In this document: positions 1 through 64,000 of the stretch, piece by piece
Layout: every line of letters begins with the position of its first letter
Position numbering within the stretch: the first letter of the stretch is position 1
NCBI GenBank assembly: GCA_035771165.1
Contig: JAWNZC010000316.1
Coordinates: 1-64,000 of the forward strand
From: Paragorgia papillata
Taxonomy: Eukaryota > Cnidaria > Anthozoa > Scleralcyonacea > Coralliidae
Length of the DNA stretch: 64,000 nucleotides
Direction: 5' to 3'
Notes under the pieces: generated by a model
The model's database searches: none
What the model saw: only the letters and a program-made list of their open reading frames with translations
What the model was told of the DNA's origin: nothing
Made by a program: the position numbers and the translations under genes

Positions 1-395
1 CGCAAATTATTTTTGCTTATCAGTTTCAATGGTTTTTAGTCGTAGCTGCTTTCAATCCCCGCTGCAACATCTTTTCTTAGCTTTATTTCTTCGGGTCCCT
101 TCGTTTCGATAGTATTTTATTGTGTACATTGTTAAACGTTTTGAGAAACGATTTCGTAATTCCAACTGAACCTTATATGTCTGTTATGATTTTGCTTACG
201 CCAATTTTAATAATCCTAGAATAATTTAAGAGGCTAGTTACCAAAGACCCCTTGCTGTGTAAACCGGGCAAGTGTGCGCGATTTGATGTATAAATATATA
301 TATATATATTCACTCGATAGCTGTCCCCACATCGCGGTTGTCACCAGAGCGATCGCATGTGTATAAATGTAATCTGGTGAAATTCAATTCAGATT

Positions 396-459
396 GTTCC
401 AAGCTACACTGAATGAGCTAGTTTGTACAGCGAAACCCCGTGTCTTGTAGACATTGAAC
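396..459 (+). ncRNA. Type I hammerhead ribozyme (copy 1, one core insertion)
   Basis: Order seen: GTTC (396-399), CTACA, core CTGAATGA (expected CTGATGA plus one inserted A), stem II G-C-T-(A)-G/CAGC with a TTTGTA loop, GAAA (432-435), a short stem III, and GTC cleavage triplet ending at 444. Then TGTAG pairs with CTACA and GAAC (456-459) pairs with GTTC, forming stem I around an internal loop. The inserted A matches the general insertion noise of this stretch. Cleavage activity is inferred from fold only. Confidence 0.68.
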
Positions 460-696
460 TATGTTACGCCTCCTATCACTTCCGGGTGTTGTTGGAGCAC
501 TCTGTGAAGTATGTCCGTGGGTACCTATTAGCGATAATGCAAAACGCTCACTCCCCTTGGTTGGAAGTTTGGAGCACTCTGGGCCCATGCGCACGTTCAC
601 CTATCTGAATGTAACTTCACCGAATGCTGTCACACATGCGGTTGTCATCCGAAACGATCGCATGTGTATAAGTAATTGGTGAAATTCATTCAGATT

Positions 697-763
697 GTTC
701 CAAGCTACCACTGATGAGCTTGTTGTTAACCAGCGAAACACCGTGTCCCTGTAGATTCGACAC
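697..763 (+). ncRNA. Type I hammerhead ribozyme (copy 2, intact core)
   Basis: CTGATGA is exact at 711-717 and CGAAAC follows at 733-738. The stem II strands GCTTG and CCAGC become GCTG/CAGC once the extra bases seen against copy 1 are discounted. The cleavage triplet GTC ends at 747, followed by CCTGTAG, which pairs with the CTAC before the core. The outer stem I (GTTC at 697-700 with GACAC near 759-763) is blurred by one base. Two copies with the same pairing but different indels support one ancestral ribozyme. Confidence 0.72.
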
Positions 764-792
764 TAATATATATATATATTTTTTTTATATTT

Positions 793-1874
793 ATTAGAAA
801 TAGAAAACATTTTCCGTGTTTTCTATAGAAACAAGCACACAGGGCGAGTGTTTCCACCACTATTACGAGTTCTTCCCAAACTTGCACAAGTGTTTTCTGT
901 AACTCTATAGGAACACGGGAAAAATGTTATTCTATATCCTTTTTATAAAATAACTCGTCAAAAAGATTAAAACGTTAAAATTAATCCAAATAAAAGGGCG
1001 TAAATTACTCATTACCCTCCATGGATGGGCGTATTAGGCATTGCGGTTTGAATGGCGTATAATATTGTTTCTTGTACAAATTTTTAATTAACGAGACGAT
1101 TTGGGGGCCCCGTATTGGATGGCGTAATCCATCCATGTTTTTTCCATAGAGTTATAGAAACACGGGCTTTTAACACATTGCCTTCACAAATTCATTAATA
1201 ATTCAAAGAACCGAAAACACCGAGACGGAATGTTTTTGAGATATCGTAGGAAGAAATTACAATAAGATTAAAGCCAGACTTTCGCCTACGATTTCATCTC
1301 TTAAAATACTGCTTTGTTTGAGAAGCTATATCATACACTCCGGAAGGAGTGTTTCATCAAGGAATATCCAAACACCTCGAAATTTTGTCCTCAATTGTTT
1401 AGGAATTCCTGATGAAAACACTCCTCCTCGTGTATGATATATAACATCGCATTGCATTGTTCCAAAATGATTAATTTTATAAATATCATATATTTAACAA
1501 ATATGTTTACGTTTTGTAGTAGATTGAAGAGTGTTATAACAATACTAGAAGTTTGGGTAGGAGCGAAATAACAGTTTGGAATCCTAAAATGTGAGTCGTT
1601 GCTACTCTGAGTATCCACCCCTCAACGTCTTGAGACAATCTTACAGGAACTGTAATGTGAATTGACTCAGTTCGTTGCGTGGATGACGCTAACGTCCATA
1701 CAATATTAAATTAATAGACATAATGTTTATATTATAACATGATGTTAGCGTCATCACACAACGAACAGAGGCCAATCACATACATGCAGCTGCCCTGAAA
1801 ATCGTCTCAAGTACGCGAGGCGTGAAACCTCAGAGTAATCAACGACTACATATCAAACTATATATATATATATA

Positions 1875-1921
<47 letters not shown>

Positions 1922-2562
1922 AAATGAACTAAAATGATTTTAATTTAGTCTCGAGATTCACGCCACTAGGCGATCATCAGACTAATTAACAGGCGTAAAA
2001 TATTATATCTCATGATGGCACTAGTAGCTAAGAATTTCGGACTTTTATTTAAAATAGAAGACTGTATCTGAATTAATTTAAAATGCAAAATGTTTTCTGC
2101 TAAGCACAAGTTGCAGGGCATTTGCTCCAGCTTTATACGCACTAAACTGCGCTTCAATGATTGACCCCAATTAATTCGGTAGATATTATCGCCACAACAA
2201 TACACGCCCATCATTCTAATTAAAATTTGTCCATGAAACACCAATTATAACGAAACGCCCATCCCACGTTATCAAAACGCCATACAATCTCGACATCCAT
2301 CGGACAGTAATGAAGAATTTACGCTTTTTATTTGCGTTAATATATTTAAAACGTTTAAATTTAATTTTTTGATGGGTTTATTTTATAAAGGAATTATAAA
2401 ATAACAGGTGTCCTATACGCATCCGCTCTGATTGGACGAGTACAGAGACACGTTTTTCCCCGTGTTCACTGGTCGATGTTATAGAAATACTTGTGGAAGT
2501 TTGGAAGAACTCGCGTATTGAAACAACGGAAAATGTTTTCTCTATTTCTTAAATACAAACAT
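793..2562. mobile_element. Long-TIR TTAA fold-back element B, unit 1 copy
   Basis: Composite element with inverted ends of about 320 bp starting AGAAATAGAAAACATTTTC and ending GAAAATGTTTTCTCTATTTCTTAA. The ends lie in TTAA or TTA contexts. The interior contains two further palindromes (about 1345-1435 and 1588-1858) and a (TA)n tract. Indel noise blurs this copy; unit 2 shows the structure best. No transposase frame is recognisable, so it is non-autonomous. Confidence 0.55.
1859..1921. repeat. (TA)n microsatellite
   Basis: Nearly pure TA dinucleotide tract inside element B. The same tract occurs at 18267, 34497 and 44052 with different lengths. Confidence 0.9.
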
Positions 2563-2797
2563 TTTCAAAGAGAATATCCCTTCCTACTCGAGTGTAATTT
2601 TGCGGGTAATTTTGGGCGTGTAAGTGGACTTCACGCGTGTCGAGATTACAACCCCTTCCCGGGTGCCGGGCCTTCGGCCATTCCCACCCGGGCCTCGGGG
2701 ATTAATATCTCGTAGTAAGAAGAGATAGCAAGTGAGAATATATAATAAGAGTACTCCCCAATAAACTGACCAGGGCATACAAAAACATAATGCTTAC

Positions 2798-3091
2798 TTC
2801 AAAATAATCCACTTCCAAAGTAACTGGAACCTGATGCCGAATTTCCATGAATTTTCCTTTTTCTTTTCTCGCAAATAATGACCCAAGACATTAAACTAAA
2901 TATCACTGAACCAATCCCTCTTAAATAAAACCATTAAGGGAACCAATACTGCTTATGCCATACATGGTGATACGTAGAAATCTTAAACAACCGTGTTTGA
3001 TTTTCTGGAAATTTGTAGGAGAAACAAGCCAGGCTTTGTCACCTCTTGATTTCGTTGGCGGAGGCAGACTTCAATGTTACAATGTAATAAC
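2798..3091 (-). CDS. MAM domain exon b (module 5, noisy)
   Basis: Minus-strand exon homologous to 19130-19389 and encoding the middle of a MAM domain (GYYMYIEVSSPR, SFYYHMYGSS, VYLRGIGS in the clean copies). The acceptor TTTTTTAG is just above 3091 and the donor GTAAGC just below 2798. Its length is 294 bp against 260 bp elsewhere, owing to scattered single-base insertions that break the frame. I attribute these to sequence error. The next exon (c) of this module lies beyond the left edge of the window. Confidence 0.7.
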
Positions 3092-3319
3092 CTAAAAAAT
3101 ATTAATTATTTACTTTTTTAATTTTATCATCACAGAACAATATTTGTTTTGTTTATGTACAAAGCATACAGCTATTTGAATAAACTTTAGGGCCGATCAC
3201 ATGAGGCGAGTTTGGGCAGTTATAAACAAGCTGATTCGTCTGATTAAGATCGTACTGTGGAATTTATTCAAATTCATGGTTATGGTTTTGCAGTCCCAGA
3301 GAAAGAAGTCGTGACACGA

Positions 3320-3490
3320 CCTTGTCCTGGTAAGCTTAGGACACCAACCCAGGCCCTGTAAACTAGGAACAGTCCAACCTGTAAGCTAGGACAGTCCAGC
3401 CTGTAAGCTAGGACAGCCCAGCCCTGTAAGCTAGGACAGGTCCGAGCCTGTAAAGCTAGAACAGCCCCAGCCATGTAAGATAGGACGGTT
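3320..3490. repeat. 22-bp minisatellite 2, unit 1
   Basis: About seven noisy copies of a 22-bp unit, CTGTAAGCTAGGACAGTCCAGC, written here as CTGTAAGCTAGG-ACAGTCCAGC. It lies in the intron after MAM exon a. Its period equals that of the larger minisatellite, but the sequences are unrelated. Confidence 0.85.
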
Positions 3491-3560
3491 CCTGGCTCAT
3501 GCTACGGTATATCCTTAGGCAAAGTTAACTGCAGATCTAGTAAGGCTAGCGATCTTTTCC

Positions 3561-3679
3561 TTTAAGCGCCTTGGCGCCCGGTAGAACTCTCTCTTCCGCC
3601 CTGGACTGAGTAAAATCGTCTGGCGTTAATAGCCCAGAGTAAAATAATAAAAGTCCGACAGTGGAAAGAAGTTCAAAGA
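3561..3679 (-). mobile_element. TTAAC-ended MITE (reverse orientation), unit 1
   Basis: Same family as 10661-10804 but inverted, showing GTCTGGCGTTAATAGCC, AATAATAAAAGTC and AAAGTTCAAAG. Terminal inverted sequence approximates TTTAACGCCTTGGCGCC. Short, non-coding, inside a MAM intron. Confidence 0.6.
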
Positions 3680-4603
3680 CCTTAAGAATTCATTACAAAT
3701 GTTAAAGCTTGCTGGCTTGTAACAAAAATACACGATGATGTTATACGATGACATAACGATGACGTTGGGTGGACTACAACTACTGCTTAGCAGTAATACT
3801 AGTGCTATTAAATAGAAGATAACTCGGAAAGCAATTTTGGGTGGTTGTAGTGATGTAGTCGCCCAACGCTATCAAAACGTCCATCGCCTGTGCAAATGGC
3901 CTATGTGACAATTAGACAACGAGGCCCAAGTGGACAACGGTAACGAGTTGTTTTTCCAAGGAAACCTTAGAAGAGCCACTCATTTTTTTACAGGCGCATG
4001 TAATTACATAGTCCAACTTCGAAATTCTTTGTTTCAAGCTCGTGAATTTCCTTCATCAATACTGGATGAGGTGTACCGTTACATTTAGTTTTATATCAAC
4101 ACATTCATGAGAGACCCAATTAGACTAAACGTCCCACATTTACTATTAATAATAATAAACCATCCGGCGATGCCTAGCAGGATTTGGCCACGACTGCTAA
4201 AAGAAAAATGAGTGATGTAAACCAAATGTTAACACATGAATTAGTCGCTTCTCTGGGTAAACCCTTGTCAAGATTGTTGCCAAAGCTAAATTCATCTTTT
4301 ATATTTAACCTTGTTTTTAACCCTCCCAAAACTTAAGGGATAACAATTTGTCTTTGCGCGTGTGTCCCATGACTTTTGTTTTATTTCTTCGAGGTCCAGT
4401 TCGGCTGACACATTGTAATTACAAAGCTAATGGAAGGCATTTTAGGGTTATTAGTGGTTAAAATGCCCACTCAAGCCTCGGGAGGGTTTGTGGAAGTTCG
4501 CTCGTGAATTCCACTGCATTTACTTATAACAACAGTTGTAGTAAATTATTTTTAATTTACAGTTTGGATCATTGGCAAGATAAGCCAATAATATAAGTAT
4601 TAC

Positions 4604-4772
4604 CTGACAACCTACTACCAGTTTGTATGGTCCGCCATATTGGTACCTGATAACACTGCTTGGGGTAACTTCCATTAAGTCTTGTCCAATCAAAGTTGTC
4701 TCCACTAGATATGTTTCTCCACTGCGCATAAACCAAACATTTCAATAGTCGCACGAAAACTGAAGCTGTAAC
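4604..4772 (-). CDS. MAM domain exon a (module 5, noisy)
   Basis: Homologue of 46532-46684 (153 bp), here about 169 bp because of inserted bases. Fragments of the expected protein are visible ([13 protein letters not shown]). The donor GTAATA and acceptor TTCACAG positions are conserved. The exon would encode the first part of a MAM domain. The real frame cannot be judged in this error-rich stretch. Confidence 0.65.
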
Positions 4773-5521
4773 CTGTGAATGACATTTTATTGTTAGTTTT
4801 GCTCATTTTTATGATCAGATTAATTAAGAGCAGCAACGACTCCAAACTCAACTTTTTTATCGCAAATTTTATTGAAATAATAATTTACATTCCGTATTAG
4901 TACATAAGTTCTTTTAGTCTTGGGCTGATTTAGTTCCATCCGTACTGTAGATCTGAGGAGCTTACGAGGAAAACAAAAGAAAATGTCGCGTGAAAGAGAC
5001 ACGTGCTAATTGCCCATAGTTGTGGGCAGTGGATCGCCCTCGCGAGTGATACGCTTCAGAAGGGAACAAACATGACGAGTATACGCGAGGTGAGGTTGAC
5101 TTGAGATGAAAATGGCTGTGTCACCGGTAGGGGGTAGCCTATTTGTGAGATAGTACTGTATTGCCCACTTTACCTCCCTGTCTAATATCGTATTCTGTGA
5201 CGTCCGTTTAGCCAATTAACGAACGTTGGCAATAACATCAAGGTAAACAAAGATGATGACTATCTGAGAAGAAGTTTTGAATCACTGATTTTAAAGAACA
5301 AACTATTGAAAAATACAGCAGTAATATTTTTTGTATCAAATTAATATTAACGACGAGAACGTTTTGGCGTTGCGATTGTTTATCTTATCTATTTATTTAT
5401 TTAACTGTCAACGTTTGTAGGCGTGACGGACAATTAAAATTTGCAGAATTACACGACTATCAGAATTTATTTTCATTTTACATGTTGGAATTTTTTAAGT
5501 GCATCAAACGAAATTTCTTAC

Positions 5522-5617
5522 CAGAAGAATTTGTGACACCATCTTCTGTGAATCCTTCTTGACAAGTACAGATAAAAGAACCAATGGTGTTGTTACATGT
5601 AGCATTTTGATGACATA
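5522..5617 (-). CDS. EGF-like exon (module 5)
   Basis: A 96-bp exon, phase 1 at both ends, between acceptor CTCAACAG and donor GTAAGAA. It encodes CHQNATC, NNTIGSF, ICTC and GFTEDG in order, the core of an EGF-like repeat of the calcium-binding style. The Gly in NTIGSF is canonical; units 2 and 4 have Cys there. The first and last cysteines of a full EGF repeat are not in the exon: VTNSS stands where the sixth Cys is expected. It may be a degenerate EGF or complete its disulphides with flanking residues. Secreted or ectodomain location is inferred from the family. Confidence 0.72.
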
Positions 5618-5838
5618 CTGTTGAGTTAAGACTACATATCATTTAAAATAAACCTTTCTCAAATTATAAATTAAAACTCAGTAATTGACTTAATTAAACA
5701 TATCAGATGAGAGTTACTTGTAATATGCAGCAGTGGTTTGTTAACTATAGCACGCATGACTAAATATCGTTAAGAATATATTTTCCAACTGACCAAGGGT
5801 CAGCTAGGATCGTCCCTCTACACTACGTGATTCTAAGA

Positions 5839-5944
5839 CCCCGTTTACACTAGAGCAAAAGTATCCGGATTCACATTGTTTTTTATTCCCATGAGGATGA
5901 AAAACAATGTGAATCCGGATACTTTTGCTCTAGTGTAAACGGGG
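5839..5944. mobile_element. Near-perfect fold-back MITE, unit 1
   Basis: Two 45-bp perfectly complementary arms (CCCCGTTTACACTAGAGC ... GCTCTAGTGTAAACGGGG) around a roughly 16-bp loop. Present in units 1, 2 and 4 and absent from the short unit 3. No clear target duplication was found. Such a hairpin could exit as RNA structure if the intron is transcribed. Confidence 0.8.
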
Positions 5945-7417
5945 CATTAGTTGGAGTCGCTGCACGTGCTTCCCAAACGTCTGTTTGTCAGAGGAAATTT
6001 GTCCCCCCTCTCCTCCCAAGGAGAAACATATTTACTAAGCAGCCTGTCACAGCACAACATTCCTTGCTTTGTGTTTGACAATCAATCAGCTCTTCTCCAG
6101 CTGCTTACTTGAGTAGAAAATTTCTTTCTAACATTTTTGTCACCAAAATATCAGCTCTAGTAAAAACACGAACTACAGTAGTCGAATCTTAGCTGAAACG
6201 AGCAAATTGTATCCTCTGTCTTAAATACCTTCCAAGCATACCTCAGTTCTTAAAGACTAAAACCTTTCCTCTGATTGGTGGAAGTGTGCACATGACAGAA
6301 CACGAGATCAGTGCATGTTGTGAAGTTCATCCATGATCATCAGACGGGGAGGTGAAGTGAACAGTAGGAGGCGGAGCGTAATAGCGTGGCGACTGAAAAT
6401 TATTTTCGTTCCCACGAAAAACTAAATTCGAGAGGCAAATCACTTTAAAAAATCACGTACACTTTGCAAAAAAATCTCAATTCTTACTAAGGCAAAACGT
6501 GGGATAGATCATACATTTTCGCCAAAGTTTGACTAAGAATTTGTTTTTGAAAAAACCTCAGATCTTCAGAAATGAGGTTCCAATTGACCAATTAAAATAA
6601 AGTTAATAATTTTATTGGCAGATAGATTTCAGAAAAGATCGGATAATTCTATAGCTAAACCTGACGTTGCATAACAAAAAATAAGTATAAACTATACGAT
6701 TTGTTGCTTTCAAAAGATCATAAAAAACGCACCTTCAAAATGTAAGAAATAGTGTTTTCAGAGATCCTAAAAATAGAGAATTTCCTGTGGGAGCATGATC
6801 CGGGACTCCCCCCCCCCCCCTAAGTAACAAAGCCAAAGGCGTTTCATCGGATTCCCCAACCCCCTCATTTTCCATGGCTTTGCCGCTGAACGAATGTCAG
6901 CTTCTGGTGCACCGACACAGCTCCTATAACTAGGCAAAAATTCAATAGGAAGATTTAACATAGACGCATGGCTCTGCTTGAAATGGATCAAAAGTTGAGG
7001 ATGCCATGAAAAAATGAATAATGACAGCTAGAAACTATGATGATATGATAATATATGGCAATGATAAGATTAAAGGCCAGTATGCAGCCCATCAATTAAT
7101 TACGCGTTGTCTTATGTATATATTCACAGTATATGGTACATATACCATTTGGATGGCACTGCAAGAGAAAGTTACATGCGGGATGTATTACATAATGTTT
7201 TACGCCTATTACATAATTACTCAGTGGTGGCTTGTTATGAATTTGTTTGTGACTATTTCAATCTTTCACAGTCCTTGAACGTTAGATGCAACGGTACATG
7301 CATTTCGATGGTTCACGTAATTCTATCATCGGTAGCCATCTACATACGCATAACTATATAGACATGCATGGATGTAATTAACTTGTAAATGGCGCGAGTA
7401 GATCAATGAATATTTAG
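5945..7417. other. Intronic sequence before the LINE; no convincing gene
   Basis: Contains a poly-C run (about 6811-6820) and a plus-strand open frame of about 98 codons in units 2 and 4 (23127-23423, 48900-49196), broken by noise here (7021-7361). The predicted protein begins MTARNYDDMII and matches no family I know. Conservation between units reflects recent duplication, so it is not evidence of coding. Confidence 0.5.
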
Positions 7418-10136
7418 GAACTCGGCAATGGCTACAAACATTTCTACAACGGTAACAAACAGGGCAAGAACGGTGTGGGAATAATTTTGTGCGAGAGCTG
7501 GAAAAGGAATGTGGTTGAAGTACAGAGAACATCAGACAAACTGATGTTAGTGAAGGTGACAACAGAGAGTGGACTACTCAACGTCATATCTGCCTACGCC
7601 CCACAAGTTGGATGTAGTGAAGAAGAGAAGGAGCAGTTCAGAGAGGAACTCGAGGATCTGGTGTGGAGTGTCCCTAGAGAAGAAGACTTGGTGATTGGAG
7701 GTGACTTGAACGCGCACGTGGGAGAAGAAGCCGATGGTTACGAGGAGTGCCACAGAGGATGGGGTTACGGCCAGAGAAACATCGAAGGAGAACGGATCTT
7801 AGAGATGGCAGAGAGCCTGGAACTATTCATTACCAACACGGGGTTTCAGAAAAGTGAAGAACACAGAGTCACCTATAAGAGTGGTCCAGACTGCACACAG
7901 ATTGATTTCATTCTGGTTAGGAAACAGAACGGAAAAGACGTTACGAAGGTGATACCCGGCGAGGCGGCAGCTCACCAACATCGACTGCTAGTGATGGATA
8001 TGCGGAGGAAGAAGAAGATGACCATGAAGTCCAGGAAAAGAACCTCAGAAGATCAAAGTCTGGAAGCTGGAAGGAGAGAAGAAGACGGAGTATGTAGAGG
8101 AAGTTTCCAGAGAAATGGACAACTTCGAAGTACAGACTGTGAAAGAGTACTGGCAAAAATTGAAGAATACCGTATTGAGAGTAGCAACAGAAAAATGTGG
8201 AAAGACTTCAGGAAGAATGCGGAAAGACCAAGAAACCTGGTGGTGGAGAGAAGATACCCAGCAAGCCATCAAGAACAAGAAGAGTGCCTTCAAGGAATGG
8301 CAAAAAAAAACAAGACAGCGGAGTCGAAAGTCCAGTATAAAGAAGCAAAGAAAGAGGCAAAGAGGGCGGTGGCAAAAGCAAGAGAGGAAACAACAAAGGA
8401 CTGGTACCAGAAACTAGACACGAAGGAGGGAGAGATAACTATCTACAAAGTCGCAAAGGCAAGACAGAAAATGAAGGAAGACATCGGGGAAGTAATCGTG
8501 ATCAGAGACAAAGATGGAAGAATACTATCTCAACCAGAAGATGTGAAGAGACGGTGGAGAGAGTATTTCAACAGTCTACTAAATGAGGAGAACCCGCATC
8601 AGGAGCTGGAGGATATGCCACCTGTGGAGGGACCAGTAACAGACATCATGAAACTGGAGGTGAAGACAGCGCTGAAGGGAATGAAGAAAGGCAAGGCAGG
8701 AGGGCCTTCAGAAGTAACCGTGGAGATGTTAAAAGCCCTAGGAGAGAGGGGGGAGGAGGAGTATACTTACCGTCTCCTCAGCCTAGTCTGGGAGCAAGAA
8801 GAGATTCCGGAACACTGGAGAAGGAGCCTGATCATACCGATCTTCAAAAAGAAAGGAGATGTTTTACAAGGAAGCAACTACAGGGGAATCAAGTTACTGG
8901 AACACATGTTGAAGATTTTTGAGAAGATATTAGACAAAAGACTGAGACAGGTAGTGGAAATTGATGATATGCAATTTGGTTTCCGACCAAACAGGGGAAC
9001 AACAGATGCCATCTTCGTATTGCGGCAGTTACAAGAGAAGACCTTGGAAGGGCAAAAGAGACTGTTCCATGCCTTTGTGGACCTCGAGAAGGCATACGAT
9101 CGTGTGCCCCGAGAGCTAGTTTGGTGGTGCCTGAGAAGAAAGGTGTGCCAGAGAAGCTGGTACGGCTAGTGCAATGCACGTATGAAGCGGCGAGCACCGT
9201 GGTAAGAACGCCACATGGAGACTCTGATAGCTTTCAGATAGGAGTAGAGCTGCACCAGGGCTCGGCATTGAGTCCTCTACTCTTCATAGTCGTCCTGGAT
9301 GGCATAACTGAGGCATGTAGAGACGGAATCCCTTCAGAGACGCTCTATGCAGACGATTTAGCGTTGTTTAAAAACGGCGGAGAAGAAACTGGAAAAAAAG
9401 TTAATGAGTTGGCAAACAACATTAGAAGCCAAAGGCTTGAAGGTGAACACAGAGAAAACCGAAGTAATGATTAGTTCGAGAACGACAAAACCCAAGCTTA
9501 ATATTAAAGAGATGCAAGGTATCCGGTTAAACCAAGTCAAGGATTTCAAGTATCTTGGGGACGTGATCCAAGAAGACGGCGGCTGTGAGAAAGTTGTGCG
9601 GGCACGAGTGCAAGCTGCTTGGCAGAAATGGAGGGACTTCTCAAGTGTGATTTGTGACAGGAAGTTACTAGATAGGCTGAAGACCAAGATATACAGAACA
9701 GTGATAAGACCGGTGCTAATGTACGGTGCAGAGACCTGGCCCCTAAAAAGAAAGGAGGAACTTATACTTATAAGAACAGAGATGAGAATGCTACGTTGGG
9801 CGCAGGGCATGTACCTGAGAAAGAAAAAAAGACCAATGAAACAGTGAGAGAGATGGCAGAAGTAGAATGTATTGAAGAGAAACTACGAGACGTCCGTCTA
9901 CAATGGTATGGACACGTATACAGAAGAAAGGAAGATCATCCATTGAGAAGAATGGTGGACATGCCAATCCCAGGAAAAAGGAAAAGAGGAAGACCACACA
10001 AGAGATGGGAAGACACAGTAAAAGAAGATATGAAACGAAGGAATATGACAAATGAAGATGTCAACGACAGAGCCCAATGGCGACGAAAGCTCCTCTCCAG
10101 GCCGACCTCATAAGGGATAAGGTCCAGAAGAAGAAG
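7418..10136 (+). mobile_element. RTE-like non-LTR retrotransposon, 5'-truncated, unit 1 copy
   Basis: Begins abruptly at GAACTCGG, where the endonuclease frame (ELGNGYKHFYNG) opens mid-domain, and ends in a short AAG tract (CCAGAAGAAGAAG). A truncated 5' end and a short 3' tandem repeat are typical of RTE-clade LINEs. Order: endonuclease remainder, linker, reverse transcriptase, then a C-terminal region with RLQWYGHVYRR-like and RGRPHKRWEDTVKEDM motifs. RTE is chosen on the C-terminal motifs, GLHQGSALSPLLF-type residues and the 3' end. Clade assignment needs a tree. Confidence 0.8.
7475..10113 (+). pseudogene. Endonuclease-reverse transcriptase remnant, unit 1
   Basis: The APE-like endonuclease keeps VIGGDLNAHVG, SGPDCTQIDFILV and a final HRLLVMDM (HxxL in place of the usual SDH). 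The reverse transcriptase keeps FGFRPNRGTTDA, AFVDLEKAYDRVP, SALSPLLF and the catalytic YADD (9346-9357). Relative to the other copies there is a +1 shift near 8041, a nine-A run at 8302-8310 (eight elsewhere), a 1-nt loss near 9140 and an extra T near 9366. A further frame break in the A-rich run at 9821-9833 is shared by all three copies, so the element was probably dead before the segment duplicated. The first stop-free block runs 7475-9169. Confidence 0.75.
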
Positions 10137-10660
10137 TATGTCTGGACTAAACCGTGGAATAGGTACAATTTTCATTGAGGAAACAATTCCGTGTCTTGTA
10201 GGTCTAATATGTTGGCTTGGACTTGAAAAAGTAAAAATTCCCTTTGCTTCAAATACTGAGTTTCCAATTGAACGTAATTCTATTGTCCCCAATAGCCAGG
10301 TCTGACATTTTAAACAAATTTAATAAATTATTGTTTATTTATTATATACCTATTACAATATTATCGAAATTTACTGGGTCAAAATAATTAAAAAGATGTT
10401 TGCAATGCCCAACAGAAAACACAATACTTGAGAAAGCAACCGCGCGTTGTCTGGATATCCATTTGGACAGACCGTGCATCGACCAATTCAGAATTTAAAA
10501 CACTGCTTAACAAATAAAGATAATTAAAAGCTCCATTTTATATGTATAAGTCCGCGGTTGACGTCATTTGAATACGAAAGAAGCTGAGCAGAGACGGAAG
10601 ACGGAAGGTGATAGTCTTTTGCACTTTTGTGTTCCAATGTCGCCGCGTCAAACGTAGCTT

Positions 10661-10745
10661 TACCTCTTTCGCCCCCAAAGGTGACAAAAGTCGACAAAAG
10701 TCGACTTTTATTATTTTACTCTGTCACTAACGCCAGAATATTTTA

Positions 10746-10776
<31 letters not shown>

Positions 10777-10804
10777 GGGGAGAAATCTGGCAGCAAAAGG
10801 GTTA
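10661..10804 (+). mobile_element. TTAAC-ended MITE, unit 1 (single)
   Basis: Shows CTCTTTCGCC-CCCAAAGG at the left, two ACTAACGCCAGAATATTTTAC-type internal repeats and GGCAGCAAAAGGGTTA at the right. The ends are imperfect inverted repeats (TTAACYCTTTYGCYGCC). Units 2 and 4 have two such elements with about 335 bp between them. Unit 1 has one, joined directly to the sequence that follows the second, as expected from recombination between them. Confidence 0.65.
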
Positions 10805-10960
10805 TACGAATATAAATATGCACGAAAAAGCTATGCTTTTATAAGTTGCGCATTTTAAAATGCTTCGAGGCACTTTTTCCAGGTTCAAATAGCGTCAAAC
10901 GTACCTTTAGAAGAATACATATGTACACGAGCTGTATGTTTAAATTGCTTTAGACATAAC

Positions 10961-13072
10961 ACCATACTATCTGCATTACAACACCATGCTATCTGCATTG
11001 CAACATCATACTATCTGCATTAGAACATCACACTATCTGCATTACAACATCATGCATGCTGTCTGAATTACAACACCACACTATCTGCATTGCAACATCA
11101 TACTATCTGCATTACAACATATCATACTATCTGCGTTACAACATCACACTATCTGCATTGCAACACCATACTATCTGCATTACAACACCATGCTATCTGC
11201 ATTACAACACCATGCTATCTGCATTGCAACACCATACTTATCTGCATTACAACATCATAGTATCTGCATTACAACATCATACGATCTGCATTGCAACATC
11301 ATACTATCTGCATTACAACACCATACTATCTGCATTACAACATCATACTATCTGCATTACAACATCATAGTATCTGCATTACAACACCATACTATCTGCA
11401 TTACAACACCATACTATTATCTACATTACAACACCATACTATCTGCATTACAACATCATAGTATCTGCATTACAACATCATAGTATCTGCATTACAACAT
11501 CATACTATCTGCATTACAACACCATACTATCTGCATTACAACATCATACTATCTGCATTACAACACCATACTATCTGCGTTGCAACACCATACTATCTGC
11601 ATTACAACACCATACTATCTGCATTACAACACCATACTATCTGCATTACAACACCATACTATTATCTACATTACAACACCATACTATCTGCATTACAATA
11701 CCATACTATCTGCATTACAACACCATACTATCTGCATTACAACACCATACTATCTGCATTACAACATCATAGTATCTGCATTACAACATCAAACTATCTG
11801 CATTGCAACATCATACTATCTGCATTACAACACCATACTATCTGCATTACAACATCATACTATCTGCATTACAACATCATACTATCTGCATTACAACACC
11901 ATACTATCTGCATTACAACATCATACTATCTGCGTTGCAACACCATACTATGTGCATTACAACATCACACTATCTGCATTACAACATCATACTATCTGCA
12001 TTACAACATCACACTATCTGCATTACAACATCATACTATCTGCATTACAACATCATACTATCTGCATTACAACACCATACTATCTGCATTACAACACCAT
12101 ACTATCTGCATTACAACACCATACTATCTGCATTACAACATCACACGATCTGCATTACAACATCATACTATCTGCATTACAACATCACACTATCTGCATT
12201 ACAACATCATACTATCTGCATTACAACATCATACTATCTGCATTACAGCACCATACTATCTGCATTACAACACCATACTATCTGCATTACAACATCATAC
12301 TATCTGCATTACAACATCATACTATCTGCATTGCAACATCATACTATCTGCATTACAACACCATACTATCTGCATTACAACATCATACTATCTGCATTAC
12401 AACATCATACTATCTGCATTACAACATAATACTATCTGCATTACAACATCACACTATCTGCATTGCAACACCATACTATCTGCATTACAACACCATACTA
12501 TCTGCATTACAACACCATACTATCTGCATTACAACATCATAGTATCTGCATTACAACATCATACTATCTACATTACAACACCATACTATCTGCATTACAA
12601 CACAAATTAACTATTATCTACATTACAACACCATACTATCTGCATTACAATACCATACTATCTGCATTACAACACCATACTATCTGCATTACAACACCAT
12701 ACTATCTGCATTACAACATCATAGTATCTGCATTACAACATCATACTATCTGCATTGCAACATCATACTATCTGCATTACAACATCATACTATCTGCATT
12801 ACAACACCATACTATCTGCATTACAACATCATACTATCTGCATTACAACATCATAGTATCTGCATTACAACACCATACTATCTGCATTACAACATCACAC
12901 TATCTGCATTACAACATCATACTATCTGCATTACAACACCATACTATCTGCATTACAACATCACACTATCTGCATTACAGCATCATACTATCTGCATTAG
13001 AACATCATACTATCTGCATTGCAACATCATACTATCTGCATTACAACACCATACTATCTGTATTACAACATT
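10961..13072. repeat. 22-bp minisatellite 1, unit 1 (about 96 copies)
   Basis: Tandem array of ACTATCTGCATT-ACAACAYCAT (22 bp) with scattered variants (GCATTG, CGATC, TGCGTT). Twenty-two is not a multiple of three and no phase contains a plus-strand stop, so all three forward frames stay open and give a 22-residue repeating protein (motifs such as HHTICITT). I regard those frames as non-coding. The array lies in the intron between MAM exon c and the EGF exon of the host gene. Confidence 0.95.
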
Positions 13073-13484
13073 ACGTATTTGTCTTACATTACAAAATATT
13101 GGACTGACACGTGACGCCAATGTAGACGTTTGATTGGACAAGTGTTTGTGCGGATATATTAATTAGCATTATAAGACCATTGATTTCATTGGTTCTTGAT
13201 AAACAAAAGTAAATGAATATAGCGCTCAAGCAAGCAACCATATAAAAACACCTGCATATATGAGGCTAAGAATTAGCCTGAATATACCAGGCAGCTTTTA
13301 TAAATTCAGGTAACATCAGAATTAAACATCAGATATATTCTTGACAAAGATAAGTAGATAACACAGAATTCTGGGTCAAAACTATATATTGTTTTTTATA
13401 TAATTGTCCAAATTAAATTAGTTGATCATAAGTATAGACTCAAGTCACTCACAAAATAAATGATAAAGTATATTGTTAACATAT

Positions 13485-14416
13485 TTAAACAGTTATACCA
13501 TGAGCTCGAGTCGTATATGAGCTCATAGCCAACGAGGCGCTTCGCCGAGTTGGCTATTAGTTCGTATACGACGAGAGCGAATGGTATAACTGTTTTATTA
13601 TATAGCCAAGCACTGTACAAGAGACAAAAATTACAGCGAAATGTTTGAAACGACAAACTTCCGGCATAGGAAACAGGCAACTAATACTTCCGCCATGCGT
13701 AATGACGCATACACACAGAGTTTTCTCGCTGAGCTGTTCGGCAAACAGCTTCAGTGAAATGTTGCATAAATGTTGCTCGAGAGGCAAAAAATGTGTTGAG
13801 CAGATCAACAAAAAAGATTAAAAGGTACCTTTATGAAGTCAAAAGGTGGGTCAGTTGTTTATATTAGCGTTGCTGTCGGAAAAAAGCGGTTTTGATTTTC
13901 ATGCAAAAATGAAACTGAAACACCTTCTTCGGCAGTGAAACTAAATTACTTAGTTGGTTGTTTTTGAAAAACAACATGCTTTTTACTACTTCAAATGCTT
14001 ATCTAAATAAAAAAAGTCTCTTTACTGGTGATCTCCTAGGAAATGTGTGTTGTAAGCTTGATTTTAACCGTGAGTTTCTTTGTTTGGCAACAAATTAATA
14101 TCAACCCGATAATTTAGTCGGGTTTTTGAAGTAAAAAGACGGGTTTTTGAAGGTGAATTTCACCATTTAACATGCTAAATTGTGTATTTGTTAATGTATT
14201 TTACACAATGTTGTTTTTTTATACATTGGTTTGAGGGTGTTGATGTTTTTTCTGTATAAAAATCCGTCAATTTCAACTCTTTTTGGCAGTTTTAAAAAAC
14301 ATGCCGCCATCTTGTTTTTCCTCTACTAGTAGGATATGAGCTGATAGCCTGGTAGTAGGGAACCAATCAGATTACGCAAAAGCTCATATCCGATAGCATG
14401 CTATATAATAATTTAA
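13485..14416. mobile_element. TTAA-flanked element D, unit 1
   Basis: About 930 bp between TTAA copies at 13485-13488 and 14413-14416. Unit 3 has the uninterrupted site at 40305-40308. The left end is a hairpin (ACAGTTATACC ... GGTATAACTGT) with an inner GAGGCGCTTCGCC-type loop; the right part has TAGGATATGAGCT/AGCTCATATCC. TTAA targets fit Kolobok or piggyBac-type transposition. No transposase is visible. Confidence 0.65.
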
Positions 14417-14526
14417 ATTAGATATGATTAGATGTGTATTCCATGCATCGCTATTATTATCCTCATTATTATGACCTCGACTGTTATGCAATCAAAAATA
14501 TGAAATTCGACCTCGACTAACACCAT

Positions 14527-14831
14527 TTAGTATAAATACAACCGGTAATTATAGAAAATCACGCGCGCTGATTGGTCGAGCTACTTCGGATTAATTCTCG
14601 ATAATCACCTACAGCGTTTATTCGAAATGGCCGCCACCAAGTTGTCAATGCGACAGACGAGGAAATTAACAATTTTAAAGAAAATGTTGTTCCTAAAAGT
14701 ACGAAAATGTGTATTTATACTAAAACAATTATTCGCCTCAGGCTCAGTGAATATCGGTGAATAATAACCTCGACTTCGTCTCGGTTATTATACACCGATA
14801 TTCACCTCGTCTTCGGCGAATAATTGGTTAA
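14527..14831. mobile_element. TTAGTATAA fold-back element, unit 1
   Basis: Starts TTAGTATAAATAC and ends AATTG(G)TTAA. The first 15 bp recur inverted internally (GTGTATTTATACTAA). The right third is a hairpin between ATTATTCGCC and GGCGAATAAT around the TGAATATCGGTG/CACCGATATTCA arms. Unit 3 has the empty site (40417/40418) with no target duplication. Confidence 0.65.
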
Positions 14832-14888
14832 ATATTTTTCTTATGTACAAAACTAACCCAGTAGTTGTAAGGTTTAACAAACAGTTAC

Positions 14889-15000
14889 CTGGCTTCGAAT
14901 CCAAGGGATAGTTAGAACATCTTCTGTTCAATTGAACTGTGACGTCATCAATTGCTATATCTCCTTGATACGAAGGGCCTGCAACACCTTCAAATATTAT
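14889..15000 (-). CDS. MAM domain exon c (module 4)
   Basis: A 112-bp exon, phase 0 to 1, between acceptor TTTTAG and donor GTAACTG. It encodes IIFEGVAGPSYQGDIAIDD followed by VTVQLNRRCSNYP, the C-terminal end of a MAM domain including the hallmark GDIAIDD and the last conserved Cys. On the minus strand it follows exon b (19130) and precedes the EGF exon at 5522, joining in phase. This copy and the one at 63403 read PSYQ where the other two read SSFT, a small real difference between modules. Confidence 0.85.
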
Positions 15001-15032
15001 CTAAAATTAAAAAAATTAAATGAAGTAAAATT

Positions 15033-15410
15033 AGTGGCACAGTGGTAGCCTTTCACATCGGCAACCCGGGGTCGATTCCTGCTCACTAGTTATCAGTTTA
15101 AAAAAGCCGCATATGCAAAGAGTGCTTCCAGATTGACTCTATGAAACATCGCAGATATTTTTTTGTGTACTCTGGTTTCTTGGACAAATGAAGGATGATG
15201 GCTCTTACCTGCCCTTACTGAACCTCTACGGAGAACTGTTTAGATATAACAGATATTAAAGTTATCTAGTATAAATAAAGTTAGTTTAGTTTACTCCAGT
15301 TTCCTACTGTAGTAAAACTGGACCAAGAGCAATGGCCCTTACTGGACCTCTAAGAAGAACAGTTTAGTTATGACTAATAAGGTAATCCAGTACAAATAGA
15401 ATTTGTTTAT
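15033..15410 (+). mobile_element. tRNA-derived SINE with dimeric body, unit 1
   Basis: The head has a pol III A box (TGGCACAGTGG) and a B box (GGGTCGATTCC at about 15069-15079), 24 bp apart, as in a tRNA gene. The downstream body contains two related segments, each with TACTG(G)ACCTCTA, AGAAC-GTTTAG and a GTAATCCAGTACAAATA-like 3' end. It starts about 30 bp beyond exon c on its acceptor side, so it forms the last part of that intron in the minus-strand gene. The head is too altered to be called a working tRNA. Confidence 0.75.
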
Positions 15411-16880
15411 AGCAGTAAGACATGCAGGCAAGGAGAAAAACTCTGGTAGGAAACGGTACGAACCTCAATTTCATGTAATCCAGTACAAATCTCAGAGGCT
15501 AATCTGATACAGGTTTAACCAATCATATCACCCTGTTTGAGGATTACCCAATCAGAGATGGTGAACACGTTCTGTTCAGCTAGAATTCTATTGGAGCGGT
15601 TTGATCACGGCAATCATCGTACCGCTTCCTACCAGTTTTTTCCTCCTCTCCTGTCTCACCGCTATAATTAACTACGAGAGAGAAAACCTCTGGGATCATC
15701 AGGTAAATTGGGGGGTGGCCTTTGTTAATATAGATTCGTCATGGCCTCAAGAAGAAGTTACCGAAAAAATGAATAATAAGTGAAAATGTAGCAGAAAAAT
15801 GCTACATTGAAACTTAGTTCAGCTCTGTAACTTATAGCTATACAACTTTTTATATTATTTTAATAGTTTATATTTGAACAAGATGTAAGTAGTGAAGAAG
15901 AATCTTTGTTTAGTTTTTCACAAGATTATATTTGACAGTGGCCACTAGTAAAAGCAGAGCATGAGCTACGATTAATAATCTTAATTGAGCTATTCCACTA
16001 GCCCGCATCAGAGACGCTCGTGGTTGCAAAAATGTACGTGTACACAGGCTATGACGTAGGCTTTCATTTACCCCACCCCTCTGCAAAAATCATATTTTAT
16101 TTTATCACAGAATAGTAAACCATTTACATTTTATTTACCCACTCGGTTACTTTTTGTTAAGGTTCCTTTTTTTAATAAATAGAGGTCTCTCTTAGTTATA
16201 GCATCAATTTCTTCAATTCAAACTTAACATTTTAAAATTATTCTGCACACGTTAATAAAGTTCGACGGTCAAACGGTATTTCTTTCTCAGTAAAACATAG
16301 CTAAAACAAACAATAATCACAGAGGCTAATATAAGGGTGACTAACTTGTTTAATATAATTTTAGTGTTGAACCTCAAAGAGAAATTTATCAGGACAGAAA
16401 AAACATAGTTAAATTCCTAGGTAGAACTATAATGCAAAGTTTCACTCCAAAGTTTGGAACTATTAAAATCTATATTATTTGAAAAGATTCTTGCTGTTTT
16501 TACTGAGTTACTAAAAGGGTTTTGAAGTTAAAAACAAATTTGCTACCCTTAAATTTTTTCTTGGGCTCTGCTTTTATATTTGTCACTGCAAACACTGCGA
16601 ATTCTGTTTGTCTTTTTCCTAAGGCGTTTGTTTTATCCTGGTGTTCTCGTTCGGTTTTCTTCGTTTTTGTTGACAAAAAAAAAGGCAATCAGTTCTCTTC
16701 AAGATGTAAAAGGTTGCTTGTTTTCATTTTCTCTTCATTGCTTTTTCTTGAGTAAAGTAAAATATACCAGTGTTCTGTGCCAGCTAGTGCACGAGTTTTT
16801 GCCAGCTTTAAACAGATACAGGAAAAAACATCGTTTTGATTTTTCCAGTCACATTTGTCGGCATCTTTTCCGGTTTTTAT
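15411..16880. other. Intronic sequence; unassigned plus-strand frame
   Basis: No exon with both MAM/EGF similarity and splice signals was found. A plus-strand frame of up to 130 codons (clean in units 3 and 4 at 32348-32740 and 42147-42539; frame-broken in unit 2) begins MGSAFIFVTANTANS. It is rich in Phe, Ser and Leu. It matches nothing I recognise and is probably chance. Confidence 0.4.
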
Positions 16881-17689
16881 CGCAAATTATTTTTGCTTCA
16901 GTTTCAATGGTTTTTAGTCGTGCTGCTTCATCCCGCTGCAACATCTTTCCTTAGCTTTATTTCTTCGGTCTTTTTCGATAGTATTTGTTGTGTACATTTT
17001 AAACGTTGAAACGATTTCGTAATCCAACTGAACTTATATGTCTGTTATGATTTGCTTACGTCAATTTTAATAATCTAAATAATTTAAGAGGCTAGTTACC
17101 AATACCCTGCTGTGTAAACCGGGCAAGTGTGCGCGATTTGATGTATATATATATATATATTAAAGAAATAGAAAACATTTTCCGTGTTTCTATAGAAAAC
17201 ACGAGTGGAATTACAGTGGGAACACGAGCACGCAGGGCGAGTGTTTCCACACTATTTCGAGTTCTTCCAAACTTCCACAAGTGTTTCTATAACTCTATAG
17301 GAACATGGGGAAAATGTTTTCTATATCCTTTATAAAATAACTCGTCAAAATAGATTAAACGTTAAAATTAATCCAAATAAAAGGCGTAAATTCTCATTAC
17401 CCTCCATGGATGGCGTATTGGATTGCGTTTGATGGCGTATAATAGTGTTTTCTGTACAAATTTTAATTAGAACGATGGCGTATTGGATGGCGTAATCCAT
17501 CCATGTTTCCCATAGAGTTATAGAAACACGGCTTTTAACCATTCATCCAAAACTCACTAATAATTCATGAAGAAAACACAAAGGAAATCAGTACCGTGTC
17601 GGTGTTTCGATATCGGGGGAAGAAGTTACATAAATTAAGCAAACTTTCATCTTGATTTTCTCTTAAAATACTGATTTGTTTTAGATGCT

Positions 17690-17832
17690 ATATCAAACAC
17701 TCGGATGAGTGTTTCATCAGGATATCCAAACACCTCGAAGTTTGTTCAAAAACCTCGGCTTCGCCTCGGTTTTCAACAAACGTCTCGGTGTTTGGATATC
17801 CTGATGAAACACGCCTCCTCGTGTTTGATATA
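17690..17832. repeat. Palindrome inside element B, unit 2
   Basis: Arms TCAGGATATCCAAACACCTCG and complement, around AAAACCTCGGC-TTCGCC-GAGGTTTT-type nested inner arms. Unit 4 has the same version. Units 1 and 3 have a different, shorter loop, one of several markers that pair 1 with 3 and 2 with 4. Confidence 0.75.
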
Positions 17833-17863
17833 TTACATCGCTTGCTTGTTCAAAATGTTATTT

Positions 17864-17867
<4 letters not shown>

Positions 17868-17930
<63 letters not shown>
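17868..17930. repeat. (TA)n microsatellite
   Basis: About 31 TA units inside element B. The corresponding tract in unit 4 (43449-43494) received a hairpin insertion. Confidence 0.9.
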
Positions 17931-17933
<3 letters not shown>

Positions 17934-18000
17934 CAAATATGTTACGTTTGTAGTAGATTGAAAAGTGTTCAAATACCAGAAGTTTGGTAGAGCGAAATAA

Positions 18001-18262
18001 CAGTTTGAATCCTAAAATGTAGTCGTTGCTACTCTGAGTTTCGCGCCTCACGTCTTGAGACAATCTTTAGGAACTGTATGTGATTGACTCAGTTCGTTGC
18101 GTGATGACGCTAACGTCATACAATATTAATAACATAATGTTATATTATAACATGATGTTAGCGTCATCACACAACGAACAGAGGCAATCACATACATGCA
18201 GTTGCCTGAAAATCGTCTCAAGACGCGAGGCGTGAAACTCAGAGTAGCAACGACTACATTCA

Positions 18263-18267
<5 letters not shown>
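18001..18267. repeat. Long palindrome inside element B, unit 2
   Basis: Arms of about 120 bp: TGTAGTCGTTGCTACTCTGA ... TCAGAGTAGCAACGACTACA, with TGATGACGCTAACGTCAT and ATGTTAGCGTCATCA near the centre. Copies lie at about 1588-1858, 34225-34497 and 43780-44052. Confidence 0.8.

Positions 18268-18302
<35 letters not shown>
18267..18302. repeat. (TA)n microsatellite
   Basis: TA tract immediately right of the long palindrome in element B. Confidence 0.9.
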
Positions 18303-18308
<6 letters not shown>

Positions 18309-19129
18309 AACTAAAATGTTTTATTTACTCGAGTTTCACGCACTAGGCGATCATCAGACTAAAAGGTGATTAAAATCTAAGGAGGTTTCATATTACAGGC
18401 GTAAAATTTATTCTCATGATGGCACTTAGCTAAGAATTCGGACTTTTATTTAAAATAGAAGACTTATCTGAATTAATTTTAAATGCAATTTTTTTCTGCT
18501 AAGCACAAGTTGCAGTGCTTTGCTCCAGCTTTATACGCACTAACGCGCTTAATGATTGACCAATTAATTGGTAGATATTACGCCACACAATACGCCATCA
18601 TTCTAATTAAATTTTGTACAGAAACACCATTATACGCCATCCACGTTATCAAACGCCATACAATTCGACATCCATGGACAGTAATGAGAATTTACGCTTT
18701 TTATTTGCGTTAATATTTTAACGTTTAATTTATTTTTGACGGGTTATTTTATAAAGGAATTATAAAATAACAGGTGTCCTATACGCACGCTCTGATTGGA
18801 CGAGTACAGAGACACGTTTTCCCGTGTTCCTGTCGAGTTATAGAAATACTTGTGGAAGTTTGGAAGAACTCGTATTGAAACACGGAAAATGTTTTCTATT
18901 CCTTAAATACAAACATTTTCAAAGAATATCCTTCCTACTCGAGTGTAATTTTGCGGGTAATTTGCGTGTAAGTGGACTTCACGCGTGTCGAGATTACACC
19001 CTTCCCGGGTGCCGGGCCTTCGGCCTTCCACCCGGGCTCGGGGATTAATATCTCGTAGTAAGAAGAGATAGCAAGTGAGAATATATAATAGAGTACTAAA
19101 CTGACCGGGCATCAAAACATAATGCTTAC

Positions 19130-19389
19130 TTCAAAATCCACTTCCAAAGTAACTGGAACTGATGCGAATTTCCATGAATTTCCTTTTTCTCCAAATAATG
19201 ACCAAACATTAACTAAATTCACTGAACCAATCCCTCTTAAATAAACATTAAGGGAACCAATACTGCTTCCATACATGTGATAGTAGAAACTTAAACAACG
19301 TGTTTGATTTCTGGAAATTGTAGGAGAAACAAGCCAGGCTTTGTCACCTCTTGTTCTTGGCGAGGAGACTTCAATGTACATGTAATAAC
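19130..19389 (-). CDS. MAM domain exon b (module 4)
   Basis: A 260-bp exon, phase 1 to 0, between acceptor ATTTTTTAG and donor GTAAGC. It encodes GYYMYIEVSSPRTRGDKAWL, SPTISRNQTRCLSFYYHMYG, SLNVYLRGIGS and VTLEVDFE, the central MAM segment with its third conserved Cys and the Tyr-His-Met-x-Gly motif. It joins exon a upstream (SSS-G) and exon c downstream (DFE-IIFEGV) in frame. An open frame continues past the acceptor into the intron but has no MAM similarity there. Units 3 and 4 encode essentially the same residues. Confidence 0.88.
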
Positions 19390-19601
19390 CTAAAAAATAA
19401 TTATTTACTTTTTTAATTTTATCATCACAACAATATTTGTTTTGTTTATGTACATGCATACAGCTTGAATAAACTTTAGGGCCGATCACATGAGGCGAGT
19501 TGGCAGTTATAACCAGGCTGATTCGTCTGATTAAGATCGTACTGTGGAATTTATTCAAATCTTGTTTTGCAGCCAGAGAAAGAAGTCGTGACACGACCTT
19601 G

Positions 19602-19757
19602 TCTGTAAGCTAGGACAACCCAGCCTGTAAACTAGGACAGTCCAACCTGTAAGCTAGGACAGTCCAGCCTGTAAGCTAGGACAGCCCAGCCCTGTAAGCT
19701 AGGACAGTCCAGCCTGTAAGCTAGAACAGCCCAGCATGTAAGATAGGACGGTCCTGG
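19602..19757. repeat. 22-bp minisatellite 2, unit 2 (about 7 copies)
   Basis: Unit CTGTAAGCTAGG-ACAGTCCAGC with CCAACC and CCCAGC variants. Unit 4 carries the same number; unit 3 has about fifteen. Confidence 0.92.
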
Positions 19758-19819
19758 CTCATGTACGTATATCCTTAGGCAAAGTTAACTGCAGATCTAG
19801 TAAGCTAGCGATCTTTTCC

Positions 19820-19920
19820 TTTAACGCCTTGGCGCCCGAGAACTCTCCCCTGGACGAGTAAAATCGTCTGGCGTTAATAGCCAGAGTAAAATAATAAAAG
19901 TCGACAGTGAAAGAGTTAAA
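19820..19920 (-). mobile_element. TTAAC-ended MITE (reverse orientation), unit 2
   Basis: Starts TTTAACGCCTTGGCGCC, contains CGAGTAAAATCGTCTGGCG and ends GTGAAAGAGTTAAA. Inverted copy of the family seen at 26759-26904. Confidence 0.65.
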
Positions 19921-20754
19921 GACCTTAAGAATTCATTACAAATGTTAAGTTCTGGCTTGTACAATACACGATGATGTATACGAGGACATACGATGACGTT
20001 GGGTGACTACAACTACTGCTTTAGCAGTATACTAGTGCTATTAAATAGAAGATACTGGAAAGCATTTTGGTGGTTGTAGTGATGTAGTCGCCCAACGCTA
20101 TCAAACGTCATCGCCTGTGCAAATGGCCTATGTGACAATTAGACAACGAGGCCCAAGTGGACAACGGTAACGAGTTGTTTTCAAGAAACCTTAGAGAGCC
20201 ATCTTTTTTACAGCGCATGTAATTACATAGTCACTTCGAAATTCTTTGTTTCAAGTCGTATTTCCTTCATCAATACTGGATGAGGGACGTACATTTAGTT
20301 TATATCAAACATTCATGAGAGACAATTAGACTAAACGTCCCTCATTACTATTAATAACCATCCGGCGATGCTAGCAGATTGGCACACTGCTAAAGAAAAA
20401 GTGATGTAAACAATGTTAACAGAATAGTCTCTCTGGGTAACCCTGTCAAGATTGTTGCAAAGCTAAATTCATCTTTTATATTTAACCTTGTTTTACCCTC
20501 CAAAACTTAAGGGATAACAATTTGTCTTTGCGCGTGTGTCCATACTTTTGTTTATTTCTTCGGTCAGTTCGGTGACCATGTAATTACAAAGCAAATGGAA
20601 GGCATTTTGGGTTATTAGTGGTTAAATGCCCCTCAAGCCTCGGGAGGGTTTGTGGAAGTCGCTCGCATTCCATGCATTTACTTATAACAACAGTTGTAGT
20701 ACTTATTTTTAATTTACAGTTTGGATCTTGGCAAGATAGCCATATAAAGTTTAC

Positions 20755-20908
20755 CTGAACTACTACCAGTTGTATGGTCCGCATTTGGACCTGTAACACT
20801 GCTTGGGGTACTTCCATTAAGTCTTGTCCAATCAAAGTTGTCTCCAGTAGATATGTTTCTCCATGCGCATAAACCACTTTCAAAGTCGCACGAAAGCTGA
20901 AGCTGTAC
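20755..20908 (-). CDS. MAM domain exon a (module 4, +1 nt)
   Basis: Encodes [27 protein letters not shown] and [13 protein letters not shown], the N-terminal MAM segment with the first two conserved Cys. The donor TCAG-GTAAAC and acceptor TCTTCACAG are intact. It measures 154 bp against 153 in unit 4: an extra A in the CGAAAG run (20893-20895) shifts the join to the EGF exon. Three acceptor AGs in the region share one phase, so alternative acceptors do not repair it. Either a real lesion or a homopolymer error. Confidence 0.8.
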
Positions 20909-21631
20909 CTGTGAAGACATTTTATTGTTAGTTTTGCTCATTTTTAGATCAGTTAATTAAGAGCAGCAACGACTCAACTCAACTTTTTTATCGCAAATTT
21001 TATTGAAATATATTACATTCCTATTAGTCATAAGTTCTTTTGTCTTGGCTGATTAGTTCCATCCGTACTGATCTGAGAGCTTACGAAACAAAAGAAAATG
21101 TCGCGTGAAGAGACACGTGCTAATTGCCCATAGTTGGGGCAGTGATCGCCCTCGCGAGTGATACGCTTCAGAAGGGAACAAACATGACGAGTATACGCGA
21201 GGTGAGGTTGACTTGAGATGAAAATGGCTGTGTCACCGGTAGGGGGTAGCCTATTTGTGAGATAGTACTGTATTGCCCACTTTACCTCCCTGTCTAATAT
21301 CGTATTCTGTGACGTCGTTTAGCCAATTAACGAACGTTGGCAATAACATCAAGGTAAACAAAGATGATGACTATCTGAGAAGAAGTTTTGAATCACTGAT
21401 TTTAAAGAACAAACTATTGAAAAATACAGCAGTAATATTTTTTGTATCAAATTAATATTAACGACGAGAACGTTTTGGCGTTGCGATTGTTTATCTTATC
21501 TATTTATTTATTTAACTGTCAACGTTTGTAGGCGTGACGGACAATTAAAATTTGCAGAATTACACGACTATCAGAATTTATTTTCATTTTACATGTTGGA
21601 ATTTTTTAAGTGCATCAAACGAAATTCTTAC

Positions 21632-21727
21632 CAGAAGAATTTGTGACACCATCTTCTGTGAATCCTTCTTGACAAGTACAGATAAAAGAACAAATGGTGT
21701 TGTTACATGTAGCATTTTGATGACATA
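21632..21727 (-). CDS. EGF-like exon (module 4)
   Basis: A 96-bp exon, phase 1-1, acceptor CTCAACAG, donor GTAAGAA. Encodes CHQNATC, NNTICSF, ICTC, GFTEDG. The Cys in NTICSF replaces the Gly of the canonical NTxGSF motif kept in module 5. It would leave an odd number of cysteines (five) in the exon. Frame is intact. Role by family: extracellular adhesion or ligand-binding spacer before a MAM domain. Confidence 0.75.
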
Positions 21728-21949
21728 CTGTTGAGTTCAGACTACATATCATTTAAAATAAACCTTTCTCAAATTATAAATTAAAACTCAGTAATTGACT
21801 TAATTAAACATATCAGATGAGAGTTACTTGTAATATATGCAGCAGTGGTTTGTTAACTATAGCACGCATGACTAAATAACGTTAAGAATATATTTTCCAA
21901 CTGACCAAGGGTCAGCTAGGATCGTCCTCTACACTACGTGATTCTAAGA

Positions 21950-22055
21950 CCCCGTTTACACTAGAGCAAAAGTATCCGGATTCATATTGTTTTTTATTCC
22001 CATGAGGATGAAAAACAATGTGAATCCGGATACTTTTGCTCTAGTGTAAACGGGG
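21950..22055. mobile_element. Near-perfect fold-back MITE, unit 2
   Basis: Same 45-bp-arm hairpin as 5839-5944, with one mismatch (TTCATATTG against CAATGTGAA). Confidence 0.8.
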
Positions 22056-23520
22056 CATTAGTTGGAGTCGCTGCACGTGCTCCCAAACGTCTGTTTGTCA
22101 GAGGAAATTTGTCCCCCCTCTCCTCCCAAGGAGAAACATATTTACTAGCAGCCTGTCACAGCACAACATTCCTTGCTTTGTGTTTGACAATCAATCAGCT
22201 CTTCTCCAGCTGCTTACTTGAGTAGAAAATTTCTTTCTAACATTTTTGTCACCAAAATATCAGCTCTAGTAAAAACACGAACTACAGTAGTCCAATCTTA
22301 GCTGAAACGAGCAAATTGTATCCTCTGTCTTAAATACCTTCCAAGCATACCTCAGTTCTTAAAGACTAAAACCTTTCCTCTGATTGGTGGAAGTGTGCAC
22401 ATGACAGAACACGAGATCAGTGCATGTTGTGAAGTTCATCCATGATCATCAGACGGGGAGGTGAAGTGAACAGTAGGAGGCGGAGCGTAATAGCGTGGCG
22501 ACTGAAAATTATTTTCGTTGCCACGAAAAACTAAATTCGAGAGGCAAATCACTTTAAAAAATCACGTACACTTTGCAAAAAAATCTCAATTCTTACTAAG
22601 GCAAAACGTGGGATAGATCATACATTTTCGCCAAAGTTTGACTAAGAATTTGTTTTTGAAAAAACCTCAGATCTTCAGAAATGAGGTTCCAATTGACCAA
22701 TTAAAATAAAGTTAATAATTTTATTGGCAGATAGATTTCAGAAAAGATCGGATAATTCTATAGCTAAACCTGACGTTGCATAACAAAAAATAAGTATAAA
22801 CTATACGATTTGTTGCTTTCAAAAGATCATAAAAACGCACTTCAAAATGTAAGAAATAGTGTTTCAGAGATCCTAAAAATAGAGAATTTCCTGTGGGAGC
22901 ATGATCCGGGACTCCCCCCCCCCCCCTAAGTAACAAAGCCAAAGGCGTTTCATCGGATTCCCCAACCCCCTCATTTTCCATGGCTTTGCCGCTGAACGAA
23001 TGTCAGCTTCTGGTGCACCGACACAGCTCCTATAACTAGGCTATATTTCAATAGGAAGATTTAACATAGACGCATGGCTCTGCTTGAAATGGATCAAAAG
23101 TTGAGGATGCCATGAAAAAATGAATAATGACAGCTAGAAACTATGATGATATGATAATATATGGCAATGATAAGATTAAAGGCCAGTATGCAGCCCATAA
23201 ATTATTTACGCGTTGTCTTATGTATATATCACAGTATATGTACATATACCATTTGGATGGCACTGCAAGAGAAAGTTACATGCGGGATGTATTACATAAT
23301 GTTTTACGCCTATTACATAATTACTCAGTGGTGGCTTGTTATGAATTTGTTTGTGACTATTTCAATCTTTCACAGTCCTTGAACGTTAGATGCACGGTAC
23401 ATGCATTTCGATGGTTCACGTAATTCTATCATCGGTAGCCATCTACATACGCATAACTATATAGACATGCATGGATGTAATTAACTTGTAAATGGCGCGA
23501 GTAGATCAATGAATATTTAG

Positions 23521-26236
23521 GAACTCGGCAATGGCTACAAACATTTCTACAACGGTAACAAACAGGGCAAGAACGGTGTGGGAATAATTTTGTGCGAGAG
23601 CTGGAAAAGGAATGTGGTTGAAGTACAGAGAACATCAGACAAACTGATGTTAGTGAAGGTGACAACAGAGAGTGGACTACTCAACGTCATATCTGCCTAC
23701 GCCCCACAAGTTGGATGTAGTGAAGAAGAGAAGGAGCAGTTTCAGAGAGGAACTCGAGGATCTGGTGTGGAGTGTCCCTAGAGAAGAAGACTTGGTGATT
23801 GGAGGTGACTTGAACGCGCACGTTGGAGAAGAAGCCGATGGTTACGAGGAGTGCCACGGAGGATGGGGTTACGGCCAGAGAAACATCGAAGGAGAACGGA
23901 TCTTAGAGATGGCAGAGAGCCTGGAACTATTCATTACCAACACGGGGTTTCAGAAAAGTGAAGAACACAGAGTCACCTATAAGAGTGGTCCAGACTGCAC
24001 ACAGATTGATTTCATTCTGGTTAGGAAACAGAACAGAAAAGACGTTACGAACGCTAAGGTGATACCCGGCGAGGCGGCAGCTCACCAACATCGACTGCTA
24101 GTGATGGATATGCGGAGGAAGAAGAAGATGACCATGAAGTCCAGGAAAAGACCCCAGAAGATCAAAGTCTGGAAGCTGGAAGGAGAGAAGAACACGGAGT
24201 ATGTAGAGGAAGTTTCCAGAGAAATGCACAACTTCGAAGTACAGACTGTGAAAGAGTACTGGGAAAAATTGAAGAATACCATATTGAGAGTAGCAACAGA
24301 AAAATGTGGAAAGACTTCAGGAAGAATGCGGAAAGACCAAGAAACCTGGTGGTGGAGAGAAGATACCCAGCAAGCCATCAAGAACAAGAAGAGTGCCTTC
24401 AAGGTATGGCAAAAAAAACAAGACAGCGGAGTCGAAAGTCCAGTATAAAAAAGCAAAGAAAGAGGCAAAGAGGGCGGTGGCAAAAGCAAGAGAGGAAACA
24501 ACAAAGGACTGGTACCAGAAACTAGACACGAAGGAGGGAGAGATAACTATCTACAAAGTCGCAAAGGCAAGACAGAAAATGAAGGAAGACATCGGGGAAG
24601 TAATCGTGATCAGAGACAAAGATGGAAGAATACTATCTCAACCAGAAGATGTGAAGAGACGGTGGAGAGAGTATTTCAACAGTCTACTAAATGAGGAGAA
24701 CCCGCATCAGGAGCTGGAGGATATGCCACCTGTGGAGGGACCAGTAACAGACATCATGAAACTGGAGGTGAAGACAGCGCTGAAGGGAATGAAGAAAGGC
24801 AAGGCAGAAGGGCCTTCAGAAGTAACAGTGGAGATGTTAAAAGCCCTAGGAGAGAGGGGGGAGGAGGAGTATACTTACCGTCTCCTCAGCCTAGTCTGGG
24901 AGCAAGAAGAGATTCCGGAAGACTGGAGAAGGAGCCTGATCATACCGATCTTCAAAAAGAAAGGAGATGTTTTACAAGGAAGCAACTACAGGGGAATCAA
25001 GTTACTGGAACACATGTTGAAGATTTTTGAGAAGATATTAGACAAAAGACTGAGACAGGTAGTGGAAATTGATGATATGCAATTTGGTTTCCGACCAAAC
25101 AGGGGAACAACAGATGCCATCTTCGTATTGCGGCAGTTACAAGAGAAGACCTTGGAAGGGCAAAAGAGACTGTTCCATGCCTTTGTGGACCTCGAGAAGG
25201 CATACGATCGTGTGCCCCGAGAACTAGTTTGGTGGTGCCTGAGGAAGAAAAGTGTGCCAGAGAAGCTGGTACGGCTAGTGCAATGCACGTATGAAGCGGC
25301 GAGAACCGTGGTAAGATCGCCACATGGAGACTCTGATAGCTTTCAGATAGGAGTAGGGCTGCACCAGGGCTCGGCATTGAGTCCTCTACTCTTCATAGTC
25401 GTCCTGGATGGCATAACTGAGGCATGTAGAGACGGAATCCCTTCAGAGACGCTCTATGCAGACGATTTAGCGTTGTCAAAAACGGCGGAGAAGAAACTGG
25501 AAAAAAAGTTAATGAGTTGGCAAACAACATTAGAAGCCAAAGGCTTGAAGGTGAACACAGAGAAAACCGAAGTAATGATTAGTTCGAGAACGACAAAACC
25601 CAAGCTTAATATTAAAGAGATGCATGGTACCCGGTTAAACCAAGTCAAGGATTTCAAGTATCTTGGGGACGTGATCCAAGAAGACGGCGGCTGTGAGAAA
25701 GTTGTGCGGGCACGAGTGCAAGCAGAAATGGAGGGACTTCTCAAGTGTGATTTGTGACAGGAAGTTACTAGATAGGCTGAAGACCAAGATATACAGAACA
25801 GTGATAAGACCGTTGCTAATGTACGGTGCAGAGACCTGGCCCCTAAAAAGAAAGAAGGAACTTATACTTATAAGAACAGAGATGAGAATGCTACGTTGGG
25901 CGCAGGGCATGTCCCTGAGAGAGAAAAAAAGACCAATGAAACAGTGAGAGAGATGGCAGAAGTAGAATGTATTGAAGAGAAACTACGAGACGTCCGTCTA
26001 CAATGGTATGGACACGTATACAGAAGAAAGGAAGATCATCCATTGAGAAGAGTGGTGGACATGCCAATCCCAGGAAAAAGGAAAAGAGGAAGACCACACA
26101 AGAGATGGGAAGACACAGTAAAAGAAGATATGAAACGAAGGAATATGACAAATGAAGATGTCAACGACAGAGCCCAATGGCGACGAAAGCTCCTCTCCAG
26201 GCCGACCGCATAAGGGATAAGGTCCAGAAGAAGAAG
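23521..26236 (+). mobile_element. RTE-like non-LTR retrotransposon, 5'-truncated, unit 2 copy
   Basis: Same truncation point and same AAG-rich 3' end as the unit 1 copy. This shows one insertion copied by segmental duplication rather than three retrotransposition events. Size 2716 bp. Confidence 0.82.
23578..26213 (+). pseudogene. Endonuclease-reverse transcriptase remnant, unit 2
   Basis: The endonuclease is broken near 23740 by an extra T (CAGTTTCAG for CAGTTCAG) and again at the eight-A run 24411-24418. The next frame then reads through linker and reverse transcriptase to 25757. Catalytic YADD sits at 25455-25466. An 8-nt deletion near 25723 (AGCAGAAATGG where others have AGCTGCTTGGCAGAAATGG) ends that frame. 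The final C-terminal block (VREMAEVECIEEKL to LLSRPTA) lies in a third frame, after the A-rich run at about 25923. Confidence 0.78.
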
Positions 26237-26758
26237 TATGTCTGGTCTAAACCGTGGAATAGGTACAATTTTCATTGAGGAAACAATTCCGAGTCTTGTA
26301 GGTCTAATATGTTGGCTTGGACTTGAAAAAGTAAAAATTCCCTTTGCTTCAAATACTGAGTTTCCAATTGAACGTAATTCTATTGTCCCCATAGCCAGGT
26401 CTGACATTTTAAACAAACTTAATAAATTATTGTTTATTTATTATATACCTATTACAATATTATCGAAATTTACTGGGTCAAAATAATTAAAAAGATGTTT
26501 GCAATGCCCAACAGAAAACACAATACTTGAGAAAGCAACCACGCGTTGTCTGGATACCCATTTGGACAGACCGTGCATCGACCAATCAGAATTTAAAACA
26601 CTGCTTAACAAATAAAAGATAATTAAAAGCTCCATTTATATGTATAGTCCGCGGTTGACGTCATTTGAATACGAAAGAAGCTGAGCAGAGACGGAAGACG
26701 GAAGGTGATAGTCTTTTGAACTTTTGTGTTCCAATGTCGCCGCGTCAAACGTAGCTTT

Positions 26759-26904
26759 ACCTCTTTCGCCCCCAAAGGTGACAAAAGTCGACAAAAGTGG
26801 ACTTTTATTATTTTACTCTGTCACTAACGCCAGAATATTTTACTCTGTCTAACGCCAGAGGATTTTACTCGTCAAGGGGAAAAATCTGGCAGCAAAAGGG
26901 TTAA
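26759..26904 (+). mobile_element. TTAAC-ended MITE, unit 2, left of pair
   Basis: CTCTTTCGCC at the left, GGCAGCAAAAGGGTTAA at the right, with internal ATTTTACTCTGTCTAACGCC repeats. Confidence 0.65.
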
Positions 26905-27240
26905 TACGGCGGAGTACGCATGCGTTATTTCTTTAGGATCCCACATGCACGTAAAGAAAACTCTACGTCGGTCTTAAAACAAAACGCAATATGCAAATTA
27001 GATGGCGCTCCCGTGCGGGTGGAACCGGTGCGGATGGGAACTCTGCAGACACTCTGCTCAAATAACCCCTGCCACGTTGGGTAGGGGGGAGTAGCGACGG
27101 GGGCTCGTTTTGCTTATTGTTTTGATCATTTGCTTAAAACAAACCTTTAAATTTTCTAGTGCAAAATTTAACGTAGACTCCAATCATGTCAACAATCTGA
27201 CGTTCCGGGTCGTTTACGACCGCTTCGGGCGCCAAAGAGT

Positions 27241-27374
27241 TAACTCTTTCGCCGCCAAAGGCGACAAAAGTCGACTTTTATTGTTTTACTCTGTCTAACG
27301 CCAGAATATTTTACTCTGTCTAACGCCCGACGATTTTACTCGTCAAGGGGAGAAATCTGGCAGCAAAAGGGTTA
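27241..27374 (+). mobile_element. TTAAC-ended MITE, unit 2, right of pair
   Basis: Starts TTAACTCTTTCGCCGCC and ends GCAGCAAAAGGGTTA. Between the pair lies about 335 bp of higher-GC sequence (GGTAGGGGGGAGTAGCGACG) with an ATGCAAAT octamer, absent from unit 1. I see no gene in it. Confidence 0.65.
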
Positions 27375-27530
27375 TACGAATATAAATATGCACGAAAAAG
27401 CTATGCTTTTATAAGTTGCGCATTTTAAAATGCTTCGAGGCACTTTTTCCAGGTTCAAATAGCGTCAAACGTACCTTTAGAAGAATACATATGTACACGA
27501 GCTGTATGTTTAAATTGCTTTAGACATAAC

Positions 27531-28972
27531 ACCATACTATCTGAATTACAACACCATGCTATCTGCATTGCAACATCATACTATCTGCATTAGAACATCA
27601 CACGATCTGCGTTACAACATCACACTATCTGCATTGCAACACCATACTATCTGCATTACAACACCATGCTATCTGCATTACAACACCATGCTATCTGCAT
27701 TACAACACCATACTTATCTGCATTACAACATCATAGTATCTGCATTACAACATCATAGTATCTGCATTACAACATCATACTATCTGCATTACAACATCAT
27801 ACTATCTGCATTGCAACATCATACTATCTGCATTACAACATCATACGATCTGCGTTACAACATCACACTATCTGCATTGCAACACCATACTATCTGCATT
27901 ACAACACCATGCTATCTGCATTACAACATCATGCATGCTGTCTGAATTACAACACCATACTATCTGCATTGCAACATCATACTATCTGCATTACAACATC
28001 ATACGATCTGCGTTACAACATCACACTATCTGCATTGCAACACCATACTATCTGCATTACAACACCATGCTATCTGCATTACAACACCATGCTATCTGCA
28101 TTACAACACCATACTTATCTGCATTACAACATCATAGTATCTGCATTACAACATCATAGTATCTGCATTACAACATCATACTATCTGCATTACAACATCA
28201 TACTATCTGCATTGCAACATCATACTATCTGCATTACAACATCATACGATCTGCGTTACAACATCACACTATCTGCATTGCAACACCATACTATCTGCAT
28301 TACAACACCATGCTATCTGCATTACAACACCATGCTATCTGCATTACAACACCATACTTATCTGCATTACAACACCATACTATCTGCATTGCAACATCAT
28401 AGTATCTGCATTACAACACCATACTATCTGCATTACAACACCATACTATCTGCATTACAACACCATACTATCTGCATTACAACACCATACTATCTGCATT
28501 ACAACATCACACTATCTGCATTACAGCATCATACTATTATCTACATTACAACACCATACTATCTGCATTACAACACCATACTATCTGCATTACAACATCA
28601 TACTATCTGCATTACAACACCATGCTATCTGCATTACAACACCATACTATCTGCATTACAACATCATAGTATCTGCATTACAACATCATACTATCTGCAT
28701 TGCAACATCATACTATCTGCATTACAACACCATACTATCTGCATTACAACATCATACTATCTGCGTTGCAACACCATACTATCTGCATTACAACACCATA
28801 CTATCTGCATTACAACATCACACTATCTGCATTACAACATCATACTATCTGCATTACAACATCATACTATCTGCATTACAACATCATACTATCTGCATTA
28901 CAACACCATACTATCTGCATTACAACATCACACTATCTGCATTACAACACCATACTATCTGTATTACAACAT
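27531..28972. repeat. 22-bp minisatellite 1, unit 2 (about 65 copies)
   Basis: Same 22-bp unit as at 10961. It has internal higher-order structure: the variant string around TACTTATCTG recurs at 27711, 28112 and 28355, the first two 401 bp apart, indicating local duplications of multi-unit blocks. Confidence 0.95.
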
Positions 28973-29406
28973 TACGTATTTGTCTTACATTACAAAATAT
29001 TGGACTGACACGTGACGCCAATGTAGACGTTTGATTGGACAAGTGTTTGTGTGGATATATTAATTAGCATTATAAGACCATTGATTTCATTGGTTCTTGA
29101 TAAACAAAAGTAAATTAATATAGCGCTCAAGCAAGCAGGCATTTGAAGAAGGGAATGAACCATATAAAAACACCTGCATATATGAGGCTAAGAATTAGCC
29201 TGAATATACCAGGCAGCTTTTATAAATTCAGGTAACATCAGAATTAAACATCAGATATATTCTTGACAAAGATAAGTAGATAACACAGAATTCTGGGTCA
29301 AAACTATATATTGTTTTTTATATAATTGTCCAAATTAAATTAGTTGATCATAAGTATAGACTCAAGTCACTCACAAAATAAATGATAAAGTATATTGTTA
29401 ACATAT

Positions 29407-30331
29407 TTAACAGTTATACCATGAGCTCGAGTCGTATATGAGCTAATAGCCAACGAGGGGCTTCGCCGAGTTGGCTATTAGTTCGTATACGACGAGAGCG
29501 AATGGTATAACTGTTTTATTACATAGCCAAGCACTGTACAAGAGACAAAATTACAGCGAAATGTTTGAAACGACAAACTTCCGGCATAGGAAACAGGCAA
29601 CTAATACTTCCGCCATGCGTAATGACGCATTCACACAGAGTTTCTCGCTGAGCTGTTCGGCAAACAGCTTCAGTGAAATGTTGCATAAATGTTGCTCGAG
29701 AGGCAAAAAATGTGTTGAGCAGATCAACAAAAAAGATTAAAAGGTACCTTTATGAAGTCAAAAGGTGGGTCAGTTGTTTATATTAGCGTTGCTGTCGGAA
29801 AAAAGCGGTTTTGATTTCATGCAAAAATGAAACTGAAACACCTTCGGCAGTGAAACTAAATTACTTAGTTGGTTGTTTTTGAAAAAGAACATGCTTTTTA
29901 CTACTCCAAATGCTTATGTAAATAAAAAAAGTCTCTTTACTGGTGATCTCCTAGGAAATGTGTGTTGTAAGCTTGATTTTAACCGTGAGTTTCTTTGTTT
30001 GGCAACAAATTGATATCAACCCGATAATTTAGTCGGGTTTTTGAAGTAAAAAGACGGGTTTTTGAAGGTGAATTTTACCATTTAACATGCTAAATTGTGT
30101 ATTTGTTAATGTATTTTTACACAATGTTGTTTTTTTATACATTGGTTTGAGGGTGTTGATGTTTTTCTGTATAAAAATCCGTCAATTTCAACTCTTTTCG
30201 GCAGTTTTAAAAAACATGCCGCCATCTTGTTTTTCCTCTACTAGTAGGATATGAGCTGATAGCCTGGTAGTAGGGAACCAATCAGATTACGCAAAAGCTC
30301 ATATCCAATAGCATGCTATATAATAATTTAA
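29407..30331. mobile_element. TTAA-flanked element D, unit 2
   Basis: Same element as 13485-14416, between TTAA at 29407-29410 and 30328-30331. A chance 89-codon frame (29471-29740) lies inside; no family is recognised. Confidence 0.65.
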
Positions 30332-30440
30332 ATTAGATATGATTAGATGTGTATTCCATCCATCGCTATTATTATCTCATTATTATGACCTCGACTGTTA
30401 TGCAATCAAAAATATGAAATTCGACCTCGACTAACACCAT

Positions 30441-30744
30441 TTAGTATAAATACACCGGTAATTATAGAAAATCACGCGCGCTTATTGGTCGAGCTACTTC
30501 GGATTAATTCTCGATAATCACCTACAGCGTTTATTCGAAATGGCCGCCAGTCAAGTTGTCAATGCGACAGACGAGGAAATTAACAATTTTAAAGAAAATG
30601 TTGTTCCTAAAAGTACGAAAATGTGTATTTATACTAAAACAATTATTCGCCTCAGGCTCAGTGAATATCGGTGAATAATAACCTCGACTTCGTCTCGGTT
30701 ATTATACACCGATATTCACCTCGTCTTCGGCGAATAATTGTTAA
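30441..30744. mobile_element. TTAGTATAA fold-back element, unit 2
   Basis: Clean 304-bp copy with ends TTAGTATAAATACACC and CGAATAATTGTTAA, an inverted copy of the left end internally, and a nested hairpin on the right. Confidence 0.7.
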
Positions 30745-30801
30745 ATATTTTTCTTATGTACAAAACTAACTCAGTAGTTGTAAGGTTTAACAAACAGTTA
30801 C

Positions 30802-30913
30802 CTGGCTTCGAATCCAAGGGATAGTTAGAACATCTTCTGTTCAATTGAACTGTGACGTCATCAATTGCTATATCTCCTGTAAACGACGAGCCTGCAACAC
30901 CTTCAAATATTAT
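30802..30913 (-). CDS. MAM domain exon c (module 3)
   Basis: 112 bp, phase 0-1. Encodes IIFEGVAGSSFTGDIAIDD and then VTVQLNRRCSNYP, the MAM C-terminus. SSFT replaces the PSYQ of modules 4 and 1. Splice signals are TTTTAG and GTAACTG. Downstream in transcript order is the EGF exon at 21632. Confidence 0.85.
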
Positions 30914-30960
30914 CTAAAATTCAACAAATTAAACGAAGTAAAATTAAACGAAGTAAAATT

Positions 30961-31199
30961 AGTGGCACAGTGGTAGCCTTTCGCGTCGGCAACCCGGGGT
31001 CGATTCCTGGTCACTAGTTATCAGTTTAAAAAAGCCGCATATGCAAAGAGTGCTTCCAGATTGACTCTATCAAACATCGCAGACATTTTTTGTGTACTCT
31101 GGTTTCTTGGACCAAGAGCAATGACCCTTACTGGACCTCTAAGAAGAACAGTTTAGTTATGACTAATAAGGTAATCCAGTACAAATAGAATTTGTTTAT
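30961..31199 (+). mobile_element. tRNA-derived SINE, internally deleted, unit 2
   Basis: A and B boxes are intact, but the two homologous body segments are fused at GTTTCTTGGACCAAGAGC (about 31100-31120). This removes about 150 bp relative to units 1, 3 and 4, as expected from recombination between the repeats. Confidence 0.72.
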
Positions 31200-32347
31200 A
31201 GCAGTAAGACATGCAGGCAAGGAGAAAAACTCTGGTAGGAAACGGTACGAACCTCAATTTCATGTAATTCAGTACAAATCTCATAGGCTAATCTGATACA
31301 GGTTTAACCAATCATATCACCCTGTTTGACGGTTACCCAATCAGAGATGGTGAACACGTTCTGTTCAGCTAGAATTCTATTGGAGCGGTTTGATCACGGC
31401 AATCATCGTACCGCTTCCTACCAGTTTTTTCCTCCTCTCCTGTCTCACCGCTATAATTAACTACGGGAGAGAAAACCTCTGGGATCATCAGGGTAAATTG
31501 GGGGGTGGCCTTTGTTAATATAGATTGGTCATGGCCTCAAGAAGAAGTTACCGAAAAAATGAATAATAAGTGAAAATGTAGAAGAAAAATGCTACATTGA
31601 AACTTAGTTCAGCTCTGTAACTTATAGCTATACAACTTTTTATATTATTTTAATAGTTTATATTTGAACAAGATGTAAGTAGTGAAGAAGAATCTTTATT
31701 TAGTTTTTCACAAGATTATATTTGACAGTGGCCACTAGTAAAAGCAGAGCATGAGCTACGATTAATAATCTTAATTGAGCTATTCCACTAGCCTGCATCA
31801 GAGACGCTCGTGGTTGCAAAAATGTACGTGTAAACAGGCTATGACGTAGGCTTTCATTTACCCCACCCCTCTGCAAAAATCATATTTTATTTTATCACAG
31901 AATAGTAAACCATTTACATTTTATTTACCCACTCGGTTACTTTTTGTTAAGGTTCCTTTTTTTAATAAATAGAGGTCTCTTAGTTATAGCATCAATTTCT
32001 TCAATTCCAACTTAACATTTTAAAATTATTCTGCACACGTTAATAAAGTTCGACGGTCAAACGGTATTTCTTTCTCAGTAAAACATAGCTAAAACAAACA
32101 ATAATCACAGAGGCTAATATAAGGGTGACTAACTTGTTTAATATAATTTTAGTGTTGAACCTCAAAGAGAAATTTATCAGGACAGAAAAAACATAGTTAA
32201 ATTCCTAGGTAGAACTATAATGCAAAGTTTCACTCCAAAGTTTGGAACTATTAAAATCTATATTATTTGACAAGATTCTTGCTGTTTTTACTGAGTTACT
32301 AAAAGGGTTTTGAAGTTAAAAACAAATTTGCTACCCTTAAATTTTTC

Positions 32348-32740
32348 TTGGGCTCTGCTTTTATATTTGTCACTGCAAACACTGCGAATTCTGTTTGTCT
32401 TTTTCCTAAGGCGTTTGTTTTATCCTGGTGTTCTCGTTCGGTTTCTTCGTTTTTGTTGACAAAAAAAAAGGCAATCAGTTCTCTTCAAGATGTAAAAGGT
32501 TGCTTGTTTTCATTTTCTCTTCATTGCTTTTTCTTGAGTAAAGTAAAATATACCAGTGTTCTGTGCCAGCTAGTGCACGAGTTTTTGCCAGCTTTAAACA
32601 GATACAGGAAAAAACATCGTTTTGATTTTTCCAGTCACATTTGTCGGCATCTTTTCCGGTTTTTATCGCAAATTATTTTTGCTTCAGTTTCAATGGTTTT
32701 TAGTCGTGCTGCTTCATCCCGCTGCAACATCTTTTCTTAG
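32348..32740 (+). other. Open frame of unknown meaning, 130 codons
   Basis: Begins MGSAFIFVTANTANS and ends RAASSRCNIFS, stop-free in units 3 and 4 but frame-broken in unit 2. Composition is hydrophobic, with no family I recognise. It lies on the strand opposite the EGF-MAM exons, inside an intron. Listed because of its length; likely not a gene. Confidence 0.2.
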
Positions 32741-32924
32741 CTTTATTTCTTCGGTCTTTTTCGATAGTATTTATTGTGTACATTTTAAACGTTGAAACGA
32801 TTTCGTAATCCAACCGAACTTATATGTCTGTTATGATTTGCTTACGCCAATTTTAATAATCTAAATAATTTAAGAGGCTAGTTACCAATACCCTGCTGTG
32901 TAAACCGGGCAAGTGTGCGCGATT

Positions 32925-32935
<11 letters not shown>

Positions 32936-32962
<27 letters not shown>
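32936..32962. repeat. (TA)n microsatellite
   Basis: TA tract left of the hairpin insertion in unit 3. At the equivalent place unit 1 carries the hammerhead repeats. Confidence 0.88.
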
Positions 32963-32965
<3 letters not shown>

Positions 32966-33160
32966 AAGTATAAAGTATAGTTTTACCTTAAAGTCTTCGC
33001 TACCAGAGGTTTCACCCTAAGTCGCCTGATGATCCCGTTTAGGGTGAAACCTCTGGTAGCGAAGACTTTAAGGTAAAACTATACTTTATACTTTGTATTT
33101 TGCTCTATCTATATATGGTATTGAGCACTCTCTAACATTTCGTGAACCATAAGTCACTTA
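32963..33160. mobile_element. (TA)n-inserted hairpin element, unit 3
   Basis: Arms of about 58 bp (ACAAAGTATAAAGTATAG ... CTATACTTTATACTTTGT) around TCGCCTGATGATCCCG, followed by about 60 bp (TATTTTGCTCTATCTATA to CATAAGTCACT), then another TA tract. The same element sits in a different TA tract in unit 4 (43501-43690). Confidence 0.7.
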
Positions 33161-33180
33161 TATATATATATATATATATT

Positions 33181-33470
33181 TCTAAAATTCATTAATAATT
33201 CATGAGGAAAACACAAAGAAAAATCATGAGCGTATCGGATCTATATATGTGATATAGACTCGCTCTAAGTTTCTCGCTGGTTTTTAACGGCTGAGATAAG
33301 CTTAATTTTCAAAATTACTACGCCAATGAACGTATGAAGTGATTCTGTTTAGAAGCCATTTAAAAACCTTGCAGTACGGGCTTTATCGGCTCTAAAACAC
33401 TCGGCTATCGCCTCGTGTTTTATATCCGATAAAGCCCTCCTGCGCGGTTTATAAATATTACATATATATT
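33181..33470. repeat. Unit 3-specific palindromic insertion
   Basis: Absent from the other units. Contains the inverted pair GGGCTTTATCGG / CCGATAAAGCCC around ACACTCGGCTATCGCCTCGTGT, again bordered by TA-rich sequence. No coding content. Confidence 0.6.
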
Positions 33471-33477
33471 CTTATAT

Positions 33478-35091
33478 TTAAGAAATAGAAAACATTTTCT
33501 GTGTTTCTATAGAAACACGAGTGGAAGTTTGGGAGATCGAGGAATTACAGTGGGAACACAAGCACACAGGGCGAGTGTTTCCACACTATTTCGAGTTCTT
33601 CCAAACTTGCACAAGTGTTTCTATAACTCTATAGGAACACGGGAAAAATGTTTTCTATATCCTTTATAAAATAACTCGTCAAAATAGATTAAACGTTAAA
33701 ATTAATCCAAATAAAAGGCGTAAATTCTCATTACCCTCCATGGATGGCGTATTGGATTGCGTTTGATGGCGTATAATAGTGTTTCTGTACAAATTTTAAT
33801 TAGAACGATGGCGTATTGGATGGCGTAATCCATCCATGTTTTCCATAGAGTTATAGAAACACGGCTTTTAACCATTCTTCTCAAATTCATTAATAATTCA
33901 TGAACCGAAAACACCGAGACGGAGGTTTTGATATCGTAGGAAGAAATTACATAAATTAAGCCAACTTTCGCCTCGATTTTCTCTTAAAATACTGATTTGT
34001 TTGAGAAGCTATATCATACAGTCGGAAGAGTGTTTCATCAGGATTCCAAACACCTCGAAATTTGTCTCAATGTTAGGAAATCCTGATGAAACACTCCTCC
34101 TCGTGTATGATATATAACATCGCTTGCTTGTTTAAAATGTTATTTTAAAAATATATATTTACAAATATGTTACGTTTGTACTAGATTGAAGAGTGTTCAA
34201 TACTAGAAGTTTGGTAGAGCGAAATAACAGTTTGAATCCTAAAATGTAGTCGTTGCTACTCTGAGTTTCACCCCTCACGTCTTGAGACAATCTTCAGGAA
34301 CTGTATGTGATTGACTCAGTTCGTTGCGTGATGACGCTAACGTCATACAATATTAATTAATAACATAATGTTATATTATAACATGATGTTAGCGTCATCA
34401 CACAACGAACAGAGGCAATCACATACATGCAGTTGCCTGAAAATCGTCTCAAGACACGAGGCGTGAAACTCAGAGTAGAAACGACTACATTCAAACTATA
34501 TATATATATATATATATAAAATGAACTAAAATGTTTTATTTACTCGAGTTTCACGCACTAGGCGATCATCAGACTAATTACAGGCGTAAAATTTATTCTC
34601 ATGATGGCACTTAGCTAAGAATTCGGACTTTTATTTAAAATAGAAGACTTATCTGAATTAATTTAAAATGCAAATTTTTTCTGCTAAGCACAAGTTGCAG
34701 TGCTTTGCTCCAGCTTTATACGCACTAACGCGCTTAATGATTGACCAATTAATTGGTAGATATTACGCCACACAATACGACATCATTCTAATTAAAATTT
34801 GTACAGAAACACCATTATACGCCATCCACGTTATCAAACGCCATACAATTCGCCATCCATGGACAGTAATGAGAATTTACGCTTTTTATTTGCGTTAATA
34901 TTTTAACGTTTAATTTATTTTTGACGGGTTATTTTATAAAGGAATTATAAAATAACAGGTGTCCTATACGCACGCTCTGATTGGACGAGTACAGAGACAC
35001 GTTTTCCCGTGTTCCTGTCGAGTTATAGAAATACTTGTGGAAGTTTGGAAGAACTCGTATTGAAACACGGAAAATGTTTTCTATTTCTTAA
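33478..35091. mobile_element. Long-TIR TTAA fold-back element B, unit 3
   Basis: TTAAGAAATAGAAAACATT at the left and AATGTTTTCTATTTCTTAA at the right, perfect inverted ends including TTAA. Shares the short-loop inner palindrome with unit 1. Confidence 0.68.
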
Positions 35092-35319
35092 ATACAAACA
35101 TTTTCAAAGAATATCCTTCCTACTCGAGTGTAATTTTGCGGGTAATTTGCGTGTAAGTGGACTTCACGCGTGTCGAGATTACACCCTTTCCCGGTTCCGG
35201 GCCTTCGGCCTTCCACCCGGGCTCGGGGATTAAGATCTCGTAGTAAGAAGAGATAGCAAGTGAGAATATATAATAGAGTGCTCCCAATAAACTGACCGGG
35301 CTTAAAAAATAATGCTTAC

Positions 35320-35579
35320 TTCAAAATCCACTTCCAAAGTAACTGGAACTGATGCGAATTTCCATGAATTTCCTTTTTCTCCAAATAATGACCAAACATT
35401 AACTAAATTCACTGAACCAATCCCTCTTAAATAAACATTAAGGGAACCAATACTGCTTCCATACATGTGATAGTAGAAACTTAAACAACGTGTTTGATTT
35501 CTGGAAATTGTAGGAGAAACAAGCCAGGCTTTGTCACCTCTTGTTCTTGGCGAGGAGACTTCAATGTACATGTAATAAC
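35320..35579 (-). CDS. MAM domain exon b (module 3)
   Basis: 260 bp, phase 1-0, same splice signals and same encoded motifs (YMYIEVSSPR, RCLSFYYHMYG, VYLRGIGS) as 19130-19389. Frame is intact. In transcript order it lies between exon a at 39329 and exon c at 30802, so this module has a complete three-exon MAM domain. Confidence 0.88.
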
Positions 35580-35785
35580 CTAAAAAATAATTATTTACTT
35601 TTTTAATTTTACAACAATATTTGTTTTGTTTATGTACATGCATACAGCTTGAATAAACTTTAGGGCCGATCACATGAGGCGAGTTGGCGGTTATAACCAG
35701 GCTGATTCGTCTGATTAAGATCGTACTGTGGAATTTATTCAAATCTCTTTTTGCAGCCAGAGAAAGAAGTCGAAACACGACCTTG

Positions 35786-36112
35786 CCTGTAAGCTAGGAC
35801 AGCCCAGCCTGTAAACTAGGACAGTCCAACCTGTAAGCTAGGACGGTCCAGCCTGTAAGCTAGCACAGTCCAACCTGTAAACTAGGACAGTCCAGCCTGT
35901 AAACTAGGACAGTCCAACCTGTAAACTAGGACAGCCCAGCCTGTAAGCTAGCACAGTCCAACCTGTAAGCTAGGACAGCCCAGCCTGTAAACTAGGACAG
36001 TCCAACCTGTAAACTAGGACAGTCCAGCCTGTAAGGTAGGACAGCCCAGGCCTGTAAGCTAGGACAGTCCAGCCTGTAAGCTAGAACAGCCCAGCATGTA
36101 AGCTAAGACGGT
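35786..36112. repeat. 22-bp minisatellite 2, unit 3 (about 15 copies)
   Basis: Expanded array of CTGTAAGCTAGG-ACAGTCCAGC with alternating TCCAACC and CCCAGCC variants, twice the length found in units 2 and 4. Confidence 0.93.
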
Positions 36113-36180
36113 CCTGGCTCATGTACATATATCCTTAGGCAAAGTTAATTGCGGATCTAGTAAGCTAGCGATCTTTTCCT

Positions 36181-36280
36181 TCAACCCCTTGGCGCCCGAG
36201 AACTCTCCCCTTGACGAGTAAAATCGTCTGGCGTTAATAGCCAGAGTAAAATAATAAAAGTCGATAGTGAAAGAGTTAAA
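36181..36280 (-). mobile_element. TTAAC-ended MITE (reverse orientation), unit 3
   Basis: CCTTGGCGCCCGAG at the left and GTGAAAGAGTTAAA at the right; same family as 19820-19920. Confidence 0.62.
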
Positions 36281-36905
36281 GACCGTAAAAATTCATTACA
36301 AATGTTAAGTTGTGGCTTGTACAATACACGATGATGTACGAGGACGTACGATGACGTTGGGTGAGTACAACTACTGCTTTAGCAGTATACTAGTGCTATT
36401 AAATAGAAGATACTGGAAAGCATTTTGGTGGTTGTAGTCGCCCAACGCTGTCAAACGTCATCGTGTAAATGGCCTATGTGACAATTAGACAACGAGGCCC
36501 AAGTGGGCAACGATAACGAGTTGTTTTCAAGAAACAGTTGAGAGCCACTTTTTGACAGCGCATGTAATTACATAGTCACCTCGAAATTCTTTGTTTCAAG
36601 TCGTATTTCCTTCATCAATACTGGATGAGGGACGTACATTTAATTCATAAAACATTCTTGAGGAACAATTAAACTAAACGTCCCTCATTACTATTAATAA
36701 CCATCCGGCGATCTAACAGAAAAGTCTCTCTGGGCAACCCTGTCAAGATTGTTGCAAAGCTGAATTCATCTTTTATATTTAACCTTGTTTTACCCTCCTA
36801 AAGTTGAGGGATAACAATTTGTCTTTGCGCGTGTGTCCATACTTTTGTTTATATCTTCGGTCAGTTCGGTGACCATGTAATTACAAAGCAAATGCATGGC
36901 ATTTT

Positions 36906-37159
36906 GGGTTATTAGTGATTAAATGCCCCTCAAGCCTCGGGAGGGTTTGTGGAAGTCCTCCGCGGATGTATGGCCCTCGTGACTTCCGCAACTGACCCTC
37001 CCTCGGCCTCTCTCCTCCGCATAGGTTCAGAGGCGAAAGCGTGCGGGCGAGAGAGAAGACGCGGGGTTCTCCGCGCGCCTGCGACTAACCAGAATAATCA
37101 ATGGAGTCTCTGCGGCGCAGAGAGCCCCCTCGGCTTTCGGGGACATTTACTAATAACCC
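36906..37159. mobile_element. Complete 254-bp GGGTTATTAG MITE, unit 3
   Basis: Left end GGGTTATTAGTGATTAAATG and right end CATTTACTAATAACCC are inverted repeats, extended by CCCCTCAAGCCTCGGG-like sequence. The interior is GC-rich (CGCGGGGTTCTCCGCGCGCC). Units 1, 2 and 4 keep only the left 50 bp or so (for example 20609-20660), so they carry a deletion derivative. Confidence 0.68.
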
Positions 37160-37319
37160 TCAATTCCATGCATTTACTTATAACAACAGTTGTAGTACTT
37201 ATATTTAATTTATAGTTTGGATCTTGGCAAGATAGCCTATCGAGTCATGGGAAATCTGGAAATTACAATTTTAGTGCATCGCTAACTACCCTGCACCTTG
37301 GAAATGCAAACGTGTAAGA

Positions 37320-39110
37320 AACAAAAGTGGCCGGTGGTTTACACCTGATATTAAGAGGAAAATGTGGGAAAGAGATCGACTTAAAAAGAGTAGCTATTAT
37401 TAGTAACCAAATATCAGTGTGGGACAATTTTAAGAAGCTTAAGAACCAAATCAACCATGCATGAAATTAAATTAAGCAAAAAATGCTAAGCGAAGTCAAA
37501 TTACTATTGTTAATAATATCAGCCCTCTGAGACTCGTGAAATAACATGCGGAGTTCCCCAGGGATCCATTTTGGGGCCGTTATTGTTTCTATTGTATATC
37601 AACGCCCTGCCTAACTGTAATCATTCTTCAGTTAGTCGGTTATATGCTGATGATACCAATCTGACGTATGCAAATCAGGATCATGAACAATTCTATCCGT
37701 CATGAATCAAGATTTGCTTGAGTTAAACCGTTGACTTGAGGCAAACATGCCAGGGGCGCAACTAGAAAATTTCGAGGGCAGGGTTTGAACGCAAAAAAAG
37801 GGCAAAGTCGTTCAGTATTCTAAACAATTTGGGATACTAGATATCCTCGTAAAGTCGTTATGCTTCTTCGAGAACACTCAACAACCACAACCACAACAAC
37901 AATCAGTGCCGTAGCAATGTGTCAAAAAGGGGGGGGGGGAAGTAGTGGCAATTAGTGACCGCATTTGTAGGGGGGTCCTCCCTGGGAAATATTTGAAATC
38001 TAGAACTTCGGAAACACCATTTGCAGGAAATTATCACACCAACATACCCTACAGGCTGCCAAAATCCAGCTTTATCTCTATGATTGGTTCATTTTCACCA
38101 TGAGATTCGAAAGCTGAGCCAACAAATTCAGAAAAGTGGTTGTTTTTAGGAAAAACTTGTTGTAGCATATTACAAACTGGGTACGAGATTGAAGCCGAAG
38201 TAGAAGCCTCTGAGTTTCGCCAGATTTGCGGAGAATTGTATTGCATACTACAACAGACGATTAATTATTTGTTTATCTAATGTCTAACCTAGTAAAGGAT
38301 AAAGGACTGGGGGCTAATCATCCTTACTTGCAGCCAGCGGCTGAATTGCGAAGGACGCAGATCATTGCAACCCCCCCCCCCTTTTTGCGCCCCTGCATGC
38401 TCAGTTTGAATGCTGTTAAAACTAAGTGTATGTTTCTTGGCAGCCGTCAAAGACTTGCTCCTATACCCGAGCAAGCTGAGCTTGTTGTCAATGGCCTTTG
38501 GATTAAACGTGTTAAATCATACAAGTGCTTGGGGATTGAACTTGATGAAACACTATCTTGGAACAAACATATCTCTAATGTAGTGGGGAAGTTGCTAAAG
38601 CTCTGGGTGTGTTACGAATGTTAAAACCTTATCTCCCTCATTCGACGCTGTTACTTATCTATAATTCCTTAATGTTAAGTCATTTTCATTACTGTGACAG
38701 TGTTTGGGGAAATTTCGGTAAGGGTTTAGCCAACAAGCTTGATAAACTACAGGCCAGAGCGGCGAGAATTATGTTGGGAGCTGATTACTCAACTAGGTCA
38801 ATCGACTTGTTGGCTCATCTAAATTGGTCTACACTTTCTGACCGACGCTCCAGACATCTCAAAATTGTTATGTATAAAACCTTCTGAACAACCCTATGCT
38901 TCCTCACTACCTCACTAAGAAACTTACACAAACTAATCTTGTGCATGAATATAATTTTCGAGGTTCTAATCATAAAATTTATCCTCCAAAACCGAAAACT
39001 GAGGCTCTCAGGAGAAGTCTTTCGTACCGGGGGGTTGTTCATTAGAACAGTCTAACTGTACAAGAAGCAAATGCTCCTTCTTTAGCAACTTTTAAGACTT
39101 TAATAGAGTA
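37320..39110 (+). pseudogene. CR1-like reverse transcriptase fragments
   Basis: Pre-RT linker (FTPDIKRKMWERDRLKK) at about 37340-37400, then a jump to [20 protein letters not shown] and [14 protein letters not shown] (about 37535-37675). The intervening RT palm is deleted. After the nested element come LSLNAVKTKCMFLGSRQRL and ELDETLSWNKHISN (to 38624), then YLPHSTLLLIYNSLMLSHFH and LQARAARIMLGADY (38609-38887). Stops and frame changes make it non-functional. The order of motifs is that of CR1/L2-type LINEs. Confidence 0.75.
37751..38395. mobile_element. 645-bp hAT-like element nested in the CR1 fragment
   Basis: Ends CAGGGGCGCAA and TTGCGCCCCTG are perfect 11-bp inverted repeats, flanked by CATGC on both sides (37746-37750, 38396-38400). 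Removing the element rejoins the RT reading LEANM to LSLNAVKT, confirming the insertion. CAGGGGCG ends suggest hAT, but a 5-bp duplication is shorter than the usual 8. Confidence 0.8.
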
Positions 39111-39328
39111 ATTTTTGTATTTATTTTATTTCTCCATTTAGTTTATACATGGCTATCTATGTCTATTGTATTTTGTAATTTTTAATGTTTGTAATTAATA
39201 GATCTGTATAGGGCACGAATAACTTTGTAAATATTTTTTATATACGGCTCCATGGAAGAGCACTTTTTGTGAATGGACTCCGTATTGAAATAAAGTTTCA
39301 ACAACAACAACAGCCATATAAAGTTTAC

Positions 39329-39469
39329 CTGAACTACTACCAGTTGTATGGTCTGCATTTGGACCTGTAACGCTGCTTGAGGTACTTCCACTAAGTCTTG
39401 TCCAATCAAAGTTGTCTCCAGTAGATATGTTTCTCCATGCGCATAAACCACTTTCAAAGTCGCACGAAG
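39329..39469 (-). CDS. MAM domain exon a (module 3, new acceptor)
   Basis: 141 bp, phase 1-1. Encodes [25 protein letters not shown] and [13 protein letters not shown]; both N-terminal MAM cysteines are present. A deletion removed the upstream intron and EGF exon and placed a run of eight T's directly before CAG, making a strong acceptor only 12 bp inside the usual one and in the same phase. It would join to exon c of module 2 (40475) giving MAM-MAM without an EGF spacer. All three exons of this module are frame-consistent. Confidence 0.82.
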
Positions 39470-39611
39470 CTGAAAAAAAACAAGTAATCTCTTCTCCAGC
39501 TGCTTACTTTAGTAGAAAATTTCTTTCTAACATTTTTGTCACCAAAGTTAAACACTTAATATCAGATCTAGTAAAAACACGAACTACAGTAGTCCAATCT
39601 TAGCTGACAAC

Positions 39612-39838
39612 GACCAGATGCATAAATGGACGGTCAATCGCACACTTTCGTTGTTATATATCTACACTTTGCTTGTAATTGGCTAATTACATGGTTTGGT
39701 ACTTGTTGGATTCATCTAAGCCCAATGTCGCAAAATATTTAAGTAAATAATTAAATATTGAACGAAATCAAATAGGTGTTTTATTATACCAAACAAATAA
39801 TCGTGTAATTGCGCGACCTGTCCAATGGTTGCTGTAGT
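39612..39838. other. Unit 3 sequence replacing LINE and minisatellite
   Basis: About 230 bp (from AACGACCAGATGC to GTTGCTGTAGTCC) with no counterpart in the other units. It sits where they have about 6.6 kb with the LINE and the array. It may be filler at a deletion junction or original sequence. No gene is seen. Confidence 0.55.
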
Positions 39839-40474
39839 CCACTATGTATTTGTCTTACATCACAAAATATTGGATTGACACGTGACGCCAATGTAGACGT
39901 TTGATTGGACAAGTGTTTGGGCGGATATATTAATTAGCATTGTAAGACCATTGATTTCATTGGTTCTTGATAAACAAAAGTAAATGAATATAGCGCTCAA
40001 GGAAGCATTTGAAGAGGGGAATGAACCATATAAAAACACCTGCATATATGAGGCTAAGAATTAGACTGAGTATATACCAGGCAACTTTTATAAATTCAGG
40101 TAACATCAGAATTAAACATCAGATATATTCTAGACAAAGATAAGTAGATAACACAGAATTCTGGGTAGAGTGCCAGCAATAAAAAAAAACTTCCTCAAAA
40201 CTATATATTGTTTTTTATATAATTGTCCAAATTAAATTAGTTGATCATAAGTAGAGACTCAAGTCACTCACAAAATAAATGATAAAGTATATTGTTAACA
40301 TATTTTAAATTAGATATGATTAGATGTGTATTCCATCCATCGCTATTATTATCTCATTATTATGACCTCGACTGTTATGCAATCAAAAATATGAAATTCG
40401 ACTTCGACTAACACCATATATTTTTCTTATGTACAAAACTAACCCAGTAGTTGTAAGGTTTAACAAACAGTTAC

Positions 40475-40586
40475 CTGGCTTCGAATCCAAGGGATAGTTA
40501 GAACATCTTCTGTTCGACTGAACGGTGACGTCATCAATTGCTATATCTCCTGTAAACGACGAGCCTGCAACACCTTCAAATATTAT
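40475..40586 (-). CDS. MAM domain exon c (module 2)
   Basis: 112 bp, phase 0-1, with AGSSFTGDIAIDD and the last Cys (NRRCSNYP). One change, VQS for VQL, sets it apart. Intact splice signals. Downstream in transcript order is exon a at 39329, only about 1 kb away, the shortest inter-module intron here. Confidence 0.85.
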
Positions 40587-40619
40587 CTAAAATTCAACAA
40601 ATTAAACGAAGTAAAATTA

Positions 40620-40994
40620 GTGGCACAGTGGTAGCCTTTCGCGTCGGCAACCCGGGATCGATTCCTGCTCACTAGTTATCAGTTTAAAAAAGCCGCATAT
40701 GCAAAGAGTGCTTCCAGATTGACTCTATCAAACACCGCACATATTTTTTGTCTACTCTGGTTTCTTGGACAAATGAAGGATGATGGCTCTTACCTGCCCT
40801 TACTGAACCTCTACGGAGAACAGTTTAGATATAACAGATATTAAAGTTATCTAGTATAAATAAAGTTAGTTTAGTTTACTCCAGTTTCCTACTGTAGTAA
40901 AACTGGACCAAGAGCAATGGCCCTTACTGGACCTCTAAGAAGAACAGTTTAGTTATGACTAATAAGGTAATCCAGTACAAATAGAATTTGTTTA
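40620..40994 (+). mobile_element. tRNA-derived SINE with dimeric body, unit 3
   Basis: Same as 15033-15410, with A box TGGCACAGTGG and B box GGATCGATTCC. Confidence 0.74.
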
Positions 40995-42146
40995 TAGCAG
41001 TAAGACATGCAGGCAAGGAGAAAAACTCTGGTAGGAAACGGTACGAACCTCAATTTCATGTAATTCAGTACAAATCTCAGAGGCTAATCTGATACAGGTT
41101 TAACCAATCATATCACCCTGTTTGAGGGTTACCCAATCAGAGATGGTGAACACGTTCTGTTCAGCTAGAATTCTATTGGAGCGGTTTGATCACGGCAATC
41201 ATCGTACCGCTTCCTACCAGTTTTTTCCTCCTCTCCTGTCTCACCGCTATAATTAACTACGGGAGAGAAAACCTCTGGGATCATCAGGGTAAATAAATTG
41301 GGGGGTGGCCTTTGTTAATATAGATTGGTCATGGCCTCAAGAAGAAGTTACCGAAAAAATGAATAATAAGTGAAAATGTAGCAGGAAAATGCTACATTGA
41401 AACTTAGTTCAGCTCTGTAACTTATAGCTATACAACTTTTTATATTATTTTAATAGTTTATATTTGAACAAGATGTAAGTAGTGAAGAAGAATCTTTGTT
41501 TAGTTTTTCACAAGATTATATTTGACAGTGGCCACTAGTAAAACCAGAGCATGAGCTACGATTAATAATCTTAATTGAGCTATTCCACTAGCCTACATCA
41601 GACGCTCGTGGTTGCAAAAATGTACGTGTACACAGGCTATGACGTAGGCTTTCATTTACCCCACCCCTCTTCAAAAATCATATTTTATTTTATCATAGAA
41701 TAGTAAACCATTTACATTTTATTTACCCACTCGGTTACTTTTCGTTAAGGTTCCTTTTTTTAATAAATAGAGGTCTCTCTTAGTTATAGCATCAATTTCT
41801 TCAATTCAAACTTAACATTTTAAAATTATTCTGCACACGTTAATAAAGTTCGACGGTCAAACGGTATTTCTTTCTCAGTAAAACATAGCTAAAACAAACA
41901 ATAATCACAGAGGCTAATATAAGGGTGACTAACTTGTTTAATATAATTTTAGTGTTGAACCTCAAAGAGAAATTTATCAGGACAGAAAAAATAAAGTTAA
42001 ATTCCTAGGTGGAACTAAATGCAAAGTTTCACTCCAAAGTTTGGAACTATTAAAATCTATATTATTTGACAAGATTCTTGCTGTTTTTACTGAGTTACTA
42101 AAAGGGTTTTGAAGTTAAAAACAAATTTACTACCGCTAAATTTTTC

Positions 42147-42539
42147 TTGGGCTCTGCTTTTATATTTGTCACTGCAAACACTGCGAATTCTGTTTGTCTT
42201 TTTCCTAAGGCGTTTGTTTTATCCTGGTGTTCTCGTTCGGTTTCTTCGTTTTTGTTGACAAAAAAAAAGGCAATCAGTTCTCTTCAAGATGTAAAAGGTT
42301 GCTTGTTTTCATTTTCTCTTCATTGCTTTTTCTTGAGTAAAGTAAAATATACCAGTGTTCTGTGCCAGCTAGTGCGCGAGTTTTTGCCGGCTTTAAACAG
42401 ATACAGGAAAAAACATCGTTTTGATTTTTCCAGTCACATTTGTCGGCATCTTTTCCGGTTTTTATCGCAAATTATTTTTGCTTCAGTTTCAATGGTTTTT
42501 AGTCGTGCTGCTTCATCCCGCTGCAACATCTTTCCTTAG
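42147..42539 (+). other. Open frame of unknown meaning, 130 codons
   Basis: Unit 4 equivalent of 32348-32740 with a few substitutions. No recognised family. Confidence 0.2.
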
Positions 42540-42742
42540 CTTTATTTCTTCGGTCTTTTTCGATAGTATTTGTTGTGTACATTTTAAACGTTGAAACGAT
42601 TTCGTAATCCAACTGAACTTATATGTCTGTTATGATTTGCTTACGTCAATTTTAATAATCTAAATAATTTAAGAGGCTAGTTACCAATACCCTGCTGTGT
42701 AAACCGGGCAAGTGTGCGCGATTTGATGTATATATATATATA

Positions 42743-43444
42743 TTAAAGAAATAGAAAACATTTTCCGTGTTTCTATAGAAACACGAGTGGAATTACAGTG
42801 GGAACACGAGCACGCAGGGCGAGTGTTTCCACACTATTTCGAGTTCTTCCAAACTTCCACAAGTGTTTCTATAACTCTATAGGAACACGGGAAAAATGTT
42901 TTCTATATCCTTTATAAAATAACTCGTCAAAATAGATTAAACGTTAAAATTAATCCAAATAAAAGGCGTAAATTCTCATTACCCTCCATGGATGGCGTAT
43001 TGGATTGCGTTTGATGGCGTATAATAGTGTTTCTGTACAAATTTTAATTAGAACGATGGCGTATTGGATGGCGTAATCCATCCATGTTTCCCATAGAGTT
43101 ATAGAAACACGGCTTTTAACCATTCATCCAAAACTCATTAATAATTCATGAAGAAAACACAAAGGAAATCAGTACCGTGTCGGTGTTTGGATATCGGGGG
43201 AAGAAGTTACATAAATTAAGCAAACTTTCATCTTGATTTTCTCTTAAAATACTGATTTGTTTTAGATGCTACATCAAACACTCGGAGGAGTGTTTCATCA
43301 GGATATCCAAACACCTCGAAGTTTGTTCAAAAACCTCGGCTTCGCCTCGGTTTTCAACAAACGTCTCGGTGTTTGGATATCCTGATGAAACACGCCTCCT
43401 CGTGTTTGATATATTACATCGCTTGCTTGTTCAAAATGTTATTT

Positions 43445-43498
<54 letters not shown>

Positions 43499-44047
43499 AT
43501 AAAGTATAAAGTATAGTTTTACCTTAAAGTCTTCGCTACCAGAGGTTTCACCCTAAACGGGTGATGATCCCGTTTAGGGTGAAACCTCTGGTAGCGAAGA
43601 CTTTAAGGTAAAACTATACTTTATACTTTGTATTTTGCTCTATCTATATGGTATTGAGCACTCTCTAACATTTCGTGAACCATAACTCACTTATATATAT
43701 ATATATATATATATATTTAGAAATATGTTACGTTTGTAGTAGATTGAAGAGTGTTCAATACCAGAAGTTTGGTAGAGCGAAATAACAGTTTGAATCCTAA
43801 AATGTAGTCGTTGCTACTCTGAGTTTCGCGCCTCACGTCTTGAGTCAATCTTTAGGAACTGTATGTGATTGACTCAGTTCGTTGCGTGATGACGCTAACG
43901 TCATACAATATTAATAACATAATGTTATATTATAACATGATGTTAGCGTCATCACACAACGAACAGAGGCAATCACATACATGCAGCTGCCTGAAAATCG
44001 TCTCAAGACGCGAGGCGTGAAACTCAGAGTAGCAACGACTACATTCA

Positions 44048-44085
<38 letters not shown>

Positions 44086-44683
44086 AACTAAAATGTTTTA
44101 TTTACTCGAGTTTCACGCACTAGGCGATCATCAGACTAAAAGGTGATTAAAATCTAAGGAGGTTTCATATTACAGGCGTAAAATTTATTCTCATGATGGC
44201 ACTTAGCTAAGAATTCGGACTTTTATTTAAAATAGAAGACTTATCTGAATTAATTTTAAATGCAATTTTTTTCTGCTAAGCACAAGTTGCAGTGCTTTGC
44301 TCCAGCTTTATACGCACTAACGCGCTTAATGATTGACCAATTAATTGGTAGATATTACGCCACACAATACGCCATCATTCTAATTAAATTTTGTACAGAA
44401 ACACCATTATACGCCATCCACGTTATCAAACGCCATACAATTCGACATCCATGGACAGTAATGAGAATTTACGCTTTTTATTTGCGTTAATATTTTAACG
44501 TTTAATTTATTTTTGACGGGTTATTTTATAAAGGAATTATAAAATAACAGGTGTCCTATACGCACGCTCTGATTGGACGAGTACAGAGACACGTTTTCCC
44601 GTGTTCCTGTCGAGTTATAGAAATACTTGTGGAAGTTTGGAAGAACTCGTATTGAAACACGGAAAATGTTTTCTATTCCTTAA
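42743..44683. mobile_element. Long-TIR TTAA fold-back element B, unit 4
   Basis: Matches the unit 2 copy closely, with the (TA)n hairpin element added inside its internal TA tract. Confidence 0.65.
43501..43690. mobile_element. (TA)n-inserted hairpin element, unit 4
   Basis: Arms AAAGTATAGTTTTACCTTAA and complement around ACGGGTGATGATCCCGT, then a tail ending CATAACTCACT, bordered by TA tracts on both sides. Different insertion site from the unit 3 copy. Confidence 0.72.
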
Positions 44684-44906
44684 ATACAAACATTTTCAAA
44701 GAATATCCTTCCTACTCGAGTGTAATTTTGCGGGTAATTTGCGTGTAAGTGGACTTCACGCGTGTCGAGATTACACCCTTCCCGGGTGCCGGGCCTTCGG
44801 CCTTCCACCCGGGCACGGGGATTACGATCTCGTAGTAAGAAGAGATAGCAAGTGAGAATATATAATAGAGTACTAAACTGACCGGGCATCAAAACATAAT
44901 GCTTAC

Positions 44907-45166
44907 TTCAAAATCCACTTCCAAAGTAACTGGAACTGATGCGAATTTCCATGAATTTCCTTTTTCTCCAAATAATGACCAAACATTAACTAAATTCACT
45001 GAACCAATCCCTCTTAAATAAACATTAAGGGAACCAATACTGCTTCCATACATGTGATAGTAGAAACTTAAACAACGTGTTTGATTTCTGGAAATTGTAG
45101 GAGAAACAAGCCAGGCTTTGTCACCTCTTGTTCTTGGCGAGGAGACTTCAATGTACATGTAATAAC
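44907..45166 (-). CDS. MAM domain exon b (module 2)
   Basis: 260 bp, phase 1-0, same splice signals and residues as module 4 exon b (KAWLVSPTISRNQTRC, YYHMYGSSIGS, FGEKGNSWKFASVPV). Intact frame between exon a at 46532 and exon c at 40475. Confidence 0.88.
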
Positions 45167-45378
45167 CTAAAAAATAATTATTTACTTTTTTAATTTTATC
45201 ATCACAACAATATTTGTTTTGTTTATGTACATGCATACAGCTTGAATAAACTTTAGGGCCGATCACATGAGGCGAGTTGGCAGTTATAACCAGGCTGATT
45301 CGTCTGATTAAGATCGTACTGTGGAATTTATTCAAATCTTGTTTTGCAGCCAGAGAAAGAAGTCGTGACACGACCTTG

Positions 45379-45533
45379 TCTGTAAGCTAGGACAACCCAG
45401 CCTGTAAACTAGGACAGTCCAACCTGTAAGCTAGGACAGTCCAGCCTGTAAGCTAGGACAGCCCAGCCCTGTAAGCTAGGACAGTCCAGCCTGTAAGCTA
45501 GAACAGCCCAGCATGTAAGATAGGACGGTCCTG
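45379..45533. repeat. 22-bp minisatellite 2, unit 4 (about 7 copies)
   Basis: Same variant order as in unit 2, supporting recent common origin of units 2 and 4 here. Confidence 0.92.
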
Positions 45534-45597
45534 GCTCATGTACATATATCCTTAGGCAAAGTTAACTGCAGATCTAGTAAGCTAGCGATCTTTTCCT

Positions 45598-45697
45598 TTA
45601 ACCCCTTGGCGCCCGAGAACTCTCCCCTGGACGAGTAAAATCGTCTGGCGTTAATAGCCAGAGTAAAATAATAAAAGTCGACAGTGAAAGAGTTAAA
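45598..45697 (-). mobile_element. TTAAC-ended MITE (reverse orientation), unit 4
   Basis: TTTAACCCCTTGGCGCC at the left, GTGAAAGAGTTAAA at the right. Confidence 0.62.
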
Positions 45698-46531
45698 GAC
45701 CTTAAGAATTCATTACAAATGTTAAGTTCTGGCTTGTACAATACACGATGATGTATACGAGGACATACGATGACGTTGGGTGACTACAACTACTGCTTTA
45801 GCAGTATACTAGTGCTATTAAATAGAAGATACTGGAAAGCATTTTGGTGGTTGTAGTGATGTAGTCGCCCAACGCTATCAAACGTCATCGCCTGTGCAAA
45901 TGGCCTATGTGACAATTAGACAACGAGGCCCAAGTGGACAACGGTAACGAGTTGTTTTCAAGAAACCTTAGAGAGCCATCTTTTTTACAGCGCATGTAAT
46001 TACATAGTCACTTCGAAATTCTTTGTTTCAAGTCGTATTTCCTTCATCAATACTGGATGAGGGACGTACATTTAGTTTATATCAAACATTCATGAGAGAC
46101 AATTAGACTAAACGTCCCTCATTACTATTAATAACCATCCGGCGATGCTAGCAGATTGGCACACTGCTAAAGAAAAAGTGATGTAAACAATGTTAACAGA
46201 ATAGTCTCTCTGGGTAACCCTGTCAAGATTGTTGCAAAGCTAAATTCATCTTTTATATTTAACCTTGTTTTACCCTCCAAAAGTTAAGGGATAACAATTT
46301 GTCTTTGCGCGTGTGTCCATACTTTTGTTTATTTCTTCGGTCAGTTCGGTGACCATGTAATTACAAAGCAAATGGAAGGCATTTTGGGTTATTAGTGGTT
46401 AAATGCCCCTCAAGCCTCGGGAGGGTTTGTGGAAGTCAATCGCATTCCATGCATTTACTTATAACAACAGTTGTAGTACTTATTTTTAATTTACAGTTTG
46501 GATCTTGGCAAGATAGCCATATAAAGTTTAC

Positions 46532-46684
46532 CTGAACTACTACCAGTTGTATGGTCCGCATTTGGACCTGTAACACTGCTTGGGGTACTTCCACTAAGTC
46601 TTGTCCAATCAAAGTTGTCTCCAGTAGATATGTTTCTCCATGCGCATAAACCACTTTCAAAGTCGCACGAAGCTGAAGCTGTAC
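46532..46684 (-). CDS. MAM domain exon a (module 2)
   Basis: 153 bp, phase 1-1; best reference copy. After acceptor TCTTCACAG it encodes [33 protein letters not shown] and [12 protein letters not shown], then donor GTAAAC. It carries the MAM start motif CxFE, the second Cys, DW, and the [11 protein letters not shown] motif. Joins exon b (GYYMYIEV) in frame. Confidence 0.87.
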
Positions 46685-47407
46685 CTGTGAAGACATTTTA
46701 TTGTTAGTTTTGCTCATTTTTAGATCAGTTAATTAAGAGCAGCAACGACTCAACTCAACTTTTTTATCGCAAATTTTATTGAAATATATTACATTCCTAT
46801 TAGTCATAAGTTATTTTGTCTTGGCTGATTAGTTCCATCCGTACTGATCTGAGAGCTTACGAAACAAAAGAAAATGTCGCGTGAAGAGACACGTGCTAAT
46901 TGCCCATAGCTGGGGCAGTGATCGCCCTCGCGAGTGATACGCTTCAGAAGGGAACAAACATGACGAGTATACGCGAGGTGAGGTTGACTTGAGATGAAAA
47001 TGGCTGTGTCACCGGTAGGGGGTAGCCTATTTGTGAGATAGTACTGTATTGCCCACTTTACCTCCCTGTCTAATATCGTATTCTGTGACGTCGTTTAGCC
47101 AATTAACGAACGTTGGCAATAACATCAAGGTAAACAAAGATGATGACTATCTGAGAAGAAGTTTTGAATCACTGATTTTAAAGAACAAACTATTGAAAAA
47201 TACAGCAGTAATATTTTTTGTATCAAATTAATATTAACGACGAGAACGTTTTGGCGTTGCGATTGTTTATCTTATCTATTTATTTATTTAACTGTCAACG
47301 TTTGTAGGCGTGACGGACAATTAAAATTTGCAGAATTACACGACTATCAGAATTTATTTTCATTTTACATGTTGGAATTTTTTAAGTGCATCAAACGAAA
47401 TTCTTAC

Positions 47408-47505
47408 CAGAAGAATTTGTGACACACCATCTTCTGTGAATCCTTCTTGACAAGTACAGATAAAAGAACAAATGGTGTTGTTACATGTAGCATTTTGATG
47501 ACATA
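47408..47505 (-). CDS. EGF-like exon (module 2, 2-nt insertion)
   Basis: Same exon as 21632-21727 (NTICSF version), but 98 bp. An extra AC within GACACACC (about 47421-47428) shifts the frame after GFTEDG and breaks the phase-1 join to exon a. Either a damaged exon that must be skipped (the phases on both sides allow skipping) or an assembly error. Confidence 0.68.
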
Positions 47506-47725
47506 CTGTTGAGTTCAGACTACATATCATTTAAAATAAACCTTTCTCAAATTATAAATTAAAACTCAGTAATTGACTTAATTAAACATATCCGATGAGA
47601 GTTACTTGTAATATGCAGCAGTGGTTTGTTAACTATAGCACGCATGACTAAATAACGTTAAGAATATATTTTCCAACTGACCAAGGGTCAGCTAGGATCG
47701 TCCTCTACACTACGTGATTCTAAGA

Positions 47726-47831
47726 CCCCGTTTACACTAGAGCAAAAGTATCCGGATTCACATTGTTTTTTATTCCCATGAGGATGAAAAACAATGTGAA
47801 TCCGGATACTTTTGCTCTAGTGTAAACGGGG
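47726..47831. mobile_element. Near-perfect fold-back MITE, unit 4
   Basis: Same 45-bp perfect arms as 5839-5944. Confidence 0.8.
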
Positions 47832-49293
47832 CATTAGTTGGAGTCGCTGCACGTGCTCCCAAACGTCTGTTTGTCAGAGGAAATTTGTCCCCCCTCTCCT
47901 CCCAAGGAGAAACATATTTACTAGCAGCCTGTCACAGCACAACATTCCTTGCTTTTGTGTTTGACAATCAATCAGCTCTTCTCCAGCTGCTTACTTGAGT
48001 AGAAAATTTCTTTCTAACATTTTTGTCACCAAAATATCAGCTCTAGTAAAAACACGAACTACAGTAGTCCAATCTTAGCTGAAACGAGCAAATTGTATCC
48101 TCTGTCTTAAATACCTTCCAAGCATACCTCAGTTCTTAAAGACTAAAACCTTTCCTCTGATTGGTGGAAGTGTGCACATGACAGAACACGAGATCAGTGC
48201 ATGTTGTGAAGTTCATCCATGATCATCAGACGGGGAGGTGAAGTGAGCAGTAGGAGGCGGAGCGTAATAGCGTGGCGACTGAAAATTATTTTCGTTGCCA
48301 CGAAAAATTAAATTCGAGAGGCAAATCACTTCAAAAAATCACGTACACTTTGCAAAAAAATCTCAATTCTTACTAAGGCAAAACGTGGGATAGATCATAC
48401 ATTTTCGCCAAAGTTTGACTAAGAATTTGTTTTTGAAAAAACCTCAGATCTTCAGAAATGAGGTTCCAATTGACCAATTAAAATAAAGTTAATAATTTTA
48501 TTGGCAGATAGATTTCAGAAAAGATCGGATAATTCTATAGCTAAACCTGACGTTGCATAACAAAAAATAAGTATAAACTATACGATTTGTTGCTTTCAAA
48601 AGATCATAAAAACGCACTCCAAAATGTAAGAAATAGTGTTTCAGAGATCCTAAAAATAGAGAATTTCCTGTGGGAGCATGATCCGGGACTCCCCCCCCCT
48701 AAGTAACAAAGCCAAAGGCGTTTCATCGGATTCCCCAACCCCCTCATTTTCCATGGCTTTGCCGCTGAACGAATGTCAGCTTCTGGTGCACCGACACAGC
48801 TCCTATAACTAGGCAAAAATTCAATAGGAAGATTTAACATAGACGCATGGCTCTGCTTGAAATGGATCAAAAGTTGAGGATGCCATGAAAAAATGAATAA
48901 TGACAGCTAGAAACTATGATGATATGATAATATATGGCAATGATAAGATTAAAGGCCAGTATGCAGCCCATCAATTAATTACGCGTTGTCTTATGTATAT
49001 ATCACAGTATATGTACATATACCATTTGGATGGCACTGCAAGAGAAAGTTACATGCGGGATGTATTACATAATGTTTTACGCCTATTACATAATTACTCA
49101 GTGGTGGCTTGTAATGAATTTGTTTGTGACTATTTCAATCTTTCACAGTCCTTGAACGTTAGATGCACGGTACATGCATTTCGATGGTTCACGTAATTCT
49201 ATCATCGGTAGCCATCTACATACGCATAACTATATAGACATGCATGGATGTAATTAACTTGTAAATGGCGCGAGTAGATCAATGAATATTTAG

Positions 49294-52009
49294 GAACTCG
49301 GCAATGGCTACAAACATTTCTACAACGGTAACAAACAGGGCAAGAACGGTGTGGGAATAATTTTGTGCGAGAGCTGGAAAAGGAATGTGGTTGAAGTACA
49401 GAGAACATCAGACAAACTGATGTTAGTGAAGGTGACAACAGAGAGTGGACTACTCAACGTCATATCTGCCTACGCCCCACAAGTTGGATGTAGTGAAGAA
49501 GAGAAGGAGCAGTTCAGAGAGGAACTCGAGGATCTGGTGTGGAGTGTCCCTAGAGAAGAAGACTTGGTGATTGGAGGTGACTTGAACGCGCACGTGGGAG
49601 AAGAAGCCGATGGTTACGAGGAGTGCCACAGAGGATGGGGTTACGGCCAGAGAAACATCGAAGGAGAACGGATCTTAGAGATGGCAGAGAGCCTGGAACT
49701 ATTCATTACCAACACGGGGTTTCAGAAAAGTGAAGAACACAGAGTCACCTATAAGAGTGGTCCAGACTGCACACAGATTGATTTCATTCTGGTTAGGAAA
49801 CAGAACGGAAAAGACGTTACGAAGGTGATACCCGGCGAGGCGGCAGCTCACCAACATCGACTGCTAGTGATGGATATGCGGAGGAAGAAGAAGATGACCA
49901 TGAAGTCCAGGAAAAGACCCCAGAAGATCAAAGTCTGGAAGCTGGAAGGAGAGAAGAAGACGGAGTATGTAGAGGAAGTTTCCAGAGAAATGGACAACTT
50001 CGAAGTACAGACTGTGAAAGAGTACTGGCAAAAATTGAAGAATACCATATTGAGAGTAGCAACAGAAAAATGTGGAAAGACTTCAGGAAGAATGCGGAAA
50101 GACCAAGAAACCTTGTGGTGGAGAGAAGATACCCAGCAAGCCATCAAGAACAAGAAGAGTGCCTTCAAGGAATGGCAAAAAAAACAAGACAGCGGAGTCG
50201 AAAGTCCAGTATAAAGAAGCAAAGAAAGAGGCAAAGAGGGCGGTGGCAAAAGCAAGAGAGGAAACAACAAAGGACTGGTACCAGAAACTAGACACGAAGG
50301 AGGGAGAGATAACTATCTACAAAGTCGCAAAGGCAAGACAGAAAATGAAGGAAGACATCGGGGAAGTAATCGTGATCAGAGACAAAGATGGAAGAATATT
50401 ATCTCAACCAGAAGATGTGAAGAGACGGTGGAGAGAGTATTTCAACAGTCTACTAAATGAGGAGAACCCGCATCAGGAGCTGGAGGATATGCCACCTGTG
50501 GAGGGACCAGTAACAGACATCATGAAACTGGAGGTGAAGACAGCGCTGAAGGGAATGAAGAAAGGCAAGGCAGGAGGGCCTTCAGATGTAACCGTGGAGA
50601 TGTTAAAAGCCCTAGGAGAGAGGGGGGAGGAGGAGTATACTTACCGTCTCCTCAGCCTAGTCTGGGAGCAAGAAGAGATTCCGGAAGACTGGAGAAGGAG
50701 CCTGATCATACCGATCTTCAAAAAGAAAGGAGATGTTTTACAAGGAAGCAACTACAGGGGAATCAAGTTACTGGAACACATGTTGAAGATTTTTGAGAAG
50801 ATATTAGACAAAAGACTGAGACAGGTAGTGGAAATTGATGATATGCAATTTGGTTTCCGACCAAACAGGGGAACAACAGATGCCATCTTCGTATTGCGGC
50901 AGTTACAAGAGAAGACCTTGGAAGGGCAAAAGAGACTGTTCCATGCCTTTGTGGACCTCGAGAAGGCATACGATCGTGTGCCCCGGGAGCTAGTTTGGTG
51001 GTGCCTGAGGAAGAAAGGTGTGCCAGAGAAGCTGGTACGGCTAGTCCAATGCACGTATGAAGCGGCGAGCACCGTGGTAAGAACGCCACATGGAGACACT
51101 GATAGCTTTCAGATAGGAGTAGGGCTGCACCAGGGCTCGGCATTGAGTCCTCTACTCTTCATAGTCGTCCTGGACGGCATAACTGAGGCATGTAGAGACG
51201 AATCCCTTCAGAGACGCTCTATGTAGACGATTTAGCGTTGTCAAAAACGGCGGAGAAGAAACTGGAAAAAAAGTTAATGAGTTGGCAAACAACATTAGAA
51301 GCCAAAGGCTTGAAGGTGAACACAGAGAAAAGCGAAGTAATGATTAGTTCGAGAACGACAAAACCCAAGCTTAATATTAAAGAGATGCATGGTACCCGGT
51401 TAAACCAAGTCAAGGATTTCAAGTATCTTGGGGACGTGATCCAAGAAGACGGCGGCTGTGAGAAAGTTATGCGGGCACGAGAGCAAGCTGCTTGGCAGAA
51501 ATGGAGGGACTTCTCAAGTGTGATTTGTGACAGGAAGTTACTAGATAGGCTGAAGACCAAGATATACAGAACAGTGATAAGACCGGTGCTAATGTACGGT
51601 GCAGAGACCTGGCCCCTAAAAAGAAAGGAGGAACTTATACTTATAAGAACAGAGATGAGAATGCTACGTTGGGCGCAGGGCATGTACCTGAGAGAGAAAA
51701 AAAGATCAATGAAACAGTGAGAGAGATGGCAGAAGTAGAATGTATTGAAGAGAAACTACGAGACGTCCGTCTACAACGGTATGGACACGTATACAGAAGA
51801 AAGGAAGATAATCCATTGAGAAGAGTGGTGGACATGCCAATCCCAGGAAAAAGGAAAAGAGGAAGACCACACAAGAGATGGGAAGACACAGTAAAAGAAG
51901 ATATGAAACGAAGGAATATGACAAATGAAGATGTCAACGACAGAGCCCAATGGCGACGAAAGCTCCTCTCCAGGCCGACCTCATAAGGGATAAGGTCCAG
52001 AAGAAGAAG
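49294..52009 (+). mobile_element. RTE-like non-LTR retrotransposon, 5'-truncated, unit 4 copy
   Basis: Same breakpoints as in units 1 and 2; 2716 bp. Shares small indels with the unit 1 copy (DVTKV, where unit 2 has DVTNAKV), so these two are closer here. Confidence 0.82.
49351..51986 (+). pseudogene. Endonuclease-reverse transcriptase remnant, unit 4
   Basis: The longest intact endonuclease block (49351-50214) is stopped after the eight-A run at 50177-50184. The reverse transcriptase frame runs to 51226 and is cut by loss of one G near 51200. Just after this the catalytic box reads TAT-GTA-GAC-GAT (YVDD, 51220-51231) instead of YADD. Later blocks lie at 51238-51720 and 51669-51986. C-terminal RGRPHKRWEDTVKEDM is present. 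Confidence 0.77.
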
Positions 52010-52529
52010 TATGTCTGGACTAAACCGTGGAATAGGTACAATTTTCATTGAGGAAACAATTCCGTGTCTTGTAGGTCTAATATGTTGGCTTGGACTTGAA
52101 AAAGTAAAAATTCCCTTTGCTTCAAATACTGAGTTTCCAATTGAACGTAATTCTATTGTCCCCATAGCCAGGTCTGACATTTTAAACAAATTTAATAAAT
52201 TATTGTTTATTTATTATATACCTATTACAATATTATCGAAATTTACTGGGTCAAAATAATTAAAAAGATGTTTGCAATGCCCAACAGAAAACACAATACT
52301 TGAGAAAGCAACCGCGCGTTGTCTGGATATCCAATTGGACAGACCGTGCATCGACCAATCAGAATTTAAAACACTGCTTAACAAATAAAGATAATTAAAA
52401 GCTCCATTTATATGTATAGTCCACGGTTGACGTTATTTGAATACGAAAGAAGCTGAGCAGAGACGGAAGACGGAAGGTGATAGTCTTTTGCACTTTTGTG
52501 TTCCAATGTCGCCGCGTCAAACGTAGCTT

Positions 52530-52675
52530 TACCTCTTTCGCCCCCAAAGGTGACAAAAGTCGACAAAAGTCGACTTTTATTATTTTACTGTGTCACTAAC
52601 GCCAGAATATTTTACTCTGTCTAACGCCAGAGGATTTTACTCGTCAAGGGGAGAAATCTGGCAGCAAAAGGGTTA
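52530..52675 (+). mobile_element. TTAAC-ended MITE, unit 4, left of pair
   Basis: Same as 26759-26904. Confidence 0.65.
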
Positions 52676-53011
52676 ATACGGCGGAGTACGCATGCGTTAT
52701 TTCTTTAGGATCCCACATGCACGTAAAGAAAACTCTACGTCGGTCTTAAAACAAAACGCAATATGCAAATTAGATGGCGCTCCCGTGCGGGTGGAACCGG
52801 TGGGGATGGGAACTCTGCAGACACTCTGCTCAAATAACCCCTGCCACGTTGGGTAGGGGGGAGTAGCGACGGGGGCTCGTTTTGCTTATTGTTTTGATCA
52901 TTTGCTTAAAACAAAGCTTTAAATTTTCTAGTGCAAAATTTAACGTAGACTCCAATCATGTCAACAATCTGACGTTCCGGGTCGTTTACGACCGCTTCGG
53001 GCGCCAAAGAG

Positions 53012-53079
53012 TTAACTCTTTCGCCGCCAAAGGCGACAAAAGTCGACTTTTATTGTTTTACTCTGTCTAACGCCAGAAT

Positions 53080-53118
<39 letters not shown>

Positions 53119-53146
53119 GGGGAGAAATCTGGCAGCAAAAGGGTTA
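53012..53146 (+). mobile_element. TTAAC-ended MITE, unit 4, right of pair
   Basis: Same as 27241-27374, starting TTAACTCTTTCGCCGCC. Confidence 0.65.
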
Positions 53147-53300
53147 TACGAATATAAATATGCACGAAAAAGCTATGCTTTTATAAGTTGCGCATTTTAA
53201 AATGCTTCGAGGCACTTTTTCCAGGTTCAAATAGCGTCAAACGTACCTTTAGAAGAATACATATGTACACGAGCTGTATGTTTAAATTGCTTTAGACATA

Positions 53301-56300
53301 ACACCATACTATCTGCATTACAACACCATGCTATCTGCATTGCAACATCATACTATCTGCATTAGAACATCACACTATCTGCATTACAACATCATGCATG
53401 CTGTCTGAATTACAACACCACACTATCTGCATTGCAACATCATACTATCTGCATTACAACATATCATACTATCTGCGTTACAACATCACACTATCTGCAT
53501 TGCAACACCATACTATCTGCATTACAACACCATGCTATCTGCATTACAACACCATGCTATCTGCATTGCAACACCATACTTATCTGCATTACAACATCAT
53601 AGTATCTGCATTACAACATCATACGATCTGCATTGCAACATCATACTATCTGCATTACAACACCATACTATCTGCATTACAACATCATACTATCTGCATT
53701 GCAACACCATAATATCTGCATTACAACACCATACTATCTGCATTACAACACCATACTATCTGCATTGCAACATCATACTATCTGCATTGCAACACCATAC
53801 TATCTGCATTACAACATCATAGTATCTGCATTACAACACCATACAATCTGCATTACAACATCATACTATCTGCATTGCAACATCATACTATCTGCGTTAC
53901 AACATCATACTATCTGCGTTGCAACATCATACTATCTGCATTACAACATCACACTATCTGCATTACAACATCACACTATCTGCATTACAACACCATACTA
54001 TCTGCATTGCAACATCACACTATCTGCATTACAACATCATACTATCTGCATTACAACATCATACTATCTGCGTTACAACATCATACTATGCATTACAACA
54101 TCATACTATCTGAATTACAACATCACACTATCTGCATTACAACATCACACTATCTGTATTACAACATCATACTATCTGCATTACAACGTCACACTATCTG
54201 CATTACAACATCACACTATCTGCATTACAACATCACACTATCTGCATTACAACATCACACTATCTGCATTACAACATCACACTATCTGCATTACAACATC
54301 ATACTATCTGCATTACAACGTCACACTATCTGCATTACAACATCACACTATCTGCATTACAACACCATACTATCTGCATTACAACACCATACTATCTGCA
54401 TTACAACACCATACTATCTGCATTACAACACCATACTATCTGCATTGCAACATCATACTATCTGCATTGCAACACCATACTATCTGCATTACAACATCAT
54501 AGTATCTGCATTACAACATCATACTATCTGCATTGCAACATCATACTATCTACATTACAACATCATACTATCTGCATTACAACACCATACTATCTGCATT
54601 ACAACATCATACTATCTGCATTACAACATCACACTATCTGCATTACAACATCATACTATCTGCATTACAACACCATACTATCTGCATTACAACATCATAC
54701 TATCTGCATTGCAACATCACACTATCTGCATTACAACACCATACTATCTGCATTACAACATCATACTATCTGCATTGCAACATCATACTATCTACATTAC
54801 AACATCATACTATCTGCATTACAACACCATACTATCTGCATTACAACATCATACTATCTGCATTACAACATCATACTATCTGCATTACAACATCATACTA
54901 TCTGCATTACAACACCATACTATCTGCATTACAACATCATACTATCTGCATTGCAACACCATACTATCTGCATTACAACATCATACTATCTGCATTACAA
55001 CATCATACTATCTGCATTACAACACCATACTATCTGCATTACAACACCATACTATCTGGATTACAACATCATACTATCTGCATTACAACATCATACTATC
55101 TGCATTACAACATCATACTATCTGCATTACAACACCATGCTATCTGCATTACAACATCATACTATCTGCATTACAACATCATACTATCTGCATTACAACA
55201 CCATACTATCTGCATTACAACATCATACTATCTGCATTACAACATCATACTATCTGCATTACAACATCATAGTATCTGCATTACAACATCATGCATGCTG
55301 TCTGAATTACAACACCACACTATCTGCATTGCAACATCATACTATCTGCATTACAACATATCATACTATCTGCGTTACAACATCACACTATCTGCATTGC
55401 AACACCATACTATCTGCATTACAACACCATGCTATCTGCATTACAACACCATGCTATCTGCATTGCAACACCATACTTATCTGCATTACAACATCATAGT
55501 ATCTGCATTACAACATCATACGATCTGCATTGCAACATCATACTATCTGCATTACAACACCATACTATCTGCATTACAACATCATACTATCTGCATTGCA
55601 ACACCATAATATCTGCATTACAACACCATACTATCTGCATTACAACACCATACTATCTGCATTGCAACATCATACTATCTGCATTGCAACACCATACTAT
55701 CTGCATTACAACATCATAGTATCTGCATTACAACACCATACAATCTGCATTACAACATCATACTATCTGCATTGCAACATCATACTATCTGCGTTACAAC
55801 ATCATACTATCTGCGTTGCAACATCATACTATCTGCATTACAACATCACACTATCTGCATTACAACATCACACTATCTGCATTACAACACCATACTATCT
55901 GCATTGCAACATCACACTATCTGCATTACAACATCATACTATCTGCATTACAACATCATACTATCTGCGTTACAACATCATACTATGCATTACAACATCA
56001 TACTATCTGAATTACAACATCACACTATCTGCATTACAACATCACACTATCTGTATTACAACATCATACTATCTGCATTACAACGTCACACTATCTGCAT
56101 TACAACATCACACTATCTGCATTACAACATCACACTATCTGCATTACAACATCACACTATCTGCATTACAACATCACACTATCTGCATTACAACATCATA
56201 CTATCTGCATTACAACGTCACACTATCTGCATTACAACATCACACTATCTGCATTACAACACCATACTATCTGCATTACAACACCATACTATCTGCATTA

Positions 56301-57597
56301 CAACACCATACTATCTGCATTACAACACCATACTATCTGCATTGCAACATCATACTATCTGCATTGCAACACCATACTATCTGCATTACAACATCATAGT
56401 ATCTGCATTACAACATCATACTATCTGCATTGCAACATCATACTATCTACATTACAACATCATACTATCTGCATTACAACACCATACTATCTGCATTACA
56501 ACATCATACTATCTGCATTACAACATCACACTATCTGCATTACAACATCATACTATCTGCATTACAACACCATACTATCTGCATTACAACATCATACTAT
56601 CTGCATTGCAACATCACACTATCTGCATTACAACACCATACTATCTGCATTACAACATCATACTATCTGCATTGCAACATCATACTATCTACATTACAAC
56701 ATCATACTATCTGCATTACAACACCATACTATCTGCATTACAACATCATACTATCTGCATTACAACATCACACTATCTGCATTACAACATCATACTATCT
56801 GCATTACAACACCATACTATCTGCATTACAACATCATACTATCTGCATTGCAACACCATACTATCTGCATTACAACATCATACTATCTGCATTACAACAT
56901 CATACTATCTGCATTACAACACCATACTATCTGCATTACAACACCATACTATCTGGATTACAACATCATACTATCTGCATTACAACATCATACTATCTGC
57001 ATTACAACATCATACTATCTGCATTACAACACCATGCTATCTGCATTACAACATCATACTATCTGCATTACAACATCATACTATCTGCATTACAACACCA
57101 TACTATCTGCATTACAACATCATACTATCTGCATTACAACATCATACTATCTGCATTACAACATCATAGTATCTGCATTACAACACCATACTATCTACAT
57201 TACAACACCATACTATCTGCATTACAACACCATACTATTATCTACATTACAACACCATACTATCTGCATTACAATACCATACTATCTGCATTACAACACC
57301 ATGCTATCTGCATTATAACACCATACTATCTGCATTACAACATCATAGTATCTGCATTACAACACCATACTATCTGCATTGCAACATCATACTATCTGCA
57401 TTACAACACCATACTATCTGCATTACAACATCATACTATCTGCGTTGCAACACCATACTATCTGCATTACAACATCACACTATCTGCATTACAACATCAT
57501 ACTATCTGCATTACAACACCATACTATCTGCATTACAACATCACACTATCTGCATTACAGCATCATACTATCTGCATTAGAACATCATACTATCTGC
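53301..57597. repeat. 22-bp minisatellite 1, unit 4 (about 195 copies)
   Basis: Largest array, with the same first and last variants as unit 1. It consists mainly of two near-identical 1897-bp blocks (53394-55290 and 55291-57187). The few units after the hAT-like insertion (58687-58745) are its displaced right end. Apparent frames of up to 465 codons are artefacts of the stop-free period. Confidence 0.95.
53394..57187. repeat. 1897-bp higher-order duplication inside the minisatellite
   Basis: The marker ATGCATGCTGTCTGAATTAC occurs at 53394 and 55291. Variant order is the same in both blocks, with only about one difference noticed (a TCATAC/TCACAC change seen as Tyr/His in the virtual translation). 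1897 is not a multiple of 22. Confidence 0.9.
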
Positions 57598-58686
57598 CAG
57601 GGGCGGCGCGCTAAGGTATTAAAGGTATTAGTCTAATACCTTTTTTTCTCCAGATTGAAATGAATTGTAACATAATATAATTATTCCAAGAACAGAGACG
57701 GATGGAAGAAAACAACATCTTTGTTTTTGATTGTTTGATTTCAATTCCGCAGTACCGTACCGTCCTCGCTGATGCGCGCAACAACCTTAGCGACTTTAGC
57801 GACAAGTGTTTGAAAGGCTTATACCTCAAGGTATTAGAATCTCAAAACTAATACCTTGGCTTGACAAGAAACGCGGATTTTCGGTGTTAAATTTCACCAC
57901 AGGTGGTACAATATTTATATTTTAAAGTCAGACGCTTTACTATTTCGATATAAAACTGCTTTTATTTCGCAGCGAGAAGTCTGCAATTCTTTTCACTTCA
58001 TTACATTAACAATATATAACATCTCAATATATAAATCATCCATGTAGTATCGGCTGTATCGTCTATTTCACAAGGAAAAGCTCCCAACACTGGAGTTCAA
58101 CACTTCAATAATATGGAAACAAAGAGCAATTATTTATAACAATTTTGAAGCTTTGATATGGTGACTAGAACTTATCTGACGAAAGGAAAACCTTCTTGAA
58201 TCCATATTTAACAAAAAAAAAGGCATAAGTCCTCCTTCAAAGGTAAGAACGATGCGAATATTTGTATATCTAACAACACAATCCTACAAGGTATTAGTTT
58301 TGCGATTCTAATACCTTGGCCGCCCGCGTTCGCAAAACCAGGCAGACGTTGCGCTGATCATATGTATTGTTGGCGCATCACGCAAGCTACTGTATTCACA
58401 CGTGCAGCGCATCAGTACTGCTACAATACTATTAGTCACATCACAGTCTCGGACAGATATAATTCAATGGATGTTTCCGTTAATTTGGTCGTGAAGTCAT
58501 CGAACCGCGTAAAATGCTTAGCATTTAGATCTTCATCTCGCTTGATTTTTTCAAAAAATATCTTCTGTAGAATGCTGGAAATTGCATTTCAGAGCCTCTA
58601 TATTTCAAAATTTTCTGGGGGTGGATCCCCCCCTACGTTACATACCACAACTAATACCAAAATATTTACGCTCCGCGCCGCCCCTG
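57598..58686. mobile_element. 1089-bp hAT-like element in the minisatellite
   Basis: Terminal inverted repeats CAGGGGCGGCGCG / CGCGCCGCCCCTG, flanked by the 8-bp duplication CTATCTGC (57590-57597 and 58687-58694). Unit 1 has the empty site at 13010-13017. The interior has three palindromic pairs AAGGTATTAG / CTAATACCTT (about 57620-57642, 57831-57857, 58288-58315). No transposase frame, so non-autonomous. Confidence 0.88.
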
Positions 58687-59183
58687 CTATCTGCATTGCA
58701 ACATCATACTATCTGCATTACAACACCATACTATCTGTATTACAACATTACGTATTTGTCTTACATTACAAAATATTGGACTGACACGTGACGCCAATGT
58801 AGACGTTTGATTGGACAAGTGTTTGAGCGGATATATTAATTAGCATTATAAGACCATTGATTTCATTGGTTCTTGATAAACAAAAGTAAATGAATATAGC
58901 GCTCAAGCAAGCAGGCATTTGAAGAAGGGAATGAACCATATAAAAACACCTGCATATATGAGCTAAGAATTAGCCTGAATGTATACCAGGCAGCTTTTAT
59001 AAATTCAGGTAACATCAGAATTAAACATCAGATATATTCTTGACAAAGATAAGTAGATAACACAGAATTCTGGGTCAAAACTATATATTGTTTTTTATAT
59101 AATTGTCCAAATTAAATTAGTTGATCATAAGTATAGACTCAAGTCACTCACAAAATAAATGATAAAGTATATTGTTAACATAT

Positions 59184-60110
59184 TTAACAGTTATACCATG
59201 AGCTCGAGTCGTATATGAGCTCATAGCCAACGAGGCGCTTCGCCGAGTTGGCTATTAGTTCGTATACGACGAGAGCGAATGGTATAACTGTTTTATTATA
59301 TAGCCAAGCACTGTACAAGAGACAAAATTACAGCGAAATGTTTGAAACGACAAACTTCCGGCATAGGAAACAGGCAACTAATACTTCCGCCATGCGTAAT
59401 GACGCATTCACACAGAGTTTCTCGCTGAGCTGTTCGGCAAACAGCTTCAGTGAAATGTTGCATAAATGTTGCTCGAGAGGCAAAAAATGTGTTGAGCAGA
59501 TCAACAAAAAAGATTAAAAGGTACCTTTATGAAGTCAAAAGGTGGGTCAGTTGTTTATATTAGCGTTGCTGTCGGAAAAAAGCGGTTTTGATTTCATGCA
59601 AAAATGAAACTGAAACACCTTCGGCAGTGAAACTAAATTACTTAGTTGGTTGTTTTTGAAAAACAACATGCTTTTTACTACTTCAAATGCTTATCTAAAT
59701 AAAAAAAGTCTCTTTACTGGTGATCTCCTAGGAAATGTGTGTTGTAAGCTTGATTTTAACCGTGAGTTTCTTTGTTTGGCAACAAATTAATATCAACCCG
59801 ATAATTTAGTCGGGTTTTTGAAGTAAAAAAGACGGGTTTTTGAAGGTGAATTTCACCATTTAACATGCTAAATTGTGTATTTGTTAATGTATTTTTACAC
59901 AATGTTGTTTTTTTATACATTGGTTTGAGGGTGTTGATGTTTTTCTGTATAAAAATCCGTCAATTTCAACTCTTTTCGGCAGTTTTAAAAAACATGCCGC
60001 CATCTTGTTTTTTCCTCTACTAGTAGGATATGAGCTGATAGCCTGGTAGTAGGGAACCAATCAGATTACGCAAAAGCTCATATCCGATAGCATGCTATAT
60101 AATAATTTAA
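59184..60110. mobile_element. TTAA-flanked element D, unit 4
   Basis: TTAA at 59184-59187 and 60107-60110; same hairpins as in units 1 and 2. Confidence 0.65.
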
Positions 60111-60219
60111 ATTAGATATGATTAGATGTGTATTCCATCCATCGCTATTATTATCTCATTATTATGACCTCGACTGTTATGCAATCAAAAATATGAAATT
60201 CGACCTCGACTAACACCAT

Positions 60220-61385
60220 TTAGTATAAATACACCGGTAATTATAGAAAATCACGCGCGCTGATTGGTCGAGCTACTTCGGATTAATTCTCGATAATCAC
60301 CTACAGCGTTTATTCGAAATGGCCGCCAGCCAAGTTGTCAATGCGACAGACGAGGAAATTAACAATTTTAAAGAAAATGTTGTTCCTAAAATTAAAGTAC
60401 GAAAATGTGTATTTATACTAAAACAATTATTCGCCTCAGGCTCAGTGAATATCGGTGATTAGTATAATTTCATAGTGGAAAAGAGGCTTTCCAGCTTTCT
60501 GATTGGTCCGCTCAGCGGTGAATCTGAGGTGATAGTCACCGCCTAGCGCGGTGACTATTACATCACAAGAAATTGTTCTTCAAAAGTAGTTTTGGAAAAG
60601 AGACTGGTACTTATTCAACACTGCACTGACTTTACTCGTTTCAGTCTCCCACTCGGAGTTGTCATTTTGAAGTATGAGATTTTAGAATTTGTCGATTCAT
60701 TGAAGTGTTGATTTTTTTTTTCAAAATGGGGTCTGTAGTTTTTGAGACAAGCAAAAGAGCAAAATAATGAAAACATTTATCACTGAGATGTTGTACATAT
60801 CAAATATCGTAAAAACAAAACTTTATAAAGGTAAGGAAGTATATTTTCTATAATTCTTCGTATTTTTTGTATGTTTTGGCTAGGTTTTGGTCGTAGCGAA
60901 GTTTTCGAAAAATTCGTCATGAGTGAAGAACATATTGAACATGAATTAAGTGCAAAAAAGCCGTAACACAGGATCCAAAACACCAGAATAAAAGTCTTTT
61001 TAGCATATATTTGAATGTATGTACAAGTTCAATTCCAAAGTAGGATGTTGTTAACTCTTTTTTTGAAATTATTTACTGACAAAGACTGTGGCTTGCTAAC
61101 ATCGTCTGTGAATAAACAGAATCACCACTGTTAAAATGAAAGCAGTTGTTTAAAAGTTTTTGTTTCAACGTTATTGGTTTTTTATCAACCTCTGAAATAA
61201 TACTAAAACAATTAGTCACCTCAGTCTCGGTGACTATCGGTGTATTTACCTCGCCGCTTCGCGGCTCGGTAAATATTCACCGATAGTCACCTCGACTTCG
61301 GTGACTAATTGTTAAATAATAACCTCGACTTCGTCTTGGTTATTATACACCGATATTCACCTCGTCTTCGGCGAATAATTGTTAA
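60220..61385. mobile_element. TTAGTATAA fold-back element, unit 4, interrupted
   Basis: Same element as 30441-30744, split between ATCGGTGA and ATAATAACC by a related element (60459-61315). Confidence 0.68.
60459..61315. mobile_element. Nested TTAGTATAA-type element (857 bp)
   Basis: Starts TTAGTATAATTTC and ends GACTAATTGTTAA, the same terminal style as its host element but with different inner palindromes (GGTGATAGTCACCGCC; TTACCTCGCCGCTTCGCGG). The complement of its left end recurs at about 61196-61206 (AATAATACTAA). No target duplication when compared with unit 2. A minus-strand frame (60780-60983) is unrecognised. Confidence 0.7.
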
Positions 61386-61432
61386 ATATTTTTCTTATGT
61401 ACAAAACTAACCCAGTAGTTGTAAGGTTTAAC

Positions 61433-63384
61433 CACTGATCTATATAAGAGACTGGATAGAGCATCTATTATCTGAGCGCCTTCAGAAATTGAAGCCGGAA
61501 GTTACGCCCTAATTGTAAGCGACGCCATATTGGATGGTCCCACCATGAGGAGTGAGTTGCTATATTTTACTGTTGTGAATTCGTTGTTTTCGCATATAAT
61601 CACGAAATAGACGAACAACACAAATCCATTTTGGTATTTCAAGCAACGGGACACATCGTGGAACTATGGAGGACCTAAGAACGTGAAGGGAAACTGAATC
61701 GTAAGTAAATAACTTGATATTTTGACGAAATTTCGAAGGGGACGGAGAGCTCCCGAAGGGTTATTTACCAAGGAAACGGGAAACACAACATTGTAAACGG
61801 CCGGTGGTTAATAAACTGATTTGTAGGATACAAATGTGAGATAATACTGTAATTGTGGAATGTTCACAATCGAGTAGATCATTTTAAAAAAGCCGAAGGA
61901 CGTGTAAAATTATGGCACAGAAGATAGATTGGCTTGTAGAGTTGTGAGTAGATTTCGACAAGCAGCATATTTCTTTGGCAACATAGGAGCATGTTAATAC
62001 TCTATAAGTTTGTAATACTTACAATGTTTGGTGCTTCCATAGAAGTAAACTGTAGCATGCATCATAACAAGAACGAGCCAGTTTATTTTATTAAACTCCA
62101 TGCCCAGTGTCCAAGTCATGTATTTAAGAAATTAAGTTGTCAACATTGTTTCTTATTAACAGCTGAGCTATTTTACTCCCTGTCATTTTGATGAAAAAAT
62201 GGTTTGCGAGTATCTGTAAAATTGAGTGTGATATTTGTATGTTATGTTGTAGGTAGTTTAAAATGAAGCAACAATGAATGAAGAAGAATAAAGGTGAAGC
62301 AACATGACAACTTAATACAGAATATAATTGAACTGTGTCATTTATAGTTTTCAAACTTTGTCAATGATTTGATTAAAGAAAATGTTTACAATTCATGAGT
62401 GTATTTTGTCTTGTGTAGTTTGATTCTGTATAAATGTACTATATAATGATAAATTTTTAATCTGTTCTCTGACTTCTGTATGTTATGAAAATTGTGGCAG
62501 AACTAATACTGTACTATCAGTGTGTACTATACAAGTAGATCAACAAGGCCAGTGTTTGATGTTTATATAAAGTCAAAACAAATCAAGCTAATATATATGT
62601 TAAACTTCACAACGATGTGGCGGATAACATTTGTAAACTGGCTAAAAAAAAAGCATCTTGGCAAAGGTATAGTCACAAAACTAATTATATTGTAAAATTA
62701 ATACAAGATTTTTAGTTGTAGGCAAATGTAGGCCCAATTGCCCAAATTAGATAACCCTATCTCATAGAAAATAATAAACTCATTCTGATTAATCCTGTGA
62801 ATGCCAGGATAACTTATTTGAATCATTACCCCGAGTTTTCTGTGAGTGAAAATATATTGTTCAACTATATAGGCACGTCCACTGATCTATACAGTTGGGC
62901 ACATCGCATTCTTAAATTAATTGTTTGATTCCGGTCTTTTGGCTTATGATATAATAATACCACAGCAGTTGTTCGTAGTGTAGCTTGTTCAGTTGATCAA
63001 ATTTCCCGAATTCATTCGGTCCTTTAGCAGTATTTCCATATTGTGAGTAAATTCTGAATGAGAACGGCCTTCGTCTGTTCAAAGTTGTCATCAATGACAC
63101 TTGGGAGTTCGCTCCATCGAACTCGCAAATTCCGTTTTCCCCCACATTTTGGGGCTAAATAACTACAATTTTTCTCTCTAAATGCTTCACGTGTCCTTTC
63201 TTCCTCGTGATAAAAAAGTTTGTCCGAACCCGAAGGAGAAAAATACCTTAATATGCGAAAACTATAATTGTGCAACAGTAGAATCATAGCGAAAGTGGGA
63301 CCATCCAACATGGCGGCTGTTGCCAACTTCCGACTTCAATTTCAGACAACGGATGCTCTATCCAGTCTCTTATATAGATCAGTG
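61433..63384. mobile_element. 1952-bp DNA element with ~100-bp inverted ends
   Basis: Ends CACTGATCTATATAAGAGAC / GTCTCTTATATAGATCAGTG, inverted similarity continuing to TTGGATGGTCCCAC / GTGGGACCATCCAA (about 100 bp with gaps). The flanking 8-bp duplication is GGTTTAAC (61425-61432 and 63385-63392); the empty site is at 14871-14878 in unit 1. It lies 17 bp beyond the donor of exon c. Small frames inside (61991-62191, 63024-63326) match nothing known to me. An 8-bp duplication fits hAT, P or Merlin. Confidence 0.88.
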
Positions 63385-63402
63385 GGTTTAACAAACAGTT
63401 AC

Positions 63403-63514
63403 CTGGCTTCGAATCCAAGGGATAGTTAGAACATCTTCTGTTCAATTGAACTGTGACGTCATCAATTGCTATATCTCCTTGATACGAAGGGCCTGCAACA
63501 CCTTCAATTATTAT
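63403..63514 (-). CDS. MAM domain exon c (module 1)
   Basis: 112 bp, phase 0-1. Encodes IIIEGVAGPSYQGDIAIDD and NRRCSNYPLDSKP. Ile replaces Phe at the usual VFEGV position. The rest of this module lies beyond the right edge. In transcript order the next exon is the EGF at 47408, nearly 16 kb away. Confidence 0.84.
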
Positions 63515-63547
63515 CTAAAATTAAAAAAATTAAATGAAGTAAAATTA

Positions 63548-63922
63548 GTGGCACAGTGGTAGCCTTTCACATCGGCAACCCGGGGTCGATTCCTGCTCAC
63601 TAGTTATCAGTTTAAAAAAGCCGGATATGCAAAGAGTGCTTCCAGATTGACTCTATCAAACATCGCAGATATTTTTTGTGTACTCTGGTTTCTTGGACAA
63701 ATGAAGGATGATGGCTCTTACCTGCCCTTGCTGAACCTCTAGGGAGAACAGTTTAGATTTAACAGATATTAAAGTTATCTAGTATAAATAAAGTTAGTTT
63801 AGTTTACTCCAGTTTCCTACTGTAGTAAAACTGGACCAAGAGCAATGGCCCTTACTGGACCTCTAAGAAGAACAGTTTAGTTATGACTAATAAGGTAATC
63901 CAGTACAAATAGAATTTGTTTA
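63548..63922 (+). mobile_element. tRNA-derived SINE with dimeric body, unit 4
   Basis: A box TGGCACAGTGG, B box GGGTCGATTCC, full two-segment body as in units 1 and 3. Confidence 0.74.
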
Positions 63923-64000
63923 TAGCAGTAAGACATGCAGGCAAGGAGAAAAACTCTGGTAGGAAACGGTACGAACCTCAATTTCATGTAATTCAGTACA

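Follow-up and report, generated by a model that had tools for sequence, protein, structure and literature searches.

The window, meaning the whole 64,000-nt stretch of Paragorgia papillata DNA analysed here, opens contig C316, and four paralogous units lie within it. The first of these, unit 1, carries an element in which two direct copies (309-451 and 616-755; 83.8% identity over 148 columns by BLAST within the window) flank a part that occurs once. A sequence-only reading had placed type I hammerheads in tandem within a retrozyme-like element that sits in a (TA)n tract, and this description is upheld: the two direct copies are present, (TA)n lies on both sides, and the GAAA and GTC motifs, with cleavage positions (as positions) after 444 and 747, are correctly placed. 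The BLAST matches listed for the window include no further retrozyme copy, the lowest of them being short TA matches. The element and its insertion site comprise the following features.

1..5000: contig start left unpolished; relative to the paralogous units, 52-77 extra-base events in each kb
289..308: 5' (TA)n; where units 2 and 4 lack the element, the tract is uninterrupted
309..765 (+): very probable retrozyme insertion of 1.5 units (repeat, unique part, repeat); clean copy at L013:2825-3238; about 6% spurious extra bases in the stretch
396..459 (+): first type I hammerhead (copy 1); distal stem I formed by GTTC 396-399 and GAAC 456-459; core at 409-416 with an extra A; mismatch in stem III
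444..445 (+): predicted self-cleavage point of copy 1, at the GTC position; activity presumed
539..552 (+): stretch matching GCAACGCTCAC, near which the 5' ends of other insertions recur
613..686 (+): hairpin ahead of hammerhead copy 2; arms 613-645 / 654-686, 73% complementary
697..763 (+): second type I hammerhead (copy 2), with CTGATGA at 711-717, GAAA at 735-738 and GTC ending at 747; RF00163 match at 705-754
747..748 (+): predicted self-cleavage point of copy 2, at the GTC position; activity presumed
766..779: 3' (TA)n, adjoining the fixed end of the element, which reads GAACTA in clean copies
17105..17180 (+): empty target site in unit 2, an uninterrupted TA tract
32930..33475 (+): same site in unit 3, with a different insert that begins with a fold-back element
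42690..42760 (+): empty target site in unit 4, an uninterrupted TA tract

The element had been held to be confined to unit 1. This is correct within the window, where units 2 and 4 are empty, but the same insertion is also found at the same site at C316:106.8 kb and C440:3.463 Mb. The two window hammerheads are not equally regular. CTGATGA had been assigned to each copy and is present in copy 2, whereas the core of copy 1 reads CTGAATGA (409-416). Stem II, given as GCTG/CAGC, has extra letters in both window copies (GCTAG.. and GCTTG..) and takes that form in the clean copy described below; extra letters also stand beside the cleavage site.

Two other kinds of feature recur among the units.

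10958-13071, 27528-28972 and 53300-57597: arrays of a 22-bp satellite (AACATCATACTATCTGCATTAC), 65-195 copies
19112-19609 (-), 35302-35793 (-) and 44889-45386 (-): similar ORFs in three units

The ORF at 35302-35793 (-) contains a MAM domain, and the sole named relative of that at 44889-45386 (-), among 6 matches, is from the clam Mya arenaria.

Read error and the clean hammerhead unit

Up to about position 5000, unit 1 shows 52-77 extra-base and 0-10 missing-base events per kb relative to units 2, 3 and 4; past this point extra-base events fall abruptly, to 2-6 per kb; between units 2 and 4 the figure is about 3 per kb or fewer. Because the excess is confined to the first ~5 kb, the indels between the window copies are attributed to read error. 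The argument that indels at different places with preserved pairing prove the fold is therefore withdrawn, since indels that arise from reading rather than from evolution give a hammerhead fold no support. An end-to-end alignment of positions 1-3500 with a clean segment elsewhere on C316 has 39 mismatches and 214 gap openings. In pairs of reads of one sequence simulated with such error rates, mismatches average 2.9-4.0 and gap events 12.5-13.9 (sd ~3), and window copies 1 and 2 show 5 mismatches and 17 gap events; the two copies may thus be identical in their true sequence.

Insertion-type errors give three contig ends an unpolished look: window 1-5000, L042:883-3868 (the end of C312) and L047 (the start of C112). 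Over the last ~3 kb of the C312 array, extra-base events rise from 1-2 to 13-20 per 277-bp unit. Caution is warranted more generally, as support for an RNA fold that is drawn from indels fails where contig ends are unpolished.

The true sequence is settled by clean genomic copies. The clean counterpart of the window element (L013, C316:104000-110000; element at 2825-3238) has the same flanks and carries two identical, complete hammerheads. Stem I consists of a distal part (GTTC/GAAC), an internal loop (CAAG/ATT) and a proximal part (CTACA/TGTAG); the core CTGATGA is followed by stem II (GCTG-TTGTA-CAGC), GAAA and stem III (ACA-CCG-TGT), with cleavage predicted after GTC. The core expected of a type I hammerhead (CUGAUGA, GAAA and U-H at the cleavage site) is found in the clean copy, in the 4,261 exact copies counted below and in window copy 2, and the clean copy allows three helices with stem I open-ended. 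After cleavage, the hydroxyl end of the RNA would stand at UGUAGAUU. The clean period is 276-277 bp and the cleavage points lie 276 bp apart; the period of ~302 bp deduced from the window was inflated by read error, and the predicted RNA shrinks from ~303 to 276 nt.

Sixteen base pairs were drawn by hand on the clean copy. Of 434 copies from 35 loci (L013-L047; BLAST matches covering less than 50 nt of the 66-nt ribozyme reference were dropped), 304 retain every one of the 12 core positions and the 16 pairs, and 275 of these 304 lack indels. Covariation among the 434 copies (104 distinct sequences) is essentially nil, with 2 two-sided changes, and the core is no better conserved (1.38 changes per 100 nt) than paired (1.26) or other (1.06) positions. 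Absence of constraint on the core is as expected for copies that decay after insertion, and is no proof of function.

Covariance models, proposed at the outset as a check that could refute the element, gave a mixed outcome: matches fell below the gathering score throughout the stretches searched, in the window and in clean sequence alike. The Rfam model Hammerhead_1 (RF00163) scores 21.4 bits on copy 2 searched alone (gathering 34; E 0.0024 for 91 nt x 4,227 families); it gives no match to copy 1 searched alone, and there is no hammerhead match at E<=10 in window 1-1200. The best match on clean sequence is to RF02275 (18.3 bits versus gathering 52, E 0.015). A descriptor that demands the core, at least 3 bp in each of stems II and III and at least 4 bp in stem I has a single fit in the window, at copy 2, while any fit arose in 8 of 400 dinucleotide shuffles of the window. 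In the isolated 58-mer, the hammerhead fold (-7.9 kcal/mol) lies 2.9 kcal/mol above the minimum-energy fold (-10.8).

The 276-nt unit has a GC content of 47.1% and is non-coding: the longest stop-free run in the repeated unit is 91 codons on the minus strand and 40 on the plus strand. Folded as a circle, it is strongly self-paired (z -5.5 for this strand, -2.9 for the other). This modelled fold speaks for a structured RNA and would say nothing for cleavage.

Copy number and insertion junctions

Exact matches to the 43-nt ribozyme, bounded on both sides by proximal stem I, number 4,261 (1,834 + 2,427) in the 617,864,297-bp genome, against 0 for the backward control, so that the prospect of an element without other genomic copies is massively contradicted. 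The 3' end of the element reads GTAGATTGAACTA followed by TATATA. With at most one mismatch, this end is fused to (TA)n at 1,660 + 1,715 = 3,375 places genome-wide (backward control, 1). Among loci picked by similarity of the element body, all 23 dispersed 3' ends run into TA and 21 of the 23 read GAACTATAT, the deviating ones being L029:2333 and L047. The 23 are not fully independent: L013 and L014, and likewise L020, L021 and L026, have common flanks and are probably shared sites. Locus mapping left out matches of <75% identity or <40 bp, together with 56-59-bp opposite-strand rows in which the hairpin matches its own complement. Junctions inside the C312 stretches L038-L041 are exceptions to the TA-fused 3' end.

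The family also forms long arrays of the 277-bp unit, throughout C286:1-50000 and over much of the parts of C312 examined, and multi-unit loci with the common 3' end (L044, 2,164 bp; L046, >3,800 bp; both chosen by body similarity). Inverted segments occur within the C312 array (L039:3112-4417 and L041:5441-6749). Outside this genome, an 18-mer was matched at 3 places in viral contigs and a 20-mer at 1 prokaryote place, all of which look unrelated beyond the match. The long arrays, like a core that is not conserved among copies, would suit a DNA-level satellite, spread by recombination or by reinsertion of extrachromosomal circles, whose hammerhead-like stretch is decayed or due to chance. Such an origin is very improbable, as 3,375 places with one 3' end and scattered sampled 5' ends are not a recombination product and the core with all 16 pairs persists in 304 of 434 copies.

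Forty junctions were taken from the first 100 listed 3'-end places, on contigs C1, C2, C3, C4, C6 and C9, and were therefore sampled by their 3' end. This end is fixed 14 nt past the cleavage point, two bases beyond the base of stem I, and the 5' ends are scattered over the unit. The cleavage point is crossed in 39 of the 40 inserts; the remaining one, L070, consists of exactly the 14 nt that lie between this point and the 3' end, as a template cut here would give. Thirty inserts are no longer than one unit and ten are longer, two of these running off the examined stretch (the length of another locus, L062, is 648 or 367 depending on how its pieces are chained). Nine of the 38 closed 5' ends fall within 11 nt of one another (offsets 203-213), around GCAACGCTCAC, which could be a transcription start or a strong reverse-transcriptase stop. 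The matching stretch in the window is 539-552, and ends around GCAACGCTCAC recur at L018, L020-L022, L032, L044, L053, L056, L077, L079, L080, L082 and L083.

At 25 of the 40 loci, TA repeats stand within the final 12 nt of the 5' flank. The other 15 have no TATATA or ATATAT there, so the TA could just as well be a 3'-added tail as a target. TA tails measure 9-65 nt (38 loci). No target-site duplication beyond TA was detectable, with 5 of 38 loci positive versus 12% of mismatched pairs; 2 of the 40 loci, open at their 5' edge, were left out of this test. At L032:424-2230, two retrozyme copies lie tail to tail around one common (TA)n, as if the tail of one copy had been the target of the next on the opposite strand, and L015:1248-2042 has the same GAACTA-(TA)n-TAGTTC junction.

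Template, priming and helper enzyme

The insertion at 309-765 very probably represents an abundant family of non-LTR retrozymes, with a 276-277-bp non-coding unit and one canonical type I hammerhead, copied from a circular or oligomeric template. The sequence, copy number, junctions and empty sites of this family are matters of observation; cleavage, circles, priming and the helper enzyme belong to the following proposed pathway. Transcripts of two or more units would cut themselves after GUC, and the 276-nt pieces would be ligated into circles, by analogy with known animal retrozymes. A borrowed reverse transcriptase would begin within the circle, or within an uncleaved oligomer, just beyond the base of stem I (...GAACUA), primed by the TA-rich 3' end of the nicked target, with which the last element bases could pair. 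Copying would run over the intact cleavage junction and halt at a variable distance, so that the 3' end would be fixed and joined to (TA)n, the 5' ends would scatter and some inserts would hold more than one unit.

A fixed 3' end combined with variable 5' ends, a TA target or tail and multimers is the signature of target-primed reverse transcription. As the element ends 14 nt downstream of the cleavage point, the inserts must cross an uncut or religated junction, and a linear self-cleaved monomer is therefore not the usual template. These junctions fit a circle or an uncleaved oligomer as the usual template, copied by target-primed reverse transcription; the single case of L070 matches a remnant of a template cut at the ribozyme site. 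Which RNA form of animal retrozymes is copied, and by which enzyme, is an open question in the field, and the 3' end shared by 3,375 places, with 39 of 40 sampled inserts crossing the cleavage point, argues against the cleaved linear monomer as the usual template while offering an exact priming site. It is also conceivable, if rather unlikely, that stem I (GUUC/GAAC) doubles as a recognition hairpin placing the start of reverse transcription two bases on. The ribozyme would then serve as a 3' tail signal too and (TA)n tracts as both target and primer, each (TA)n tail becoming the landing site of the next copy, on either strand (as at L032 and L015).

The same element might instead travel as a SINE-like passenger of uncleaved linear transcripts, its hammerhead playing no role in transposition and its arrays arising later by DNA recombination. 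This is a serious possibility that stops somewhat short of probable. It agrees with a 3' end 14 nt past the cleavage site and uncut crossing in 39 of 40 sampled inserts, with the 30 of 40 that do not exceed one unit, and with the recurrent 5' end at GCAACGCTCAC (9 of 38 closed ends) as a possible transcription start. It accords less well with the 10 of 40 that exceed one unit and with L070, which begins exactly at the cleavage point; the multi-unit loci L044 and L046 are simply explained by a circle, though transcripts of arrays would explain them too. In a lizard Penelope-like element, hammerhead mutants are reported to have no effect on insertion in vitro (PMC11167929), which favours the passenger and calls for caution about a ribozyme role in insertion itself.

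For the helper, the window holds one candidate class, a LINE with endonuclease and reverse transcriptase whose frame is split over several ORFs in three units.

7418-10113: LINE of unit 1
23663-26213: LINE paralogue
49294-51986: LINE paralogue

The endonuclease match of the first LINE copy is slightly below the Pfam cut-off. Fish names are commonest among the 120 protein relatives listed, with one sea slug (scoring was limited to the 8,000 candidates with the most words in common). The sequence GAAGAAGAAG lies shortly past the last LINE ORF of unit 1. A fixed 3' end, a short-repeat tail and 5' truncation are LINE-like traits, and these, with a LINE at hand in the window, make a LINE rather than a Penelope-like element a possible but somewhat doubtful helper. 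No (TA)n follows the reading frame of the window LINE up to position 10980, and a Penelope-like enzyme is reported to start inside its RNA and to prefer AT-rich DNA (PMC11167929). Some other repeats here also point, if weakly, to the Penelope side, through hammerhead-like cores (CTGATGA..GAAA or CTGACGA..CGAAACGTT) that precede (TA)n and were noted at 7 places in other repeat families.

18357 (-), 34572 (-), 44134 (-) and 33026 (+): hammerhead-like cores in the window
L022:1159 (+), L029:2793 (+) and L016:2073 (-): hammerhead-like cores at other loci

Several of the 7 are copies of one family, and eight altered-core controls gave 0-5 places each. A looser hammerhead descriptor was present in 23 of 300 window shuffles, and Rfam gave no hammerhead match at window 18290-18390. 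Judged by sequence, these cores bear a faint resemblance to minimal Penelope-type hammerheads.

Relation to known mobile elements

SINEs have a fixed 3' end, a short-repeat tail, 5' truncation and a borrowed enzyme. The coral element shares the first three and would share the fourth; its hammerhead and its occurrence in multimers set it apart. Penelope-like elements with minimal type I hammerheads are described as sharing tandem or partial-tandem copies and the hammerhead, and their reported internal start of reverse transcription and preference for AT-rich DNA match the junctions found here (PMC11167929, PMC7761336). In contrast to those descriptions, the 276-nt unit has no long ORF, and hence no frame for the reverse transcriptase and GIY-YIG endonuclease of that class, and its hammerhead has a stem III and a distal stem I instead of the minimal form. 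Plant LTR retrozymes (PMC4918200), as described in PMC7229834 and PMC7761336, share tandem hammerheads and a circular RNA intermediate, which is presumed for the coral element. In those descriptions the hammerheads are of type III and lie in LTRs, the units measure ~700 bp and the target-site duplications 4 bp. The coral element has a type I arrangement, a 277-bp unit and no duplication seen beyond TA; because its 5' ends scatter, it has no fixed LTR pair.

In animal retrozymes, circles have been proposed as the template of LINE or Penelope enzymes, with Penelope-like elements put forward as a strong candidate (PMC7229834). No mention of (TA)n-fused, 5'-truncated anatomy was met in the consulted portions of PMC7229834 or PMC7761336, and the word 'microsatellite' is absent from the main text of the former. 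Among the further papers listed by searches of a mostly open-access literature, none reports it by title or abstract opening, which is no claim that it is unpublished. The closest relatives are the metazoan non-LTR retrozymes of coral, mussel and axolotl (Cervera and de la Pena 2020, PMC7229834), which are described as having a type I hammerhead, tandem copies, GC below 50%, a unit of ~170-400 nt, strongly self-paired RNA and thousands of copies, all in common with the present family. The latter consists of tandem 276-277-bp units with a type I hammerhead, from 1.5-mers to long arrays, with GC below 50% and no coding capacity. It departs from that description in that most sampled insertions are 5'-truncated and have one 3' end fused to (TA)n, the end by which they were sampled. 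From its sequence, the window element is thus best regarded as a newly found member of a class already known, the metazoan non-LTR retrozymes, with predicted self-cleavage and predicted RNA circles.
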